This document shows, piece by piece, positions 1-64,000 of a DNA stretch of 64,000 bases (position 1 is its first letter; each line of letters starts with the position of its first letter). Under the pieces are notes generated by a model. It was not told the origin of the DNA. It saw only the letters and a program-made list of their open reading frames with translations, and made no database searches. A program made the position numbers and the translations under genes. The DNA comes from Leifsonia poae. Its GTDB lineage: Bacteria > Actinomycetota > Actinomycetes > Actinomycetales > Microbacteriaceae. The DNA lies in assembly GCF_027921845.1 (NCBI RefSeq), contig NZ_BSEN01000001.1, positions 172,948 through 236,947 of the forward strand. Reading direction: 5' to 3'.

Positions 1-668
1 ATGCCCCAGTCGAAGCTCGAGCGCGAGATCGACAGGTCGCTGAGCCCCTGCCGCACGAAGCTCACGACCTCGTTGCGCGCCGACTCGGGCTGCACGAATT
101 CGGGGTTCTCCTCGTAGAGGGCGAGCAGCGCATCGGCGAACTGGCTCATGCGGAAGAAATAGTTCTTCTCCTGCAGGAGCTCGAGCGGCTTCGAGTGGAT
201 GGCGCAGACCTTCTGGCCCTCGTACTCCCCGGTGCCGTCGATGATCTCGCTCTGCGGCTTGAACTCCTCGCAGCCGACGCAATACAGGGCCTCGTACTCA
301 CCGGCATAGATGTAGCCGTCGTCGTACAGCTTCTGCAGAAAGCGCTGGACGTTCTGCTCGTGACGCACGTCGGTGGTGCGGATGAAGTCGTCGTTGGCGA
401 TGTCGATGGTCTTCAGGAGGGGCAGCCACTCCGTGCTCACCAGACGGTCGGCCCACTCCTTGGGCGTGGTGCCGTTGGCGGTGGCCGTCCGCAGGATCTT
501 CTGCCCATGCTCGTCGGTGCCGGTGAGGAGCCAGGTGTCGTCGCCGGCCTGGCGGTGCCAGCGGGCGAGCACATCGGCGGCGACCTCGGTGTAGGCGTGC
601 CCGATGTGCGGGACATCGTTCACGTAGAAGATCGGCGTGGTGATGTAGAACGAAGAGCCGTCGGACAT
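1..668 (-). CDS. metG: Methionyl-tRNA synthetase, N-terminal part (cut by window edge)
   Basis: Charges tRNA-Met with methionine in the cytoplasm. Only the first 222 residues are present; the rest lies beyond position 1. The Rossmann-fold start carries the class I HIGH signature at residues 21-24 (DIPHIGHAYTEV) and zinc-knuckle cysteines near residue 127 (CVGC), as in zinc-containing bacterial MetRS. The ATG at 666-668 is supported by a -10-like TAGGAT (681 to 676, minus strand) with 7 bases to the ATG, so the mRNA is probably leaderless. It is divergent from the HNH gene. Identification is secure. Confidence 0.96.
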   Translation of the reverse strand, partial: MSDGSSFYITTPIFYVNDVPHIGHAYTEVAADVLARWHRQAGDDTWLLTGTDEHGQKILRTATANGTTPKEWADRLVSTEWLPLLKTIDIANDDFIRTTDVRHEQNVQRFLQKLYDDGYIYAGEYEALYCVGCEEFKPQSEIIDGTGEYEGQKVCAIHSKPLELLQEKNYFFRMSQFADALLALYEENPEFVQPESARNEVVSFVRQGLSDLSISRSSFDWG

Positions 669-899
669 GCTGTCTATCCTACGGGCGCGCAGGGGCGTGG
701 TTCGGCGTGTTACCGCGGGTGTGGATCAGGGTCGGGTGGCCGGGGTTGTGGAGGCCGGTGGGGTGGTCGGCGCCTGGATGCTGTGGGGTGAACCCGCCTC
801 CACAGGGCGGTGATATCCACTGTTGCCCACAGGCAAAATTGCTGATCAAGATTGATATTTGCGACTCAGAATGTCGGTGGCACCTGATTCGATGGACTC

Positions 900-2491
900 A
901 TGACCACGAACCCGGCCGCTTCATTACGCGAACTCGCGTTGCGCGAACTCGCGTCACGCGAACTCGCGTTGCGCGAACTCGCGTTGCGCGAACTCGCGTC
1001 GTGCATCACGCTGCTCGGCGAGCTCGTGGCGACCGCCGGCTCCGTTACGCCTCATCCGCTGCCACTTCCCCTCTCGCCCGACGAGTTGCTGAAGGCCGTG
1101 ACCGACCTCGGCGATGCGCAGGCCGTGCTCGATGCGGTGAAAGTGGCCGTCGCGGGCGAGGTGGTCCGGCGTTCCGTAGTGCTCGACGACGACAATCCGG
1201 TGATGCACACCAGCCACGCCTCCCCCGCCACGCTGCTGGCCGAGCGCTGGCGACTGCCCCTCCCCGCGGCACGGCAGCTCTGCCGGGTGGCCGAGGGCGT
1301 CGCACCGAGGCAGAGCATCCTCGGCGAGGTCCTTCCGGCGCCGTTCCCGGTACTGGCGGCCGCGATCGCCGAGCCGCTGGCCATGCCGGCGGCAGCCGAC
1401 CGGGAGTTGACGCCATTGCTGCTGCTGCTGGCGGCACCGTTGCAGGCACAGTGCGGGGCGTGAGCGTCCACCACGCGTCCGTCATCGTGCGCGAGCTGAA
1501 CAAGGCGGCGCCGTCGTGCTCCGTCGACGCGATCGCGGAAGGCGAGCGGCTGCTCGTGGAGCACGCGCCCGACCTCTCCGTCGAAGAGACCCGCGTTCTC
1601 GCCGCACACGTGCGCGACCGCCTCGACGAAGACGGCATCGAGCCCCGCGAAGACCGCCAGCGACGCCGCCGCTCGCTCACGATCACCACGACCGCCGACG
1701 GCATGACCCACGTGGACTGGTACCTCGACCCCGAGTCTGCCGCCTCCGTGGTCACCGCGATCGACACGCTGGTCGGCGCGCAGCTCAGGCGTGTGCAGTT
1801 CGGCGACCCGGGAGCGGGCGGTGCACCCGGTGCTTCCGGTGCTTCCGGTGCATCGTTCGCCGCATCTTCGGTCGATGCGCTGGACGAGCTCACCGAGATC
1901 CCCGTTACTCGCAGCCTGGCGCAGATCCGCTCGGATGAGGCGACGGAGGTGTTCCGGCACCTGGCATCGTGCTCCTCGCCCGCCGCGGCCGGCCACCCGC
2001 CCGTGAGCATCATCGTGCGCATCGCACTCGACGCCCTCGTCTCCGGCCGCGGACGCGGGGAGATCGATGGCGTCGAGGCTCCCGTGAGCGCCGCCACCGT
2101 GCGACGCATGGCGGCTGATGCGAAGATCATCCCTGTCGTGCTCGGTGGAGCCGGCGAGGTCCTCGACCTCGGCCGATCGCGGCGGCTCTTCTCCCGCGCG
2201 CAGAGGCTCGCCCTCGCGGAGCGCGACGGAGGGTGCGCGTGGTCCGGATGCCCGCATCCGCCGTCGTACACCGAAGCGCACCACATCCGCTGGTGGGACG
2301 CCGACGCCGGACCGACAGACCTCGACAACGGGGTCCTGCTCTGCAGCCGCCACCATCATCGCGTCCACGACGACGGCTGGCAGATCGAGGTCAGGCGGAA
2401 CGTGCCCTACTTCATCCCGCCCGAACACGTCGACCTGTCCCGTCGACCGCGCCGCGGCGGCCGGATCGCACTACCCGAGCGCGTTGCGTAA
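900..2491 (+). pseudogene. DUF222 / HNH endonuclease-domain protein, frameshifted
   Basis: A typical actinobacterial DUF222 protein with a C-terminal HNH nuclease domain, split over two frames. The first half opens at ATG 900 and stops at 1461-1463. The second half runs in another frame from before 1421 to the stop at 2489-2491 and holds the HNH core (CAWSGCPHP, EAHHIRWW, DNGVLLCSRHHHRVH). The frame change falls at about 1385-1460, in a GCTGCTGCTGCTGG run. Residues 10-34 are a low-complexity RELAL/RELAS pentapeptide run. A GTG at 1460-1462 overlaps the first stop as GTGA, so coupled reinitiation of a separate HNH half is possible. It could be a decaying gene, a sequencing error or a true split gene. 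DUF222/HNH genes are multicopy in this group; their role is poorly known. Confidence 0.7.
927..1001 (+). repeat. Five tandem 15-bp units inside the DUF222 gene
   Basis: Five consecutive 15-bp units of the form CGCGAACTCGCGTTG, with TCA or TCG endings in units 2 and 5. The period is in frame, so each unit adds one R-E-L-A-(L/S) pentapeptide. The array sits just after the start codon, outside the conserved DUF222 region, and looks like slippage expansion. Confidence 0.9.
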
Positions 2492-2827
2492 CGGCTGCGT
2501 GGTCGGTTCCGCGCGGCGCGGGCGGAAGATATCGACGGGGTCAGGTCAGTCGAGCCGGGGCACGTCAGGGCAGTCGGGCCAGGGCACGTCAGGGCAGTCG
2601 GGCCAGGGCACGTCAGGGCAGTCGGGCCAGGGCACGTCAGGGCAGTCGGACCAGGGCACGTCAGGGCAGTCGGGCCAGGCCAAGCCCGGTGAGCTCAGTC
2701 ATGCAGTCAGGCTGGGCCAGTTAGGCCGGCCAGTCAGTCCAGGCCAAGCCAGTCGGGCCAGCCAGGTCAGGTCAGCACACACGAGACAGCACAGCAGCAG
2801 CCGGCCCGCCCAGCGAGCCCGCGCAGC
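2492..2827. repeat. 336-bp intergenic region with 24-bp tandem repeats
   Basis: This gap lies between the convergent HNH gene and rsmI. Five 24-bp units occupy 2547-2666, each close to CAGTCGGGCCAGGGCACGTC plus AGGG. A partial sixth unit follows, then degenerate CAGTC/GGCCAG fragments to about 2775. No gene, RNA or terminator is evident. The array would translate as GTSGQSGQ repeats in one plus frame, but that frame overlaps the HNH coding frame and has no start, so I do not call it a gene. Confidence 0.85.
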
Positions 2828-3643
2828 TCAGCGGCGGTCGAGTGCGGCCTGGTAGAGGTCCCGCTTGCCGAGACCGGTCGCCTCGGCGACTTCGCCGGCG
2901 GCGTCTTTGAGGCGTGTGCCATCGGCGACGAGGGCGAGTACCTGGGCGACGCCGGTGTCGAGGTCGACGACACGCTCGGGGGCACCACCGATCACGACGG
3001 CTATCTCGCCTCGCACTCCGTCGGCGGCCCAGGCGGCCAGTTCGGCGGCGGTTCCGCGCTTGACCTCTTCGAACATCTTGGTGAGCTCGCGGCAGACGAC
3101 GACACGGCGATCGTCGCCGAGGGCTGCGGCGACGTCGAGCAGCGAGGCGGCGAGCCGGTTCGGCGATTCGAAGAAGACCATGGTGCGGCGTTCGCCGGAA
3201 AGGGCGCGGAGGGTACTCATCCGGTCGCCGTGCTTGCGCGGAAGGAACCCCTCGAAGGTGAACCGGTCGGTGGGCAGGCCGGAGACGGCGAGCGCGGTGA
3301 TGACGGCGCTGGGGCCGGGGAGGGCGGTGACGCCGACGCCGGCGGCGGCAGCGGCCTCGACGAGGTGGAATCCCGGGTCAGAGACGGTGGGCATTCCGGC
3401 GTCAGAGAGCAGAACGACGTCCTGCTCGCGCGCGAGCTCGACGAGTTCACCGGCCTTGTCCCGCTCGTTGTGATCGTGCAGGGCGATGAGGCGCGGGCGG
3501 TTGGCGATCCCGAGGCCGGCGAGCAGACGCTGAGTGACACGGGTGTCTTCGGCGGCGACGACGGCGGCCTCGCCGAGCACCTCGATGAGCCGCAGGGAGG
3601 CGTCTTTGAGGTTGCCGATCGGGGTCGCGGCCAGGATGATCAT
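2828..3643 (-). CDS. rsmI: 16S rRNA (cytidine1402-2'-O)-methyltransferase
   Basis: Methylates the ribose 2'-OH of C1402 in the 16S rRNA decoding centre, using SAM. The 271 residues match the family length. The tetrapyrrole-methylase-type fold shows ATPIGNLKD at residues 6-14, the AEDTR motif near 31, SDAGMPTVSDPG near 80-91, the LPGPSAV loop and GFLPRK near 131. The C-terminal helical domain (LKDAAGEVAEATGLGKRDLYQAAL) is also present. It is divergent from the mannosyltransferase, with 92 bp between the starts. Confidence 0.96.
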   Translation of the reverse strand: MIILAATPIGNLKDASLRLIEVLGEAAVVAAEDTRVTQRLLAGLGIANRPRLIALHDHNERDKAGELVELAREQDVVLLSDAGMPTVSDPGFHLVEAAAAAGVGVTALPGPSAVITALAVSGLPTDRFTFEGFLPRKHGDRMSTLRALSGERRTMVFFESPNRLAASLLDVAAALGDDRRVVVCRELTKMFEEVKRGTAAELAAWAADGVRGEIAVVIGGAPERVVDLDTGVAQVLALVADGTRLKDAAGEVAEATGLGKRDLYQAALDRR

Positions 3644-3735
3644 GGTCCCCAGTCTCTCAGGCGCACGGTCGAGGCACAGCAGACCGGGGCCCGACGTTGA
3701 GGCGCTCCCATGGATCGGCCCCCTAGCATGATCTG

Positions 3736-5454
3736 GTGACTTCGACTCCCCCGCCCGGCACCGCCGACGCCTGGACTCCCGCCGGAGACGTCGCGACGAG
3801 CACGGCGAACCAGGCGGGCACAGCGAACCAGGCGGGCACAGCGAACCAGGCGAGCACGGCGAAGCACGTCCCGAGTCACGCAGCCGCCGAACCGACGGGA
3901 ACGCGTCTCGACGACTGGTGGGCCAGGACCCTGCGGACGCCGCTGCGGATGAAGCTCTGGTACTGGGGCGCGCCGATCGCGGTGACGCTGCTGGCGGCGG
4001 TCCTGCGGCTCTGGAACCTCGGCAACCCGCACGCGCTGGTGTTCGACGAGACGTTCTACGTGAAAGATGCGTACTCGCTGATGCACCTCGGCTACGAGGG
4101 CAGCTGGCCCGACAAGGCCGACGCGCAGTTCGCCGCGGGGAACACGAACATCTTCACGTCCGATCCGTCGTTCGTGGCGCATCCGCCGCTGGGCAAGTGG
4201 ATCATTTCGCTCGGGATGGCGGCGTTCGGCGCGGGCGACGCGTTCGCGTGGCGCATCAGTACGGCGGTCGTGGGCATCCTGGCGGTGCTGGTGGTGTTCC
4301 TGATCGCGCGCAAGCTCTTCCGCTCGACGATCGTGGCGACGATCGCGGGCTTCCTGATGGCGGTCGACGGGCACGCGATCGTGATGAGCCGGGTCGCGCT
4401 GCTCGACAACTCGGTGATGTTCCTGGCGCTGCTGGCGTTCGGTTGCATCCTGCTCGACCGGGAGTGGCATGCGACGCGGCTGGCCGCGTGGGTGGCCGAC
4501 CGGCGTGCGGCCGGGGAGGATCCGGCGTGGGGGCCGGCGCTCTGGTGGCGTCCGTGGCTGATCGCGGCGGGCATCCTGACGGGCCTGTGCGCGGGCGTGA
4601 AGTGGAGCGGCTTCTACTTCCTGGCGTTCTTCGCGGTGTACACGGTCGTGGTCGACATCGTGGCGCGGCGCCGGGTGGGGCTCCCCTTCTACATCACGGG
4701 GGCGATTCTCAAGCAGGGTCCGGCGACGTTCGTCCTCATGGTCCCGGTCGCGTTCGTGAGCTACCTCGTGACGTGGACGGGCTGGATCGTGACGAAGGGC
4801 GGCTATTACCGCGACTGGGCGCAGGCGACGCACCTGCAGTGGAAGGGCGGCCTCAGCTGGGTGCCCCTCTGGATCCAGAACCTCTGGCACTACCAGACGG
4901 AGATGTACAACTACAGCATCAATCTGCACGTCTCCCACCCGTACCAGGCGAACCCTCTGACGTGGCTGTTCATGATCCGCCCGACGAGCATGTACTACGT
5001 CGGCTCGACGGCGGGAGAGAACGGATGCGCGGCCAATGCGTGCTCGGCGGCGATCACGTCGCTCGGCAACCCGCTGATCTGGTGGGCGGCCGCGTTGGCG
5101 CTCTTCTACCTGGTGTACCGCGTGATCCGGTACCGCGAGTGGCAGTTCGGGCTGATCCTGACCGGTGTGGCGGCGGGCTATCTGCCGTGGCTGCTCTACA
5201 TCAACCGCACGATCTTCGAGTTCTACGCGATCGCGTTCGAGCCGTACCTGATCCTCGGGCTGGCGGGGGTGATCGGGATCATCATCGGCCGGCGGAGCGA
5301 TCCGAGCTGGCGGCGCACCCGAGGACTCTGGGTCGTGGGGGTCTACCTGGTGTTCGTGGTGGCGGTGAGCGCGTTCTTCTGGCCGATCTGGACGGCTCAG
5401 CAGGTGCCGTTCTGGTTCTGGCAGCTCCACATGTGGCTGCCGAGCTGGGTCTGA
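3736..5454 (+). CDS. Protein O-mannosyltransferase, PMT family
   Basis: Integral membrane enzyme that transfers mannose from polyprenyl-phosphate-mannose to exported proteins. The family signature ALVFDETFYVKDAYSL follows the first membrane segment at about residues 75-95, with the acidic DE pair needed for catalysis. Many hydrophobic segments follow, and the C-terminal four-helix PMT_4TMC-like part ends in WFWQLHMWLPSW. At 572 residues it is slightly long because of a low-complexity cytoplasmic N-terminus (TANQAG repeats). The GTG start is chosen because TAGCAT at 3724-3729 lies exactly 6 bases upstream, the leaderless arrangement; no Shine-Dalgarno is seen. Divergent neighbour rsmI is a common actinobacterial arrangement. 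Confidence 0.93.
   Translation: MTSTPPPGTADAWTPAGDVATSTANQAGTANQAGTANQASTAKHVPSHAAAEPTGTRLDDWWARTLRTPLRMKLWYWGAPIAVTLLAAVLRLWNLGNPHALVFDETFYVKDAYSLMHLGYEGSWPDKADAQFAAGNTNIFTSDPSFVAHPPLGKWIISLGMAAFGAGDAFAWRISTAVVGILAVLVVFLIARKLFRSTIVATIAGFLMAVDGHAIVMSRVALLDNSVMFLALLAFGCILLDREWHATRLAAWVADRRAAGEDPAWGPALWWRPWLIAAGILTGLCAGVKWSGFYFLAFFAVYTVVVDIVARRRVGLPFYITGAILKQGPATFVLMVPVAFVSYLVTWTGWIVTKGGYYRDWAQATHLQWKGGLSWVPLWIQNLWHYQTEMYNYSINLHVSHPYQANPLTWLFMIRPTSMYYVGSTAGENGCAANACSAAITSLGNPLIWWAAALALFYLVYRVIRYREWQFGLILTGVAAGYLPWLLYINRTIFEFYAIAFEPYLILGLAGVIGIIIGRRSDPSWRRTRGLWVVGVYLVFVVAVSAFFWPIWTAQQVPFWFWQLHMWLPSWV
3805..3858 (+). repeat. Three in-frame 18-bp repeats in the PMT N-terminus
   Basis: Three consecutive units of GCGAACCAGGCGGGCACA, the last with two changes. 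They encode A-N-Q-A-G-T repeats in the disordered cytoplasmic leader of the mannosyltransferase, ahead of the first membrane segment. Confidence 0.9.
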
Positions 5455-5536
5455 CGGGCGCGGCACAGCCCGGCCGCCCCTGAGGGCCCTGCCAGAGACC
5501 TCGCGATGGTCGGATGCTGGGTGTAGACCGTGGGGT

Positions 5537-7126
5537 ATGACCGATGACACTCCCCTCGACCTCGTACCCCTGCCCGGCAGCGAGCGCCCGACCGCTCCCG
5601 GACTCCACGCGCAGTCGGCACTCGATCCCGGGGCGCCCGTCGAGGCGACGCTGATCCTGCGACGCCGTGCGGAGGTCCCGGATGACGCACTGACGTCGCC
5701 GATGTCGCGCGAGCAGTTCGCGACGCAGTACGGGGCGTCGCCGGAGGACGTCGCACTGGTGACGGACACGATGACGTCGCTGGGGGTGAATGTCGTCGAG
5801 GCCAACGCGGGCGAACGCCGCGTGCGGGTGTCGGGCGGGGCGGCGCTGATGGGCCGGGTGTTCGGCACGGACCTCGAACAGGCCACGAGCACGGATTCGC
5901 ACGACAACGAGGTGACCCACCGGCACCGCACCGGCGGGCTGAGCATCCCGGCCTCCCTCGAGGGAGTGGTCACGGCCGTGCTGGGGCTCGACGACCGGCC
6001 GCAGGCCAGGGCACTGCTGCAGGTGGCACTGCCGCGCGCGGTGAGCACGAGCTACACCCCGCTCGAGCTGGGGGCGATCTACGCGTTCCCCAGCGGCACG
6101 GACGGCAGCGGGCAGACGATCGCGATCATCGAGCTCGGCGGCGGCTTCGCGCAGAGCGAGCTCGACACCTACTTCGCCGGTCTCGGGATCACGGGACCGA
6201 CGGTGACGGCGGTCGGGGTGGACGGCGCCTCCAACCAGCCGGGCGCGGATCCCAACGGCGCGGACGGCGAGGTGCTGCTCGACATCGAGGTGGCGGGGGC
6301 TCTCGCGAACGGCGCCGACATCATGGTGTATTTTGCGCCCAACACCGACGCGGGCTTCGTCGACGCGGTGACGACGGCGGCTCACGCGTCGCCGACCCCG
6401 GCGGCGATCAGCATCAGCTGGGGTCAGAGCGAGGACGGCTGGACGGCGCAGGCGCGCACGGCCTTCGACGCCGCTCTGACGGATGCAGCCGCGCTCGGCG
6501 TCACGGTGACGGCGGCGGCCGGCGACGACGGAAGCTCCGACCGGGTGACCGACGGTGCCGTGCACGTGGACTTCCCGGCATCGTCGCCGCACGCGCTGGC
6601 CTGCGGCGGCACCCGGCTGACGGCGGACGCCTCCACGGGCGTGGTGCAGTCCGAGACGGTCTGGAACAACGGCAACGGCCGGGGCGCGACCGGCGGCGGC
6701 GTGAGCGCGGTCTTCCCGCAGCCGTCGTGGCAGGCGAACGTCGGGGTGCCGACGGGCGCGGCGGGCGCGGATGCGGGCGGGTCGGCCAACGGTCCGAGTG
6801 GTCGTGGCGTGCCGGACGTGTCGGCGGTGGCCGATCCGCAGACCGGGTACCGGGTACTCGTCGACGGCAAGGAGATGGTCATCGGCGGCACCAGTGCGGT
6901 CGCGCCGCTGTGGGCGGCGCTGGTCGCACGCCTCGTCCAATCGACGGGCAAACCGCTCGGGCTCGCGCAGCCGGTGCTGTACGACTCGATCGGCCGCGGC
7001 CAGGTCGCGCCGGGCTTCCGGGACATCACGAGCGGCGACAACGGGGCGTACCAGGCCGGCCCCGGATGGGATGCCTGCACGGGCCTGGGCGTCCCCGACG
7101 GAACGGCGCTGCTCGCGGCGCTGTGA
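5537..7126 (+). CDS. S53 family (kumamolisin/sedolisin-type) serine-carboxyl peptidase
   Basis: Acid-active endopeptidase with a subtilisin-like fold. An activation pro-domain covers about residues 30-170 and the catalytic domain about 175-529. The predicted active site is complete: Glu245 and Asp249 (GEVLLDIEVAG), oxyanion Asp330 (AAAGDDGSS) and nucleophile Ser453 (GGTSAVAP). The spacing is very close to kumamolisin E78/D82/D164/S278. The C-terminal calcium-site region (FRDITSGDNG, then GWDACTGLG) is present. No N-terminal signal peptide or membrane segment is visible, so export, if it occurs, is not explained by this sequence. TAGACC lies 7 bases before the ATG, a weak leaderless candidate. 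Confidence 0.94.
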   Translation: MTDDTPLDLVPLPGSERPTAPGLHAQSALDPGAPVEATLILRRRAEVPDDALTSPMSREQFATQYGASPEDVALVTDTMTSLGVNVVEANAGERRVRVSGGAALMGRVFGTDLEQATSTDSHDNEVTHRHRTGGLSIPASLEGVVTAVLGLDDRPQARALLQVALPRAVSTSYTPLELGAIYAFPSGTDGSGQTIAIIELGGGFAQSELDTYFAGLGITGPTVTAVGVDGASNQPGADPNGADGEVLLDIEVAGALANGADIMVYFAPNTDAGFVDAVTTAAHASPTPAAISISWGQSEDGWTAQARTAFDAALTDAAALGVTVTAAAGDDGSSDRVTDGAVHVDFPASSPHALACGGTRLTADASTGVVQSETVWNNGNGRGATGGGVSAVFPQPSWQANVGVPTGAAGADAGGSANGPSGRGVPDVSAVADPQTGYRVLVDGKEMVIGGTSAVAPLWAALVARLVQSTGKPLGLAQPVLYDSIGRGQVAPGFRDITSGDNGAYQAGPGWDACTGLGVPDGTALLAAL

Positions 7127-7164
7127 GGGGTGCGCCGGCCTCCGCCCGTCACCCGGCAGAATGG

Positions 7165-8187
7165 ATGGCGATGAACAGCGCCGCGCCGACCACCAGAACG
7201 CTCCCCTGGCTGCCGGGCGTCGCCGTCGCCGCACTCGCCGCCCTGGTCGCGTGGGGCATCCATTGGCTGGTGCCGACGGTGCCGCTGCTGACGGCGGCGG
7301 TGGTGCTCGGGATCGTGGTGGGCCAGCTGCCGTTCGCGCGTCCCGCGGTGACCGGCGTGCTGGCGCCGGGGCTGTCGACGGCGGCGAAGCGGCTGATGCG
7401 CCTCGGAGTGGTGCTGCTCGGGCTCAAGCTGAGTCTCGGTGACATCGCCGGTCTCGGCTGGGTGACGATCCTCACGACGGTCGCGATCGTGGTGGTCACC
7501 TTCGTGGGCACGATCGGACTCGGCCGGCTGTTCCGCCTGCCCGGGCATCAGCCGCTGCTGGTGGCGACGGGCTTCTCGATCTGCGGCGCCTCGGCGATCG
7601 GCGCGATGAGCGGCGTGGTGAAGTCCAAGGACGAGGAGACGGCGACGCCGGTCGCGCTGGTGACGCTCTGCGGCACGCTGGCGATCTTCGTGCTGCCGGT
7701 GCTCTGGCATCCGCTGGGGCTGACGTCATTGCAGTTCGGCCACTGGGTCGGCGCGGGGGTGCACGACGTCGGCCAGGTGGTCGCGACCGCACAGATCGCC
7801 GGATCGGCCGCGCTCGCGGTGGCCATCGTGGTCAAGCTGACCCGCGTGCTGATGCTGGCTCCGATGGTGGCGATCGCGTCGGTGGTCGAGCGTCGCCGTC
7901 ACGTCGACCCCGACCCGGCGGCGAAGCGCCCCGCGATCGTTCCCCTGTTCGTGGCGGGGTTCATCGTGGCGGTGCTGGTGCGCTCCTTCGTGCCGCTGCC
8001 TGCCGTGGTGCTCGACGGGGCGGACGCCGCGCAGACGGCACTGCTCGCGATGGCGCTGTTCGGGCTCGGCACGGCGGTGCGGCTGCGCACGCTCCTGGGC
8101 ACCGGCTGGCGCTCGCTCGCGGTCGGCCTGCTGTCGTGGGTGGTGATCGCGGCCCTCGCGCTCGGGGCCGTGCACCTGTCGAGCTAG
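7165..8187 (+). CDS. YeiH/UPF0324 family membrane transporter (putative sulfate exporter family)
   Basis: About 340 residues with ten or so hydrophobic segments. Family landmarks are LMRLGVVLLGLKLSLGDI near 75-95, ATGFSICGASAIGA near 130 and the VGAGVHDVGQVVA motif near 190. The family is annotated as a putative sulfate exporter, but the substrate is not proven. Two starts fit: ATG 7165 (ATGGCGATG) and ATG 7171, two codons later; neither has a clear ribosome-binding site. Its stop shares a CTAG with the stop of the convergent sugE. Confidence 0.88.
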   Translation: MAMNSAAPTTRTLPWLPGVAVAALAALVAWGIHWLVPTVPLLTAAVVLGIVVGQLPFARPAVTGVLAPGLSTAAKRLMRLGVVLLGLKLSLGDIAGLGWVTILTTVAIVVVTFVGTIGLGRLFRLPGHQPLLVATGFSICGASAIGAMSGVVKSKDEETATPVALVTLCGTLAIFVLPVLWHPLGLTSLQFGHWVGAGVHDVGQVVATAQIAGSAALAVAIVVKLTRVLMLAPMVAIASVVERRRHVDPDPAAKRPAIVPLFVAGFIVAVLVRSFVPLPAVVLDGADAAQTALLAMALFGLGTAVRLRTLLGTGWRSLAVGLLSWVVIAALALGAVHLSS

Positions 8188-8507
8188 TGCGCGTCGACGA
8201 GCTTGAGCCCGATCACGCAGCCGACGAGCCCCAGGATGAGCAGCACCTTGACGAGCGAGAACCCTTCGCCTCCGAACACCATGGCGTAGAGCACGGTGAG
8301 AGCCGCCCCGATGCCCACCCAGACGGCGTAGGCGGTGCCCGTGGAAATCCCGCGCATGGCGAAGGCGAGCCCAGCCATGGAGGCGAGCAGGGCGACTCCG
8401 AAGGTGACGGTCGGCCAGAGCTTGGTGAAGCCCTCCGACTTGCCGAGCGCGGTCGCCCAGACGGCCTCGAGGACACCGGAACCGATGAGCACGATCCAGG
8501 ACAGCAT
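8184..8507 (-). CDS. sugE: SugE/Gdx-type small multidrug resistance transporter (guanidinium exporter)
   Basis: 107 residues with four hydrophobic helices, the normal SMR size. The essential glutamate is in helix 1 (SGVLEAVWATALGKS), and the following GFTKLWPT is characteristic of the SugE/Gdx branch rather than EmrE. Gdx members export guanidinium in exchange for protons, as antiparallel or dual-topology dimers. The function is strongly supported by the guanidine-III type leader directly upstream (8521-8562). A GGGAG lies 6 bases before the ATG. The stop overlaps the YeiH-type gene stop tail to tail. Confidence 0.93.
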   Translation of the reverse strand: MLSWIVLIGSGVLEAVWATALGKSEGFTKLWPTVTFGVALLASMAGLAFAMRGISTGTAYAVWVGIGAALTVLYAMVFGGEGFSLVKVLLILGLVGCVIGLKLVDAH

Positions 8508-8520
8508 GGTTCACTCCCAT

Positions 8521-8562
8521 GGCCAGTCTTGTCGCGCTCCGGGTACTGAACCGTCGTCCGGG
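8521..8562 (-). promoter_or_regulatory. Guanidine-III (ykkC-III) riboswitch upstream of sugE
   Basis: Read on the minus strand, the leader contains CCGGACGACGG, then GTACCCGG, then GCGACAAGACTGGCC, in the order and spacing I remember for the class III guanidine riboswitch. CCGG and CCGG can form the outer helix, and TCAGT can pair with ACTGG to make the diagnostic pseudoknot. The 3' strand of the pseudoknot ends a few bases from the sugE GGGAG, so ligand binding could control access to the ribosome-binding site. Class III elements are known mainly from Actinobacteria and usually precede SMR exporters. No covariance search was run. Confidence 0.85.
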
Positions 8563-8587
8563 ATCACCGTCGCGATGATCTAATACA

Positions 8588-8616
8588 AGTGTACCAGAGC
8601 CAGGAACGACGTCCCA
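8588..8616 (-). promoter_or_regulatory. Possible sugE promoter
   Basis: TACACT (8593 to 8588) could be a -10 with TGGGAC (8616 to 8611) 17 bp upstream. This would give a leader of about 70 bases, enough to include the whole riboswitch. The -35 match is poor. Confidence 0.35.
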
Positions 8617-8693
8617 GAACGCGGGGCGCGGACCGGTTGCGGCGTATTACGCGGACGGGTCCCGTGGCCCGGCTGCTCCGGTAGCGTGACCAC

Positions 8694-9989
8694 ATGGCTG
8701 ATCGCGAATATGGCTTCCGCACGCGTGCGATTCACGCGGGCAACATCCCCGATCCGGTGACCGGGGCCCGCGCGCTCCCGATCTACCAGACGAGCGCGTT
8801 CGTGTTCGACGACACGGCGGATGCGGCGGCCCGGTTCGCCCTCCAGAAGTACGGCAACATCTACTCGCGGCTGGCCAACCCGACGGTCGCCTCGTTCGAG
8901 GAGCGGGTGGCCAGCCTCGAGGGCGGTCTCGGTGCCGTGGCGACGGCCAGCGGGCTGAGCGCGCAGTACATCACGTTCGCGTCGCTCGCCGGTGCCGGCG
9001 ACCACATCGTGGCGTCGGCGAACCTCTACGGCGGTTCGATCACGCAGCTCGATGTGACCCTGCGGCGGTTCGGGGTGGACACCACGTTCATCCAGAGCGC
9101 AGACCCCGCCGACTATGCGGCGGCGATCACCGACAAGACCAAGCTCATCTTCGCGGAGACGATCGCGAACCCGTCCGGCGAGATCGCGGACATCGAGGGC
9201 CTCGCCGACGTCGCGCACGCGGCCGGCATCCCGTTGATCATCGACTCGACGATCGCGACGCCGTACCTCAACCGCCCGATCGAGTGGGGCGCCGACATCG
9301 TCATCCACTCGGCCACCAAGTTCCTCGGCGGCCACGGCACGACCCTCGGCGGCGTGGTCGTGGAGAGCGGCCGCTTCGACTGGCACACCGAGAAGTTCCC
9401 GCTCTTCGGGCAGCCGGTGCCGTCGTACGGCGGCCTGCAGTGGTCGGGCAACTTCGGCGAGTACGCGTTCCTCACCCGCCTGCGCGCGGAGCAGCTGCGC
9501 GACATCGGGCCGTCCCTCGCCCCGCACTCGGCATTCCTGCTCGCGCAGGGCGTCGAGACGCTGCCGTACCGCATCCAGGCGCACGTCGACAATGCGCGCA
9601 CCGTCGCGGAATGGCTCGACGCCGACCCGCGGATCGAGTCGGTGTTCTGGGCCGGGCTCCCGGCGCATCCGCACCACGGCCGTGCGCAGAAGTACCTGCC
9701 GAAGGGGCCGGGCAGCGTCTTCAGCTTCGTGGTGAAGGGCGGCCGCGAGGTGGGCCAGGCCTTCATCGAGTCGGTGAACCTCGCCAGCCACCTGGCCAAC
9801 ATCGGCGACGCGAAGACGCTCGTCATCCACCCGGCGTCGACGACGCACGCCCAGCTGACCGAGCAGCAGCTCCTCGACGCGGGGGTGCTTCCCGGCGTCG
9901 TGAGGATTAGCGTTGGTATCGAGGACGTCGATGACATCATCTACGACCTCGACCAGGCCCTCGACGCCGCTGTGAAGGAGAACGCATGA
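8694..9989 (+). CDS. metY: O-acetylhomoserine/O-acetylserine sulfhydrylase
   Basis: PLP enzyme of the Cys/Met metabolism family that makes homocysteine from O-acetylhomoserine and sulfide. The 431 residues match the long MetY type. Visible are the N-terminal TRAIHAGNIPDPVTGARALPIYQTSAFVF (two blocks), the PLP-binding lysine region HSATKFLGGHGTTLGG near 203-218 and ANIGDAKTLVIHPASTTH near 362-379. The ATG lies 6 bases after TAGCGT (8682-8687), suggesting a leaderless mRNA and therefore no 5' riboswitch. The next gene starts inside its stop (ATGA), so the two are cotranscribed. Confidence 0.95.
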   Translation: MADREYGFRTRAIHAGNIPDPVTGARALPIYQTSAFVFDDTADAAARFALQKYGNIYSRLANPTVASFEERVASLEGGLGAVATASGLSAQYITFASLAGAGDHIVASANLYGGSITQLDVTLRRFGVDTTFIQSADPADYAAAITDKTKLIFAETIANPSGEIADIEGLADVAHAAGIPLIIDSTIATPYLNRPIEWGADIVIHSATKFLGGHGTTLGGVVVESGRFDWHTEKFPLFGQPVPSYGGLQWSGNFGEYAFLTRLRAEQLRDIGPSLAPHSAFLLAQGVETLPYRIQAHVDNARTVAEWLDADPRIESVFWAGLPAHPHHGRAQKYLPKGPGSVFSFVVKGGREVGQAFIESVNLASHLANIGDAKTLVIHPASTTHAQLTEQQLLDAGVLPGVVRISVGIEDVDDIIYDLDQALDAAVKENA

Positions 9990-10582
9990 CGCTCACGGAT
10001 TCTCCCGCCGGCTCCACGGCGGGAACCGAGGAAGTCCAGCTGGTCAACGGCCTGAGCTGCTCGCTGCCGGCCGACTCCCCCCTGGCGAAGCTGCTCAAGT
10101 CGCAGCGCACCTGGGTCGGCCCGGATGCGAAGGAGCGCCTGAAGATCCTGCGTGCGGCCAAATCCGTCGCCATCGTCGGCGCTTCGGCCAACCCCTCCCG
10201 CTCGAGCTACTTCGTCGGCACGTACCTGCAGCAGTCGAGCGACTACCGGGTGTACTTCGTGAACCCGAACGCCGACACGATCCTCGGGCAGAAGGCCTAC
10301 CCCGACCTCGGCTCGCTGCCGGAGGTCCCCGACATCGTCGACGTCTTCCGCAAGGCGAGCGACATCCCCGCGGTGATCGACGAGGTCGTCGCCGCCGGCG
10401 CCCCGACGGTCTGGGTGCAGCTCGGCATCTGGAACCAGGAGGCGGCCGAGTACGGCGAGTCGAAAGGCCTCACGGTCGTGATGGACCGGTGCATCAAGAT
10501 CGAGCACGCGCGCTTCCATGGCGGACTGCACCTGCTCGGCTTCGACACCGGTCAGATCACGGCGCGCAAGACGATCCGCTGA
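9986..10582 (+). CDS. CoA-binding domain protein (YccU family)
   Basis: 198 residues with a Rossmann-like CoA-binding domain: SVAIVGASANPSRSSYFVGTY (two blocks near 58-78), YFVNPNADTILGQKAYPDL near 91-109 and VDVFRKASDIP. The C-terminal half has MDRCIKIEH, typical of the YccU/HcgC-like group. The precise role is unknown. The start overlaps the metY stop by four bases, and the metY/CoA-binding pairing is a recurrent actinobacterial arrangement, suggesting a link to methionine or sulfur metabolism. Confidence 0.88.
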   Translation: MTLTDSPAGSTAGTEEVQLVNGLSCSLPADSPLAKLLKSQRTWVGPDAKERLKILRAAKSVAIVGASANPSRSSYFVGTYLQQSSDYRVYFVNPNADTILGQKAYPDLGSLPEVPDIVDVFRKASDIPAVIDEVVAAGAPTVWVQLGIWNQEAAEYGESKGLTVVMDRCIKIEHARFHGGLHLLGFDTGQITARKTIR

Positions 10583-10612
10583 CGCCCGCCCGGCTGACTC
10601 TCTGCGCCGCGC

Positions 10613-11197
10613 TCAGGCGCGGGCCACGATGTGGAACACGTGCCAGTGCTTGGGGCCCTCGAACGACATCCCGCGGCGGTCCTCCTCTGCCAGCTCCACG
10701 ACATCCAGGCCAGTGAGCATCGCCTCGACGCCGGCGCGGTCGTGGAAGTTCATGCCCGGTCGGCCGTACCACTCGTCGTGGGGCCCGAAGAGCTGCCCCG
10801 CGAACACGGCGCCGGGGCGCAGGGCGTCGCGGATGTCGGCCCAGAGATAGGGGAAGTGCCCGGCGTCGCAGAACGGCAGGGCGAATCCGGCGTAGACGAA
10901 GTCGCTCTCGGGCAGGGCGCCGAGCGACTCGAAGGGGGCGCAACGCACCTCGACCCTGTCCGCGAGCTCGGCTCCGACGGTGGCGCCGACCCGTTTCTCG
11001 ACCTCGGGGTCCGCATCGATGGCCACGACGTGCCAGCCGTTCTCGGCCAGGCGGAGCGTCTCGATCCCGTCGCCGCAGCCGAGGTCGATGGCATCCCCCG
11101 GGCGATCGCCCTGCCACGCCTCGAGTCCGCGGGTGAAGGTCGGACGCACGCCGCGGCCGCTCTGCGCGGTGTAGAAGTCGGACCAATCGAATACCAT
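10613..11197 (-). CDS. Class I SAM-dependent methyltransferase
   Basis: 194 residues. SAM-binding motif I is AIDLGCGDGIETLRLAENGW near residues 37-56, with acidic motif II VVAIDADPEV and a later motif near FVYAGFALPFCDAGHF. The substrate cannot be told; small proteins of this type often act on small molecules such as tellurite or thiopurine-like compounds. The ATG at 11195-11197 has GAGGAG about 5 bases upstream. It is divergent from the large BTAD regulator. Confidence 0.85.
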   Translation of the reverse strand: MVFDWSDFYTAQSGRGVRPTFTRGLEAWQGDRPGDAIDLGCGDGIETLRLAENGWHVVAIDADPEVEKRVGATVGAELADRVEVRCAPFESLGALPESDFVYAGFALPFCDAGHFPYLWADIRDALRPGAVFAGQLFGPHDEWYGRPGMNFHDRAGVEAMLTGLDVVELAEEDRRGMSFEGPKHWHVFHIVARA

Positions 11198-11290
11198 CGC
11201 GCTCCTCGCCGAGTCGGGTCGCCGGCCGCCGGCCGACAACGGATCAGCCCCGAGCCTACGCGCGCGCAGGCGGGTGTCGCCCGGGCTGGC

Positions 11291-11296
11291 TAAAAT
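11291..11296 (+). promoter_or_regulatory. -10 element of the BTAD regulator gene (leaderless)
   Basis: TAAAAT followed by 6 bases and then the ATG at 11303. This places the expected transcription start at the start codon. It is an A/T-rich hexamer in very GC-rich surroundings. Confidence 0.6.
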
Positions 11297-11302
11297 CGGC
11301 GA

Positions 11303-14300
11303 ATGGCCTCCCCTCCCTCCCCTCGAGTCGCCGTGCTCGGCCCCGTGCTGGTCGAGAACCGCTCGGGCGAGCTCGTCGAGCCCGCGGGAGCGCTGGGGAA
11401 GAGCCTGATCGTCGCGCTGGTGCTCGCGCGCGGCTCCTTGTCGGTGACATCGCTGGTGGAGGACCTCTGGAACGACGCGCCGCCGCGGCAGGAGCGCGCG
11501 GCCCTGCAGACCCTCGTCTCGCGGGTGCGTACGGCGAGCGCCGACGGGCTCCTGGAATCGACCGCGAGCGGTTACGCCCTCGGCGTGGCCCCGGAGCACA
11601 CGGACCTCGGTATCGCACGCGCCCACCTGGAGCGCGCTCGTCGGGCGGATGCGGCCGGCGACCCGGCGACGGCGCTCGACGAGGCGGGCCACGCCCTCGC
11701 CCTCTGGCGCGGCGAGCCGGGCGGCGAACTCGGATCGACACCCCTCGCCGACGAGCTCGGCCGCGCGGCCGCGGGGCTCCGCGACGAACTGCACCTCCTC
11801 CGCGCCCGGTCGCGCCGCCTGCTCGGAGACCCGGTCGCAGCGCTTCGCGACCTCGAACCGTTGATCGCCGCCGCTCCGCTCGACGAGCAGGTGCAGCTCG
11901 AACGGCTGCGCGCGCTCGACGCTGCCGGCCGCCGGAACGACGCCGTCGCGGTGTTCGCCGAGTTGAAGGCGGCGCTGATCGATCAGCTGGGCACCCGGCC
12001 GGGCGCCGAACTGGTGGCGTTCAATGCGCACCTCCTCACCGACGAGGAGCGCCCTCTGCCGGCACCCGCGCGGGTCAGGCTCGGGCTCCGGACCGCTCCG
12101 AACGCCCTGATCGGGCGCGAATACGATGTCGACGCCCTCGAAGACCTGGTCGCGACGTCGCCCCTGACCACCATCCTCGGAGCGGGCGGCCTCGGCAAGA
12201 CGCGGCTCGCCCAGGAGATCGGCAACCGCGCGGTGCACACGCCCGCCGTGGTGTTCGTCGAACTGGCCAGCGTGCGCTCCGGCGACGACATCGCCCTCGC
12301 CTTCGCTTCCACTCTGGGCATCCGCGAGGCGCGCTCGCTCCGGGCGAGCGACCCCGGCTCGCAGCTCGACCTGCGCTCGCGCATCCTGGGCCTCCTGGCG
12401 GAGCGCGAGACCTTGCTCATCGTCGACAACTGCGAGCACATCGTGGATGCGGCGGCGGCCTGGGTGGCGGACATCCTGGAGTCGACGACCACGGTGCGGG
12501 TGCTGGCCACGAGCCGCGCACCGCTGGCGATCGGTGCCGAGCGCGTCTATCCGCTCGACTCGCTCGCCAGCACCGACGGCGACCTGGCCGGCGGCCCCGC
12601 GGTCGATCTCTTCATGGAACGGGCAAGGGCCGCGCGCCCCGGCGTCGTGCTGCCGCCCGACATCGTCGCGCGACTCTGCGACCGCCTCGACGGTCTGCCG
12701 CTGGCGATCGAGCTGGCGGCGGCCCGCACCCGCGCGATGTCGGTGGACGAGATCGAGCGGCGGCTGGGGAACCGCTTCGCGCTCCTCACCGGCGGCGAGC
12801 GCAACGCGCCCGAGCGGCACCGCACCCTGCTGGCCGTGATCGACTGGAGCTGGAATCTGCTGGGAGACTCCGAGCGGGCCCTGCTGCGCCGGCTCGCCCT
12901 GTTCCCCGACGGGTTCAGCGCGGAGGCGGCCGAGGCGGTCGCTGGCGATCGCGCCGACACCGTGCTCGACGACCTCGAAGCGCTCGTCAACCAGTCCCTC
13001 GTCGCGGTCGCGGAGGCCAGCGCGACGGGCATCCTGCGCTACCGGATGCTGGAGACCGTGCGCGAGTTCGGCGAACTCGAACTGCGCCAGGCCGACGAGC
13101 TCTCCCTCGTGCGCGAGGCGATGTACGGCTGGGCGACGGCCTTCTCGCGGCGGACACTCGGCGCCATGCACGGGGCGGCCCAGGTGCGCAACTTCAACCT
13201 GATCAACGCCGAGCAGGACAACCTGGTGACCATCCTGCGGCTGGCCATCGACGAGCGGCGCGGCGCCGACATCGCGGCGACCTTCTCCGCGCTCGCCTAC
13301 TACTGGTCGCTGCGCAGCGCCCACAGCGAGGTGCTGTCCTTCGGCTCGGTGGTCGTCGAGGCGCTCACCGGATGGGTGCCGTCCGGCGTCGAACGCGACG
13401 ATGCGGCCGCGAGCTACGCGATCATCGGAGGCACCTTCCTCTACCTGGACCTGCGCACGGCGGTGCGGGCGATCTCCCGGCTCAAGAAGATCACGCGCGA
13501 GGCACCGCTGGCCGATGCACGCCTCAACGCCATCACCCAGCTCGTGCAACTCGCCTCGCACCTCGACGAGGCGCTGGCTCTGCTCGAGGAGTTCCGGCGC
13601 TCGCCGGACCCGGCGCTCGCGGCGATGGGCGGGCTGATGCTCGCCCAGCTCGGGGAGAACTCGGGCGACCTCGACGAGTCGCTCGCGATCGCGGCGGAGG
13701 CCGACGAGAAGGCGACGATCGCGCAGGACACGTGGGCCATCGCCTCGGCCGCCCAGGCGCTCGCTCAGCTGCACAGCCAGCTCGCCCATCCAGAAGAGGC
13801 TTTGCGCTGGGCGGAGCGCTCGCAGGCGGGCCTGAGCCAGCTGCAGGCGGACGGCGATCTGCGCCAACTCGACTGGATCATCGCGATCAACGCGATCTCG
13901 GCGGGCGACCTCGCCCGCGGGCGGCGGCTCCTGGAGACGTACCTCGGCCGGGAGGACGATCCGACCGGGTTCGACTACGTCGACTACTACGGGATCGGCT
14001 ATGCCGGGCTGGCAGAGATCGCCCTGGCCGAGGGTGACATCGACGAGGGGCTCCGCTACTACGACCAGGCCGTCGGGGTGTATGGGAAGGGCAACGTCAC
14101 CACGAACCCGTGGATGACGATCCTGGGGGCGGCGCAGCTCGCGTCCCGGCTCCGGGCGCACGCCGACGGTCACGAACTCGATCGGGACGGTACGGACCGG
14201 CTCGCGCGCGAACTGCGCACGCGCATCCTCGTCTCGTACCGGCTGCGGCCGGTCTACATCGACAAGCCGGTGGTCGGCGCCGGGCTGCTGGGAGCGGCGT

Positions 14301-14557
14301 TCTGGATGCTCGACCCGCACACCGCCGCCGGGCGCGACGAGGAGTGGACGCGTCGCGGCGTCGAGCTGTTCGCCCTGGCCGACCGCGCGAACTCGCGGCA
14401 GGACATGCCGAGTCTCAACCGCGCCAGGCTGGGCGCCGTCATCCGGAACGCGGTCGGGGACGCCGCGGTCGACGCGGCCATCGCCGAGGCGCAGGCGCTC
14501 GACCGCAACGCGGCCGTGGTCCGCGGGCTGGCGGTGCTGCGCGACCTGCGCTTCTGA
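11303..14557 (+). CDS. AfsR/SARP-like transcriptional regulator with BTAD and NB-ARC ATPase domains
   Basis: 1084 residues. An N-terminal winged-helix DNA-binding domain lies at about 8-95 (SLVEDLWNDAPP, QTLVSRVRTA) and a bacterial transcriptional activation domain at about 100-245. An AAA/NB-ARC-type ATPase follows, with Walker A GAGGLGKTRLA near 294 and LLIVDNCEH Walker B near 373. The C-terminal ~450 residues are helical and TPR-like. Proteins of this build control secondary metabolism or local operons in response to unknown signals. The TAAAAT -10 lies 6 bases before the ATG. No target operon is obvious; the methyltransferase is divergent and the PH-domain pair is convergent. Confidence 0.9.
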   Translation: MASPPSPRVAVLGPVLVENRSGELVEPAGALGKSLIVALVLARGSLSVTSLVEDLWNDAPPRQERAALQTLVSRVRTASADGLLESTASGYALGVAPEHTDLGIARAHLERARRADAAGDPATALDEAGHALALWRGEPGGELGSTPLADELGRAAAGLRDELHLLRARSRRLLGDPVAALRDLEPLIAAAPLDEQVQLERLRALDAAGRRNDAVAVFAELKAALIDQLGTRPGAELVAFNAHLLTDEERPLPAPARVRLGLRTAPNALIGREYDVDALEDLVATSPLTTILGAGGLGKTRLAQEIGNRAVHTPAVVFVELASVRSGDDIALAFASTLGIREARSLRASDPGSQLDLRSRILGLLAERETLLIVDNCEHIVDAAAAWVADILESTTTVRVLATSRAPLAIGAERVYPLDSLASTDGDLAGGPAVDLFMERARAARPGVVLPPDIVARLCDRLDGLPLAIELAAARTRAMSVDEIERRLGNRFALLTGGERNAPERHRTLLAVIDWSWNLLGDSERALLRRLALFPDGFSAEAAEAVAGDRADTVLDDLEALVNQSLVAVAEASATGILRYRMLETVREFGELELRQADELSLVREAMYGWATAFSRRTLGAMHGAAQVRNFNLINAEQDNLVTILRLAIDERRGADIAATFSALAYYWSLRSAHSEVLSFGSVVVEALTGWVPSGVERDDAAASYAIIGGTFLYLDLRTAVRAISRLKKITREAPLADARLNAITQLVQLASHLDEALALLEEFRRSPDPALAAMGGLMLAQLGENSGDLDESLAIAAEADEKATIAQDTWAIASAAQALAQLHSQLAHPEEALRWAERSQAGLSQLQADGDLRQLDWIIAINAISAGDLARGRRLLETYLGREDDPTGFDYVDYYGIGYAGLAEIALAEGDIDEGLRYYDQAVGVYGKGNVTTNPWMTILGAAQLASRLRAHADGHELDRDGTDRLARELRTRILVSYRLRPVYIDKPVVGAGLLGAAFWMLDPHTAAGRDEEWTRRGVELFALADRANSRQDMPSLNRARLGAVIRNAVGDAAVDAAIAEAQALDRNAAVVRGLAVLRDLRF

Positions 14558-14572
14558 GCGCGGCGGGTACCG

Positions 14573-16159
14573 CTAGACCGTCGCGGCGTACCGCGCGAGG
14601 TACTGACCTGCCGACAGCACCTCGTGACGAAGACTGATCGCCTCGATGATCGGCCAGACCTGACCGTCGGGCAGATCCGGGATGACCACCTTGTGGCGTC
14701 CGGCGGCCGTGGTGGCGATCAGGGTCGCCAGCCCGGCGCGGCGCTGGAAGAAGCTGCGCCGAATGGTCCAGCCGATGATCCCCTCGGTGGCGAGCACGGC
14801 CCGGCGGCGGTTGAGGGAGCCACTCTGCGCGATCAGCCAGCCGGGGAGCAGCGCGTGCCCGAGCCCGCGCCACCGGTCCGCGGCGAGCAGGGCCGAGGCG
14901 GGCACGATCACGAGGAACGCCCACCACACGTACGGTCCGACGAAGCCGAGCAGCTGCGCAACCAGGGCCAGCGCGACGAGCACGCCCGCGAACGACGCGG
15001 CCCGCGTGTAGCGGCGCCGGTGCGCACGCGGGCCGTGCCCAACCAGCGGGACCTCGAGCGGAGCGCGGGTGTGGAGCACCTCGGCGGCGATCCGCACAGC
15101 CTCCTCGCGCGGCCCGGGAGGCGCGAGCAGCGCGACCCCGCCGCGCTGCCGGCCGAGTCCGGTCATGATCGCGTGCGCCGACGCGGCGCCGGCCACCCGG
15201 AGCGACAGCGGCTCGGAGACCTGCACGCCACGCAGCCGGGTCTCGTCGAGGGTGATCTGGCGGGCGCGGATCAGCCCGTGCCCGATGTGCAGGGTGTCCG
15301 GGCCGGACCGGTGGATGGAGAACCGGTGGTAGGCGAGCGCGTAGCGCACCATGGCCACGACCGAGGCGATGACGACGAGCCCTGCTGCGGCCCAGAGGGC
15401 GACGGTCAGCAGCGGGAGGCGCGTCACCCAGCCGATGCCCTGCTCGACGACGGGAAGCCGGGTGAGGATGCCGCCCTCGAAGAAGTTGAGCTGCAGCGCG
15501 GCGAAGGCGACGGCGACGATCGACGCGACGCCGCTGAGGGTGAGCGGGGCGTAGCGGACCCATCCGGGGCGCCAGCGGCTGAGGTTGGCGGGCTGCTCGG
15601 CGACGGGGGCTTCGGGACCCTCGAGGCCGGCTGCATCCGCGCGGGCGGTGAGCCGCAGCAGCTCGTCGCGCAGCGCCGGGACGTCGCGCACGGCGACCGC
15701 GTTGAGCTCGAGCTCGTCCTGCCCGTGCGAGGCGCCGGTGCCGACCTTCACGACGGCGAGGCCGAAGATGCGGTGCAGCAGGGTCGAGTCAACATCCACG
15801 CTGCGGATGCGGTCCCTCGGCGCCGAGAGGACGCGGCGGTTCAGCACCCCGCGCCGCACCTGCACGTGGGTGGGAGTGATGCGGTAGGTGGTGGTGAGGA
15901 AGCGGAGCACGCCGAACACGACGCCGAGGCCGGAGAGGACGTACGCCCACCAGGGCTCGCCACCGGCGGCGCCCGCGACGAGGGCGATGAGCAGCACCGG
16001 CAGGTACCGGATGAGCTCGCGCAGCGGGTGCACGAGCAGCATGCGCCCGTTGAGGCGGCGCCACGGCTCGGTCGAAGGGTCGGGCTCGGCGTCGGGCGCG
16101 GTGTCGGACGCGGTGTCGGGGGCAGGCGAGGGGTCGGGCGCCGGGTCGAGGTCGCTCAC
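14573..16159 (-). CDS. YdbT-like membrane protein with PH (bPH2) domains
   Basis: 528 residues. After a Pro/Asp-rich N-terminus, hydrophobic pairs alternate with bPH2 domains: TYRITPTHVQVRRGVLNRRVLSAPRDRIRSVDVD (in blocks near 95-130), a middle copy around YHRFSIHRSGPDTLHIGHGLIRARQ, and a third near SLNRRRAVLATEGIIGW. The start is GTG 16159, overlapping the upstream stop as GTGA, so translation is coupled to the YdbS-like gene. The function of these envelope PH proteins is not established. Confidence 0.85.
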   Translation of the reverse strand: MSDLDPAPDPSPAPDTASDTAPDAEPDPSTEPWRRLNGRMLLVHPLRELIRYLPVLLIALVAGAAGGEPWWAYVLSGLGVVFGVLRFLTTTYRITPTHVQVRRGVLNRRVLSAPRDRIRSVDVDSTLLHRIFGLAVVKVGTGASHGQDELELNAVAVRDVPALRDELLRLTARADAAGLEGPEAPVAEQPANLSRWRPGWVRYAPLTLSGVASIVAVAFAALQLNFFEGGILTRLPVVEQGIGWVTRLPLLTVALWAAAGLVVIASVVAMVRYALAYHRFSIHRSGPDTLHIGHGLIRARQITLDETRLRGVQVSEPLSLRVAGAASAHAIMTGLGRQRGGVALLAPPGPREEAVRIAAEVLHTRAPLEVPLVGHGPRAHRRRYTRAASFAGVLVALALVAQLLGFVGPYVWWAFLVIVPASALLAADRWRGLGHALLPGWLIAQSGSLNRRRAVLATEGIIGWTIRRSFFQRRAGLATLIATTAAGRHKVVIPDLPDGQVWPIIEAISLRHEVLSAGQYLARYAATV

Positions 16160-16668
16160 GTCGCATCCCCCTCGCTGTGCTGCGCGACCTCGGCCAGCAC
16201 GGCGACGACCTCCCTGGCCACGTCGTCGTCGAGCGCGTGGATGGTCAGCGCTCCCGCCGACGACGCGGTGGTGATCGTCACCGACGTGAGCCCCATCAGC
16301 CGCATGAGGAAGCCGCGCCGCGAGTCCACGGTCTGCAGCCGGGCGATCGGGGCGACGCGAGTCTCCTGGGTGAACCAGCCGGAGCGCACGAAGATCGCGT
16401 CGTCCGTGATCTCCCAGCGATGCACGCGGTAGCGCCAGCGCGGCATCACGGCGACGTGCACGACGGCGGCGACGACCGTGAGCGCCAGCCCGGCGAGGTG
16501 GAGCGGCTGCGTCCAGGCGTCGGCCAGCAGCATCCAGAGCAGTTGGAGTGCGGCGAAGAAGGTCCAGCCGACCGCCGCGTCCCACGCCCAGAACCGCACG
16601 GCCCGTTCGCTGGGGCGACCGGAGGGCTCCTTGACCATGGCGGCGATGTCTCCGACGACGATGCTCAT
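16156..16668 (-). CDS. YdbS-like membrane protein with one PH (bPH2) domain
   Basis: 170 residues. Two hydrophobic segments at about 38-80 precede a bPH2 domain with RYRVHRWEITDDAIFVRSGW and APIARLQTVDSRRGFLMR. The start MSIVVGDIAAM is chosen because AAGGACC lies just upstream; the frame stays open further upstream but is basic and unlike a protein. Together with the following gene it forms the usual YdbS/YdbT pair. It starts 80 bp after the ABC permease, so it may share that transcript. Confidence 0.85.
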   Translation of the reverse strand: MSIVVGDIAAMVKEPSGRPSERAVRFWAWDAAVGWTFFAALQLLWMLLADAWTQPLHLAGLALTVVAAVVHVAVMPRWRYRVHRWEITDDAIFVRSGWFTQETRVAPIARLQTVDSRRGFLMRLMGLTSVTITTASSAGALTIHALDDDVAREVVAVLAEVAQHSEGDAT

Positions 16669-16748
16669 GAGAGGTCCTTCCTGGCTCCAGCGTGCGAGGT
16701 GCGGTTCCGGGTGGGTGGGATGCGGGCGCGTGGGATGCGGCTGGCGGG

Positions 16749-17563
16749 CTACGCCTTGCGCATGTAGGCGCGCACGGTGAGCGGCGCGAAGATCGCCACG
16801 ATGACGGCCGCCCCGAGCAGGGCGTACCACGCGTCAGCGCCCCAGACGCCGTTGTTGGCGAGCTCGCGCACGGCGGTGACCAGGTGCGAGACCGGGTTGA
16901 TGTTGACGAACCACTGCAGCCATCCGGGGAGCGAGTCGACCGGAACGTAGGCGTTGGAGAGGAAGGTCAGCGGGAAGAGCACCATGAACGAGATGCCCTG
17001 CACCGAACTCGCCGTTCGGGCGATGACGCCGAAGAAGGCGAAGATCCAGCTGATCGCCCACGATGACACGATCACCAGAAGCCCGGCGACGATGACGAAT
17101 CCGAGTCCGGCGGCGGGGTGGTAGCCCATGACGAAGCCCACTGCGAAGGTGATCGTCGTCGCGATCGCGTAGCGGATGGTGTCGGCGAGCAGCGCGCCGG
17201 CGAGCGGCGCGATGCGGGCGATCGGCAGCGACTTGAAGCGATCGAACACACCCTTGTCCATGTCTTCGCGCAACTGCACACCGGTGACGACCGACGTCGT
17301 GATCACGGTCTGCACGAGGATGCCCGGGATGAGGCTGGGCAGATAGTTCTGCACGCCACCGGCCACGGCACCGCCGAAGAGGTAGGCGAACATCACCGTG
17401 AAGATGATCGGCTGCAGGGTCACGTCGAACAGCTGCTCGGGAGTGCGCTTGATCTTCAGCAGGCCGCGGTAGGCCATGGTCAGCGAGTTCGCGATGGACT
17501 GCGTGAGGCTGACGTGGTTCTTGAGTTTCCGCTCGGAGGGCGGGGTGATCACGCTGAGGGCGG

Positions 17564-17567
<4 letters not shown>
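16749..17567 (-). CDS. ABC-2 type permease, DrrB family
   Basis: 272 residues with six hydrophobic segments, the DrrB-type drug/antibiotic exporter permease. Conserved blocks are RTPEQLFDVTLQPIIFTVMF near 40-60, EDMDKGVFDRFKSLPIAR near 100-117 and SNAYVPVDSLPGWLQWFVNINP near 200-222. The ATG overlaps the stop of the ATPase gene (ATGA). The exported compound is unknown. Confidence 0.93.
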
Positions 17568-18580
<1,013 letters not shown>

Positions 18581-18629
18581 GGTGGTCCTTCCTGATGAAG
18601 TGATGATGGGATTCATGGTGCAGGGCGCC

Positions 18630-18700
18630 GCTTACACCGTGCTTGCACGGTGCTTGCACGGCGCTTACACGGCGCTTACACCCGGCTTACGTGTGCTTAC
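18630..18700. repeat. Phased 11-bp GCTTACAC-type repeats upstream of the drrAB-like operon
   Basis: Seven GCTTRC motifs begin at 18630, 18641, 18652, 18663, 18674, 18685 and 18695, with periods of 11, 11, 11, 11, 11 and 10 bp. Full units read GCTTACACCGT, GCTTGCACGGT, GCTTGCACGGC, GCTTACACGGC and GCTTACACCCG. CACCGTGC and GCACGGTG (18635-18652) also form 8-bp inverted arms around TT. The period matches one helical turn, so the motifs lie on one DNA face. This looks like a regulator-binding array in the ABC exporter promoter; no regulator gene is adjacent. Confidence 0.75.
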
Positions 18701-18753
18701 GAGCGGCGAGCGGCGCAAACGCGCCGACGAGCAGTCGGGCAGGATGCGCGGGA

Positions 18754-19299
18754 TCAGGCCGCGGCGGAGAGGATGGCCTGGCGGTCGATGCCGGCGAGGG
18801 CGAGGGCACGCGGCACGGTGCCGAGCTCGATCGCCAGCAATGCCTTGAGCAGATCGACGTCGGCCGTGCCGGAACCGAGACCGGCGCCATGGCCTGCGCG
18901 GCCGCCCGGACCCGGCCGGCGCGTGCGCGCGGACAGCCGGTGGGCGCTCACCAGGGCCTCTCGTGCGGAGGCGCCCCAGCGCGGACGTTGGAGGCGGGGA
19001 GCGGCGCGCAGGCGCTCATCCGGGATCGGTGCGACGCCGGCGGCCGCGAGTCCGGCCTCCCGTTCGGCACGGAGCGCGCGCTCGATGCCGGTGTGGTCGA
19101 GGCCGGCTGCGGCCAGCGCGTGAGCGGCCGGGCCGGCGACCTCGAGGGACAGCGCGAGCAGCAGGTGCTCGGCTTCGACGGTCGGTGCGCCGCGGCGCTG
19201 AGCCTCGGCGACCGCCTCGATGACGACGCCGCGCAGGGCGCGGGACAGCCGGGGGTCGTCGCGGCCCTCGATGCCGCCGGTGCGGGTGTTCTCAGCCAT
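18754..19299 (-). CDS. Clp N-terminal (ClpN) domain protein
   Basis: 181 residues with two ClpN-type repeats but no AAA module. The first is about 20-75 (LRGVVIEAVAEAQRRGAPTV, then AEHLLLALS and GPAAHALAAAGLDHTGIERAL). The second is about 110-178 (SAREALVSAHRL, then DLLKALLAIELGTVPRALALAGID). In ClpA/ClpC this domain binds adaptors and substrates. Standing alone beside an HTH gene it may be an adaptor or a regulator partner; this is inference. Its start overlaps the end of the HTH gene by 8 bases. Confidence 0.85.
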   Translation of the reverse strand: MAENTRTGGIEGRDDPRLSRALRGVVIEAVAEAQRRGAPTVEAEHLLLALSLEVAGPAAHALAAAGLDHTGIERALRAEREAGLAAAGVAPIPDERLRAAPRLQRPRWGASAREALVSAHRLSARTRRPGPGGRAGHGAGLGSGTADVDLLKALLAIELGTVPRALALAGIDRQAILSAAA

Positions 19300-19528
19300 T
19301 GCGTCTCCTCAGTTCGATGCCGGCGCCTGCGACGCGCCGGAGGTGCTTCTTGTGGACGGCCTGCCGCGTGACGCCGAGAGCCTCGGCGATCTGCGGCCAG
19401 GACCAGCCGTCGCGCAGTGCGCGCTCGACCTCGGCGTCTTCGAGACGGTCGGCGAGCTCGCGCAGGGCGACGACGGACGCGAGGCCGTCTGCGGCCCCGC
19501 CGAGCGGCGGCGGTGATGTGGGAACCAT
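19292..19528 (-). CDS. Small helix-turn-helix protein paired with the ClpN gene
   Basis: 78 residues. The helix-turn-helix is about 38-62 (GWSWPQIAEALGVTRQAVHKK), preceded by a helix rich in Glu/Arg/Leu. It probably binds the duplicated palindrome that covers its own promoter. The ATG lies exactly 6 bases after a TAGGTT -10, so the mRNA should be leaderless. The HTH/ClpN pair recurs in actinobacteria; its physiological role is not known to me. Confidence 0.85.
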   Translation of the reverse strand: MVPTSPPPLGGAADGLASVVALRELADRLEDAEVERALRDGWSWPQIAEALGVTRQAVHKKHLRRVAGAGIELRRRNG

Positions 19529-19532
19529 GTAG

Positions 19533-19576
19533 GCAACCTAAGTTGCTTATTTCCATTTGTCAACCGAAGTTGCTTA
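19533..19576 (-). promoter_or_regulatory. Leaderless promoter with duplicated operator for the HTH/ClpN operon
   Basis: On the minus strand TTGACA (19563 to 19558), a 17-bp spacer and TAGGTT (19540 to 19535) form a near-consensus promoter 6 bases before the ATG. Two 17-bp sites, 19533-19549 and 19560-19576, agree at 15 of 17 positions (GCAACCTAAGTTGCTTA and TCAACCGAAGTTGCTTA on the plus strand). The first is the palindrome GCAAC-4-GTTGC. One covers the -10 and the other covers part of the -35, the layout of a tightly repressed promoter. Confidence 0.8.
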
Positions 19577-19687
19577 ACTCACAGTTTCCGCGCGCTGCCG
19601 TGCGGAGAGGTCTCTGCACCGGATCCGTGCGCGAATGCGCAGCCAGACGCAGGAATCGTGCACGACGGGCGACGTAAGCTGGAGGAC

Positions 19688-21073
19688 GTGACAGCGTACG
19701 TCTCGGCCTTCGACCTCTTTTCGATCGGCATCGGCCCGTCGAGTTCGCACACCGTCGGACCCTTGCGGGCGGCCAAGGCGTTCGCCGACCGCCTCGCAGA
19801 CGACGGGATGCTCGACCGCGTCACCCACGTCACCTGCACGCTCTACGGCTCCCTCGGATCGACGGGGATCGGCCACGGAACGCCCGACGCGATCATCGCG
19901 GGGCTCTCGGGACTCGCGGCGGAGACCTGCCGCCCCGACGACGTCCGGGGAGCATGGTCGGCGCTCGGCGACGACGCGACGCTGATGCTCGCCGGCCGGC
20001 ATCCGGTACCGATCGCCAGGGACGACATCGCGTTCGAGCCGCGCACCCGCCTGCCCGGGCATCCGAACGCACTCACTCTCAGCGCGTGGGGCACAGCGCC
20101 GGACGGCTCAACGGCGGTGCTCCCCCTCCGCGAGGAGACCTACTATTCGATCGGCGGCGGCTTCATCCGGCGCGACGGCGAAGAGGCGGATCTCGCGGCC
20201 CGAGCCGAGCATCCTCTCCCCTACGACTCGTCGGAGCAACTGCTGCGGCTGTGCGCCGAGCTCGACATCCCGATCTGCGAGGTCGCCCGGCGCAACGAGG
20301 CCGCGATCCACGGCGCGGAGGCGACGCGTGAGCGCCTCGACCTGATCTGGTCGGCGATGGCCGAATGCGTCGCGAACGGCCTGGCCGGCGACGGGACGCT
20401 GCCGGGCGGGCTCGGGGTGAAGCGCCGTGCCGCGGCGATGCGCGAACACCTCGAGGCGGCCGAGCAGCAGCCGGGGCGCGATACGTCCATCGAGTGGCTG
20501 CACGCCTTCGCGCTGGCCGTCAACGAGGAGAACGCTTCGGGCGGACGCGTCGTGACGGCGCCGACCAACGGGGCGGCCGGCATCGTGCCGGCGGTGGCCC
20601 ATTACTTCCTGCGGTTCGTGCCCGGGGCGTCGATCGAGGGCATCCGGCAGTATCTGCTGACCGCGACGGCGATCGGCTCGCTGTTCAAGGCGAACGCGTC
20701 GATCTCGGGTGCGGAGGGCGGCTGCCAGGCGGAGGTCGGCTCGGCGTGCGCCATGGCGGCCGGCGCGCTCTGCGCGGTGCTCGGCGGAACGCCGCAGCAG
20801 GTCGAGAACGCCGCGGAGATCGCGATGGAGCACCACCTCGGGCTGACCTGCGATCCGGTGGGCGGCCTCGTGCAGATCCCGTGCATCGAGCGCAACGCGA
20901 TCGCGTCGTCGACCGCGGTGTCGGCTGCCAGGCTCGCGCTCCACGGCGACGGCTCGCACCTCGTGTCGCTCGACACGGTGATCGAGACGATGCGCCAGAC
21001 CGGCCTCGACATGTCGACGAAGTACAAGGAGACGAGCGAGGGCGGTCTCGCGGTCAACGTCATCGAGTGCTGA
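19688..21073 (+). CDS. sdaA: L-serine ammonia-lyase (single-chain, iron-sulfur)
   Basis: Deaminates L-serine to pyruvate and ammonia using a 4Fe-4S cluster. The 461 residues contain the beta-type domain (FDLFSIGIGPSSSHTVGP near 9-26) and the catalytic alpha-type domain (VTAPTNGAAGIVPAV near 285; GAEGGCQAEVGSACAMAAGAL near 345; HHLGLTCDPVGGLVQIPCIERN near 385). Both contribute cluster-ligand cysteines. GTG 19688 is chosen because TAAGCT (19675-19680) stands 7 bases upstream and residue 1 then fits the family start; an in-frame GTG at 19658 is the alternative. Confidence 0.95.
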   Translation: MTAYVSAFDLFSIGIGPSSSHTVGPLRAAKAFADRLADDGMLDRVTHVTCTLYGSLGSTGIGHGTPDAIIAGLSGLAAETCRPDDVRGAWSALGDDATLMLAGRHPVPIARDDIAFEPRTRLPGHPNALTLSAWGTAPDGSTAVLPLREETYYSIGGGFIRRDGEEADLAARAEHPLPYDSSEQLLRLCAELDIPICEVARRNEAAIHGAEATRERLDLIWSAMAECVANGLAGDGTLPGGLGVKRRAAAMREHLEAAEQQPGRDTSIEWLHAFALAVNEENASGGRVVTAPTNGAAGIVPAVAHYFLRFVPGASIEGIRQYLLTATAIGSLFKANASISGAEGGCQAEVGSACAMAAGALCAVLGGTPQQVENAAEIAMEHHLGLTCDPVGGLVQIPCIERNAIASSTAVSAARLALHGDGSHLVSLDTVIETMRQTGLDMSTKYKETSEGGLAVNVIEC

Positions 21074-21158
21074 CCGGCATTACGGCGTGTGTCGCGCGCG
21101 GTTACGCCCTGTTGCGGCACTCGTAGGCGCGCACACGACCGCTGGTTAGCGTGGTCGC

Positions 21159-22088
21159 GTGAGCAGCGCATCCGACACCCTGACCGTCACCGGCCCCGAG
21201 ACGCCGGTCGTCGGCCCGGACATCGACCGGCCCCTCGTCTCGACGCAGTGGCTCGCCGACCACCTCGGCTCCGACGGTCTCGTGGTGCTCGACGCGACGG
21301 TCGTGCCGACCACGCGTGCCGACGGCCGCACCGGCTACCTCAGCGGCCTCGACCGGTTCCTCGTGCAGGGGCACATCCCGGGCGCGGTGTTCGCCGACCT
21401 GCTGGACGTGTTCAGCGATCCGTCGGGAGCGTATCCCTTCACCCGCCCGGATGCGGCGGCCTTCGAGGCTGCCGCAGCGGCGGCCGGAATCGACAACGAC
21501 ACGACCGTGGTCGTCTACGACGCGGCGGTCGGCACCTGGGCGGCCCGCGTGTGGTGGCTGTTCCGGGCGTTCGGGTTCGACCGCGTCGCGGTGCTCGACG
21601 GCGGCTTCACGAAGTGGCACGCCGAGGAGCGCCCGACGGAGCGCGGCCACGTCGAGCCCAGGGCCGGCGCGACGTTCGTCGCGTCCGAGCGCCCGGAGTC
21701 GTGGGTGGAGAAGGACGTCGTGGCCGCGATCGTCGACGGCTCGGAACGCGCGACGCTGCTCTGCGCCGTCCCGCCGGCGGAGTTCACCGGAGAAGCCGGG
21801 CAGCGCCCCCGCCTCGGTCACATCCCGGGGAGCGTCAGCGCACCCGCCATCCGGCTGGTCGACCGCGAGACGAACGCGTTCCTTCCCCCGTCGGTACTGC
21901 GCACGACGTTCGCAGAGGTTCTGGCCTCCGACGATCGCATCGTCGCGTACTGTGCCGGCGGCATCGCGGCGGCCTCCGACGCGCTCGCGCTCGCGCTGCT
22001 CGGACGCACCGATGTGGCGGTCTACGACGGCTCGCTGAATGAGTGGGCGGCCGATCCTCACGCACCGCTGGCGACCCTCCCTGCCTGA
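21159..22088 (+). CDS. Thiosulfate/3-mercaptopyruvate sulfurtransferase (two rhodanese domains)
   Basis: 309 residues with tandem rhodanese domains. The N-terminal inactive copy contains FLVQGHIPGAVFADL and WAARVWWLFRAFGF. The C-terminal catalytic copy carries Cys265 in the active-site loop VAYCAGGIAA and the SLNEWA ending. It transfers sulfane sulfur from thiosulfate or mercaptopyruvate. The GTG start stands 6 bases after TAGCGT (21147-21152), the leaderless layout. Confidence 0.93.
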   Translation: MSSASDTLTVTGPETPVVGPDIDRPLVSTQWLADHLGSDGLVVLDATVVPTTRADGRTGYLSGLDRFLVQGHIPGAVFADLLDVFSDPSGAYPFTRPDAAAFEAAAAAAGIDNDTTVVVYDAAVGTWAARVWWLFRAFGFDRVAVLDGGFTKWHAEERPTERGHVEPRAGATFVASERPESWVEKDVVAAIVDGSERATLLCAVPPAEFTGEAGQRPRLGHIPGSVSAPAIRLVDRETNAFLPPSVLRTTFAEVLASDDRIVAYCAGGIAAASDALALALLGRTDVAVYDGSLNEWAADPHAPLATLPA

Positions 22089-22157
22089 CGCCGCGCTGCT
22101 GTCTGAAACAACCCTGCATGAATGCAATTAATTGGTGACCGTCGCGCTGAGCGTGCT

Positions 22158-22163
22158 TATGCT
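22158..22163 (+). promoter_or_regulatory. -10 element of the glutathione peroxidase gene (leaderless)
   Basis: TATGCT followed by 6 bases and the ATG at 22170. No ribosome-binding site is present. Confidence 0.55.
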
Positions 22164-22169
22164 CGCACT

Positions 22170-22655
22170 ATGAACCTCACGGACATCCCCCTCACGACGA
22201 TCGACGGCGCCCCCACCTCACTGGCCGCCTACGACGGCAAGGTCATCCTGATCGTCAATGTCGCCTCGCGGTGCGGTCTCGCTCCCCAGTACGAGAAGCT
22301 CGAGAAGCTGCAGGAGACGTACGGCGACCGCGGTTTCACCGTGATCGGCTTCCCGAGCAACCAGTTCCTGCAGGAGCTCGGCTCGACCGACGCGATCAAG
22401 GAATACTGCTCCACCACGTGGGGCGTCACGTTCCCGATGATGGACAAGGTGAAGGTCAACGGCAAGTCGGCCCATCCGCTCTACACCGAGCTCACGAAGA
22501 CCCCGGATGCCGCGGGCAAGGCCGGCAAGGTCAAGTGGAACTTCGAGAAGTTCGTGATCACGCCCGATGGCGTCGTCCACCGCTTCCGTCCGACGGTCGA
22601 GCCGGACGCGCCGGAGATCGTCGGCCTGATCGAGGCGTCCCTGCCGGTCCACTGA
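22170..22655 (+). CDS. Glutathione peroxidase family thiol peroxidase
   Basis: 161 residues, the usual length. The peroxidatic Cys35 lies in VNVASRCGLAPQY, with the tetrad glutamine in GFPSNQF near 72 and WNFEKF near 130. A second cysteine occurs in IKEYCSTTWG near 90, as in thioredoxin-dependent GPx enzymes; actinobacteria use mycothiol rather than glutathione, so thioredoxin is the likely reductant (inference). An in-frame ATG at 22122 would add 16 unlikely residues; the leaderless TATGCT-6-ATG layout supports 22170. Confidence 0.93.
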   Translation: MNLTDIPLTTIDGAPTSLAAYDGKVILIVNVASRCGLAPQYEKLEKLQETYGDRGFTVIGFPSNQFLQELGSTDAIKEYCSTTWGVTFPMMDKVKVNGKSAHPLYTELTKTPDAAGKAGKVKWNFEKFVITPDGVVHRFRPTVEPDAPEIVGLIEASLPVH

Positions 22656-22689
22656 CACGGCAGGCCGGATGCTCAGGCGGGCCGCAGTC

Positions 22690-22980
22690 TCAGGCGCGCC
22701 GGAACCAGCGGCCGCCCACGCGTTCGGTGACGGCCCAGGCGCCGGTCTGAGCGAGCGAGCCGACACGCTCCACTGTGTGCTCGGCGACAGCGATCGCCTC
22801 GTCGACGGTGTCGGCGGTGTAGCGGACGGTGAGCCGCGCCTCCCTGCGCACGACGTCGACGCTGGACGCCTCGACGACGGTCAGGTCGGCCGCGGCGTCG
22901 GCGGCGGCCGGGAGCACGGCGTCCGGACGCACGCCGGGTCGCAGCGCTCCGATGGCGACGGTCACTCGGAACGATGGCAC
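22690..22980 (-). CDS. Conserved hypothetical protein, 96 aa
   Basis: I do not recognise a named family. The protein is soluble, starts VPSFRVTVAIGALRPGVRPDAVL and has an alternating beta/alpha pattern (ARLTVRYTADTVDEAIAVAEH across two blocks) that suggests a small ferredoxin-like alpha/beta fold. The GTG start stands 6 bases after TAGGCT (22992 to 22987), which supports a real leaderless gene. It is divergent from the DksA/TraR gene. Confidence 0.7.
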   Translation of the reverse strand: MPSFRVTVAIGALRPGVRPDAVLPAAADAAADLTVVEASSVDVVRREARLTVRYTADTVDEAIAVAEHTVERVGSLAQTGAWAVTERVGGRWFRRA

Positions 22981-23105
22981 CGTTCGAGCCTACGCGAGGC
23001 GTGGGTGCAGGATTTCGTGCCGGCGGGGCGTACCCTCGTCACCACGGTGACGTCGGGCGCACCGGCCGGCATCGGGGCCGGCCGCGGAGCCGGCAGCAGG
23101 GGGCG

Positions 23106-23501
23106 ATGATGCTGAGGGAAGACATGGTGGACGACGAGGGACTCGCGACGGCCGAGCTGGACGAACTGGCCGCGCTGCTGCAGGATCGCCGGGCGAAGGA
23201 CCTCGGCGAGGCGGAGCACCTGGCCGAATCGCTGGGGGTCGTGCTGTCCGCCCGAGGGGAATCGGCGGACGACGAGCACGATCCGGAGGGTCCGACGCTG
23301 TCGTACGAGTGGAGCAGGCTGCAGGCGCTGCGCGGTGAGACCGCTGACGACATCGTGGCGGTGGATGCGGCGCTCGCGCGGATCGAGGAGGGGACCTACG
23401 GCCGCTGCATGCGCTGCGATCGCATGATCGGCGTCGAACGCCTGCGCGCGCGGCCCACCGCCGAGCTGTGCATCGCCTGCGCCATGACCGTCGACGGCTG
23501 A
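23106..23501 (+). CDS. DksA/TraR family zinc-finger protein
   Basis: 131 residues. An N-terminal helical hairpin rich in Glu/Asp/Leu precedes the C4 zinc finger C101-x2-C104-x17-C122-x2-C125 (GRCMRCDRMIG, then ELCIACAM). Family members insert into the RNA polymerase secondary channel. The start is ATG 23106 or 23109, with AGGGGG just upstream. A GC hairpin (CGGCCGGC at 23063-23070, GCCGGCCG at 23077-23084) sits in the leader ahead of the ribosome-binding site. TACCCT at 23032-23037 may be the -10. Confidence 0.88.
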   Translation: MMLREDMVDDEGLATAELDELAALLQDRRAKDLGEAEHLAESLGVVLSARGESADDEHDPEGPTLSYEWSRLQALRGETADDIVAVDAALARIEEGTYGRCMRCDRMIGVERLRARPTAELCIACAMTVDG

Positions 23502-23520
23502 GCGGGCATCCACCCACAGA

Positions 23521-26454
23521 TCAGCGCGCGACGCGAGCCGCCCGGTACACCGCCTCGGTGCGCGAGGTGGCGCCCACCTTCTTGAGGATGCTCGAGACGT
23601 GCACGCTGGCGGTCTTCGCGCTGATGTAGAGCCGCTCGCCGATCTGCTTGTTGCTCAGCCCTTGTTCGATGAGCGCGAGCACCTGCGCCTCGCGCTCGGT
23701 GAGCGCCGTGTCCGCGGTGCGCGCGCCGCTGTGACGTGTCAGGACGGCGCGCTCGCGCAGGTCGTCGACGGCGCGCACGATCAGTCCGAGGCCGAGCTCG
23801 TCCGCCCGGTCGCGCGCCGCCGAGGCCGCATCGACGGCGGCGACGCGATCGCCGTGCGCGGCGTACGACTCGGCGAGCCGCAGTCGCGCGTACGGGAGCA
23901 GATGCACGGGGGCGATGGACGTCGACACGGCCTCGACCGCCTCCTCCCAGGCACCGACGGTCGACGGCACCGGATGCGCCGGATCGGTCGGGAGCGCCGC
24001 CTGAACCTCGGCCAGCTCGGCACGGACGACCGGCCCCCAGGCGACGGCCGTCGGCCAGCCACCGAGGGTGCCGAGGATCTGCTCCAGCGCCTCGGCCTCG
24101 GCGGCGACGTCGATCGTCGGCTCCTCGGCGTCGGCAGGGCCGCGCATCCCCTGCTCGGCGGCGATACCGGCGAGCGCACGGGCGCCCACGGCGAGCAGCG
24201 GCAGATCGTACGACGGAACGGAGCGCCACGCGTCGGTCGTGATGATGCGTGCGTCGGCCCACGCGCGACGGGAGTCCCCGCGCGCGACGGCGACCTCGGC
24301 GGTCAGCCGGGCGAAGCCCAGGCGCGACTGCATCTCGATCTCGCTCTGCACGAGCATCCCGGGGCGCCAGCGACGCACGAGTTCATCCGCGCGCGACGCA
24401 TCCCCGCGCCACAGGGTGAGCCAGAGCTTCATGCGCTGCAGATGCACTCGGAATCCGGGCGGAGGGTCGAGGGCGAGCGCGGGCTCGAGCACCGACTCGG
24501 CGCGGTCGAGCTCGCCGAGGGCGAGCAACGGCTCGACGGTGTTCGACGAGAGCATCACACCCGACGTCCGCTCGACCCCGCGGTCGCGCGCGAGGCGTGC
24601 GCCGGCCGTGGCGATCTCGACGGCGTCGTCGTACCGGCCCAGCAGATACATGGCGTCGGAGGCGTTCACCGAGTACCGCAGGAGCGGCCCGGTGTCGGAT
24701 CCGGCGAGCCGACGGGCGGACTCCAGATCGGCGAGGCCCTGTTCGATCTCTCCGCCGTCGATGAGCGCGATGCCGCGGATCGTGTGCGCGATCGACTTGC
24801 GCGCGCCGGCATCGTCCCCGGCCTCGTCGATCGCGGAGGTGGCCATCGCGGCCGCCTCGAAGAACCGCGCCTCGATCATGAGCCGGCCGGCGGTCTCCGC
24901 GAGCAGCTGCGGCCGCAGCCGGTCGTCCGGGTCGACCGGCGCGATGTCGAGCGCCTCGCGCAGCGCCTCGACGGAACCCGGCCGGCTGATGTTGGCGAGG
25001 TACTGGGCCTTGTCGCGCAGCAGCCGCGCCCTGGTGCCGGGCGCAAGCGCATCCGGGTCGGCGAGGGCCGCGTTCACCAGCGCGAGCGCCCGCTCGCTGT
25101 CCCCGGCGTTCCGGAGCGCGGAGGCCGTGCGCGACAGCACCTCGACGCGCGGACGCCCGGCGAGCTGCTCCGCGTCGTCGACCTGATCCCAGAGCTCGAG
25201 CACGCGGTCGCCCATCGCCGCGGCGGTGCGGTAGGCGTACGACAGTCGTGCCTCCTCCATGGCCTCGAGCGTGGCGATGAACGCACGCCGCAGATCGTGG
25301 GCGGCCATCCAGTGGTAGCTCACCTGACTGGCGGAGCGGTCGCGCCCGTTGCCGTGTTCGAGCGCCTGCGCGTAGCGGGTGTGGAAGCGCGTGCGCTCTC
25401 CCGGCAGCAGATCGGCGTGGATCGCCTCGCGCACCAGCGCGTGCCGGAAGGTGTACTCGGTCGTGTCGGTGCTCAGCACGTTGGCGACGACGGCTTCGCG
25501 GGCGGCGGCGTCGAGATCGTCGGGCGATCCCTCGAAGACCGCCTCGAGCAGCTCGTGGTCGACACAGATGCCTCCGGCGGAGATGAGCCGCAGCACGCGC
25601 TGGGTCGGCTCGCTCAGCCGTTCGTAGCGCGCGAGCAGCAGCTCGCGCAGGGTCTCCGGCAGGTCTTCACCCGTGCCGAGGTGGTCGATCCCGACGAGCT
25701 CCTCGACGAAGAACGGGACGCCCTCGCTCAACTGGTACACCCGGTCGACGGTCTCGGAGTCGGGCACGCACCCGAGGATGAACTCGGCCTGCTCGGCGAC
25801 CTGGGCGCGGTCGAGCCGGCGCAGCTCCCACCGGGTGACGCGCCGGGTGCGATCGAGCTCCGGCAGATACGAACGCAGGGGATGCCCGCGGAGCACCTCG
25901 TCGCTGCGGTAGCTGAGCAGCAGCAGGAGCTGCCCGCTGGCGATCATCCGGATCACGAAGCGCACGAGTTCGAGCGTCGCGGTGTCGGCCCAGTGGATGT
26001 CTTCGACGATCACGACGACCGGCCGAGCGGACGACACGTTCTCGAACAGCACCGTGATCAGCTCGTAGAGCCGCTCGACGCCGGTGCGCGGCGGGACGCC
26101 CTCGACCGCGCTCAGCTCGGGGAGGAGCACGGACAGCACCCCGGAACCGGGCCCGGCGGCCTCGAGCACGGCGTCGATCCCGATGGCGTCGACCAGCTGG
26201 CGGAGGATGCCGGTGAACGGTGCGTACGGCGCCCCGTCGGTGCCCAGGTCGACGCTCTTGCCCGTCAGGACGAGCGCGGAATCGGCGGCTTCTGCTCGGA
26301 ACTCGTCGAGCAGCCGCGTTTTGCCGATGCCGGCCTCGCCGCCGATGACGACGGCACGCGGCTCCCCATCGGTCACGACCTGCAGCTCGTCGCGCAGCGC
26401 AGCGAGATCGGACTCCCGTCCGATCATCGAAGCGCTCGACGCCGGTGATCGCAT
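23521..26454 (-). CDS. Large LuxR-family regulator with AAA ATPase domain (LAL type)
   Basis: 977 residues. An N-terminal ATPase domain has Walker A GGEAGIGKTRLLDEF near 38-52 and VVVIVEDIHWAD Walker B near 130. A long helical TPR-like middle region follows, and the C-terminus is a LuxR helix-turn-helix (LTEREAQVLALIEQGLSNKQ, then IGERLYISAKTASVHVSSIL) in the last 65 residues. This is the LAL (MalT-like) architecture; the ligand is unknown. ATG 26454 is chosen over the longer frame from 26532 because CACGAT lies 6 bases upstream and the upstream residues look non-coding. Confidence 0.92.
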   Translation of the reverse strand: MRSPASSASMIGRESDLAALRDELQVVTDGEPRAVVIGGEAGIGKTRLLDEFRAEAADSALVLTGKSVDLGTDGAPYAPFTGILRQLVDAIGIDAVLEAAGPGSGVLSVLLPELSAVEGVPPRTGVERLYELITVLFENVSSARPVVVIVEDIHWADTATLELVRFVIRMIASGQLLLLLSYRSDEVLRGHPLRSYLPELDRTRRVTRWELRRLDRAQVAEQAEFILGCVPDSETVDRVYQLSEGVPFFVEELVGIDHLGTGEDLPETLRELLLARYERLSEPTQRVLRLISAGGICVDHELLEAVFEGSPDDLDAAAREAVVANVLSTDTTEYTFRHALVREAIHADLLPGERTRFHTRYAQALEHGNGRDRSASQVSYHWMAAHDLRRAFIATLEAMEEARLSYAYRTAAAMGDRVLELWDQVDDAEQLAGRPRVEVLSRTASALRNAGDSERALALVNAALADPDALAPGTRARLLRDKAQYLANISRPGSVEALREALDIAPVDPDDRLRPQLLAETAGRLMIEARFFEAAAMATSAIDEAGDDAGARKSIAHTIRGIALIDGGEIEQGLADLESARRLAGSDTGPLLRYSVNASDAMYLLGRYDDAVEIATAGARLARDRGVERTSGVMLSSNTVEPLLALGELDRAESVLEPALALDPPPGFRVHLQRMKLWLTLWRGDASRADELVRRWRPGMLVQSEIEMQSRLGFARLTAEVAVARGDSRRAWADARIITTDAWRSVPSYDLPLLAVGARALAGIAAEQGMRGPADAEEPTIDVAAEAEALEQILGTLGGWPTAVAWGPVVRAELAEVQAALPTDPAHPVPSTVGAWEEAVEAVSTSIAPVHLLPYARLRLAESYAAHGDRVAAVDAASAARDRADELGLGLIVRAVDDLRERAVLTRHSGARTADTALTEREAQVLALIEQGLSNKQIGERLYISAKTASVHVSSILKKVGATSRTEAVYRAARVAR

Positions 26455-26528
26455 GGCATCATCGTGCCACGGACCACCGACATCATGACCCTCGACGACG
26501 ACCGGCTTCGCCACGGGCGAAACGGCGC

Positions 26529-26789
26529 TCACCGACCGGCCGGCTCCAGCTCCCGCACCGCGTTCGCGGAGCTCGCCGGTGCCGCCGGCCGGGCGGTCGC
26601 GGGCGCTGCCGCCGCGACCGCCGGAGCGACCGCCGGGGTGCGCCGTTCGGCCCGCCGAGCTGCGTTCCGCGCGTTCCGCCGAGCGTCGCGCTCCGAGCGG
26701 ATCGTCCGCAGCAGCTCGCGCTCCCGTTCCCGCTCCGCGGTCTCGCGCGTGTCGATCCGGTGTGTGATGAATTCCCCTGCCAACAGCAT
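26529..26789 (-). CDS. Small basic hypothetical protein, 86 aa
   Basis: No family recognised. The start MLLAGEFITHRIDTRETAERERERE leads into an Arg/Glu-rich predicted coiled helix, then an Ala/Pro-rich tail. ATG 26789 has GGGGAGAG 4-5 bases upstream. It lies on the same strand as, and 74 bp upstream of, the LuxR regulator. It is small and of biased composition, so its reality rests on the ribosome-binding site and position. Confidence 0.5.
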   Translation of the reverse strand: MLLAGEFITHRIDTRETAERERERELLRTIRSERDARRNARNAARRAERRTPAVAPAVAAAAPATARPAAPASSANAVRELEPAGR

Positions 26790-26889
26790 CGTTCTCTCCC
26801 CTGCCCTGCCCTTTTCGGTACCCTCAGCCTGTTCTCTAAGGAGGGGCGGGGACATCGGGAAGATGCCCTATTTGCGCTCGGACAGCACC

Positions 26890-28299
26890 TCAGACGCGTC
26901 GGGCGACGGGCACCGGGCGGATGTTCTCGCCGGCACCGGGCGACAGGCGGACGGCCTCGACCACCGAGCCGACCGTGATGAGCCCGATCAGCACGAAGGC
27001 CACCCGGTACGCTCCCGCCGGGCCGCCGAGCCCGAGGAGCTGCGCCAGCGGACCGCCGAAGCGCAGGGCGACGGCGCCGACAGCGACGCCGAGACCGGCG
27101 GCGATCTGCTGAACGGTCGACGCCAGCGTGTTCGCACCGGTCATCTCGTCGCGGGGGACGTCGGCGAAGGCGATCGTGTTGTACGCGGTGAAGCCGGTCG
27201 AACGGGTCATTCCACTGAGGACGAGCAGCACCACGATCGCCGCGATCGGGGTCAGCGGCGCGATGAACGCCGCGGCGATCATGCTGAGGACCGCTCCCGC
27301 GGTGGAGACGATCAGTACCGTTCGGAAGCCCCAGCGTCGCAGCATCGGCGTCGTCGCCGGCTTGATCATCAGGTTGCCGACGAACAGGGTGAGCACGACG
27401 GCGCCCGCCTGCACGGGCGACCAGCCCAGCGCGTCCTGGAAGAACAACGGCAGCAGGAACGGCACGGCGGAGATCGTGAGACGGAACAGGGACCCGCCCG
27501 CGTGGGTCACGCGGAACGTCTCGATCCGGAACGCCCGGAGGTCGAGCAGCGGATGCGCGGCCCGGCCCAGGTGCCAGAGCGCCGCGGCCGTGAGCAGCGC
27601 ACCCGCTGCACCCGAGACGATCGTCGCCGCGATGGGTGCCGACGGGTCGGCGAGCAGCGCGCCGAACACGACGATGCCGCCGACACCGGTGAACGTGAGC
27701 ACGAAGCCGAGCACGTCCAGTGGCGCGCGCGAGGTCTCCGGCTCGACCGGGGTCAGCCGGAGGGCGGCGACGAACGCGACGACGCCCAGCGGGATGTTGA
27801 GCAGGAAGATCCACTGCCAGCTCGCGTACGTGACGAGCAGACCGCCGACCAGCGGGGCGACGACGGGTGCGGCGAGCGCCGGCCAGGTGAGCCACGCGAT
27901 CGCGCGCACCAGATCCTTCTTCTCGGTGACCCGCAGCACGGCGAGCCGTCCGACCGGCACCATCATCGCTCCGCCTGCGCCCTGCAGGATGCGCATCGCC
28001 GTCAATTGGGCCAGGTCGCTGCTGGCGGCGCACAGCACGGAGGCGATCGTGAACACGGCGATCGCGCCCGCGAAGACCGTGCGCGCCCCGAGCCGCTGGG
28101 TCAGCCATCCGGAGATCGGGATGAGCACCGCGAGCGTGACCAGGTAGGCGGTGATCGCCAGGCCGACGGCGGCGGAGTCGATGCCGTAGGCACGGCCGAT
28201 CGTCGGCGCCGCCGTCGCGAGGATGGTGCCGTCGAGGTTCTCCATGAAGAACGTGCCGGCGACCAGGAGCGTCAGGGCCAGCTGTCGGCGGCCGGTCAC
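26890..28299 (-). CDS. MFS multidrug exporter, DHA2 (EmrB/QacA) type
   Basis: 469 residues with about 14 hydrophobic segments. MENLDGTILATAAPTIG in helix 1 is the DHA2 motif D1 region, GWLTQRLGARTVF is motif A, and LQGAGGAMMVPVGRL is the helix-4 region. It should use the proton gradient to expel a hydrophobic compound. The start used is GTG 28299 (VTGRRQLALTLL), the only standard start that gives a normal N-terminus; the ribosome-binding site is poor. It begins 31 bp after the aldo/keto reductase stop and is probably cotranscribed with it. Confidence 0.88.
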   Translation of the reverse strand: MTGRRQLALTLLVAGTFFMENLDGTILATAAPTIGRAYGIDSAAVGLAITAYLVTLAVLIPISGWLTQRLGARTVFAGAIAVFTIASVLCAASSDLAQLTAMRILQGAGGAMMVPVGRLAVLRVTEKKDLVRAIAWLTWPALAAPVVAPLVGGLLVTYASWQWIFLLNIPLGVVAFVAALRLTPVEPETSRAPLDVLGFVLTFTGVGGIVVFGALLADPSAPIAATIVSGAAGALLTAAALWHLGRAAHPLLDLRAFRIETFRVTHAGGSLFRLTISAVPFLLPLFFQDALGWSPVQAGAVVLTLFVGNLMIKPATTPMLRRWGFRTVLIVSTAGAVLSMIAAAFIAPLTPIAAIVVLLVLSGMTRSTGFTAYNTIAFADVPRDEMTGANTLASTVQQIAAGLGVAVGAVALRFGGPLAQLLGLGGPAGAYRVAFVLIGLITVGSVVEAVRLSPGAGENIRPVPVARRV

Positions 28300-28330
28300 C
28301 CGCCCGTCACCGGCCGGAGGGGCTGTTCGC

Positions 28331-29362
28331 TCACCGGCCGCCCTCGGCCTTGCGGTGCCGCTGCTGAACGCCGGGCTCCCCGTAGGGGTAGTCGTCGGCG
28401 TCCGGCCGGCTCGCCTCGGTGAGCCGGTCGACCTGCTCATCGCTGAGGGAGACGTCCGCTGCTCCGAGGTTGTCGGTGAGCTGGTCGATGGTGCGGGCGC
28501 CCAAGATGACCGACGTCACCGCCGGCCTGTCGGCGAGCCAGGCGAGCGCCACCTGCGACGGCGATGCTCCGATCTCGGTCGCGATCTCGCCGACGGCGTC
28601 GATGATCTCCCAGACGCGCGGGTCGGCGTTGCGCTTCTCCCAGGCCTCCATGCCGCGCTTCGGATTCTCCCCGAGGCGGGTTGCGCCGGTCGGCGCCTGG
28701 TCGCGGGTGTACTTGCCGCTCAGCCAGCCGCCGGCGAGCGGAGACCAGGGCAGCAGGCCGATGCGGGCGTCGAGCGCTGCTGGCACGACCTCGTGCTCGA
28801 TCCCGCGCACGAGGAGGTTGTACTGCGGCTGGAGCGTGACCGGCGGCGCCCAGCCGTGCGCCACGGCCACCTGCACCGCCTTGGTGAGCTGCCAGCCGAG
28901 GTAGTTCGAGAAGCCGTAGTACGAGATCTTGCCGCTGGTCACGGCGTCGTCGAGGAAGCGCAGGGTCTCCTCGATCGGGGTGAGGGCATCCCAGGCGTGC
29001 ATCTGGTACAGGTCGATGTGCTCGACACCGAGCCGGGAGAGCGACGCATCGAGGGCGCGGCGCAGATGGGTGCGCGAGAGGCCGAGATCGTTGGGGCCGT
29101 CCCCCATCGGGAAGCGCCCCTTGGTGGCGATGACGACGTCGTCGCGGCGGCCGGGGTTGTCGGCGAGCCAGCGGCCGATGATCGTCTCGGATCCTCCGCT
29201 GCTGTACACGTCGGCGGTGTCGATGAACGTGCCGCCCGCGTCGAGATAGGTGTCGATGATGGTGTGGGAGGTCTTCTCGTCGGCTTCCGCGCCGAAGGTC
29301 ATGGTGCCGAGTGCGTATTCCGAGACGATCGTCCCGCTGTTTCCGAGGGTTCGCAGTTCCAT
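28331..29362 (-). CDS. Aldo/keto reductase (YajO/Tas-like)
   Basis: 343 residues of the (beta/alpha)8 AKR fold. The tetrad is visible: Asp and Tyr in GTFIDTADVYSSGGSE near 48-62, Lys in VVIATKGRF near 83 and His in LYQMHAWD near 121. NADPH-dependent carbonyl reduction is expected; the substrate is unknown. The ATG stands 6 bases after TAGCGT (29374 to 29369), so the operon with the MFS gene probably starts leaderless. It is divergent from the phosphoesterase. Confidence 0.93.
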   Translation of the reverse strand: MELRTLGNSGTIVSEYALGTMTFGAEADEKTSHTIIDTYLDAGGTFIDTADVYSSGGSETIIGRWLADNPGRRDDVVIATKGRFPMGDGPNDLGLSRTHLRRALDASLSRLGVEHIDLYQMHAWDALTPIEETLRFLDDAVTSGKISYYGFSNYLGWQLTKAVQVAVAHGWAPPVTLQPQYNLLVRGIEHEVVPAALDARIGLLPWSPLAGGWLSGKYTRDQAPTGATRLGENPKRGMEAWEKRNADPRVWEIIDAVGEIATEIGASPSQVALAWLADRPAVTSVILGARTIDQLTDNLGAADVSLSDEQVDRLTEASRPDADDYPYGEPGVQQRHRKAEGGR

Positions 29363-29444
29363 ACTTCGACGCTAATCCTCGCCGGCGCATTTGCGAACCG
29401 TTTGCCATCATCGCTGCGGTCACCGCGACTCGTACGCTGGTGGG

Positions 29445-29984
29445 ATGAGCGACACCGGAACGATCCGCCTCCTCATCGTGTCCGACACGCACGTGCCGAA
29501 GCGCGCGAGGGAGCTCCCGGCCCAGGTCTGGCGCGCGGTGGCTGCGGCCGATGTCGTGGTGCACGCGGGCGATTGGGTGGATCTGGCGACGCTCGACCTG
29601 CTGGAGGCCCGCGCGAAGCGCGTGGTCGGCGTCTACGGGAACAACGACGGGAGCGACCTGCGCGCACGCCTGCCCGAGGTCGCCGACGTCGAACTCGGCG
29701 GGGTGCGGCTGGCCGTCGTCCACGAGACCGGACCGGCCGCCGGCCGCGAGCAGCGGTGCGCGCTGAAGTTCCCCGACGCCGACGTTCTCGTGTTCGGTCA
29801 CAGCCACATCCCCTGGGACACGACGGCCGCGAACGGACTCCGGCTGCTCAACCCCCGCTCCCCCACCGACCGCAGGAGGCAGCTGGAGTGCACCTACCTG
29901 ACGGCGGTGATCGCCGACGGCGCGCTCGGCGACGTCGAGCTCGTCACGGTGCGGCGGGACGCTCCTCGTCCTCAGCGAGGCTGA
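29445..29984 (+). CDS. Metallophosphoesterase, YfcE/MJ0936 family
   Basis: 179 residues. Metal-binding motifs of the calcineurin-like fold are LIVSDTHVPKRARELP near 8-23, VVHAGDWVD near 38, VYGNNDG near 63, VVHETGP near 88 and VFGHSHIPW near 112. It acts as a small phosphodiesterase on an unknown substrate. ATG 29445 stands 6 bases after TACGCT (29433-29438). The last 41 bases overlap, tail to tail, the convergent methyltransferase gene. Confidence 0.92.
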   Translation: MSDTGTIRLLIVSDTHVPKRARELPAQVWRAVAAADVVVHAGDWVDLATLDLLEARAKRVVGVYGNNDGSDLRARLPEVADVELGGVRLAVVHETGPAAGREQRCALKFPDADVLVFGHSHIPWDTTAANGLRLLNPRSPTDRRRQLECTYLTAVIADGALGDVELVTVRRDAPRPQRG

Positions 29985-31500
29985 GGAAGCCGTCGACCAT
30001 CAGGGCCCGCACGACCGGCAGCAGTTCGGCGGAGAGCGCGGCTTCGTCGACCTCCAGCAGCTGGGCGATGGCGCCGATGATCGCGCCGACCGTCAGCTCG
30101 CCATCGCTCGCGCCGACCAGTGCGATCAGAGCGGTGTCGCCCTGTACTGCGCGCCCGAACCCGCCGCCCTGCCGCAGCAGCATCGCCGTCGGCGCCTCGT
30201 CGCCGGGCCAGGAGTGCCGCTCCTCGGTGACGTCGCCCGCCACCACGAGACGGGCGGCCGAGAGCGCGCGGTCGTCGAGCGCCGCCTGCAGGTCGTGGGC
30301 GCCGAGGGCAGCGCCGAGCGCGACCCCCAGCCCGGCCTCGTTGGCGCCGAGCGAGCCGTGCAGCCGCTCGAGACGGCGCAGCGTCGGCGCGCCGGAGAGC
30401 GGCCGTCGCAGCAGCACGTAGCCGAACCCGACCGCCTCCACGTCACGAGCGCTGAAATCGTCGAGCCACGCATCGTAGAGACGATCGAACTCGCCGGTTC
30501 CCGGCCGGGTGCCGCCGTCGCGGATCCAGGTCTCCGCGTACTGCGCGGCATCCTCGACGTCACGCTCGATCACCCAGGCATCGACGCCGACCGCGGAGGC
30601 GTCCAGCCAGCCGGACACGCGGTCGAGGCCGTCCCCTGCGCCCCGGTACTCCCAGTTCGCCAGCAGTTGCGCCACCCCACCCGGCTCGAGGTGCTCGGCC
30701 GCCGTGCGGATGACGGTCTCGACCAACGCGTCGCCCACCAGCCCGCCGTCCCGGTACTCGTACTCCGGAACGCCGTCGCCGCGCGGCGTGATCACGAACG
30801 GCGGGTTGGACACGATGTGGCCGAACGTCTCGCCCGCGACGGGTTCGAACAGGCTGCCGAGCCGGAACTCGATCGAGTCGATCCCGTTCAGCTCGGCGTT
30901 GAGCGCCGCCAGGTCGAGCGCGCGCTGCGAGATGTCGGTGGCGACCACCCGGCGGGCATGGCGCGACGCGTGCATGGCCTGGATCCCGCATCCGGTGCCG
31001 AGGTCGAGGGCACGCTCGACCGGGCGCTGCAGCATCAGCCCGCTCAGGGTGAGCGAGGCGCCCCCGACGCCGAGCACATGGTCGACCGGCAGGGCGTGGC
31101 CGAGCGCGAGCTCGCCGAGGTCGGAGACGATCCACCATTCGGCGGCGCCGCGCTCATCGACGAAGCTGTACGGGCGCAGGTCGACGGCGGGCTCGGCGTT
31201 CCCAGCGGTCAGGCGCACCAGCTCGAGCTGCTCGGCGCCGCGTGCCGTCAGCGAGGGCAGCGCCTCGGCCAGCGCGTCGGCGGGGACGGCGCGCCCGAGC
31301 ACGAAGAGCTCGGCGAGCGTGGCCAATGCCGACGTCCCGCTCCGCGCGCGATGGGCGGCGAGCGCACGGAGCGCGGGGATGCGGTGGGCGCGGTGCAGGG
31401 CTTCGGCACCGGCGCTCCCCCACAGCGCGTCGAGCGCGCTCACGGTGAAGCCGGCGGCCTGCAGGTCGGAGCGGAGGGCGTTCACGAGGGGCGAGGTCAC
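29944..31500 (-). CDS. HemK/PrmC-like class I methyltransferase with N-terminal extension
   Basis: 518 residues. An N-terminal ~140-residue helical region is of the kind annotated as DUF7059. The SAM-binding domain follows (ALDLGTGCGIQAMHASRHAR, ATDISQRALDLAALN) with the catalytic IVSNPPFVITPRG motif, which is typical of enzymes that methylate amide or exocyclic nitrogen. A C-terminal domain of about 180 residues completes it. GTG 31500 is chosen since TTGAAT lies 6 bases upstream; an in-frame ATG at 31527 would add nine residues. The substrate is unknown. Confidence 0.88.
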   Translation of the reverse strand: MTSPLVNALRSDLQAAGFTVSALDALWGSAGAEALHRAHRIPALRALAAHRARSGTSALATLAELFVLGRAVPADALAEALPSLTARGAEQLELVRLTAGNAEPAVDLRPYSFVDERGAAEWWIVSDLGELALGHALPVDHVLGVGGASLTLSGLMLQRPVERALDLGTGCGIQAMHASRHARRVVATDISQRALDLAALNAELNGIDSIEFRLGSLFEPVAGETFGHIVSNPPFVITPRGDGVPEYEYRDGGLVGDALVETVIRTAAEHLEPGGVAQLLANWEYRGAGDGLDRVSGWLDASAVGVDAWVIERDVEDAAQYAETWIRDGGTRPGTGEFDRLYDAWLDDFSARDVEAVGFGYVLLRRPLSGAPTLRRLERLHGSLGANEAGLGVALGAALGAHDLQAALDDRALSAARLVVAGDVTEERHSWPGDEAPTAMLLRQGGGFGRAVQGDTALIALVGASDGELTVGAIIGAIAQLLEVDEAALSAELLPVVRALMVDGFLSLAEDEERPAAP

Positions 31501-31568
31501 TGCCCCATTCAAACGCACCGCCCGCATCGGCGCCCAACCCGGCCGGTCGTGAAGAGCACAATGGAGCC

Positions 31569-31844
31569 ATGATCAGAAGGCACGCGATCGTCACGGGGAT
31601 GGTGCAGGGCGTCGGCTTCCGCTGGAGCGCGCGGGAGGAGGCGCACCGGCTCGGCGTCACGGGTTTCGCTCGCAACCGCGCGGACGGCTCGGTGGAGGTG
31701 GAGATCGAGGGCGAACAGGAACCGGTCGATCGGATGCTCGCCTGGCTCCGGCAGGGACCTCCCGGTTCCGAGGTGACGGGAGTCACCGTCGCGGAACTCC
31801 CACCCGACGGCGACGACGCGTTCCGCATCCGGGAGTCACAATAG
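31569..31844 (+). CDS. acyP: Acylphosphatase
   Basis: 91 residues, the full family length. The substrate-binding loop MVQGVGFRWSAREEA contains the catalytic Arg, and FARNRADGSVEVEIEGE contains the catalytic Asn. It hydrolyses acyl phosphates. The start has CACAAT 6 bases upstream. The aminotransferase-IV gene follows 4 bp after its stop. Confidence 0.95.
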   Translation: MIRRHAIVTGMVQGVGFRWSAREEAHRLGVTGFARNRADGSVEVEIEGEQEPVDRMLAWLRQGPPGSEVTGVTVAELPPDGDDAFRIRESQ

Positions 31845-31848
31845 GGGT

Positions 31849-32754
31849 ATGACTCGTGCGACGCTGCTGACCATCACCCGTCCGACCTCCGCTCCCGGCT
31901 CCGCCGCCGAGGGCGACACCGGATCCGGTTTCGAGGCGGTCGACGCGGATGCCCCGCAGGTGCGGCTGATGGACCTCGGCCTGACCCGTGGAGACGGCGT
32001 CTTCGAGACGATCAGCGTCGTCGACGGCCACCCGCAGGCGCTCGACCCTCACCTGCAGCGTCTCGCCCACTCCGCGATGCTGCTCGACCTCGCCGAGCCC
32101 GACCTCGACGTCTGGCGCCGCGCCGTGCTGGCCGGCATCGAGACCCACCGCAGCAACGGCGGCGACGCGCGCGAGCTGTACGCCAAGCTCATCCTCACGC
32201 GCGGCGTCGAGGGCACGGGCCGCCCGAGCGGCTGGGTGTTCGTGGACACGGCCGAGGACTTCACGGCCGCGCGGCAGGGCATCCGGGTCGTCACCCTCGA
32301 CCGCGGCTACCGGCACGACGTCGCCGAGACCTCGCCGTGGCTGCTGCAGGGCGCGAAGACGCTCTCCTACGCGGCCAACCGCGCTGGCTTGCGCGAGGCC
32401 GCCCGCCGCGGCGCCGACGATGTGATCTTCGTCAGCACCGACGGTTTCGCTCTGGAGGGCCCGACCTCGAACGTGATCGTGCGCAACGGGAACACGGTTC
32501 GCACGCCGCAGACCGACCAGGGCATCCTGGCGGGGACCACCCAGGCCAGCGTGTTCGCGTTCTTCGAGGAGCAGGGCTTCGACACGGTCTACGAGCGCAT
32601 CCCGGCCGCAGAGCTGGCGACGGCCGACGAGCTGTGGCTCGTCTCGAGCGTGCGCCAGGCCGCTCCGGTCACCGACCTCGACGGAACGCCGTTCACCGTG
32701 GACGCCGAGCGCACCGCAGCGCTGAACGCGTTCCTGCTCGCCCGCACGAGCTGA
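31849..32754 (+). CDS. Class IV aminotransferase-fold PLP enzyme (aminodeoxychorismate lyase-like)
   Basis: 301 residues. The PLP lysine is in LLQGAKTLSYAANRAGL near 165-181 and the PLP-phosphate loop is LEGPTSNVIV near 203. The N-terminal region has MDLGLTRGDGVFETI, which resembles PabC-type 4-amino-4-deoxychorismate lyases; branched-chain or D-amino-acid transaminase activity cannot be excluded. CACAAT stands 6 bases before the ATG, so it may have its own leaderless start inside the tail of acyP. Confidence 0.88.
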   Translation: MTRATLLTITRPTSAPGSAAEGDTGSGFEAVDADAPQVRLMDLGLTRGDGVFETISVVDGHPQALDPHLQRLAHSAMLLDLAEPDLDVWRRAVLAGIETHRSNGGDARELYAKLILTRGVEGTGRPSGWVFVDTAEDFTAARQGIRVVTLDRGYRHDVAETSPWLLQGAKTLSYAANRAGLREAARRGADDVIFVSTDGFALEGPTSNVIVRNGNTVRTPQTDQGILAGTTQASVFAFFEEQGFDTVYERIPAAELATADELWLVSSVRQAAPVTDLDGTPFTVDAERTAALNAFLLARTS

Positions 32755-32889
32755 GTCCGTCGCGCCGACACGCTCGCCCGTCACCTGCCCGGGGAATCGT
32801 CTCCTCAGGAAAGCCGTCGTAGGCTGTTCGCACGCCGTGGGGAGCGGCGGTCGGGACGACGACCCGAGATGTGCAGGAGGAGGACGGCC

Positions 32890-33225
32890 GTGGCGGATCA
32901 GGTGCCCACGAGTGTCGAAGTCCTGCGCCAGCAGGCCCGCGACGAGCTGTCCGCCATCATCGAGCACCGCTGCCGCGCCGGCGAGGACCCGTGGCAGTTC
33001 ATCCCAGAACTCCCGAGCGTCGACGAGCAGGTGGTGATCGCCCTCCGCTCGGTCGCGATCGACATGTTCGACCTCGCCGACGAGCAGGCGCGGGCCCACC
33101 ATCCCGCCGCCGGTCGTGCCCTGTTCGTGCGTTTCGAGTACGAGGTGCTGCGCCGCATCGCGCTCGAGCATCCGGAACTCAGCGAGGCGGTGTGGGGCAT
33201 GCTCGACAAGGTCGAGCGCCGCTGA
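32890..33225 (+). CDS. Conserved hypothetical protein, 111 aa
   Basis: No named family recognised. A soluble, mainly helical, acidic protein (SVEVLRQQARDELSAIIEHR near 8-27; FVRFEYEVLRRIALEHPELS near 80-99). GTG 32890 is preferred over ATG 32869 because GGAGGAGGA lies 6 bases upstream. TAGGCT at 32834-32839 or nearby AT-poor sequence may form the promoter; this is uncertain. Confidence 0.7.
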   Translation: MADQVPTSVEVLRQQARDELSAIIEHRCRAGEDPWQFIPELPSVDEQVVIALRSVAIDMFDLADEQARAHHPAAGRALFVRFEYEVLRRIALEHPELSEAVWGMLDKVERR

Positions 33226-33246
33226 GGGAGCCGCGGCAGCCCGCCG

Positions 33247-34026
33247 TCAGCGGGGCGGCAGCAGTTGCCTGAGCGCGTCGAGCAGCGCCGGACGCCACAC
33301 CCCGAAATCGTGGCCGCCGGGGTACTCCCGATAGGTGGCGTGGATCCCCGGCGTGCGGTCGGCGGCCTCGGCGAAGGCCCGCGCCTGGGTCGCGATCGCG
33401 AGGGCCGCCGGTGCGCCGGGATGCGGTGGTTCGGTCCCTCCCGCCGCGACCGCCACCCGCAGGTCGAGGTCGGCGGGATACGCGGCGAGCAGGGCGGGAT
33501 ACGCGAGCTCGCGATAGCGCGCGGGGTCGAACACCACCTGCCCGCTCCCGAACGCTCCGGCCTCCCGTGCGGACGATCCGGCCGGCGGCTCGGGCACGTA
33601 CACGGCGGGACTGAGTGCCGCTACGCCTGAGAAGACGTCCGGATGCGCGAGACCGAGGCGCACGGCACCGTATCCGCCCATCGAGTAGCCGGCGACGATA
33701 CGGTGCGCTCGATCGGCGATCGTCGGGAAGGTCCGGTCGACCTCGGCCACGAGGTCGAAGGCGATGGCGCTCTCGACGGAGCGGCCGGCGGTGTGCTGCG
33801 AGTCGACGTAATAGCTCGCGCGTGCGCTCCAGGGGGCGTCCGGCATGATCGCGATCAGCGGCAGGCGGGCCAGGTCGTCGAGCACGGGCTCCCACGAGGC
33901 GGCCGTGTCACCGCGGCCGTGGAGCAGATAGGCGACGGGCAGCGGTCCCTCGCCTTGCCCTCGCACCACGCGGTACCGCAGTCGCTCGCCGAGGGCGTCG
34001 CTCGCGAACGACCGGTTCGCGATCAC
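33247..34026 (-). CDS. Alpha/beta-hydrolase esterase (esterase D/feruloyl-esterase-like)
   Basis: 259 residues. LLHGRGDTAASWEP forms the oxyanion region, the nucleophile elbow is GYSMGGYGAV near residue 118 and the catalytic histidine is in YPGGHDFGVWR near 244. No signal peptide is seen, so it is cytoplasmic. GTG 34026 overlaps the stop of the CitE-like gene as GTGA, which makes it the last gene of the ribosyl-compound operon. It may deacylate an imported glycoside or a CoA-linked product; the substrate is unknown. Confidence 0.85.
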   Translation of the reverse strand: MIANRSFASDALGERLRYRVVRGQGEGPLPVAYLLHGRGDTAASWEPVLDDLARLPLIAIMPDAPWSARASYYVDSQHTAGRSVESAIAFDLVAEVDRTFPTIADRAHRIVAGYSMGGYGAVRLGLAHPDVFSGVAALSPAVYVPEPPAGSSAREAGAFGSGQVVFDPARYRELAYPALLAAYPADLDLRVAVAAGGTEPPHPGAPAALAIATQARAFAEAADRTPGIHATYREYPGGHDFGVWRPALLDALRQLLPPR

Positions 34027-34838
34027 GGGCGCCCGAGGATGGACCGCGCCCGGCCGAGCATCGCCGGGTCCACCATCTCGCCGGAGTCCAGCGTCGCGAC
34101 GCCGCCGCGCTCGACCGCCTCGACCACGGCGGCGGCCCAGGCGAGCTCGTCCGCTGTCGGTGCGAAGACCGCCTCGATCACGGCGAGCTGGCTCGGATGC
34201 ACGGCGGTGCGTCCCACCCACCCCAGCCGTCGCCCGCGCTCGGTGTCCGCGCGCAGACCGTCCAGATCGCGGATGTCCGGGTAGGCGGACAGCATCGGTG
34301 CGGGGAGCCCGGCCGCGCGGGCCGCGAACAGCAGCCGCACGCGGGCGTAGTCGATCACCGCGTCATCACGGCTTCCCAGCTCGCTGGCGAGATCGGACTC
34401 GCCGAGAGCGAGACGCGTGACAGCCGGATGCGCCGCGATCGCCGCTGCGTTCTCGACACCGCGCGCCGATTCGATCAGTGCCGTGATCGGACGCCCGCCG
34501 GTCAGCGCGGCGATGCGATCGAGCTCGGCGACGCCGTCGACCTTCGGCACCCGCAGCTCGATGGCGGCGCCGGTGGCGCGGAGTGCGGCGAGCTCGTCGT
34601 CGGCGCCCGGGTTGACCCGCACCTGCACGAGGGGCCGGGGCCCATCGTGCGCGCCCGCTGGTGCGACGCGCGCGCGGAGCCAGGACACGACGGCGTCGAG
34701 GGCGACGCCCTTCGCGCCCGGAGCGACGGCGTCTTCGAGGTCCAGGATCACGAGGTCGGCCCCGGTCGCGACCGCCTTATCGAACCGGTCCGGCCGGTCG
34801 CCGGGCACGTAGAGCCCGGTGACGACCCGGGCGCTCAC
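34023..34838 (-). CDS. CitE/HpcH-HpaI family C-C lyase (acyl-CoA lyase-like)
   Basis: 271 residues of the CitE-like TIM barrel. Signature blocks are LYVPGDRPDRFDKAVATGAD near 8-27, VILDLEDAVAP with the metal-binding acids, VRVNP, LRVPKVD, ALIESARGVENA and LALGESDLASELG. GWVGRTAVHPSQLAVIEAVF stands near the end. Stand-alone members cleave malyl-, citramalyl- or similar hydroxyacyl-CoA. The GTG overlaps the CoA-transferase stop (GTGA), so a CoA-transferase/lyase pair acting in sequence is the simplest reading. Confidence 0.88.
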   Translation of the reverse strand: MSARVVTGLYVPGDRPDRFDKAVATGADLVILDLEDAVAPGAKGVALDAVVSWLRARVAPAGAHDGPRPLVQVRVNPGADDELAALRATGAAIELRVPKVDGVAELDRIAALTGGRPITALIESARGVENAAAIAAHPAVTRLALGESDLASELGSRDDAVIDYARVRLLFAARAAGLPAPMLSAYPDIRDLDGLRADTERGRRLGWVGRTAVHPSQLAVIEAVFAPTADELAWAAAVVEAVERGGVATLDSGEMVDPAMLGRARSILGRP

Positions 34839-36022
34839 ACGACCCCCTTCGCCCGCAGAGCGTCGAGTTGGTCGCGGGTCACGCCCACCTCGGCCAGCAC
34901 CTCGTCGGTGTCGCGCCCGTGCGGCCGCCCGGCCCAGCGGATCGCCCCGGGCGTCTCGGAGAGGCGGAACAGCACGTTCTGCATCCTGACCGGCCCGAGC
35001 TCGTCGTCGTCGACCGTCTGCACGGTGCCGATCGCCTGGTATTGCGGATCGGCCAGGATGCCGCGCACGTCGTACACCTGCGCGATCGCGGCCTGGGCAC
35101 GCTCGAACTCGTCGACGACGATCTCGGTCGGGCGGGCGGCGATCCATGCCGAGACGGCGGCGTCGAGCTCATCGGCGTGTTCGGCGCGGGTGTGACCGGA
35201 CGCGAACCACGGCTCGGCGATGAGCTCTGAGCGCCCGACGAGCGTCAGCACCCGTTCGGCGATCGACTGCGAACTCGTCGAGACGGCCACCCAGTCGCCG
35301 TCGGCCGTGCGGTAGACGTTGCGCGGGGCGTTGTTCACCGAGCGGTTCCCGGTGCGCGGCTGCACCGTTCCGAGCTGGTCGTACGCCGTGATCTGCCCGC
35401 CGAGCAGCATCAGGATCGGCTCGATGATCGCCAGGTCGATCACCTGGCCGTGACCGTCGCGTTCGGCGCCGCGCAGCGCCACCATGACCGCGTAGGCCGT
35501 CGAGAGGGCGGCGATTCCGTCGGCGAGACCGAACGGCGGCAGCGTCGGCGGGCCGTCCGGCTCGCCGGTCAGGGCCGCGAAGCCGCTCATCGCCTCGGCC
35601 AGGCTCCCGAAGCCGGGCCGGCCCGAGTATGGCCCGAACTGCCCGAACGCAGTGACGCGCGCGACCACCAGCCGCGGGTTGACCGCGTGCAGGGCATCCG
35701 GTCCCAGCCCCCAGCGCTCGAGCGTGCCGGGGCGGAAGTTCTCGATCAGCACGTCGGCATCGGCCACGAGACGCAGCAGCAGATCGGCGCCGTCGGGCGA
35801 GCCGAGGTCGATCGTCACGGTGCGCTTGTTGCGGCCGAGCGTCTTCCACCAGAGGTTCACGCCGTCTTTGGCCGGACCGTGGCCGCGCGCGGCGTCGGGG
35901 CGCGACGGATGCTCGACCTTGATCACGTCGGCGCCGAAGTCCCCGAGGAACGTCGCCGCCAGCGGACCGGCGAACAGCGTCGACACGTCGAGAACCCGGA
36001 TGCCCTCCAGGGGTGCACTCAT
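34835..36022 (-). CDS. Class III (CaiB/BaiF family) CoA-transferase
   Basis: 395 residues, the family length. The N-terminal Rossmann part shows LEGIRVLDVSTLFAGPLAAT, GADVIKVEHPSRPDAARGHG and ADVLIENFRPGTLERWGL. Asp168 in PPFGLADGIAAL sits at the position of the catalytic aspartate of formyl-CoA transferase. It moves CoA from a donor thioester to an organic acid. The ATG overlaps the FGE-fusion stop by four bases and the CitE-like gene overlaps its own stop. Confidence 0.92.
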   Translation of the reverse strand: MSAPLEGIRVLDVSTLFAGPLAATFLGDFGADVIKVEHPSRPDAARGHGPAKDGVNLWWKTLGRNKRTVTIDLGSPDGADLLLRLVADADVLIENFRPGTLERWGLGPDALHAVNPRLVVARVTAFGQFGPYSGRPGFGSLAEAMSGFAALTGEPDGPPTLPPFGLADGIAALSTAYAVMVALRGAERDGHGQVIDLAIIEPILMLLGGQITAYDQLGTVQPRTGNRSVNNAPRNVYRTADGDWVAVSTSSQSIAERVLTLVGRSELIAEPWFASGHTRAEHADELDAAVSAWIAARPTEIVVDEFERAQAAIAQVYDVRGILADPQYQAIGTVQTVDDDELGPVRMQNVLFRLSETPGAIRWAGRPHGRDTDEVLAEVGVTRDQLDALRAKGVV

Positions 36023-38010
36023 CGCTTCTCCTCCGCGTCTCCGTCTGCGGTGTCGTCCGCGCCGTCCCAGGCGAGCCGGAACCCGATGCTCGACGACCGT
36101 TCGACCCCGAGCCCTGCGAGCACCAGTTTCAGGCTGAACGACGGCTCGCGCAGATCGCCGTCGGTGTACCAGTCCGACCCGCTCGAGACGTGCTCGCTGC
36201 CACCCTTGAGCATGACGAACCGGGTGATGCCGTCGCTGTGCTCGCTCTCCGTCCAGTTCCAGACGGCGGGCGCCCGCCGTTCGAACCCGGCCTGCTCGGC
36301 GGCGAGCTGCCATTCGAACTCCGTCGGGAGCCGCGCGCCCGCCCATCCGGCATAGGCGCGCGCGTCGCCGAGCGAGATGCCTGTGACCGGAGCGTCGAGC
36401 TGCCCGTCGAGTGCCCCGACCAGGAAGCGCGCTTCGACCGTCGGGCGATATCCGGTCGAGCTGAGGAACGCAGCGAACTCGCCGGCGGACACCTCGCGGG
36501 CCGCGACGGCCACCCGTCCCTGGATCGCGACGGCGACGGTCTCCGCGCGGTCGTCGTGCAATCGCGGGGGCAGCGGTTTCCACTCCTCGACGTACGGGGC
36601 GCCCTCGTAGAAGCCCGTCTCGCGTCGCCGGAACGTGACCGTCACCTCGCGCTCGCCCGGCTCGACGATGAGCGCATCCGCCGGTGCCGACGCGGTCGCC
36701 GAGCGCCGAGGGACGACACGCACAGCCGTCTTCGCCGGGAACGTCGCGTCCGTCGACGGAGCGTCGGCCGCACCCTCGGCGAGCAGCGCGCTCAGCTGCG
36801 ACGGAATCGTCGCACCGGGTGCCAGCTCGAGGATGCCGGTGACACCGCGGGCCGGGACCGTCACCGTGCGGACGTCGGAGAGCCCTGCGGTCACGTCGAA
36901 TCGGCGGGATCCCGGCAGCGGATCGACCGCGACAGGGTCTCCTCTCCACGGGGCGGTCCCCCGGTTCACGATCGTCCAGAGCGTGACGCCGTCCCTCGCA
37001 TACCGCGAGACGTATACACCGGCTCGGAGGGCCGACTCCGACGCTCCCTCGAGCGGTGACCACTGCCCCTCGACCAAGAGGTCGGTGAGCGCGCGCTGAA
37101 CGCGCAGCATGCGACGAAGGGTCGACTTGTCGCGTTCGTTCCAGCCGACCCAGACCCCGAAGACGGTGTCCCAGACGAGCATCCCGGTGCCGTTCATCCA
37201 CGCGGACTGCAGTTCATCGCTGTGGTCGCGGTTCCAGCGCCTGGTCGAGTGCATCATGTGGCGTCGTTCGTACCAGTGGGCGCGCATGACGCCGGGCGCG
37301 TCGGAGTCGGCGAACCACTGCGCCCAGCTCAGCTGGTGATCCTCGACCCTGGCGTTCGGCACACGGGACTCGCCCTCGAGCACCTGCGGCGGGTGTGCGT
37401 TCCTCAGCGCGTCGATCAGGCGCGAGTCGCCCTCCTTCATGGTGTCGAGGAAGACGCCGTCGACACCCAGGTCCTCGACCAGGGCCGCGAGTTCGGCCGC
37501 GTCATCACCGGCGGCGCGCCGTGTGCCGGTGTCCCACGGGTTGTAGTCGACGAACACGCGGACGCCGCGCGCGTGCAGGCGGGCGACCACGGCATCCAGG
37601 CCCGGGACGTCCCGATAGAAGTCGAACTGGTTGCGGTCGTCGATGCCGATCAGCGGGTACGCGTGCCAGAGCACGACGCCGTCGAGACCGCCGTGATCGG
37701 AGACGCTGTCGAGGAACGCGTCGACCGTGAACCGCTGGCGTTCATGGTCGAAGAGCCGCTCGTCCCACAGCCAGATCTGCGCGACGCTGTACGCCCGTCG
37801 CGCCCAGCCGGTCTCGTCGCGCTCGTAGGCGTCGCCGCTGTACGCGAGGCGTTCCCTGGCCTCGGTGCGCCACGTCGCGAGATCGGCGCGCCAGGCCGGC
37901 CAGTCGGCTGGATCGTCGGGGGCCGCGAAGATCTTCGCGATGTCTCCGACCGCCGGGTCGATCGCGCCTCCGACGGGGAGCACGGTGGGCAGGTCGATCG
38001 CGCGCGGCAC
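36019..38010 (-). CDS. TIM-barrel (glycoside-hydrolase-like) protein fused to a cysteine-free FGE-like domain
   Basis: 663 residues. Residues ~70-330 look like a glycoside-hydrolase-type barrel: GVVLWHAYPLIGIDDRNQFDFY near 111-132 in two blocks, ARGVRVFVDYNPWDTGTR near 147-164, LGVDGVFLDTMKEGD near 181-195. A beta-rich linker follows. Residues ~495-655 resemble the formylglycine-generating-enzyme/SUMF1 fold (REVSAGEFAAFL, RLPTEFEWQLAAEQAG, MLKGGSEH, SIGFRLAWDG). No cysteine occurs in the whole protein, so FGE-type oxidase chemistry is not possible; the domain may bind ligand. The GTG 38010 start lacks a ribosome-binding site, and the frame stays open upstream to the ribokinase end with no standard start. 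Confidence 0.75.
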   Translation of the reverse strand: MPRAIDLPTVLPVGGAIDPAVGDIAKIFAAPDDPADWPAWRADLATWRTEARERLAYSGDAYERDETGWARRAYSVAQIWLWDERLFDHERQRFTVDAFLDSVSDHGGLDGVVLWHAYPLIGIDDRNQFDFYRDVPGLDAVVARLHARGVRVFVDYNPWDTGTRRAAGDDAAELAALVEDLGVDGVFLDTMKEGDSRLIDALRNAHPPQVLEGESRVPNARVEDHQLSWAQWFADSDAPGVMRAHWYERRHMMHSTRRWNRDHSDELQSAWMNGTGMLVWDTVFGVWVGWNERDKSTLRRMLRVQRALTDLLVEGQWSPLEGASESALRAGVYVSRYARDGVTLWTIVNRGTAPWRGDPVAVDPLPGSRRFDVTAGLSDVRTVTVPARGVTGILELAPGATIPSQLSALLAEGAADAPSTDATFPAKTAVRVVPRRSATASAPADALIVEPGEREVTVTFRRRETGFYEGAPYVEEWKPLPPRLHDDRAETVAVAIQGRVAVAAREVSAGEFAAFLSSTGYRPTVEARFLVGALDGQLDAPVTGISLGDARAYAGWAGARLPTEFEWQLAAEQAGFERRAPAVWNWTESEHSDGITRFVMLKGGSEHVSSGSDWYTDGDLREPSFSLKLVLAGLGVERSSSIGFRLAWDGADDTADGDAEEKR

Positions 38011-38052
38011 CAGCGGATCGAAGTCGTTGGTGTTCTCCTCGTCCGGATCGAA

Positions 38053-38106
38053 CGGAAGGGCCGGGTCCGGCCGAAGGGCCGGGTCGGGCCGGAAGGCCGG
38101 GTCAGC
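38053..38106. repeat. Three 18-bp repeats between rbsK and the TIM-barrel/FGE gene
   Basis: Three imperfect 18-bp units (38053-38070, 38071-38088, 38089-38106) built on GAAGGGCCGGGTC. On the minus strand, in the frame of the TIM-barrel/FGE gene, they read as D-P-A-(L/F)-R-P repeats. They are therefore either an untranslated spacer or a low-complexity N-terminus initiated at a non-standard codon. Confidence 0.75.
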
Positions 38107-39037
38107 TGGTCGCGCGGAAATCGTGAATCTCCTCGAGTGTGGGAATGGAGGGGACGGCGCCCGGCCGCTGCACGGAGAGCGCGGCCGCGACAGTGGCGAA
38201 CGCGGCGGCGTCGACGAGCCGGCCGAGATCGGGTCGCCCGCCGCCGCTGCGGTCGAGCTCGGCGACCAGTGCCCCGCAGAAGGTGTCGCCGGCGCCGGTG
38301 GTGTCGACGGCGTCGACCGGGTGGCCGGCGACGTGCGCCGGAGGCTCCCCGGGAACGCAGACGAGTGCGCCGCGGGAGCCGAGGGTGATGATCACGGCGA
38401 GCCCGAGGGAGCTCAGCACCTGGGCGAGCTCCTCCTCATCGGCGCGTCCGCGGAACGCACCGTGCGTGTCGGCGGCCAGCTGCGCCGCCTCGTGCTCGTT
38501 GACGATGAGCAGGTCGACCGTGCTGAGCAGCTCCGCCGGGAGCGGCCGGATGGGCGCGGCGTTCAGCACGACCGTCGCTCCGGCGGCGTGCCCGACGCGG
38601 GCGGCCCGTTCGACGGTCTCGAGCGGCGTCTCCAGCTGGAGCAGCAGCACATCCGCGCCGGCGATGAGGTCGCGCTCGACGTCGGTGAGGTCGACGAGCG
38701 TCCGGTTGGCGCCGGAGTCGACGACGATCGCGTTCTCGGCGCCGTCGTCGACGGTGATCACCGCGGTTCCGGTGGGCCGATCGCTGCGCCGCACGCGCAG
38801 GTCGACGCCGGCCTCGATGAGTCCGGCCTCGAGCCGGTCTCCCGCTGCGTCGTCGCCGATGGCGGCGATGAACGTCGCCTCGCCTCCGGCGCGGGCCACG
38901 GCGGTGACCTGATTGTTGCCCTTGCCTCCGGGAGCGGAGTCCGCGCCCGTCGCCAGGACGGTCTCACCGGGCGCGGGGATGCGCTCGACCCGATACACCA
39001 GGTCGAGATTGGCGCTTCCGACGACGACGACGCTCAT
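38102..39037 (-). CDS. rbsK: Ribokinase (PfkB family sugar kinase)
   Basis: 311 residues. GGKGNNQ at residues 37-43 binds the sugar and DTTGAGDTFCGAL near 250 holds the catalytic Asp and anion hole, both of ribokinase type. SANLDLVYRVERIPAPGETV is the typical N-terminus. It phosphorylates ribose (or a close pentose) at O5. The ATG overlaps the stop of the second ADP-ribosylglycohydrolase gene. In this operon it probably traps the sugar released by the glycohydrolases. Confidence 0.92.
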   Translation of the reverse strand: MSVVVVGSANLDLVYRVERIPAPGETVLATGADSAPGGKGNNQVTAVARAGGEATFIAAIGDDAAGDRLEAGLIEAGVDLRVRRSDRPTGTAVITVDDGAENAIVVDSGANRTLVDLTDVERDLIAGADVLLLQLETPLETVERAARVGHAAGATVVLNAAPIRPLPAELLSTVDLLIVNEHEAAQLAADTHGAFRGRADEEELAQVLSSLGLAVIITLGSRGALVCVPGEPPAHVAGHPVDAVDTTGAGDTFCGALVAELDRSGGGRPDLGRLVDAAAFATVAAALSVQRPGAVPSIPTLEEIHDFRATS

Positions 39038-40413
39038 CGCGTGGCCGCCGGTGCCGGAGCCAGCGCGACGGTGCGCGCCGCGAGGTCGGTGAAGCGCGCT
39101 CCCGCGAAGCCGGGCACGCTCGTGGCGAGGGTGTCGTGCAGAGGACGGGTCCACCTGCCGGGGAGGCCGCGCGCGCCGGTCAGGGCGCCCGTGATCGAGC
39201 CGACGGTCGCCCCGACCGAGTCGGTGTCCCACCCTCCGCTCACCGCGAGGGTGATCGAGCGTTCGAAGTCGCCGTCGCCGCGGGTCAGGGCGAAGGCCAG
39301 CAGCGCGGAGTTGCTGAGCGCGTGCACCCAGTGCAGCTTTCCGAACTCGGCGTGCAGCGCGTCGACGGCGGCCTCGTCGTCGAGGTCTCCGGCGCCCAGT
39401 TCGACACCACGCGCGATCGCGGCCGCGTAGCGACTTCCGGCGGGGACCACGGAGCATCCGGCGGCCACGACCTCCGAGACCGACGTCGCGACCACCGCGG
39501 CGGAGCAGGCGGCCGCCGCGAACATCGCGCCGTACAGGCCGCTGCGCCCGTGACTCAGCCGACCGTCGGTCCACGCGAGCCGTGCGGCCGCGACCGGGTC
39601 GCCCGGGTTCACCCAGCCGTAGACGTCGGTGCGGATCTGCGCGCCGATCCAGTCCCTGAACGGGTTCTGCACGGCTCCGGCCACGTCGGGCTCGTAGCCG
39701 TCGAGCAGGTTGCGGTAGGTGATGCGCTCGGCCGTGAAGACCCGGCCACCCGGCAGGTCGTCCAGCCAGGCCTGAGCGACGTCGTCGGTCGTGAAGCCGG
39801 TGCCGATCCGCTCGAGCAGCCCGAGCGCGATGAGCGGGAAGTTGAGGTCGTCGTCCTCCGGCATCCCGTCGATGTTCTCGACGAGGCTCGTCGGGCGGCT
39901 TCTGCGGTTCCACGGATAGCGGGCCGCGATGTCCGGATCGAGTCCGACCTCGGTGAAGTACGAGGCGATCGGCCAGTTGCCGGTGGAGCGTCCGATGGCC
40001 CGGATGCCCTCCAGCGAGATCTTCTCCACCGGCTTGCCGAGCAGACAGCCGGATGCGCGGCCCAGCCAGGCGCCGAGCACGCGATCGTCGAGGTCGGCGG
40101 GCTGCATTTCCGGTGCAGGCGCCGCCCACACCGCCGGCGCTGCCGCCAGGATCGCGTCGAGGTCATCGGGTTCTGCGGCCACCAGCGCAGCCGGAGCCGG
40201 CCGCTGGTCGATCTCTGCGAGGAGCTCGCGAGCCAGCGCGCGCAGCGGGTCGGGCGCCGGTTCGGGCGTCGCGCCGCTCACCGCTGCATCGGGCGTTCCG
40301 CCCGCGGCGACCCATCGCGAGCGCAGGTCGGCGACGTCACGGCCGTCGAACTCGGCGGCGACGAGAGCGTGCGGAAGGAGGTCCTCCGGCTGCGTCCAGC
40401 TCAGCCGGAGCAT
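39034..40413 (-). CDS. ADP-ribosylglycohydrolase family protein, divergent, with N-terminal extension
   Basis: 459 residues. About 110 N-terminal residues of unassigned sequence precede an ARH/DraG-type domain starting at DDRVLGAWLGRASGCLLGKPVE. Motifs are altered: the usual TDDT is replaced by PEDDDLNFPL near 183-192, while the C-terminal metal site SGGWDTDSVGATVGSITGAL is intact. It probably hydrolyses an N- or O-glycosidic bond to ribose with two metal ions. Its ATG abuts the stop of the neighbouring paralogue (TAGATG), so the two are made together. Confidence 0.88.
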   Translation of the reverse strand: MLRLSWTQPEDLLPHALVAAEFDGRDVADLRSRWVAAGGTPDAAVSGATPEPAPDPLRALARELLAEIDQRPAPAALVAAEPDDLDAILAAAPAVWAAPAPEMQPADLDDRVLGAWLGRASGCLLGKPVEKISLEGIRAIGRSTGNWPIASYFTEVGLDPDIAARYPWNRRSRPTSLVENIDGMPEDDDLNFPLIALGLLERIGTGFTTDDVAQAWLDDLPGGRVFTAERITYRNLLDGYEPDVAGAVQNPFRDWIGAQIRTDVYGWVNPGDPVAAARLAWTDGRLSHGRSGLYGAMFAAAACSAAVVATSVSEVVAAGCSVVPAGSRYAAAIARGVELGAGDLDDEAAVDALHAEFGKLHWVHALSNSALLAFALTRGDGDFERSITLAVSGGWDTDSVGATVGSITGALTGARGLPGRWTRPLHDTLATSVPGFAGARFTDLAARTVALAPAPAATR

Positions 40414-41565
40414 CTAGGCGACCTCGAGATCGGCGGCGAACGCCGAGCGCGACGCGGCGGTGCGGCTCGCCCGGTCGGCGTCGGCCGCCCAGACGTCCCG
40501 CGCGACCGAGGCGATCACGGAGCCGGTGGCGGTGATGTCCATGCGGCTGCCCTCGCTCACGCCGTCGACCCACTCGGCCGGCACGGCGTCGATGCCGTCG
40601 AGCGCACCGGCCAGCGATCCCGCCATCACGGCGATCGAGTCGGAGTCGCGGCCGTAGTTGATGGACCCGAGAACCGCCTCGCGGTAATCCCCCTGTGCGG
40701 CGACGAGCATGCCCAGAGCGATCGGCAGCTCCTCGATCGACTTGGTGCGGCTGGGGATGCGGGCATCCCGAGCGGGCTGGCGGTAGTTCGGCCCCACGGT
40801 GTCGAACGGCGTCACCGCCGCGCGGAGCACGCCGAGCCCGCCGCGCCAGTCGGAGATGCCCGAGGCCGCCTCGACGACAGCGTCGATCGCGTCACGCGTG
40901 CCGTCCTTGGCCAGCCGGAGCGCCGTGTCCACGACATCGGCGACGCTGGCGCCCGGGCGCATCGCCTCGGCGACGGCCGCGGCGTAGACACCGGCCGCCT
41001 CCCGGCCGTAGCTGGACTGGTGGGCGCCGGCGACGTCGATCGCCTCGGCGTACGCCGCCTCCGGTGCGCCGGCGTTGACGATCCCGATCGGCGCGACGTA
41101 CATGGTCGCGCCGCAGTTGACGATGTTGCCGACACCGGCCTCGCGGGGGTCGATGTGACCGTAGTGCAGGCGCGCGACCAGCCACTTCTCCGCGAGGAAG
41201 ATGCGGTGCAGAAGCAGGCCCTCCGACTCGAACTCGGGGATCCAGCGCTTGTCGCCGATCAGCAGCGGCACCAGGTGGTCGGCGATCGCGTAGGCGTCGA
41301 GGTGATCGCGCACCGTGTCGTAGACGTCGACGAGTGCCGTGGTCATCAGGGTGTCGTCGGTGACGTGCCCGTCGCCCTTGTGGTACGGCGCGATCGGGCG
41401 GGCGTTGCGCCAGTCTTCGAGGAACGGCGGGACGATGCCGGTGATGAAGCCGTCGTAGCGTTCCTGGATGGCGTCGGGCGTGTTGCCCTCCGCCGCTCCA
41501 CCGAGCGCGTCGCCCACTGCCGCGCCCGCGAGCGCCCCCGTCGCCTTCGTGACCAGCGCGTCCAT
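40414..41565 (-). CDS. ADP-ribosylglycohydrolase family protein, canonical motifs
   Basis: 383 residues. GALAGAAVGDALGG at 10-23, HVTDDTLMTTAL with TDDT at 69-72 and INYGRDSDSIAVMAGSLAGAL near the C-terminus supply the two-metal site of the ARH/DraG fold. In a sugar-import operon it more likely acts on a small ribosyl compound than on ADP-ribosylated protein (inference). AAGGAGAAGG stands 3 bases before the ATG. It is the first gene after the binding-protein gene, behind a 122-bp gap with a stem-loop. Confidence 0.9.
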   Translation of the reverse strand: MDALVTKATGALAGAAVGDALGGAAEGNTPDAIQERYDGFITGIVPPFLEDWRNARPIAPYHKGDGHVTDDTLMTTALVDVYDTVRDHLDAYAIADHLVPLLIGDKRWIPEFESEGLLLHRIFLAEKWLVARLHYGHIDPREAGVGNIVNCGATMYVAPIGIVNAGAPEAAYAEAIDVAGAHQSSYGREAAGVYAAAVAEAMRPGASVADVVDTALRLAKDGTRDAIDAVVEAASGISDWRGGLGVLRAAVTPFDTVGPNYRQPARDARIPSRTKSIEELPIALGMLVAAQGDYREAVLGSINYGRDSDSIAVMAGSLAGALDGIDAVPAEWVDGVSEGSRMDITATGSVIASVARDVWAADADRASRTAASRSAFAADLEVA

Positions 41566-41631
41566 AACCTTCTCCTTTGTGTTTCTACTGTCTTATCGCT
41601 CGACGCCCGTACGGCTCCCGTCGGGTCCGAA

Positions 41632-41666
41632 CTGTTGCGCCCGATCAGCCGATCCCGACGCAACAG
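41632..41666 (-). other. Stem-loop between binding-protein and glycohydrolase genes
   Basis: CTGTTGCG (41632-41639) and CGCAACAG (41659-41666) are perfect 8-bp inverted arms around a 19-base loop, flanked on both sides by GTCCGAA. There is no U-tract, so it is not a classic terminator. It could be an attenuator or an mRNA-stabilising hairpin that raises binding-protein output relative to the downstream enzymes. Confidence 0.5.
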
Positions 41667-41687
41667 GTCCGAAACTCGAAGACGGGG

Positions 41688-42980
41688 TCAGCCGAGCGCC
41701 TTCCAGCCGTCGGTGAGCTGCTTCTTGAGCTCGTCGAGGCTGATCGCGTTCGCCAGGTATTTCTGCAGGGCCGGCGTCGCGTACTGGTCCTTCCACTGCG
41801 GGTAGCCGGTGGCCGCCTGGAACGGTGCCGCCTTCAGCTCGTCGCCCGACTTCAGGATGGTGTCCCAGCCGTTCTTGCCTGCGGTGTCCTTCGCGACCTG
41901 CGTGCGCGCCGCAGCCGACGCCGGGATCAGCCAGTCGCCCTCTGCGAGCTTGGCCTGGTTCTCCGCGCCCATGAAGTAGTCGATGAACTTCGCAGCCTGT
42001 TCGACGTGCTTGCTCTGGGCCGAGACCGACATGGTCTGCGGGTTGGCCGCCTGGGCGGCGCCGTCCGACCCCGCCAGCGGCGGGAGCACGGTCCAGTTGA
42101 AGCCGGACGGAGCGGACTCGGTGATCTGCTGGGCCACGTAGTTGCCGCCGACGTACATGCCGTACTTCCCGCCGAAGAAGCCGGGGAGCACATCCGTGCC
42201 GCTCTGGGTCAGGGAGACCGGGTCGAGCGACTTGTCGGTGTAGGCCATGTCGTGGATGCGGTTCGGGACCTGCAGCTCGTCGTCGCCGACGTGGATGGTC
42301 GATTTGCCGTCCTTGTTGTCGAAGAACGTGCCGCCGAAGCCGAGCGCGAGGTTCATCACTGTCGCCGTCGGCTGCTTCATGCCCCAGCCGGTGCCGAAGT
42401 TCCCGCCCGAGGTGAGCTTCTTCGACAGGCTCTGGAAGTCATCCCAGCTCATCGACGACCCGGTGGGAGCGGTCGCGCCGGCCTTCTTCAGCGCGTCGGT
42501 GTTCGCGAACACGACGTACGACTGCAGCAGCGTCGGGGCGGCGACGATCTTGCCGTCGCCGGTGGTCACCGAGCTCCAGACGTCTTTCGAGACCTCCTTC
42601 TTGACGTCGTCGCTCAGATACTTGCTGAGGTCGGCGAGGTAGCCCTGGCCGGCGAACCCCATGATGTCGGCCGACTCGTCGTGGATGATGTCGGGAGCGG
42701 TGCCGCCCTGGAACTGCGTGACCAGCTGGTCGTGCACGTTGTCCCAGCTGCCCTGCTGGAGCTTCACCTGGATGTTCGGGTTCGCCTTGTTCCAGGAGTC
42801 GACGATGCTCTTCGTCGCGGCGACGGTGGTGTCCTGGTAGGCCAGCGACTGGAAGGTCAGCGTGACTTTGCCGCCGCTCGACGAGTCGGAACCCGACGAC
42901 GAGCAGCCGGCGAGCGCGAGCGACGCGGCCACGATGCCGGCGAGCGCGATGCCCGTGCGGGCGAGGATCTTGTTGCGCAT
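41688..42980 (-). CDS. ABC sugar transporter substrate-binding lipoprotein (family 1)
   Basis: 430 residues. The signal peptide ends in the lipobox LALAG-Cys26, followed by a Ser/Gly linker, so it is anchored outside the membrane. VKLQQGSWDNVHDQLVTQFQ and GTAPDIIHDE are typical of maltose/oligosaccharide-type binding proteins. The ATG at 42978-42980 follows GAGAGAAAG. It delivers ligand to the two permeases encoded just upstream; no ATPase gene is in the operon, so a shared MsiK-type ATPase is likely (inference). Confidence 0.93.
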   Translation of the reverse strand: MRNKILARTGIALAGIVAASLALAGCSSSGSDSSSGGKVTLTFQSLAYQDTTVAATKSIVDSWNKANPNIQVKLQQGSWDNVHDQLVTQFQGGTAPDIIHDESADIMGFAGQGYLADLSKYLSDDVKKEVSKDVWSSVTTGDGKIVAAPTLLQSYVVFANTDALKKAGATAPTGSSMSWDDFQSLSKKLTSGGNFGTGWGMKQPTATVMNLALGFGGTFFDNKDGKSTIHVGDDELQVPNRIHDMAYTDKSLDPVSLTQSGTDVLPGFFGGKYGMYVGGNYVAQQITESAPSGFNWTVLPPLAGSDGAAQAANPQTMSVSAQSKHVEQAAKFIDYFMGAENQAKLAEGDWLIPASAAARTQVAKDTAGKNGWDTILKSGDELKAAPFQAATGYPQWKDQYATPALQKYLANAISLDELKKQLTDGWKALG

Positions 42981-43051
42981 TGCTTTCTCTCTTTCGGATG
43001 GAGTGCGGAGGTGATGCAGAGGTGCGGTGATGCGGTGGTGGTGCGGTGCGC

Positions 43052-43963
43052 CTAGCCTTTGACGGCGCCGCTGAGCAGCCCGGAGGTCAGGCGTTTCTGG
43101 ATGAGCAGGAAGAAGACCAGGCTCGGGATGGTCGCCAGCAGCGAAGCCGCGGCGAGCTGCCCCAGCTGCACCTGTCCTTCGGCGCCGACGAAGCGGGCGA
43201 GGGCGAGGGGCAGGGTCTGCAGGTTGGGGTCCTGGATCAGCACGAGGGCGAAGAAGAACTCGTTCCACGCGGAGATGAAGGTGAACAGGCTGGTGGCGAC
43301 CAGGCCGGGCGCGAGCAAGGGCAGCACGATGGTGCGCAGCGTGCGGAAACGACTCGCGCCATCCATCGCGCCCGCCTCTTCGAGCTCGACCGGGATGCCG
43401 GCGACGTAGCCCTGCAGCATCCACAAGGCGAACGGCAGCGACCACACCGTGTAGACGAGCACCAGCCCGAAGAGGTTGTTGATCAGGCCGATGTTCTTGA
43501 GCACCAGGAACAGCGGGATGATGATCAGGATGAACGGGAACACCTGGCTCAGCAGGATCCAGCCGGTGGCGATCCCCCGCAGCTTGGTGCGGAAGCGGGC
43601 CAGCGCGTAGGCCGCCGGAAGCGAGATGGCCGTCACCAGGACCGTGGTGGAGACGGCGACGATCAGGCTGTTGCCTGCGGCCGTGAACAGGTTCGCCTTC
43701 TCGATCGCCTGCACGAAGTTGTCCCAGTTCAGGCTCGTCGGCAGGAACCCGGGGTTCGGCGACTGCAGTTCCTGCGGCGTCTTGAACGCCGTCGTGAGCA
43801 GGAACAGCAGCGGGAACGCGAGGAAGATCATGTAGGCGAACAGCGCGACGTACTGCAGCGGCCGGCCGATCAGGCGACCCCGCCGGATGGAGGCGCTGTG
43901 CGACTTCTCCGGCGAACCGGAGGGCGCGGACGACGATGTCGGGCGGTTCTCGAGGGTGGTCAT
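43052..43963 (-). CDS. ABC sugar transporter permease, MalG type
   Basis: 303 residues with six membrane segments. The EAA loop is ELEEAGAMDGASRFRTLRTI near 195, and the C-terminus LLSGAVKG is typical of CUT1 MalG-like permeases. The ATG overlaps the stop of the MalF-like gene by four bases. Confidence 0.94.
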   Translation of the reverse strand: MTTLENRPTSSSAPSGSPEKSHSASIRRGRLIGRPLQYVALFAYMIFLAFPLLFLLTTAFKTPQELQSPNPGFLPTSLNWDNFVQAIEKANLFTAAGNSLIVAVSTTVLVTAISLPAAYALARFRTKLRGIATGWILLSQVFPFILIIIPLFLVLKNIGLINNLFGLVLVYTVWSLPFALWMLQGYVAGIPVELEEAGAMDGASRFRTLRTIVLPLLAPGLVATSLFTFISAWNEFFFALVLIQDPNLQTLPLALARFVGAEGQVQLGQLAAASLLATIPSLVFFLLIQKRLTSGLLSGAVKG

Positions 43964-44916
43964 GAGTTACGGCTCCTCATCTGGCCGCGCAGGTAGACGA
44001 ACAGGAAGATCGCGATCACGATGACCATGACGTTGCCCATCGCCGCGGCGTAGCCGAAGTTGCCGTAGCGGAACGCCTCGTTGTAGGCGAAGAGCATCGG
44101 CAGCATCGTTGTCCCTCCCGGGCCGCCAGCGGTGAGCACGTAGACCAGTGCGAACGAGTTGAAGTTCCAGATCAGGTCGAGCGTCGTGATGGCGACGATG
44201 ATGGGCCGCAGGGCGGGAAGCGTGACGTGCCAGAACCGCTTCCAGGCGCCGGCGCCGTCGATCGAGGCGGCCTCGTGCAGTTCGGCCGGCACGTTCTGCA
44301 GGCCGGCGAGCAGCGTGATCGTGGTCTGCGGCATCCCCGCCCAGACACCCACGATGATCACGACGGGCAGAGCGATGGAGGCGTTGCCGAGCCAGTTGAT
44401 GTCGCTCGGCAGACCCACGGCGTGCAGCGACTGGTTGATCGGCCCGTAACTCGGGTTGAGCATCAGGCGCCACATGATGGCGATGATCACGGGCGGCATC
44501 GCCCACGGCACGAGGGCGAGGGTGCGGGCGAGCCAGCGCAGCCGAAGGTTCAGATTGAGGAGGAGCGCGAGGCCGAGCGAGGCGAGGAACTGCAGGATCG
44601 TCACGCTGAAGGCCCAGACGAGGCCGATGCCGAACGAGCTCCAGAACAGCTGGTTGCCGCTGAGCTTCACGTAGTTGTCGACGCCGTTGAAGTTCACCGG
44701 CAGGTTGAGCCCGGCACGGGCATCCGTGAAGCCGAGCAGGATGCCCTGGACCAGCGGGTAGACGCTGAACAGCACGACCGGGATCAACGCCGGGAGGACG
44801 AGCAGCCACGCGTCCTTCCCACCGCCGCCCGCGGGTCCTCCCCGGTTGCGCTTACGGCGCTTGGGCGTCTTGGCAGCATCGCCCGGAGCGATCACCACGG
44901 GTGCGGCCGTCGTCAT
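43960..44916 (-). CDS. ABC sugar transporter permease, MalF type
   Basis: 318 residues. A basic, Gly-rich N-terminus precedes six membrane segments; the EAA loop is ELHEAASIDGAGAWKRFWHV near 215. CUT1-family MalF-like permease. The ATG overlaps the lacI stop (ATGA), so the repressor and transporter are translated in sequence. Confidence 0.94.
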   Translation of the reverse strand: MTTAAPVVIAPGDAAKTPKRRKRNRGGPAGGGGKDAWLLVLPALIPVVLFSVYPLVQGILLGFTDARAGLNLPVNFNGVDNYVKLSGNQLFWSSFGIGLVWAFSVTILQFLASLGLALLLNLNLRLRWLARTLALVPWAMPPVIIAIMWRLMLNPSYGPINQSLHAVGLPSDINWLGNASIALPVVIIVGVWAGMPQTTITLLAGLQNVPAELHEAASIDGAGAWKRFWHVTLPALRPIIVAITTLDLIWNFNSFALVYVLTAGGPGGTTMLPMLFAYNEAFRYGNFGYAAAMGNVMVIVIAIFLFVYLRGQMRSRNS

Positions 44917-45935
44917 ACGGTCACCTCCGCCAGCACCGAGGACTCCCGGACCGACAGGGTCGGTTCGATCACCACCTGCTTCACGGGCGCACCGGGATCT
45001 GCGAGGCGCCGGATGAGCAGCTTCGCGGCTGCCTTCGCACGCTTTGCCGAACCGAGGTCGACGCTGGTGATCGAGGGATTGGCGAGCTCGGCGGCATCCG
45101 TGTCGTCCATGCCGACGACGGCCACGTCGTCGGGGACGCGGATCCCCCGGCTCGTGAGCTCTTTGAGGGTTGCGACGGCCAGCAGGTCGTTCGCGCAGAC
45201 GATCGCGTCCGGCGACGACTGCGCGAGCAGACGCGCGGCCGCCTTGCGCCCTGCCTTGTAGGTGAAGTCCGAGGCCGTGACCTGCAGGTCGGCGGTGGTC
45301 GTGAGGCCGAATCGCTCGATGGAGGTCAGATATCCGCTGAGTCGAGCCGCACCGGGGACGGTGTCGACGGGGCCGTTGACGAACGCGATGTGCTTGCGGC
45401 CCTGCTCGACCAGGTGCTCGACGGCGAGCCCGATGCCGGCGACCGAGTCGGCCCGTACGTTGTCGAGTTCGACGCCGGCCGGCAGCGAACCGATGATCAC
45501 GATCGGGAGCCGGCTCGACCGCAGTGCAGCGACCAGCGGCTCGGTGACGCGCAGCGGGCTGAGCAGGAGCCCGTCGGCGAAGCCTCGGTTGAGGCTCGAG
45601 AGCAGTTCGATCTGGTCCTGCGGATCGTTACCGGTCGACGAGAGCACGAGGCGGAACCCGGCCTTGGAGACGACGCGCGACACCTCGTGCATCATGGCGA
45701 CGTAGACGGGGTTTCCGACGTCGGCGACGGCGAAGGCGATCTGGTCGGTCCGCCCGACTTTGAGCGAGCGTGCGGTGGCGTCGGGCACGTAGCCCAGGGC
45801 TTCCGCCGCTTCGCGCACCTTCTCGGTGAGCTGCGGCGAGGCCGGCAGCCCGTTCAGCACGCGGGAGACCGATGCGATCGATACTCCGGCGCGCTCGGCC
45901 ACGAGGACGAGCGTCGACTTCCTGGTCTCGACCAC
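44913..45935 (-). CDS. LacI-family transcriptional repressor of the ribosyl-compound operon
   Basis: 340 residues. The N-terminal LacI helix-turn-helix is LVLVAERAGVSIASVSRVLN near 10-29, with the hinge helix near 50-60. A periplasmic-binding-type sensor domain follows (IVIIGSLPAGVELDNVRADS, VGMDDTDAAELANPSITSVD). The start GTG 45935 is preferred over ATG 45953/45950 because AGGGAG lies 7 bases upstream. It is the first gene of the operon it probably controls, through the operator at 45963-45987. Confidence 0.9.
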   Translation of the reverse strand: MVETRKSTLVLVAERAGVSIASVSRVLNGLPASPQLTEKVREAAEALGYVPDATARSLKVGRTDQIAFAVADVGNPVYVAMMHEVSRVVSKAGFRLVLSSTGNDPQDQIELLSSLNRGFADGLLLSPLRVTEPLVAALRSSRLPIVIIGSLPAGVELDNVRADSVAGIGLAVEHLVEQGRKHIAFVNGPVDTVPGAARLSGYLTSIERFGLTTTADLQVTASDFTYKAGRKAAARLLAQSSPDAIVCANDLLAVATLKELTSRGIRVPDDVAVVGMDDTDAAELANPSITSVDLGSAKRAKAAAKLLIRRLADPGAPVKQVVIEPTLSVRESSVLAEVTV

Positions 45936-45962
45936 TGGTGCTCCCTGCATCATCGAAGGTTC

Positions 45963-45987
45963 GTAAACGTTTACAAGAACGTTTACA
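45963..45987. promoter_or_regulatory. LacI operator, full palindrome plus half-site
   Basis: GTAAACGTTTAC at 45963-45974 is a perfect 12-bp palindrome with the central CG typical of LacI-family operators. AACGTTTAC at 45979-45987 repeats its right half 13 bp downstream. It lies 28-52 bp upstream of the lacI start codon, where binding would block the promoter of the whole operon, giving autoregulation. Confidence 0.8.
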
Positions 45988-46044
45988 GAGACGATAGCAC
46001 ATCGCAGATCGAGGGTGACGAACGGATCAGTGCAGAAGGCGGGG

Positions 46045-46344
46045 CTACGAGGCCGTTCGCCCGCGAGCGTCGGCGGCCGCGGCCGGCACGGCGTCGCGTT
46101 CCGGCTGCTCGACCTGGGCCCACAGCGCGTCGAGGGAGAGCCCGAGGACGGCGGCGATCGCGGCGATGGTCGGGAAGGCGGGGGTCGCCACCCTGCCCGT
46201 CTCGATCTTGCGGAGCGTCTCGGGCGAGATGCCGGCATCGAGCGCGGTGTGGAGCATCGAGCGCTCGCCCCTGGCCTGCCGCAGCAGGGCGCCGAGCCGT
46301 TCTCCGCGTTCGACGTCCGCGGGCGTGAGGGGCAACCTGACCAT
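46045..46344 (-). CDS. XRE-family helix-turn-helix regulator
   Basis: 99 residues. A helix-turn-helix at about 18-70 (RLGALLRQARGERSMLHTAL, then AGISPETLRKIETGR and TIAAIAAVLGLSLDALW) and an Ala-rich tail. It is divergent from the methionine aminopeptidase-like gene, which it probably regulates; XRE/map pairs recur in actinobacteria. TACAAT (46357 to 46352) lies 7 bases before the ATG, a leaderless layout. Confidence 0.88.
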   Translation of the reverse strand: MVRLPLTPADVERGERLGALLRQARGERSMLHTALDAGISPETLRKIETGRVATPAFPTIAAIAAVLGLSLDALWAQVEQPERDAVPAAAADARGRTAS

Positions 46345-46360
46345 GGTTCCGATTGTAGTA

Positions 46361-46403
46361 CCGGGATAGAAGTGCTGGGATAGTCTGACCGGTATAGTTA
46401 TCG
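46361..46403. promoter_or_regulatory. Three 14-bp-spaced repeats between xre and map promoters
   Basis: CCGGGATAG, CTGGGATAG and CCGGTATAG start at 46361, 46375 and 46389, with an exact period of 14 bp. The third contains TATAGT (46393-46398), a good -10 for the map-like gene. The array adjoins the TACAAT -10 of xre on the other side. It is probably the binding site of the XRE protein controlling both directions. Confidence 0.65.
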
Positions 46404-46449
46404 GTACCGTGAGATCCGGCAGGCGTGAGATCCATCAGAGAGGCACCAC

Positions 46450-47220
46450 ATGATCGAGATCCTGAACCCCGACGAACTGGCGCGAGCCCGCGAGACCGGG
46501 GCCCTGGTCGGCGGCATTCTGCGCTCGCTGAAGAGCCGCGTCACGGTCGGCACGAACCTCCTCGACATCGACGACTGGGCCGAGACGATGATCGTCGGCG
46601 CCGGAGCGCAGTCCTGTTACGTCGACTACGCGCCGTCGTTCGGGCGCGGTCCGTTCGGCCACCACATCTGCACGGCCGTCAACGATGCGGTGCTCCACGG
46701 GCTCCCGCACGACTACGCGCTCGCCGACGGCGATCTGCTGACCCTCGACCTCGCCGTCTCGCTGCACGGAGTCGCAGCGGACTCCGCCATCAGCTTCGTC
46801 GTGGGCGCATCGCAGCCCCCGGAGAGTGTCGCGCTGATCGGCGCGACCGAACGGGCGCTGAGCGCCGGCATCGCCGCGGCGGCCCCCGGAGCGCGCATCG
46901 GCGACATCTCCTCCGCCATCGGCTCCGTCCTGAGCGCGGCGGGGTACCCGATCAACCTCGAGTTCGGCGGACACGGGATCGGATCGACGATGCATCAGGA
47001 CCCGCACGTCTCGAACAGCGGACGGCCGGGCCGAGGCTACCGGCTCCGCCCGGGCCTCCTCCTCGCCTTGGAGCCGTGGGTCATGGCCGACACCGACGAG
47101 CTCGTCACCGACGCGGACGGGTGGACGCTGCGAAGCGCGACCGGCTGCCGCACGGCCCACAGCGAGCACACGATCGCCATCACCGCCGGCGGCGCCGAGA
47201 TCCTCACTCTGCCGAGCTAG
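46450..47220 (+). CDS. map: Type I methionine aminopeptidase-like M24 protein
   Basis: 256 residues of the pita-bread fold. Metal ligands are visible as the two Asp of LLTLDLAVSLHGVAADSAI near 97-115, His in FGGHGIGSTMHQ near 175-186, Glu in LALEPWV near 200 and Glu in TAHSEHTIAI near 238. It lies next to an XRE regulator rather than in the usual adk-map ribosomal cluster, so it is probably a second, regulated copy. GAGAGG lies 6 bases before the ATG, and two CGTGAGATCC repeats (46408, 46424) lie in the leader. Confidence 0.88.
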   Translation: MIEILNPDELARARETGALVGGILRSLKSRVTVGTNLLDIDDWAETMIVGAGAQSCYVDYAPSFGRGPFGHHICTAVNDAVLHGLPHDYALADGDLLTLDLAVSLHGVAADSAISFVVGASQPPESVALIGATERALSAGIAAAAPGARIGDISSAIGSVLSAAGYPINLEFGGHGIGSTMHQDPHVSNSGRPGRGYRLRPGLLLALEPWVMADTDELVTDADGWTLRSATGCRTAHSEHTIAITAGGAEILTLPS

Positions 47221-47250
47221 CGAACGGCAGAGCTGGCGACCGGGCGGGCG

Positions 47251-49101
47251 TCAGCCCAGGGCGGCGGGCAGCGTCACGGGCAGACGGCAGACGAAGTCGT
47301 GGCACAGGTACGCCGTCGCCAGGCCGTCGCGCGTCGTCCGCGCCGCGAACAGCTCGAACCCGGCTGCAGCGAACGCCTCGGCCTGCGACTCGTCGACGAC
47401 GGCGACCAGGCCGCTCGGCCGGCCGCGAACGGCGTCGACCATTCCGGAGGCGTCTCCCCCGCCGCCCGGCAGCACGACCACCAGCTGCTCCGGCTCCGCG
47501 GCGAGCGCCGACATGAGCTCGAGCGCGGCGCCGAACGCGCTCGGCGTCGCTCCGGCCGGCGCCGCCACGAGCCGCATGGCCTCGCGGGACGCCCGCTCGT
47601 AGCGGCGCTCGCCCGTCAGCAGGTAGAGCGTGTGCGCCGCCGCGGCCGCCGACGACAGACCAGACGGGTACGCCCCCTCCGACGGATCGACCCGGATGGC
47701 CATCCCGTTGCTCTGCAGCACCGGATCGCCGCCGCCCGGCACCTCGAACGGGCAGACCGTCTCACCGGCGGCGTCGAGGCACAGATCGATCAGATCGCGG
47801 GCGGCGGAGGCGAAGCCCACGTCACCGGTCACGAGTGCGAGTTCGAGCAGGCCGCCGGCGAAAGCGCCGTAGTCCTCGAGGGTCGCCGAGGCGTCGGAGG
47901 CCCGGTCGCCGAGGGAGGTGCGTACGAGCGTACCGTCGTCGCGGACGTGACGCTCGAGCAACAGCTCGGCCGCCTGCACGGCCGCCGCGATCCAGGCCGG
48001 TCGGTCCAGCGCGAAGCCGGCGCGCGCCAGTGCTCCGATCGCCAGGCCGTTCCAGCCGGTCAGCACCTTTCCGTCGATCGGCGGCGCCTCGAGGTTCGCG
48101 CGCTCCTGCGCCGTCGACCGGTAGTACGTCCCCTCGACCCTGGCGCCGTCGATCGTGCTCTCGGAGTCCTGCGCCGAGGCGAAGCCGCCCGTCGGACGCC
48201 GCAGCACGTCGAGGAGGAAGCCCGCCACGCCGTCCGCCGTGCGCTCGGCCCACTCGTCCGCCGTCAACTGCCAGGCCGTCGCGTAGTCGCGCAGCAGCAG
48301 GGCGTTGTCGTAGAGCATCCGCTCGTAGTGCGGGTCGCCCCAGTCTCGGCGAGTGGAGTACCGGAAGAATCCGCCGTCCAGGCCGTCGTGCAGCGGTGAC
48401 GACGCCATCCGCTCGAGCGCGCGGAGTGCGACGCCGGTGCCCGCCGGGCGGGAGAGCAGAAAGCCGAGCACCGGGGCGACAGGGAACTTCGGTGCGGTGC
48501 CGAACCCGCCGTACTCGGCGTCCTCGGCGGCGGCGAGCACCGCGACGGCATCGTCCAGCTCGCGCTCGGCCGGCAGATCGGCGGCGGCGGTGGCGGCCTC
48601 CGAGGCCGCAGCGAGGGCGCCGACGACGGCGGCCGCGTTGGCGTCCACCTCGGCGCGACGGTTCTCCCAGGCGTCCCAGACCGCGTCGAGCACCTGCCGG
48701 AACGAGGCCCGTCCGGCGATCGGAAGCGGAGGGAAGTAGGTACCCGCGTAGAAGGCACGTCCGCGCGGCGTCGTGAACACAGTGAGCGGCCAGCCGAGAT
48801 TTCCTGTGAACGCGCTCGCAGCCGACAGATAGCCCGCGTCGACATCCGGATGCTCTTCCCTGTCGACCTTCACGGCGACGAACCGCGCGTTCAGCTCGGC
48901 GGCCAGCACCGGGTCGCTGAAGCTCTCGCGGGCCATCACGTGGCACCAGTGGCAGGTCGCGTAGCCGACGGAGATCAGCACGGGGACATCCCGTCGCTCC
49001 GCCTCGGCGAAGGCCTCGGCCCCCCAGGGGAACCAGTCGACGGGGTTGTCCGCGTGCGAGCGCAGATACGGGCTGATCGCGTCCGCGAGCCGATTCGCCA
49101 T
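47251..49101 (-). CDS. DUF255 thioredoxin-domain protein (YyaL/SSP411 family)
   Basis: 616 residues. The N-terminal thioredoxin-like domain has [18 protein letters not shown] at 10-27 and the redox-type motif C50-HW-C53-H ([16 protein letters not shown]). A long alpha/alpha-toroid domain of the N-acylglucosamine-epimerase type follows ([46 protein letters not shown]). The function is not established. The ATG stands 6 bases after TATGGT (49113 to 49108). Confidence 0.93.
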
Positions 49102-49236
49102 GCGGCCACCATACGCGCCGCCGGTCGCGGGCGGCAGGCTGCGCGTTGGCCGGGAGCTTCGGCGCCATCCGCCGACCGAGCGTAAACTGGAGTCCGTACC
49201 CCGGACCCCGGTGCCAGACGCGCTGAGGGAGTCCGG

Positions 49237-50406
49237 ATGCCACAGGAAACGACACGATCGGTCACGATCGGCAACGGGGGCGCGTCCCCCGATTCCTACT
49301 CCGCGCTCGCCGCCATGATCCGCACCTCCGGTCTGATGCGACGACGGTACGGCTACTACTGGACGAAGCTCATCCTCGTCCCCGTGGTCACCCTCGCGGC
49401 CATCGGCCTCTTCGTCCTCATCGGCGACAGCTGGTGGCAGCTGTTCACCGCGGCGCTGTTCGCCTTCGTCTTCACGCAGATCGCGTTCCTCGGACACGAC
49501 GCTGCGCACCGTCAGATCTTCCGCTCCGGCCGTTGGAACGACTGGACGAGTCTCGTGGTCGGCGACCTCTTCGTCGGCATGAGCTACGGCTGGTGGCAGC
49601 ACAAGCACACGCGCCACCACGCCAATCCGAACAGGGAGGGCGTCGACCCCGATATCGATCTGCCTGTGGTGGCCTTCACCCCCGCACAGGCACTCTCGAG
49701 GCGCCCTCCCCTCTTCCAATGGGTCATCGGCCACCAGGGCTGGTTCTTCTTCCCGATCCTGCTGCTGGAGGGACTCTCGCTGCACGCGTCGAGCGTGCGG
49801 CGCATGTTCCTCAGGGAACCGCTGCAGCGCCGGCCGGTGGAGATCGCTTTTCTCGCCGTGCGGATCTTCGGCTATCTGGCCCTGGTGTTCCTGGTGCTGT
49901 CACCGGACAAGGCGGCCGTCTTCCTCGCGGTCCAGCTCGGCCTGTTCGGGTTCTACATGGGCATCTCCTTCGCCCCGAACCACAAGGGGATGCCGCTGGT
50001 TCCGCACGATGCCAAGCTCGATTTCCTCAACCGCCAGGTGCTGATGAGCCGCAACATCCGGGGCAGCAGGATGCTCGACTTCATGATGGGCGGCCTCAAC
50101 TACCAGATCGAGCACCACCTCTTCCCGTCGATGCCGCGCCCGCACCTGCGGCGCGCGGCGCCCGCCATCCGGGCGTTCTGCGACGAGCACGGCGTGCACT
50201 ACACGGAGACGACCCTGATCGCGTCGTATGTGATCGTGACCCACTACATCAACCGGGTCGGGCTCGGCGAGAAGGACCCGTTCGACTGCCCCCTGCTCGA
50301 GCTGCGAGCCACTCCCGGCGCGATCATCCGCACCGGCGCCCGCTCGCCCGACTTTCCGGCCATCGTGCCGGCGATCCTGCCGCCGAGCGCGGCCGACGAG
50401 AGCTGA
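49237..50406 (+). CDS. Membrane fatty acid desaturase (acyl-lipid/front-end type)
   Basis: 389 residues. The three histidine boxes of the di-iron site are present: HDAAH at 87-91, HTRHH at 124-128 and QIEHH at 290-294. The Gln-x-x-His-His third box, without a cytochrome b5 domain, is typical of bacterial acyl-lipid desaturases. Four or so membrane segments surround them. It introduces a double bond into membrane fatty acids using O2. GAGGGAG lies about 6 bases before the ATG. Confidence 0.93.
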
Positions 50407-50417
50407 GGCGGTACATC

Positions 50418-50576
50418 ATGGCGGTCATCATCATCCTCCTGGTCGTGTGGGCGGCCCTCGGCGTCGTCGGGTTCGCCTTCGACGGACTCCTCTGGCTCGG
50501 CATCATCGCGGCGATCCTGTTCATCGGAACGCTGGCGTTCGGCATCGCGCAGCGCGCGAACCACAGGACGCCCTGA
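50418..50576 (+). CDS. Small hydrophobic membrane protein, 52 aa
   Basis: Two predicted membrane helices (IIILLVVWAALGVVGFAF, LWLGIIAAILFIGTLAFGI) and a short basic tail. The ATG at 50418 lies 11 bp after the desaturase stop with GAGGCGG upstream, so it is probably cotranscribed. Such small hydrophobic proteins are common in actinobacteria and have no assigned function. Confidence 0.7.
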   Translation: MAVIIILLVVWAALGVVGFAFDGLLWLGIIAAILFIGTLAFGIAQRANHRTP

Positions 50577-50578
50577 CG

Positions 50579-51982
50579 TCAGGCCCTCCGCCGCCCGGCA
50601 GCGCCGCCGGCGGCGGAGTCGTGCAGGTTCGCCGGTGTCGAGAGGCCGAGGTGCTCGCGCAGCGTGCGCCCCTCGTACTCGGTGCGGAACAGCCCGCGCC
50701 GCTGCAGCTCGGGCACGACCAGCCCCGTGAACGCGCTGAATTGACCGTTCAGGAACGGCGTGAGCACGTTGAAGCCGTCGACCGCGCCGGCCTCGAACCA
50801 TTCCTGCAGGTGGTCGGCGACCTCGGCGCCGCTGCCGACGACCGCGGCCGCCGGCACGGCGTGGGTCGCGAGCAGCTGACGATAGGTCACCGGGCGCTCG
50901 CCCCCGAGGCGGCGCCCGGTTCGTCGTTCGACGAGCTCGAGCAGCCGCTGCCCGCCGTCGGCGAAGCGGCGCGCGACGCGCAGCGGCACGTCGTCGTCGA
51001 GATCGGGAGAGCCGAGCGGAACACCGACGACCGACGACAGCGCACGGATCGACCGGTTCGCCGGGAAGTCCGCGGACTGCGCGAGCGGAGAGCCGTCGTC
51101 GAGGGGCACCAACCGCAGGAGGTCGTCGAAAACCTCCTGCGCCTCACGCGTCGTCTCGGCGACGACAGGAAGGATCGGGGTGATCACCCGCGGGTCGTCC
51201 GTGCGGCCGTACGCCCGCGACTGCGCGATCAGCTCGGATCGGTAGGCCACCGCCTCCCGCAACGACGGCTGGGCGACCAGGGCCAGGTCGGCGAGCTCCG
51301 CCGCGAGTCGACGCGACCGCGACGAGCCTCCCGCGTGCACGATCGGCAGGTGGCCCTGCACAGGACGCGCGGCGTTGAGCGGTCCGGTCACGCTCACGAA
51401 CTCTCCCTGCGCATCCGTGCGGTGCAGCTTCTCCGGGTCGATCAGCCGACCGGTGCGACGATCGCGCACGAACGCGTCGTCCTCCCAGCTGTCCCAGAGC
51501 AGCCGGAGCGCGCGCAGGTACTCGGTGGCCTCGTCGTAGCGCGGCTCGGCTCCCCCGGGCCCGCGTCCGTGGTTGCCCGCCGCCCGCGGGTCGGCGCCGG
51601 TGACGATGTTGATGCCGGCGCGACCACCGCTCAAGCGGTCGATCGAGGCGGTCTGGCGCGCAAGCGTGTACAGGTCGAAGTAGCCGCTGTTCGCGGTCGC
51701 GATCAGGCCGATCCGCTTGGTGACGCCGGCCAGGAACGCGATCGAGCTCATCGGATCGAGACGCGCGAGCAGATCGGGATCGCGGAACTCCAGATCGGGC
51801 CCGGTCGCCAGCCACTCGCCGAAGAAGAGGTAGTCGAGTTTCGCGGCCTCCGCCGCACGCGCCGTCGCGCGCAGCACGGCGGGATCGCCGAGCGGATTGC
51901 TGTGCGCGCCCGGATAGCGCCAGCCGGACGGGTAGGCGCCGAGTGCGCGGAACACCGCGCCGAGGATGAGCGTGCGCGCCAT
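50579..51982 (-). CDS. FMN-dependent monooxygenase, LLM class (NtaA/SnaA/DszA type)
   Basis: 467 residues of the luciferase-like barrel. YLFFGEWLATGPD near 50, RIGLIATANSGYFDLYTLAR near 88, SGGRAGINIVTGADPRAAGN near 118 and HAGGSSRSRRLAAE near 215 match the two-component monooxygenases that use reduced FMN. The substrate may be a sulfonate, dibenzothiophene-like compound or chelator; it is not determined. It starts 23 bp after the FMN reductase gene, its likely partner. Confidence 0.9.
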   Translation of the reverse strand: MARTLILGAVFRALGAYPSGWRYPGAHSNPLGDPAVLRATARAAEAAKLDYLFFGEWLATGPDLEFRDPDLLARLDPMSSIAFLAGVTKRIGLIATANSGYFDLYTLARQTASIDRLSGGRAGINIVTGADPRAAGNHGRGPGGAEPRYDEATEYLRALRLLWDSWEDDAFVRDRRTGRLIDPEKLHRTDAQGEFVSVTGPLNAARPVQGHLPIVHAGGSSRSRRLAAELADLALVAQPSLREAVAYRSELIAQSRAYGRTDDPRVITPILPVVAETTREAQEVFDDLLRLVPLDDGSPLAQSADFPANRSIRALSSVVGVPLGSPDLDDDVPLRVARRFADGGQRLLELVERRTGRRLGGERPVTYRQLLATHAVPAAAVVGSGAEVADHLQEWFEAGAVDGFNVLTPFLNGQFSAFTGLVVPELQRRGLFRTEYEGRTLREHLGLSTPANLHDSAAGGAAGRRRA

Positions 51983-52005
51983 GCCTCAGGCGCTCGGCGC
52001 GATGC

Positions 52006-52653
52006 TCATCGGCCCAGGTACTTCGCGATCGAGTCGGCCTCGGCCACGTTGCTGCGGATCAGCGGGAGCGACCGGGCGACCGCCAGATCGATCCGCTCCT
52101 GCAGGTCGAGGCTCGTGACCGCACCGGCGGTGAAGTCGGAGTCGTTCGCGTAGACGCCGATCGGCAGGGTGAGCGCCTGGAAGAACCCGAACAGCGGCCG
52201 GAACTGGTGCTCGATGATGAGGGCGTGCCGGTCGGAGCCGCCGGTGGCGGCGAGCAGCACCGGGGTGTCCACGAGTGCGTACTGACCGACGAAGTCGAAC
52301 AGGTGCTTGAACAGGCCGGTGAACGACGCGCGGTACACGGGGCTCGCCACGACGAGCAGGTCGGCGTTCTCGATGCGCTGCAGTTCGTCCTCCACCGAGG
52401 CCGGCAGCTCGTCGCGCCGCAGCGTGCCGGCGAAGTCGGGGCCGATCTCGTTGACCGCGATCAGGTGGGCGTCGATGGAGAGCTCGCGCCCGTACGACGC
52501 GAGGATCTCCCGCACGAGAGCCGTCGTCTTGGACGGCGTGTGGAGGCTGCCGGAGACGGCGACGACGCGCAACGGCCGACCGGCGGCGCCGGTGGACCCT
52601 TCGCCGCCGGTGGATACCGCACCGGTCGCGGAGACTGACGAGAGCTGGGACAT
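52006..52653 (-). CDS. NADPH/NADH-dependent FMN reductase (MsuE-like)
   Basis: 215 residues. After a Ser/Gly-rich leader, the flavodoxin-like fold shows VVAVSGSLHTPSKTTALVRE near 30-49 and LLVVASPVYRASFTGLFKHL near 98-117. It supplies reduced FMN to the adjacent monooxygenase. The ATG stands 6 bases after TAGCGT (52665 to 52660), so the two-gene operon probably starts leaderless. Confidence 0.9.
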   Translation of the reverse strand: MSQLSSVSATGAVSTGGEGSTGAAGRPLRVVAVSGSLHTPSKTTALVREILASYGRELSIDAHLIAVNEIGPDFAGTLRRDELPASVEDELQRIENADLLVVASPVYRASFTGLFKHLFDFVGQYALVDTPVLLAATGGSDRHALIIEHQFRPLFGFFQALTLPIGVYANDSDFTAGAVTSLDLQERIDLAVARSLPLIRSNVAEADSIAKYLGR

Positions 52654-52666
52654 GCGACGACGCTAG

Positions 52667-54145
<1,479 letters not shown>

Positions 54146-54162
54146 CCCGTTAGGCTCGCGGT

Positions 54163-54570
54163 GTGCGCATCGTCTCGATCACCGGAAAGATCCTCTACGT
54201 CGTCGGCGTCTACGCCCTCCTGTTCGTCCTGAACATCTTCGTGTTCATGCGCTTGGTGAACCCGACGATCGACGTGGTCATCGTGGCGATCCTGAACATC
54301 GCGTACGTCGTGGTGGGGGTGCGCACCTTCCGCGGAGCCACGGAGAACCGTGAAGACCCGCGTGCCTGGTGGCGCGCGACCGCGCGGCCGGCAGCCGGTT
54401 TCTGGATCGGCGCCGGCCTCGCGGTGGGGTCGGGCATCTCGCTGCTCGGCGCCCTCGCGTCGAAGCCGGAGAACTCGTTCGTCCCTGCCGTCTCGTGCGT
54501 CGTCTACGGCGCGCTGGCGATCTTCTACCTGCACTCGTCGTACAAGCTCCGGATGCTCGACCAGCCCTGA
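54163..54570 (+). CDS. Small integral membrane protein, 135 aa
   Basis: Four predicted membrane helices. No known family. GTG 54163 is supported by TAGGCT (54151-54156) 6 bases upstream. It lies 17 bp after the aldo/keto reductase stop but has this apparent promoter of its own. TFRGATENREDPRAWWRATA is the main cytoplasmic loop. Confidence 0.75.
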   Translation: MRIVSITGKILYVVGVYALLFVLNIFVFMRLVNPTIDVVIVAILNIAYVVVGVRTFRGATENREDPRAWWRATARPAAGFWIGAGLAVGSGISLLGALASKPENSFVPAVSCVVYGALAIFYLHSSYKLRMLDQP

Positions 54571-54614
54571 GCGCGCGGGCCGCCGCGACCCGTCGGGAGG
54601 TGTTCGGAAGCCGG

Positions 54615-56186
54615 TCAGGCGCCGTCGACCGGCGCCGCCTCGAAGCGCGCCACCAGCTCCCGCTTGAGCACCTTGCCGCTCGGCCCCAGCGGCAGCGCCT
54701 CCAGGATCTCCACGCGCCGCGGGAACTTGTAGGCGGCGACATGCTCGCGCACGAACGCGACGAGATCCTCGCCCTCGGCGGTCGCCTCGGGCATGAGCGT
54801 GACCACGGCCATGATCTCCTGGCCGTGCGCGTCGTCCGCGACACCGAACACCGCGCACATCGCGACCGACGGGTGCGTCGACAGCACCTCCTCGACCTCG
54901 CGCGGGTACACGTTGTACCCGTTGCGCACGATCATGTCCTTCTTGCGGTCGACGATCGTGATGTAGTCGTCGGCGCTCTTCGTTCCGAGGTCGCCCGTGC
55001 GGAACCAGCCGTCGACCACGGCCTCGGCGTTGGCCGCCGGAAGGTTCAGGTAGCCCTTCATCAGGTTATGCCCGCGCACAACGATCTCGCCCAGTTCGCC
55101 GCGCGGCATCAGCTGGATGCGGTCGTCGATCTCGGCGTCGGCGATCTCCACGTCTACACCCCAGATGGGCGTGCCGACGGTGCCGACCCTGGTCGGCACC
55201 CCGCGGTGGTTGAACGAGGCGACCGGCGACGTCTCGGTCAGCCCGTAGCCCTCGTGCACGTCGATGCCGTAGACCTCTTTCATCCGCTCGATCACCGCGA
55301 CCGGGATGGCGGCGCCGCCCGACATCCCGTACCGCAGCGGCGGCCGCTCCGGATTCGACTTGGCCGCCTCCAGCAGGGCGATGTACATGGTGGGCACGCC
55401 GGTCATGACCGTGCACGCATTGGCGTTGAGCAGGGCGAGCGCCGTCGCGCCGTCGAACTTCGGCACCAGCACGATCGTGGCCCCGACCCGGAACCCGAGG
55501 TTCATCACGCAGGTCTGGCCGAAGGTGTGGAACAGCGGCAGGCAGCCCAGGATGCGGTCGTCGGCCGTGACATCGAGGGCATCGGCCGCGAGCGTGTTCA
55601 CCTGTTCGACGAGCGAGAAGTGGCAGCCCTCTGCACCCTTGGGCTTGCCGGTCGTTCCGCTCGTGTACAGGATCGTGGCCGTGTCGAACGGATCGCGCGG
55701 AACGTACGCGTCGATCGGCTGCGCGGCCGCGGCCTCGTCTTCGAGGCGGGCGAACGGCAGGGACGAGGTCAGCTCGTCCGGCACCAGCACCGAGACCGTC
55801 TCGAGGCCGGCCAGCGCCGCGCCCTTCGCGCCCTCCCCGAGCAGCGGCGCCGCGCAGATCAACAGCTTCGCTCCGCTGTCCCGAAGCACGTAGTCGATCT
55901 CCTCCGCCTTCAGCAACGCGTGCACCGGCACCACGATGCCGCCGAGGGCGAGCACGGCGTAGTACGCCCGCGGAAAGTCGGGGACGTTCGGCAGCAGCAG
56001 CGCGACGGGGTCGCCCTCGCCGAGCCCTCGCGCCCGTAGTGCGCCTGCGTAGCGCCTGGTCTGCTCCCAGAGCTCGCCGTAGCGGATCTGCTGCTCCCCG
56101 AAGATCAGCGCGACATTGTCGGGCATCCGGTGGGCGGTCTCTGCGAGGATGCTCGCGACCGACATCGTGGCGTAACCATGACTCAT
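54615..56186 (-). CDS. Long-chain fatty acid CoA ligase (AMP-forming)
   Basis: 523 residues. The P-loop motif is TILYTSGTTGKPKGAEG near 170-186, then GYGLTETSPVASF near 310 and GWFRTGDLGTKSADDYITIV near 398. The hinge/catalytic region is RKKDMIVRNGYNVYPREVEE near 423, and the acyl-transfer lysine is in GPSGKVLKREL near the end. It activates fatty acids with ATP and CoA. ATG 56186 is chosen for the GGGAG just upstream. Confidence 0.94.
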   Translation of the reverse strand: MSHGYATMSVASILAETAHRMPDNVALIFGEQQIRYGELWEQTRRYAGALRARGLGEGDPVALLLPNVPDFPRAYYAVLALGGIVVPVHALLKAEEIDYVLRDSGAKLLICAAPLLGEGAKGAALAGLETVSVLVPDELTSSLPFARLEDEAAAAQPIDAYVPRDPFDTATILYTSGTTGKPKGAEGCHFSLVEQVNTLAADALDVTADDRILGCLPLFHTFGQTCVMNLGFRVGATIVLVPKFDGATALALLNANACTVMTGVPTMYIALLEAAKSNPERPPLRYGMSGGAAIPVAVIERMKEVYGIDVHEGYGLTETSPVASFNHRGVPTRVGTVGTPIWGVDVEIADAEIDDRIQLMPRGELGEIVVRGHNLMKGYLNLPAANAEAVVDGWFRTGDLGTKSADDYITIVDRKKDMIVRNGYNVYPREVEEVLSTHPSVAMCAVFGVADDAHGQEIMAVVTLMPEATAEGEDLVAFVREHVAAYKFPRRVEILEALPLGPSGKVLKRELVARFEAAPVDGA

Positions 56187-56329
56187 GGGGTGCTCCCTGT
56201 CTCCATCGACACTGTGCCCAGTCAACACCGCAACGCTGCGGGTTGACTGCAACCTACGGCACGGCGGTCCCCGAGGCAACGCCCCCGTACGCGCGCGTGA
56301 CGGGCAGCGCGTCGTAGGATGGAAGGCTC

Positions 56330-59300
56330 ATGTCTTCCGCCGTCTCCCCCGCCCGCCTCCACTTCCCGCCCGAGCTGCCGGTCAGCCAGAAGCGGGAGGA
56401 CATCGCGCGCGCCATCCGGGAGAACCAGGTCGTGATCGTCGCCGGTGCGACCGGATCGGGCAAGACCACCCAGCTGCCCAAGATCGCGCTCGAACTCGGG
56501 CGCGAGAGCATCGGCCACACCCAGCCGCGGAGGCTCGCGGCGCGAACCATCGCCGAGCGCATCGCGGAGGAGCTCGGCGAGGACGTCGGCGGCCTCGTCG
56601 GCTATCAGGTGCGCTTCACCGACCGCGTCGGGGCGAACACCCGCATCAAGCTGATGACCGACGGCATCCTGCTCAACGAGATGCACCGCGACCGGATGCT
56701 GCGCAAGTACGACACGATCATCATCGACGAGGCCCACGAGCGCAGCCTCAACATCGACTTCCTCCTCGGCTACCTCAAGCAGCTGCTCCCGAAGCGGCCG
56801 GACCTCAAGCTCATCATCACCTCGGCGACCATCGACCCGCAGAGCTTCGCCGCCCATTTCGCCTCGGCCGACGGCACTCCGGCGCCGATCGTGGAGGTCT
56901 CCGGCCGCACGTTCCCCGTCGAGATCCGCTACCGCGCCCTCGTGGCCGACGCGCTGGAAGACGACGACGTCGACGACGAGCCCGAGTCGTCGCCCGGCGC
57001 CGACCGCGACTATCTGCAGGGCATCAACGACGCCCTCGACGAGCTCGCCCGCGAATCGCAGGGCGACGTGCTCGTCTTCCTGTCGGGCGAGAACGAGATC
57101 CGGGATGCCGCCGACGCCATCCGGGGCCGCAACCTGCCGGGCACGGAGGTGCTCCCGCTGTACGGCCGGCTGTCGAGCGCGGAGCAGCACCGGGTCTTCC
57201 AGCCGTCGACGATGCCGGGCATCCGGCGCCGGGTCGTGCTCGCCACGAACGTGGCTGAGACGAGCCTCACGGTTCCCGGCATCAAATACGTCATCGACGC
57301 CGGCACGGCGCGCATCTCGCGCTACAGCGTGCGGGCCAAGGTGCAGCGGCTGCCGATCGAGGCGATCTCGCAGGCGAGCGCGAACCAGCGGTCCGGCCGC
57401 TCCGGACGCACCAGCGATGGGATCGCCATCCGGCTGTACTCCGAGGAGGACTTCGAGAAGCGGCCGGAGTACACCGAGCCGGAGATCCTGCGCACCAACC
57501 TGGCGGCGGTCATCCTGCAGATGATCTCCCTCGGGCTCGGCGACATCGCCGCGTTCCCGTTCCTGACGCCGCCCGACTCGCGCGGCATCAAAGACGGCCT
57601 CGACCTCCTCAGCGAGCTGAACGCGATCACCCGCGGCGCCGACGGCGCGAACGCCCTGACGAAGATCGGCCGTCAGCTTGCCCAGCTCCCCATCGACCCG
57701 CGGTTCGCGCGCATGGTCGTCGAGTCGAAACGGCACGGCACGTCGCGCGAGGTGATGGCGATCGTGGCGGGGCTGACGATCCAGGATCCGCGCGAGCGTC
57801 CGGTCGAACGACGGGGGACGGCCGACGAGCTGCACGCGCGGTTCGCCGACCCGACCAGCGACTTCCTGACCCTGCTCAATCTGTGGAACTACCTCGAGGA
57901 GAAGCAGAAGGAGCTCTCGTCGAGTGCCTTCCGCCGCCTCTGCAAGAACGAGTTCCTCAATTTCCTGCGCGTGCGCGAGTGGCAGGACGTCTACCGGCAG
58001 CTGCGACAGCTGGCGAAGCCCCTGGGACTCACGATGGGCGAGGCCTCGGTGAATCCGGACGGCATCCACAAGTCGCTGCTGGCCGGGCTGCTCTCGCACA
58101 TCGGCCTCAAGGATGCGACCGCCTCCGGCAACAAGGGCGGCGCCCGCGGGCGCGCCTCGGCGGAGTACCTCGGCGCGCGGCAGACCCGCTTCGTGATCTT
58201 CCCGGGCTCGACCCTCGCCAAGAAGCAGCCCGACGCGGTCATGAGCGCGGAGCTCGTGGAGACCAGCCGGCTGTTCGCCCGGATGAACGCGGCGATCGAC
58301 CCCGCGTGGGCGGAGCCGATCGCCGGCGACCTCTGCAAACGCACCTACAGCGAGCCGCACTGGGAGAAGAAGCAGGGCGCCGTGGTCGCGTACGAACGCG
58401 TCACGCTCTACGGGGTGCCGATCATCCCGCGTCGCCGGGTGCAGTACGCGCGGATCGACCAGGAGCTCGCTCGCGAACTCTTCATCCGGCACGCCCTCGT
58501 CGAGGGGGAATGGGACTCGCCGCAGGCGTTCGACCGCGCCAACAAGAAGCTGCGCGCACGGTTGCGCGAACTCGAGGAGCGCACCCGCCGCCGCGACATC
58601 CTGAACGACGACGAGGCCGTGTTCGAGTTCTACGATCGCCGCATCCCTGCCGACGTCGTGTCGACCAGGAGCTTCGAGGGCTGGTGGCGGAAGGCCAAGA
58701 ACGAGACGCCCGACCTGCTGACGATGACCGAGGAGGCCCTGCTCGACGCCGAGTCGGCCCCGGTCGACGACGACGCCTTCCCCCCGGTCTGGCGCCAGGG
58801 CGATCAGCAGCTGACGCTGCGCTACCGTTTCGAGCCGGGCGCCGAGGACGACGGCGTGACGGTGCAAGTGCCGCTGCCCCTCCTCGCCGGTCTGCTGCCC
58901 GACGGCTTCGACTGGCAGGTGCCCGGGCTGCGGCACGAGCTGGTGACGGCGATGATCAAGTCACTGCCGAAGGCGATCCGGCGTCTCGTCGTGCCCGCCG
59001 CCGACTGGGCGGCCCGGCTGCTCGGCGAGCTGCAGGGCACGGCCGGGATGCGCGCCCACACCGGTGAGCGACCGGCGGCGAGTCTCGCGGAGACACTGGC
59101 GGCGGTCATCAACCGGCTGACCAGCTCCCGGGTGACCGCGGACGACTTCGGCCTCGACCGCATCCCGGCGCACCTGCGCCCGACCTTCCAGGTGATCGGC
59201 GAGCGCGGCCGGCCGGTCGCCTCCGGCAAAGACCTCGGCGAGCTGCAGGAGCGGCTGCGGTCGCGCGCCCGCGACTCGGTGGCCCGCGTCGCGGAGGCCC

Positions 59301-60196
59301 GCACTCCGAACGCGATCGAGCGGGCGGGGATCACGACCTGGGACTTCGACGAGCTCCCTCGCCACCTGGACACCGAGCAGAAGGGCCCAGGCGGCTCGAC
59401 CAACGTGATCCGCGCGTACCCGGCGCTCGTCGACGACGGCTCGAGCGCGAGCATCCGGTTGATGAGCACCCCGGCCGACCAGGCGGCTGCGATGCCGGGC
59501 GGCGTGCGCCGGCTGCTGCTCGCGTCGATCCCGTCGCCGGTCGCCTACGTGCAGCAGCACCTCACCTCGAACGAGAAGCTCACGCTCGCGGCCAGCCCGT
59601 ACCCGAACACCAAGGCGCTGTTCGACGACGCCCTGATGGCCGTGATCGACAGCGTTCTGTACCGCATGAAGCCCGACGGCCAGCTGTTCATGCGGGCCGA
59701 GTTCGAGGCGGTGCGCGACCGCGTCTCCGGCATCGTGATGGACTCGATGTTCGAGACTGTCGCGCTCATCTCGCGCATCCTGACCGCGTCGCGCGCCGCC
59801 GAGAAGGCGATCGGCGGCGCGACCTCCCTGGTGTTCCTCTCCGCACTCAACGACGCCAAGGGCCAGCTTGCCGGGCTGGTGTACCCCGGCTTCGTGTCGG
59901 CGACCGGGCTCGAGCAGCTTCGGCACCTCCCCCGCTACCTGAACGGCATCACGCAGCGCATCGCCGCCCTGCCGGTGAACCCCGGGCGCGACCGTGCGTG
60001 GCAGAACCAGGTGGAGACGGCGATGGCGCTCTACACCGACGCCGGCGGCCGCATCCCGCTCGACCCGGCCGCACCCGAAGCGATCGTGCACGCGCGCTGG
60101 ATGCTCGAGGAGTTCCGGATCAGCCTGTTCGCGCAGTCGCTGGGCACGGCCGAGACGGTCTCGCTGCAGCGCATCCGGAAGGTGCTCGGGGGCTAG
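56330..60196 (+). CDS. hrpA: ATP-dependent RNA helicase HrpA (DEAH family)
   Basis: 1288 residues, full length. Motif I GATGSGKTT at 39-47, DEAH at 133-136, motif III SAT near 165 and motif VI NQRSGRSGR near 349. HA2, OB-fold and the long C-terminal DUF3418-type domain follow. HrpA unwinds RNA and has a role in mRNA processing and ribosome rescue in other bacteria. Its stop and that of the convergent PmoA-like gene share CTAG at 60193-60196. TAGGAT (56315-56320) and GGAAGG stand upstream of the ATG. Confidence 0.96.
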   Translation: MSSAVSPARLHFPPELPVSQKREDIARAIRENQVVIVAGATGSGKTTQLPKIALELGRESIGHTQPRRLAARTIAERIAEELGEDVGGLVGYQVRFTDRVGANTRIKLMTDGILLNEMHRDRMLRKYDTIIIDEAHERSLNIDFLLGYLKQLLPKRPDLKLIITSATIDPQSFAAHFASADGTPAPIVEVSGRTFPVEIRYRALVADALEDDDVDDEPESSPGADRDYLQGINDALDELARESQGDVLVFLSGENEIRDAADAIRGRNLPGTEVLPLYGRLSSAEQHRVFQPSTMPGIRRRVVLATNVAETSLTVPGIKYVIDAGTARISRYSVRAKVQRLPIEAISQASANQRSGRSGRTSDGIAIRLYSEEDFEKRPEYTEPEILRTNLAAVILQMISLGLGDIAAFPFLTPPDSRGIKDGLDLLSELNAITRGADGANALTKIGRQLAQLPIDPRFARMVVESKRHGTSREVMAIVAGLTIQDPRERPVERRGTADELHARFADPTSDFLTLLNLWNYLEEKQKELSSSAFRRLCKNEFLNFLRVREWQDVYRQLRQLAKPLGLTMGEASVNPDGIHKSLLAGLLSHIGLKDATASGNKGGARGRASAEYLGARQTRFVIFPGSTLAKKQPDAVMSAELVETSRLFARMNAAIDPAWAEPIAGDLCKRTYSEPHWEKKQGAVVAYERVTLYGVPIIPRRRVQYARIDQELARELFIRHALVEGEWDSPQAFDRANKKLRARLRELEERTRRRDILNDDEAVFEFYDRRIPADVVSTRSFEGWWRKAKNETPDLLTMTEEALLDAESAPVDDDAFPPVWRQGDQQLTLRYRFEPGAEDDGVTVQVPLPLLAGLLPDGFDWQVPGLRHELVTAMIKSLPKAIRRLVVPAADWAARLLGELQGTAGMRAHTGERPAASLAETLAAVINRLTSSRVTADDFGLDRIPAHLRPTFQVIGERGRPVASGKDLGELQERLRSRARDSVARVAEARTPNAIERAGITTWDFDELPRHLDTEQKGPGGSTNVIRAYPALVDDGSSASIRLMSTPADQAAAMPGGVRRLLLASIPSPVAYVQQHLTSNEKLTLAASPYPNTKALFDDALMAVIDSVLYRMKPDGQLFMRAEFEAVRDRVSGIVMDSMFETVALISRILTASRAAEKAIGGATSLVFLSALNDAKGQLAGLVYPGFVSATGLEQLRHLPRYLNGITQRIAALPVNPGRDRAWQNQVETAMALYTDAGGRIPLDPAAPEAIVHARWMLEEFRISLFAQSLGTAETVSLQRIRKVLGG

Positions 60197-61056
60197 GGAC
60201 CGGACGCGGCGAGCACCCGGTCGATCTCGTCGTCATCCGGCTCGCCGTCGACGGCGAACAGGCGCACGGCCAGCTCCAGTTCCTCGCCGGGTCCGAGCGC
60301 GACCTCGCGCGCGAAGAACGGCGCGGGACCGAATCCGGGGTACTCCTCGGAGCGAACGAACCAGGTCGCGTCGTGGCGGGTGCCGAGCACGACGGTCGCC
60401 GCGCCGTCGGAGCGGGTGAGGGCCAGCCAGCGCGCGGTGGCGCCGAGCAGCTCGTCGGCGGCACGGGACGATGCCCGGTCCGTCCGCGCCCTGGCACCCC
60501 GGAAGGCGGGGGCAGCGCGGAGGAACAGCCCGCCGTAGCCGGCGCCCGTCCGACCGTGAGCGGCCGGGCTGCCAAGACGCAGCGGCGTCGACGCCCGCAC
60601 ACGGGAGCTCCAGTCCAGCGTCCAGCCGCCACCGGTCCCGACCTCGGCGACGGTCAACGACCGCTCCTCCACGGCGAGCACCCCGCCATCGGCACCGAGC
60701 CAGGTCACCCGGGAGGAGAGTCCGTCGCCGAGCGGGTTCACGGTCGCGTCGTCGGTGCGCTGCGAACCGTTGTCGCCCTTTTCGAGGTACCCACCGGCGG
60801 CACGATCCCAACTGCCCCCGCCCCACAGGTTGGACCCGTTCACCGTCGGGACGGCGAGCGAGAGCCCGTGATGCCAGCGATGGTCCTCGGGCCGGAAGTC
60901 CGTGATGGCGATGCCGCCGGCGGTCAGGAGCGGGTGAAGGTACGGACGCGGGGACTCGAGACCGGCAGTCTGCGGCCGGGAGACGTAGCGCCCGACGGTG
61001 TCCGCTCCGAGCCGGAGGTCGAAGCCTTCCGCTTGCTCGACGACGGTCAGCGCCAC
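60193..61056 (-). CDS. PmoA-like protein (DUF6807 family)
   Basis: 287 residues of a beta-sandwich type protein. RPYLHPLLTAGGIAITDFRP near 37-56, DHRWHHGLSLAV near 58-69 and LWGGGSWDR match the family named after methane-oxygenase PmoA; it is unrelated to membrane methane monooxygenase and found in sugar-catabolic clusters. The role is unknown; the His-rich motif suggests a carbohydrate or metal site. The start overlaps the Gfo/Idh/MocA gene end by 10 bases. Confidence 0.85.
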   Translation of the reverse strand: MALTVVEQAEGFDLRLGADTVGRYVSRPQTAGLESPRPYLHPLLTAGGIAITDFRPEDHRWHHGLSLAVPTVNGSNLWGGGSWDRAAGGYLEKGDNGSQRTDDATVNPLGDGLSSRVTWLGADGGVLAVEERSLTVAEVGTGGGWTLDWSSRVRASTPLRLGSPAAHGRTGAGYGGLFLRAAPAFRGARARTDRASSRAADELLGATARWLALTRSDGAATVVLGTRHDATWFVRSEEYPGFGPAPFFAREVALGPGEELELAVRLFAVDGEPDDDEIDRVLAASGP

Positions 61057-62234
61057 GGCAGTCCCGGCAGTTCGGAGAACAGCGACTGCGACTCCACGAC
61101 CCGGTCGAGGGCGGACTCGACGCCCGCGAGCACCGGCCTGCGCTCCCCGCCCTCGCCGTTCCAGTCGACATGCTCGGACCCGACCAGGGCGACGGGCGCA
61201 TCCGAGACCGTCTCGATCACGCGCACGAACCCGCCGGCGCCCGACAGTGGCGACAGCAGCTCCGCGACACCGCGACGTGCGGCGATGAGGTTCTCCAGCA
61301 GGTCGACCCGCGCGTACTGCCGTTCCGTTCCGGCGATGGAGAGCCGGTCGGTCGTGTAGGACAGCACGGCGTCTCCCTCGGTGCCGCGCACGATGACGAC
61401 CGGTTCCTCCTCGCGGGGGCCGGCGAGCGTGAAGGCGCAGGTCAGTGTGCCGTCGAAGGTCAGCGCGCCGAGAGCCGACGGACGGATGCGCACGGCCGAC
61501 GTGTCGTCCGCTTCAATGGGATTCACTCGCCGGAGGTCGGTCTCTATCCGGCCGATCGCCGCAGCCGACTCCCAGCCGGCGATGCGCAGCGAGGTCATGA
61601 CCGCGTGGGCGAATGGGTTCGCCACCGCGCCGTCGGCGACGCGCTGACCGTCGAGTTGCCGACGGCCGGCCCACCGCGACCGCGTCCAGTATCCGGTGGA
61701 GCGGGTCCAAGAACCCCTGGCGCCGATCGCGACGGGGGTGCCGAGCGCGCCCGCGCCGATCTGGCGCTGGAGTTCGGTCAGTGCGAGCGATCCAAGGCTC
61801 TGGAAGCCGACCTGAACGAGGCCGCCCGTTGCTCGAACGGCGTCGTCCACGGCTGCGAGCGAGACGAGATCGGTCACCGGGGGCTTCTCGAGCAGCACGT
61901 CCGCCCCTGCGCGAAGCGCGGCGACGGCCAGTGACGCGTGGGTCTGCAGCGGCGTGGCGACGACCACGATGTCCACCGGCACGCGCCCGAGCAGCTCATC
62001 GATACTGCCGAGCCGGGGCGGCAGGCGGTCGTCGGCGATCCTGACGCCGTCGCGCACGACCGGTCCGGACTCCGGGTCGACGAGAGCGACCAGGCGCAGC
62101 AGCCCGCGATCCTGCAGTTCGAGGGCGTTCAGGATGTGCGCGGTGCCGTAACCGTGCACGCCGACCACCGCAACCCGCGGCTGGGCGACGGATCCGGCTG
62201 AAGCGGGAGGGGAATCGTGGTCGAGCCTGGTCAC
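61047..62234 (-). CDS. Gfo/Idh/MocA family NAD(P)-dependent oxidoreductase
   Basis: 395 residues. The N-terminal Rossmann motif is RVAVVGVHGYGTAH near 20-33, with VVVATPLQTHASLAVAAL and the sugar-site LLEKPPVTDL near 114-123 that holds the catalytic Lys. The C-terminal alpha/beta domain binds substrate. It probably oxidises or epimerises a sugar in this cluster. Its ATG overlaps the upstream stop by four bases. Confidence 0.92.
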   Translation of the reverse strand: MTRLDHDSPPASAGSVAQPRVAVVGVHGYGTAHILNALELQDRGLLRLVALVDPESGPVVRDGVRIADDRLPPRLGSIDELLGRVPVDIVVVATPLQTHASLAVAALRAGADVLLEKPPVTDLVSLAAVDDAVRATGGLVQVGFQSLGSLALTELQRQIGAGALGTPVAIGARGSWTRSTGYWTRSRWAGRRQLDGQRVADGAVANPFAHAVMTSLRIAGWESAAAIGRIETDLRRVNPIEADDTSAVRIRPSALGALTFDGTLTCAFTLAGPREEEPVVIVRGTEGDAVLSYTTDRLSIAGTERQYARVDLLENLIAARRGVAELLSPLSGAGGFVRVIETVSDAPVALVGSEHVDWNGEGGERRPVLAGVESALDRVVESQSLFSELPGLPWR

Positions 62235-63922
62235 GCGGCGGCTCCGCTCGTCGCGTCCCGCTCGGTGCGCAGGCGCAGCCGGAAGCGTGCGGGCGCCTGC
62301 CCGCCGATCAGCAGCCGCACGCCCGGGGCGGCGTCCGTGCCGCCGAGATACGTGTAGTCCTCCCCGGGGACGTACCCGATCGGGTTGTCCACGGGGGTCA
62401 GTCCCTCCACCTCGATGACGATCGCGTCGCCGCCGGCACGGTAGCTCGCGGTGCGGCCGATGAGAACGTAGGCGCCGTCCGATGGACGGGGACCGGGTGC
62501 ATCGAGCACGCCGCCCGGCCGGAAGGCGAGTTCGAGCGACCAGGCGAGCGGCGGTCCGCTCAGTTCGACCTCGAGGTCGACGCCGTCGGCTCGCGGATGC
62601 GCGACGACGCTCGTGGCGAGCACCACCTCGTCCACAGACCGCTCGCCGAACGACATCGACGCGGAGAACCGGCCCTCGTCGACGAGGTCGTACCCGCCAT
62701 CCGGCCGCCTGGCCTCGATCGGGAGGGGTTCGTAGTAGCCGCCGACGAGGCGCTCGCGCAGGGCGATCCCGCCGTCCTCCTGGCGGTGGAGGCCATCGGC
62801 GCGGAACGGACCGAGCCCGAAGAACGACCGGGAGAGGCGCGCGGAGTCGAGGATGGCCGCACCCGCGAACACGCGGAGGAAGGTCGGGTCGACCGCCAGC
62901 CCCGAACGGATGCGGCGGTGCCTCGGGTAGTCCGAACCACCGAAGAGCACCAGTTCCGACCGGTCTCCGCGCCGCACCGCGAGGGAGGCGGAGGCGTGCA
63001 CCACCAGCTCGTCGCGGCGCGGCGCGAGAGCCGCAGGCAGCTCCCCGCCGATGGCGGGCCGTAGGAGCAACTCGGCGAGGAGTCCCTGGTCATCGATGCC
63101 GTCGGAAGCGGCGCGGCCGGCAGCCCAGGCGAAGTCGCCGCGCCCGGTGTTCACGGCGAACTCGCGGAACGCCGCGACGTAGCGCGCGAGCGGGAAGTGC
63201 GTCCCCTGGTCCTGCCGGCGCGACGGCAGGGTCTCCACCGCGCCGTCCTGCCCGATCAGCGAAAGGGTGAGCTCCAGGTTGCGTTCGACGTCGGCGCGCA
63301 GCTCCGGGCGGTCCAGGATGTCCGCGACCGCCAGCAGCGACGGGATGCTCACGGCCGTGGCGTAGTTGGGACTGCGCTCCGAGAAGAAGCCGTCGCCGTC
63401 GATGTCGATTCCCTCAGCGAGCCATTCCTCCGCCCGGTCGACGAGCCGGCGGTCGGGGAAGGACCGGTGGATGCGCGCCAGTGCGGCCGTCAGCTCCCAG
63501 CGGTGGTTCGGCGTGTGCACGCCGCCGGCCAGCAGGGCCGGCGTCGCTCTGATGAGGATCTCGGCGAGACGCTCCCGCAGCCCGGCCGCCTCCGCCGGAG
63601 CCGCTCCGAGCAGGTGATGCACGTCGCAGACGTCGTTGATCGTGAACGCGCTGTCGGGCGGCGATTGCACATTGTCCCCGCCCTCGAAGAGTCCGGAGGC
63701 GGTCTGCAGCGCGGCCAGCCGCTCGACGAGGGCAGCCGTCCGGCCGAACACGTCGACGGGCGCACTTTCCGGTGCGGCGAGCGCCACGGACCCCAGCACC
63801 TTCGCCCGCCGCATCAGTTCGCGGTGGGCGAGCCCGTCGGTATCGGCCGCGGTCGTGGCGGCGACCTCCGCCGCCCCGCGCACGGCCGCCTCCCGCACGG
63901 ACGTCACGAATTCGTCGTCCAT
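62231..63922 (-). CDS. Heparinase II/III-like or unsaturated-sugar-processing toroid protein
   Basis: 563 residues. The N-terminal 300 form an alpha/alpha-toroid pattern (FTINDVCDVHHLLGAAP, GVHTPNHRWELTAALARIHR near 136-155, GFFSERSPNYATAVSIPSLL). A C-terminal beta-rich domain completes a layout like heparinase II/III and alginate lyases. HTPNHRWE resembles the catalytic Asn/His region of those lyases. There is no signal peptide, so it acts on imported oligosaccharide. The start overlaps the permease stop by one base. Confidence 0.75.
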   Translation of the reverse strand: MDDEFVTSVREAAVRGAAEVAATTAADTDGLAHRELMRRAKVLGSVALAAPESAPVDVFGRTAALVERLAALQTASGLFEGGDNVQSPPDSAFTINDVCDVHHLLGAAPAEAAGLRERLAEILIRATPALLAGGVHTPNHRWELTAALARIHRSFPDRRLVDRAEEWLAEGIDIDGDGFFSERSPNYATAVSIPSLLAVADILDRPELRADVERNLELTLSLIGQDGAVETLPSRRQDQGTHFPLARYVAAFREFAVNTGRGDFAWAAGRAASDGIDDQGLLAELLLRPAIGGELPAALAPRRDELVVHASASLAVRRGDRSELVLFGGSDYPRHRRIRSGLAVDPTFLRVFAGAAILDSARLSRSFFGLGPFRADGLHRQEDGGIALRERLVGGYYEPLPIEARRPDGGYDLVDEGRFSASMSFGERSVDEVVLATSVVAHPRADGVDLEVELSGPPLAWSLELAFRPGGVLDAPGPRPSDGAYVLIGRTASYRAGGDAIVIEVEGLTPVDNPIGYVPGEDYTYLGGTDAAPGVRLLIGGQAPARFRLRLRTERDATSGAAA

Positions 63923-64000
63923 CAGTCCTTCAATCCCGCGTTGATGTTGACGTTCATCACGTACTTCTGGAACACCAAGTACAGCAGAATGAGCGGCACG
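63922..64000 (-). CDS. ABC sugar transporter permease (MalG type), C-terminal fragment
   Basis: Only the last 25 residues lie in the window. VPLILLYLVFQKYVMNVNIN followed by AGLKD is the usual C-terminus of CUT1 MalG-like permeases. It shows that the cluster at 60.2-64 kb is a carbohydrate-import operon extending to the right. Its TGA overlaps the ATG of the toroid gene. Confidence 0.8.
   Translation of the reverse strand, partial: VPLILLYLVFQKYVMNVNINAGLKD

Follow-up and report, generated by a model that had tools for sequence, protein, structure and literature searches.

A candidate catabolic operon of Leifsonia poae that joins ARH-fold hydrolases and a sugar importer to a CoA-transferase and a C–C lyase

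Results

Layout of the operon

The window (the whole stretch of DNA that was analysed, 64,000 nucleotides) holds eleven tightly packed minus-strand genes at 33247-45953, headed by an operator-like palindrome. The features are as follows.

45963-45974, no strand: palindromic LacI-type operator GTAAACGTTTAC, 9 bases before the lacI ATG
44913-45953, minus: LacI-family regulator (Pfam PF00356, PF13377)
43960-44916, minus: CUT1 permease, MalF type (PF00528)
43052-43963, minus: CUT1 permease, MalG type (PF00528)
41688-42980, minus: lipoprotein solute-binding protein, SBP (PF01547; best solved relative Lmo0181, E 3.5e-22)
40414-41565, minus: ARH1, ARH-fold hydrolase (PF03747, 1.5e-48; T-D-D and D-x-D-S motifs intact)
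39034-40413, minus: ARH2, ARH-fold hydrolase (PF03747; D-D-D and D-T-D-S motifs; structure modelled)
38102-39037, minus: ribokinase-like PfkB kinase, RbsK (TIGR02152, 272.9 bits; aligns to solved ribokinases)
36019-38121, minus: fusion of a GH13-like (beta/alpha)8 glycosidase domain and a cysteine-free FGE-like domain (PF03781; structure modelled)
34835-36022, minus: class III (CaiB) CoA-transferase (PF02515, 8.1e-120)
34023-34838, minus: CitE-type CoA-ester C–C lyase (PF03328)
33247-34026, minus: alpha/beta-hydrolase esterase, Est (PF00756, 5.5e-21)

Six of the ten junctions are 4-base overlaps (LacI/MalF, MalF/MalG, ARH2/RbsK, fusion/CaiB, CaiB/CitE and CitE/Est), ARH1 and ARH2 abut (TAGATG), and RbsK and the fusion overlap by 20 bases if the latter is translated from ATT 38121. 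The two intergenic gaps lie between MalG and SBP (71 bases) and between SBP and ARH1 (122 bases). An earlier note on this DNA had described an eleven-gene minus-strand set with mostly overlapping or abutting junctions, and this is confirmed; the LacI start, which it placed at 45987, is corrected to ATG 45953 or GTG 45935. None of the ten operon proteins that were scanned reaches an NCBIfam equivalog cut-off. A tRNA-Val call by ARAGORN (34763–34844) lies inside the CitE gene, has no Rfam support and was taken as false.

The LacI operator that had been proposed at the head of the operon is borne out: GTAAACGTTTAC is the sole match in the window at two mismatches or fewer, with 0.07 expected and 7 of 100 shuffles containing one. 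Operator-like matches within the same tolerance lie near lacI in 58 of 70 related loci, a count made without a shuffled control, and many are of the form GGAAACGTTTCC. A single terminator-like site, on the plus strand, was detected in 32900-46300, and no Rfam family reached threshold in 32800–46500. The SBP–ARH1 gap folds modestly better than its shuffles (z -1.64; 12 of 200 shuffles as good).

An importer of the CUT1 type

CUT1 sugar-utilisation operons of Actinobacteria share an MsiK ATPase. The present operon resembles them in its LacI regulator, binding protein and two permeases, and in holding no ATPase gene of its own; an ATPase 55% identical to rhizobial UgpC is encoded elsewhere in the genome. 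It differs from them in adding ARH hydrolases and a CoA-dependent branch, and no separate acid transporter is encoded in it. The 30 solved relatives of SBP are named for different sugars and favour no particular one as ligand.

ARH1 and ARH2 belong to the ADP-ribosylhydrolase superfamily

Both hydrolases score far above the PF03747 cut-off of 26.2 bits (ARH1, 166.4; ARH2, 160.4), which places them in the superfamily. ARH1 carries the motifs T69-D-D and D307-x-D-S, and ARH2 carries D187-D-D and D396-T-D-S; we take these motif residues to be metal ligands. The model of ARH2 (pLDDT 93.7) is the all-helical ARH fold with its di-metal motifs, and superposes on ARH3 (6hh3; Z 32.2, rmsd 2.8, 305 aligned) and on DraG (3o5t; Z 30.1). 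ARH-fold enzymes are normally known for the removal of ADP-ribose tags. The operon proteins share fold and metal-type motifs with such ADP-ribosyl-acceptor hydrolases (the enzymes DraG, ARH1, ARH3 and Tri1; PF03747), but differ in lying within sugar-import operons, in pairs or fours, and in falling below both the DraG and the Tri1 equivalog cut-offs (operon ARH1, 36.1 against 337.05 and 44.7 against 490 bits; ARH2, 27.0 and 25.5 bits). ARH2 is also extended at its N terminus by some 100 residues.

The E. coli genes yegTUV (transporter, ARH and sugar kinase), of unknown function according to PMC10819704, likewise set an ARH gene beside a transporter and a sugar kinase. They differ in being three genes, with a symporter in place of an ABC importer and no CoA-transferase or lyase.

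The fusion has a glycosidase-like barrel

The fusion probably begins at ATT 38121-38119, giving 700 residues, while the listed open reading frame starts at GTG 38010. Its barrel, in a model with a pLDDT of 85.9, superposes on neopullulanase (1j0j; Z 19.7, rmsd 3.6, 322 aligned), and barrel matches fill the VIA-align list for the whole model. No glycoside hydrolase family in Pfam matched the fusion at E up to 0.001; the GH13 likeness is one of fold. Asp189 and Glu214 are invariant in 43 of 43 rows and may be the catalytic pair. PF03781 matches at residues 501-589 only (profile positions 38-136 of 255).

Formylglycine-generating enzyme (FGE) works through a catalytic, copper-binding cysteine pair. 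There is no cysteine in the 700 residues of the fusion, which therefore cannot be such an enzyme, and an FGE oxidase role was rejected. Of the TIM-barrel/FGE fusion named in the earlier note, the barrel stands, as a GH13-like glycosidase fold in the model, and the FGE reading falls. Relatives of the fusion do contain cysteine: 36 of 43 rows carry one in the FGE-like part, and 4 of 43 carry one in the segment that aligns with residues 599-636.

All nine complete operons that lack the fusion among the 67 loci (best 80 of at least 522 matches; see below) contain two further genes, ARH3 and ARH4, which are also present in the three loci of the family survey without the GH13-like gene (L246, L255 and L257).

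CaiB, CitE and a possible hydroxy-acid substrate

CaiB is a class III CoA-transferase (PF02515, 400.7 bits; cut-off 23.3). Its Asp168 is invariant in 13 of 13 rows, and profile positions 1-214 match 1p5h 1-215, a match at the level of ranges; the catalytic Asp of formyl-CoA transferase is, we assume, Asp169. Succinate-glutarate CoA-transferase is its nearest NCBIfam model, and succinate-hydroxymethylglutarate CoA-transferases (9br6 and 9br7) are among its best solved relatives; however, CaiB reaches only 233 of 750 bits against the former and lies in another genomic setting. CitE is closest to the RipC/Ccl model (NF038242), at 149.9 of 375 bits and so below the citramalyl-CoA lyase cut-off, and to the solved structures 8khl (E 2.5e-39) and 9nzb. 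It differs from the itaconate/citramalate lyases Ccl/RipC (NF038242; 8khl, 3qll) in this sub-cut-off score, in an operon without an itaconyl-CoA hydratase gene and in having a class III transferase as partner.

Outside ARH operons, relatives of CaiB lie beside MmgE/PrpD in 11 of 13 loci and beside CitE in 9 of 13 (the 13 include L182, the source of the queries), and also adjoin cyclase and allantoinase-like genes; five of the 20 regions fetched (L183–L186 and L198) gave no usable CaiB call. This company fits a hydroxy acid, for example citramalate. Because plain malate or citrate would need neither CaiB nor CitE, a less common acid must be assumed.

Conservation of the unit

ARH1/ARH2 occur together with CaiB and CitE in 65 of the 67 complete Actinomycetota loci, from many genera, in 12 of 12 loci of the order and in 14 of 15 from the species' own family. 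The 67 remain from the best 80 of at least 522 matches, ranked by ARH2 similarity, after 13 were dropped for insufficient flanking DNA; since ARH2 similarity governed the choice, this sample leans to close relatives. The sets overlap: the 80 include 2 of the 12 loci from the order and 3 of the 15 from the family (4 of 16 if L233, a 7.5 kb contig left out of the family count, is included). The order set comprises 12 of 20 regions; the eight left out (L044–L051) are weaker ARH2 matches (26–42%) that do not have this gene set, and several of them show an ARH gene beside importer genes. The earlier note had named conservation of CaiB/CitE with the ARH part as a check, and these counts answer it positively. 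Its wider grouping of CaiB, CitE and esterase with ARH and RbsK holds for ARH, CaiB and CitE, with the esterase mostly missing and the ribokinase optional.

Three congeneric species (L252-L254) have all eleven genes in the same order, and dN/dS of 0.07-0.40 in 33 gene comparisons indicates purifying selection; the operon is therefore more than a chance arrangement. Chance or purely local linkage was likewise rejected by the order, phylum-wide and family neighbourhood counts. Among nine operon proteins, pairwise distances are correlated (r 0.68-0.95), in part through species history, as the comparison has no housekeeping control. In a CaiB tree built from every second ARH-linked sequence plus named ones (42 of 76), all 42 ARH-linked CaiBs sampled from actinobacteria cluster together (99/92), and two rhizobial ARH-linked CaiBs fall outside this group.

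The unit is scattered across Actinomycetota and is not common: the fusion was found in 1 of 396 genomes of the phylum, a close ARH2 in 13 of 198 of the order (its own included) and ARH1 in 18 of 299 of the family. CaiB/CitE are missing near ARH1 in L052, L138, L246, L255 and L257, and elsewhere in the L052 genome no CaiB above 48% identity was found. ARH genes in importer operons without CaiB/CitE were seen in Agrobacterium, Nonomuraea, Deinococcus, Mycolicibacterium and the congeners L255 and L257.

In Hyphomicrobiales, 10 of 20 records with an ARH1 match were read, all plasmid loci with ARH1 and importer genes. CaiB-CitE are present in four (L133, L140, L143 and a broken L141) and missing in six, of which L139 has a downstream ribokinase, L142 has its sole ribokinase match upstream, on the opposite strand, and L132, L134, L135 and L144 also lack a full ribokinase match. 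The loci with CaiB-CitE or ribokinase suit two halves of one substrate.

Discussion

The gene order and its conservation support the view that the operon is one catabolic unit. What it would degrade is proposed tentatively, with confidence a little short of even: the cell would take up and hydrolyse a furanoside (probably a riboside) of a hydroxy-dicarboxylic acid, after which CoA activation and C–C cleavage would follow. We infer the substrate, its sugar and acid, the order of the cuts and every reaction, as follows. Under LacI control, the binding protein and permeases would import the glycoside with a separately encoded MsiK/UgpC-type ATPase. The compound would be a furanose, probably D-ribose, joined to a hydroxy-dicarboxylic acid with no direct entry into central metabolism. 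ARH1, ARH2 and the GH13-like protein would hydrolyse glycosidic bonds inside the cell, and the esterase, where present, would remove an acyl group. Ribokinase would convert ribose to ribose 5-phosphate; CaiB would transfer CoA to the acid, probably from succinyl-CoA, and CitE would split the acyl-CoA into acetyl-CoA and a 2-oxo acid, which would be pyruvate for a citramalate-type acid. The earlier note had proposed the import and splitting of a pentose–acid conjugate with both halves burned; the single catabolic unit stands and the splitting of a sugar from an acid is the best reading, with the ribose half the weaker.

A search of open-licence PMC full text found no description of this gene set and nothing relevant on a riboside of such a hydroxy acid. 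It is possible, if rather doubtful, that many actinobacterial genera and some Hyphomicrobiales plasmids carry an undescribed pathway in which ARH-fold proteins serve as digestive glycosidases for the ribosides of a branched hydroxy-dicarboxylic acid. If true, this would give the ADP-ribosylhydrolase superfamily a metabolic role and would imply an environmental compound of an unknown class. The default annotation of ARH-fold proteins is ADP-ribosylglycohydrolase; that a conserved operon couples them here to a sugar importer, in many cases to a ribokinase, and to a CoA-dependent C–C lyase argues, in a testable way, that some are catabolic glycosidases. A further prediction is a sugar–acid compound that makes this gene set worth its upkeep in many actinobacterial genera and some rhizobia.

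The acid might instead be ester-linked to the sugar, as in a 3-hydroxy-3-methylglutaryl or citramalyl ester of a plant glycoside, with the esterase freeing it, CaiB/CitE burning it and the ARH and GH13-like proteins trimming sugars only. The succinate-hydroxymethylglutarate CoA-transferases among the solved relatives of CaiB suit this account, as do the esterase genes in 17 of the 67 complete loci (from the best 80 of at least 522) and 7 of the 15 family loci; in Nocardioides terrae the esterase and the GH13-like protein form a single fusion, and beta-propeller repeats occur in two other scanned copies, both of them long proteins. However, in 50 of the 67 (same best 80 of at least 522) no esterase was found, and its dN/dS (0.36-0.40) exceeds that of the other ten genes in all three comparisons; we regard an ester as unlikely.

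Equally unlikely is that the sugar is some furanose different from ribose, with beta-L-arabinofuranose, a 1,2-cis pentofuranose, as one example, and that the ribokinase-like protein is an accessory kinase. RbsK scores below the TIGR02152 equivalog cut-off (299.65 bits), and by the score limits of the script a ribokinase is absent from 9 of the 67 loci (from the best 80 of at least 522), 5 of the 12 order loci and 8 of the 15 family loci, which makes the ribose half less firm. Moreover, a Sphingopyxis cluster without ARH places a GH127 (beta-L-arabinofuranosidase) family protein next to a ribokinase, a fusion homologue and CaiB; the same grouping also counts in favour of the main reading. Against this rival, RbsK aligns along its length with the solved ribokinases 6znx, 8cqx, 1gqt and 3ry7 (E 6.8e-50 or better), across the ribose-site and A-G-D regions; annotated ribokinases also occur in the Deinococcus and Mycolicibacterium ARH operons, and the window operon lacks genes for a pentose isomerase or epimerase.

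A co-regulated mixed diet, in which the acid handled by CaiB/CitE arrives unbound alongside the sugar (a root exudate acid, for example), is less probable still. The ARH-less CaiB/CitE clusters and the ARH operons without these genes would fit it, but the operon has no acid transporter of its own to admit a free acid, and the linkage is kept across many genera in nearly all loci of the phylum sample (the best 80 of at least 522). Finally, that the ARH genes remove ADP-ribose from proteins and lie beside sugar genes incidentally is very improbable, for although fold and motifs match the enzymes ARH3 and DraG, ARH1 is far under the DraG and Tri1 cut-offs, linkage to sugar importers recurs in Actinomycetota, Hyphomicrobiales and Deinococcus, and up to four ARH genes occur per importer operon.

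One rhizobial ARH protein of 700 residues joins a C-terminal region without a Pfam match to a single ARH domain with D-D-D and W-D-T-D motifs.

Operon organization and control sites

The earlier note had described eleven genes on the minus strand, from lacI to an esterase gene, and this arrangement was borne out:

33247-45953, minus strand: operon encoding LacI, MalF, MalG, a binding protein, two ADP-ribosylglycohydrolase-fold proteins (ARH1 and ARH2), RbsK, a GH13-like/FGE-like fusion, CaiB, CitE and an esterase
38119-38121, minus strand: apparent ATT start codon of the fusion gene, preceded by GAGGAG
46045-46344, minus strand: small helix-turn-helix-like protein, directly upstream of lacI (by eye)

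The tight packing also held, the ten junctions comprising six 4-base overlaps, one abutment, two gaps (71 and 122 bases) and, if the fusion gene begins with the ATT at 38121, one 20-base overlap. This rare start seems to be the genuine one: the window offers no in-frame ATG, GTG or TTG ahead of the point where conservation of the protein begins, and the ATT recurs in three congeneric loci (L252, L253 and L256); in a fourth (L254), a GTG stands at roughly this position. The operator claimed for the operon head was found as a perfect palindrome, GTAAACGTTTAC, 9 bases 5' of the lacI ATG, and is the sole occurrence in the window with up to two mismatches allowed. At the same tolerance, operator-like sites lie near lacI in 58/70 related loci (a raw count, with no shuffled background). 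The sole terminator-like site in 32900-46300 is on the plus strand, and none of the Rfam families sought matched over the operon region. ARAGORN called a tRNA-Val inside the CitE gene (34763-34844, minus strand), which is without Rfam support and so likely a false call. None of the operon genes encodes an ATPase; in the same genome, the best UgpC-like candidate (C1:441727-442740) is 55% identical to a rhizobial counterpart.

Conservation of the gene set

ARH2 matches at E ≤0.001 were present in 54/198 genomes of the order, and close ones (55-61% identity) in the genome itself and 12 others. At those 12 loci CaiB and CitE invariably adjoin ARH1 and ARH2 (12/12), accompanied by the fusion in 11, ribokinase in seven and the esterase in three. 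A pattern scan of a collection with one genome per species (84,980 species) gave at least 522 confirmed relatives. Among the best 80 of these, 67 loci had enough flanking DNA for gene counts: ARH1 66; LacI, MalF, MalG, binding protein, CaiB and CitE 65 each; RbsK 58; fusion 57; esterase 17; and two further ARH genes, ARH3 and ARH4, 14 each. In an even draw of Microbacteriaceae, ARH1 was found in 18/299 genomes; some loci of this family set are identical to ones named Okibacterium, Herbiconiux and Amnibacterium. The 15 complete loci fetched retain CaiB and CitE in 14 cases and RbsK in seven; the fusion is present in 14/15 and the esterase in 7/15. The order, best-80 and family sets overlap slightly.

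Within the genus, 7/28 species carry ARH1, this one included. Of six congeneric loci fetched, three have all eleven genes in order, two have an ARH1-ARH4 form lacking CaiB and CitE, and one is a decaying copy, in which (L256:5300-10200, by eye) a stop lies within ARH1, CaiB is lost and the fusion runs into CitE. Only L254 of the six shares the window's flanking genes, and the unit therefore seems often to have been lost, gained or moved, its core mostly staying together. The unit is sparse across the phylum; the fusion was found in 1/396 genomes drawn. Values of dN/dS were 0.07-0.40 over 33 comparisons, lowest for LacI, MalF and CaiB and highest for the esterase.

In a midpoint-rooted tree, the CaiBs sampled from actinobacterial ARH operons (42/76) fell on one side of a branch (support 99/92), and two rhizobial ARH-linked CaiBs lay outside this group on a long branch. 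Pairwise distances of nine operon proteins correlated at r 0.68-0.95, species history included, with CitE versus the binding protein lowest. On this sample the ARH-CaiB coupling looks old, with a single origin within Actinomycetota.

Predicted enzymes and a pathway model

The ARH2 model (pLDDT 93.7) matches ARH3 and DraG structures at Z 30-32, mostly over residues 101-456, and metal-type motifs are kept in both ARH1 and ARH2. The nearest structures to CitE are the acyl-CoA lyases 8khl and 9nzb, which we take to be Pseudomonas citramalyl-CoA lyase, and CaiB is close to succinate-glutarate and succinate-hydroxymethylglutarate transferases. None of the operon enzymes compared reached an equivalog cut-off. 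The fusion model (pLDDT 85.9) is closest to GH13 enzymes (Z 19.7, rmsd 3.6, 322 aligned), and its Asp189 and Glu214 are invariant in 43/43 alignment rows. The FGE-like match covers only part of the profile; the window protein contains no cysteine, although its relatives do. In Nocardioides terrae (L082:12309-15086) a GH13-like/FGE-like protein and the esterase form one 925-residue chain, a hint that both act on one substrate. Esterases of loci L033 and L101 (815 and 709 residues) carry beta-propeller repeats.

The eleven-gene form fits a scheme in which a substrate would be imported, ARH1, ARH2 and the GH13-like enzyme would cut glycosidic bonds, ribose would be phosphorylated, and CoA would be transferred to the acid before C-C cleavage; sugar, acid and bond are putative. 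Several results count against it: the ribokinase gene is an optional member, CaiB and CitE are missing from several ARH operons, a search of the L052 genome gave no close CaiB elsewhere, and a full-text literature search for a citramalate riboside returned nothing relevant. Full-text searching also found no paper on this gene set. In Escherichia coli, yegTUV likewise groups an ARH gene with genes for a transporter and a kinase, and its function is given as unknown in PMC10819704.

A clue to the acid comes from CaiB clusters without ARH. Strong CaiB matches occur in 47/396 phylum genomes, and at 13 of the loci read that lack ARH1 (L182, 6424-16822, which supplied the neighbour queries; L187-L197; L199) the neighbours are MmgE/PrpD and a PF04199 cyclase (11/13 each), an allantoinase-like amidohydrolase (10/13), CitE (9/13), an FAD-dependent dehydrogenase (7/13) and an Asp/Glu racemase-like protein (4/13). 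From these we infer that such clusters produce an unsaturated branched dicarboxylate, that its hydration there gives a citramalate-type acid, and that they share the CaiB-CitE end. They may represent another undescribed pathway, perhaps with an N-heterocycle as substrate. The window operon has no hydratase gene, so its acid should be released already hydroxylated.

Variant and distant loci

The fusion is absent from nine complete operons of the 67, all of which have ARH3 and ARH4 (9/9), and the same pattern recurs in L246, L255 and L257; a tenth fusion-less locus of the 67, L099, is a lone ARH2-RbsK pair. Fusion, ARH3 and ARH4 occur together in five of the 67. ARH3 retains the metal-type motifs. 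The C-terminal D-x-D is missing at the aligned place in both ARH4 proteins examined (L070:12416-13411 and L077:7749-8831), and that of L070 lacks the N-terminal motif as well; judged by these degenerate motifs, the two may be non-catalytic partners of ARH3.

Ten Hyphomicrobiales plasmid loci, taken from 20 records matching ARH1, encode an ARH1 whose individual aligned pieces are 35-48% identical, together with matches to LacI and permeases. A second ARH occurs in eight, CaiB and CitE in four (one broken) and a downstream ribokinase in one; the remainder have neither CaiB/CitE nor ribokinase beside ARH1 on the same strand. A Sphingopyxis plasmid row comprises a TonB receptor, ribokinase (49%), a fusion homologue (30%) with both Asp189 and Glu214 (by eye), a GH127-family protein and CaiB (34%), and gave no match to ARH or CitE. 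Deinococcus aetherius and Mycolicibacterium arabiense have clusters of ARH, ribokinase and CUT1 importer genes, with no CaiB or CitE matches. On a Rhizobium plasmid (L146:8584-9972) an ARH-family protein adjoins an ABC importer of the BMP type, a nucleoside-linked transporter family, which on gene content is a further predicted metabolic setting for an ARH.
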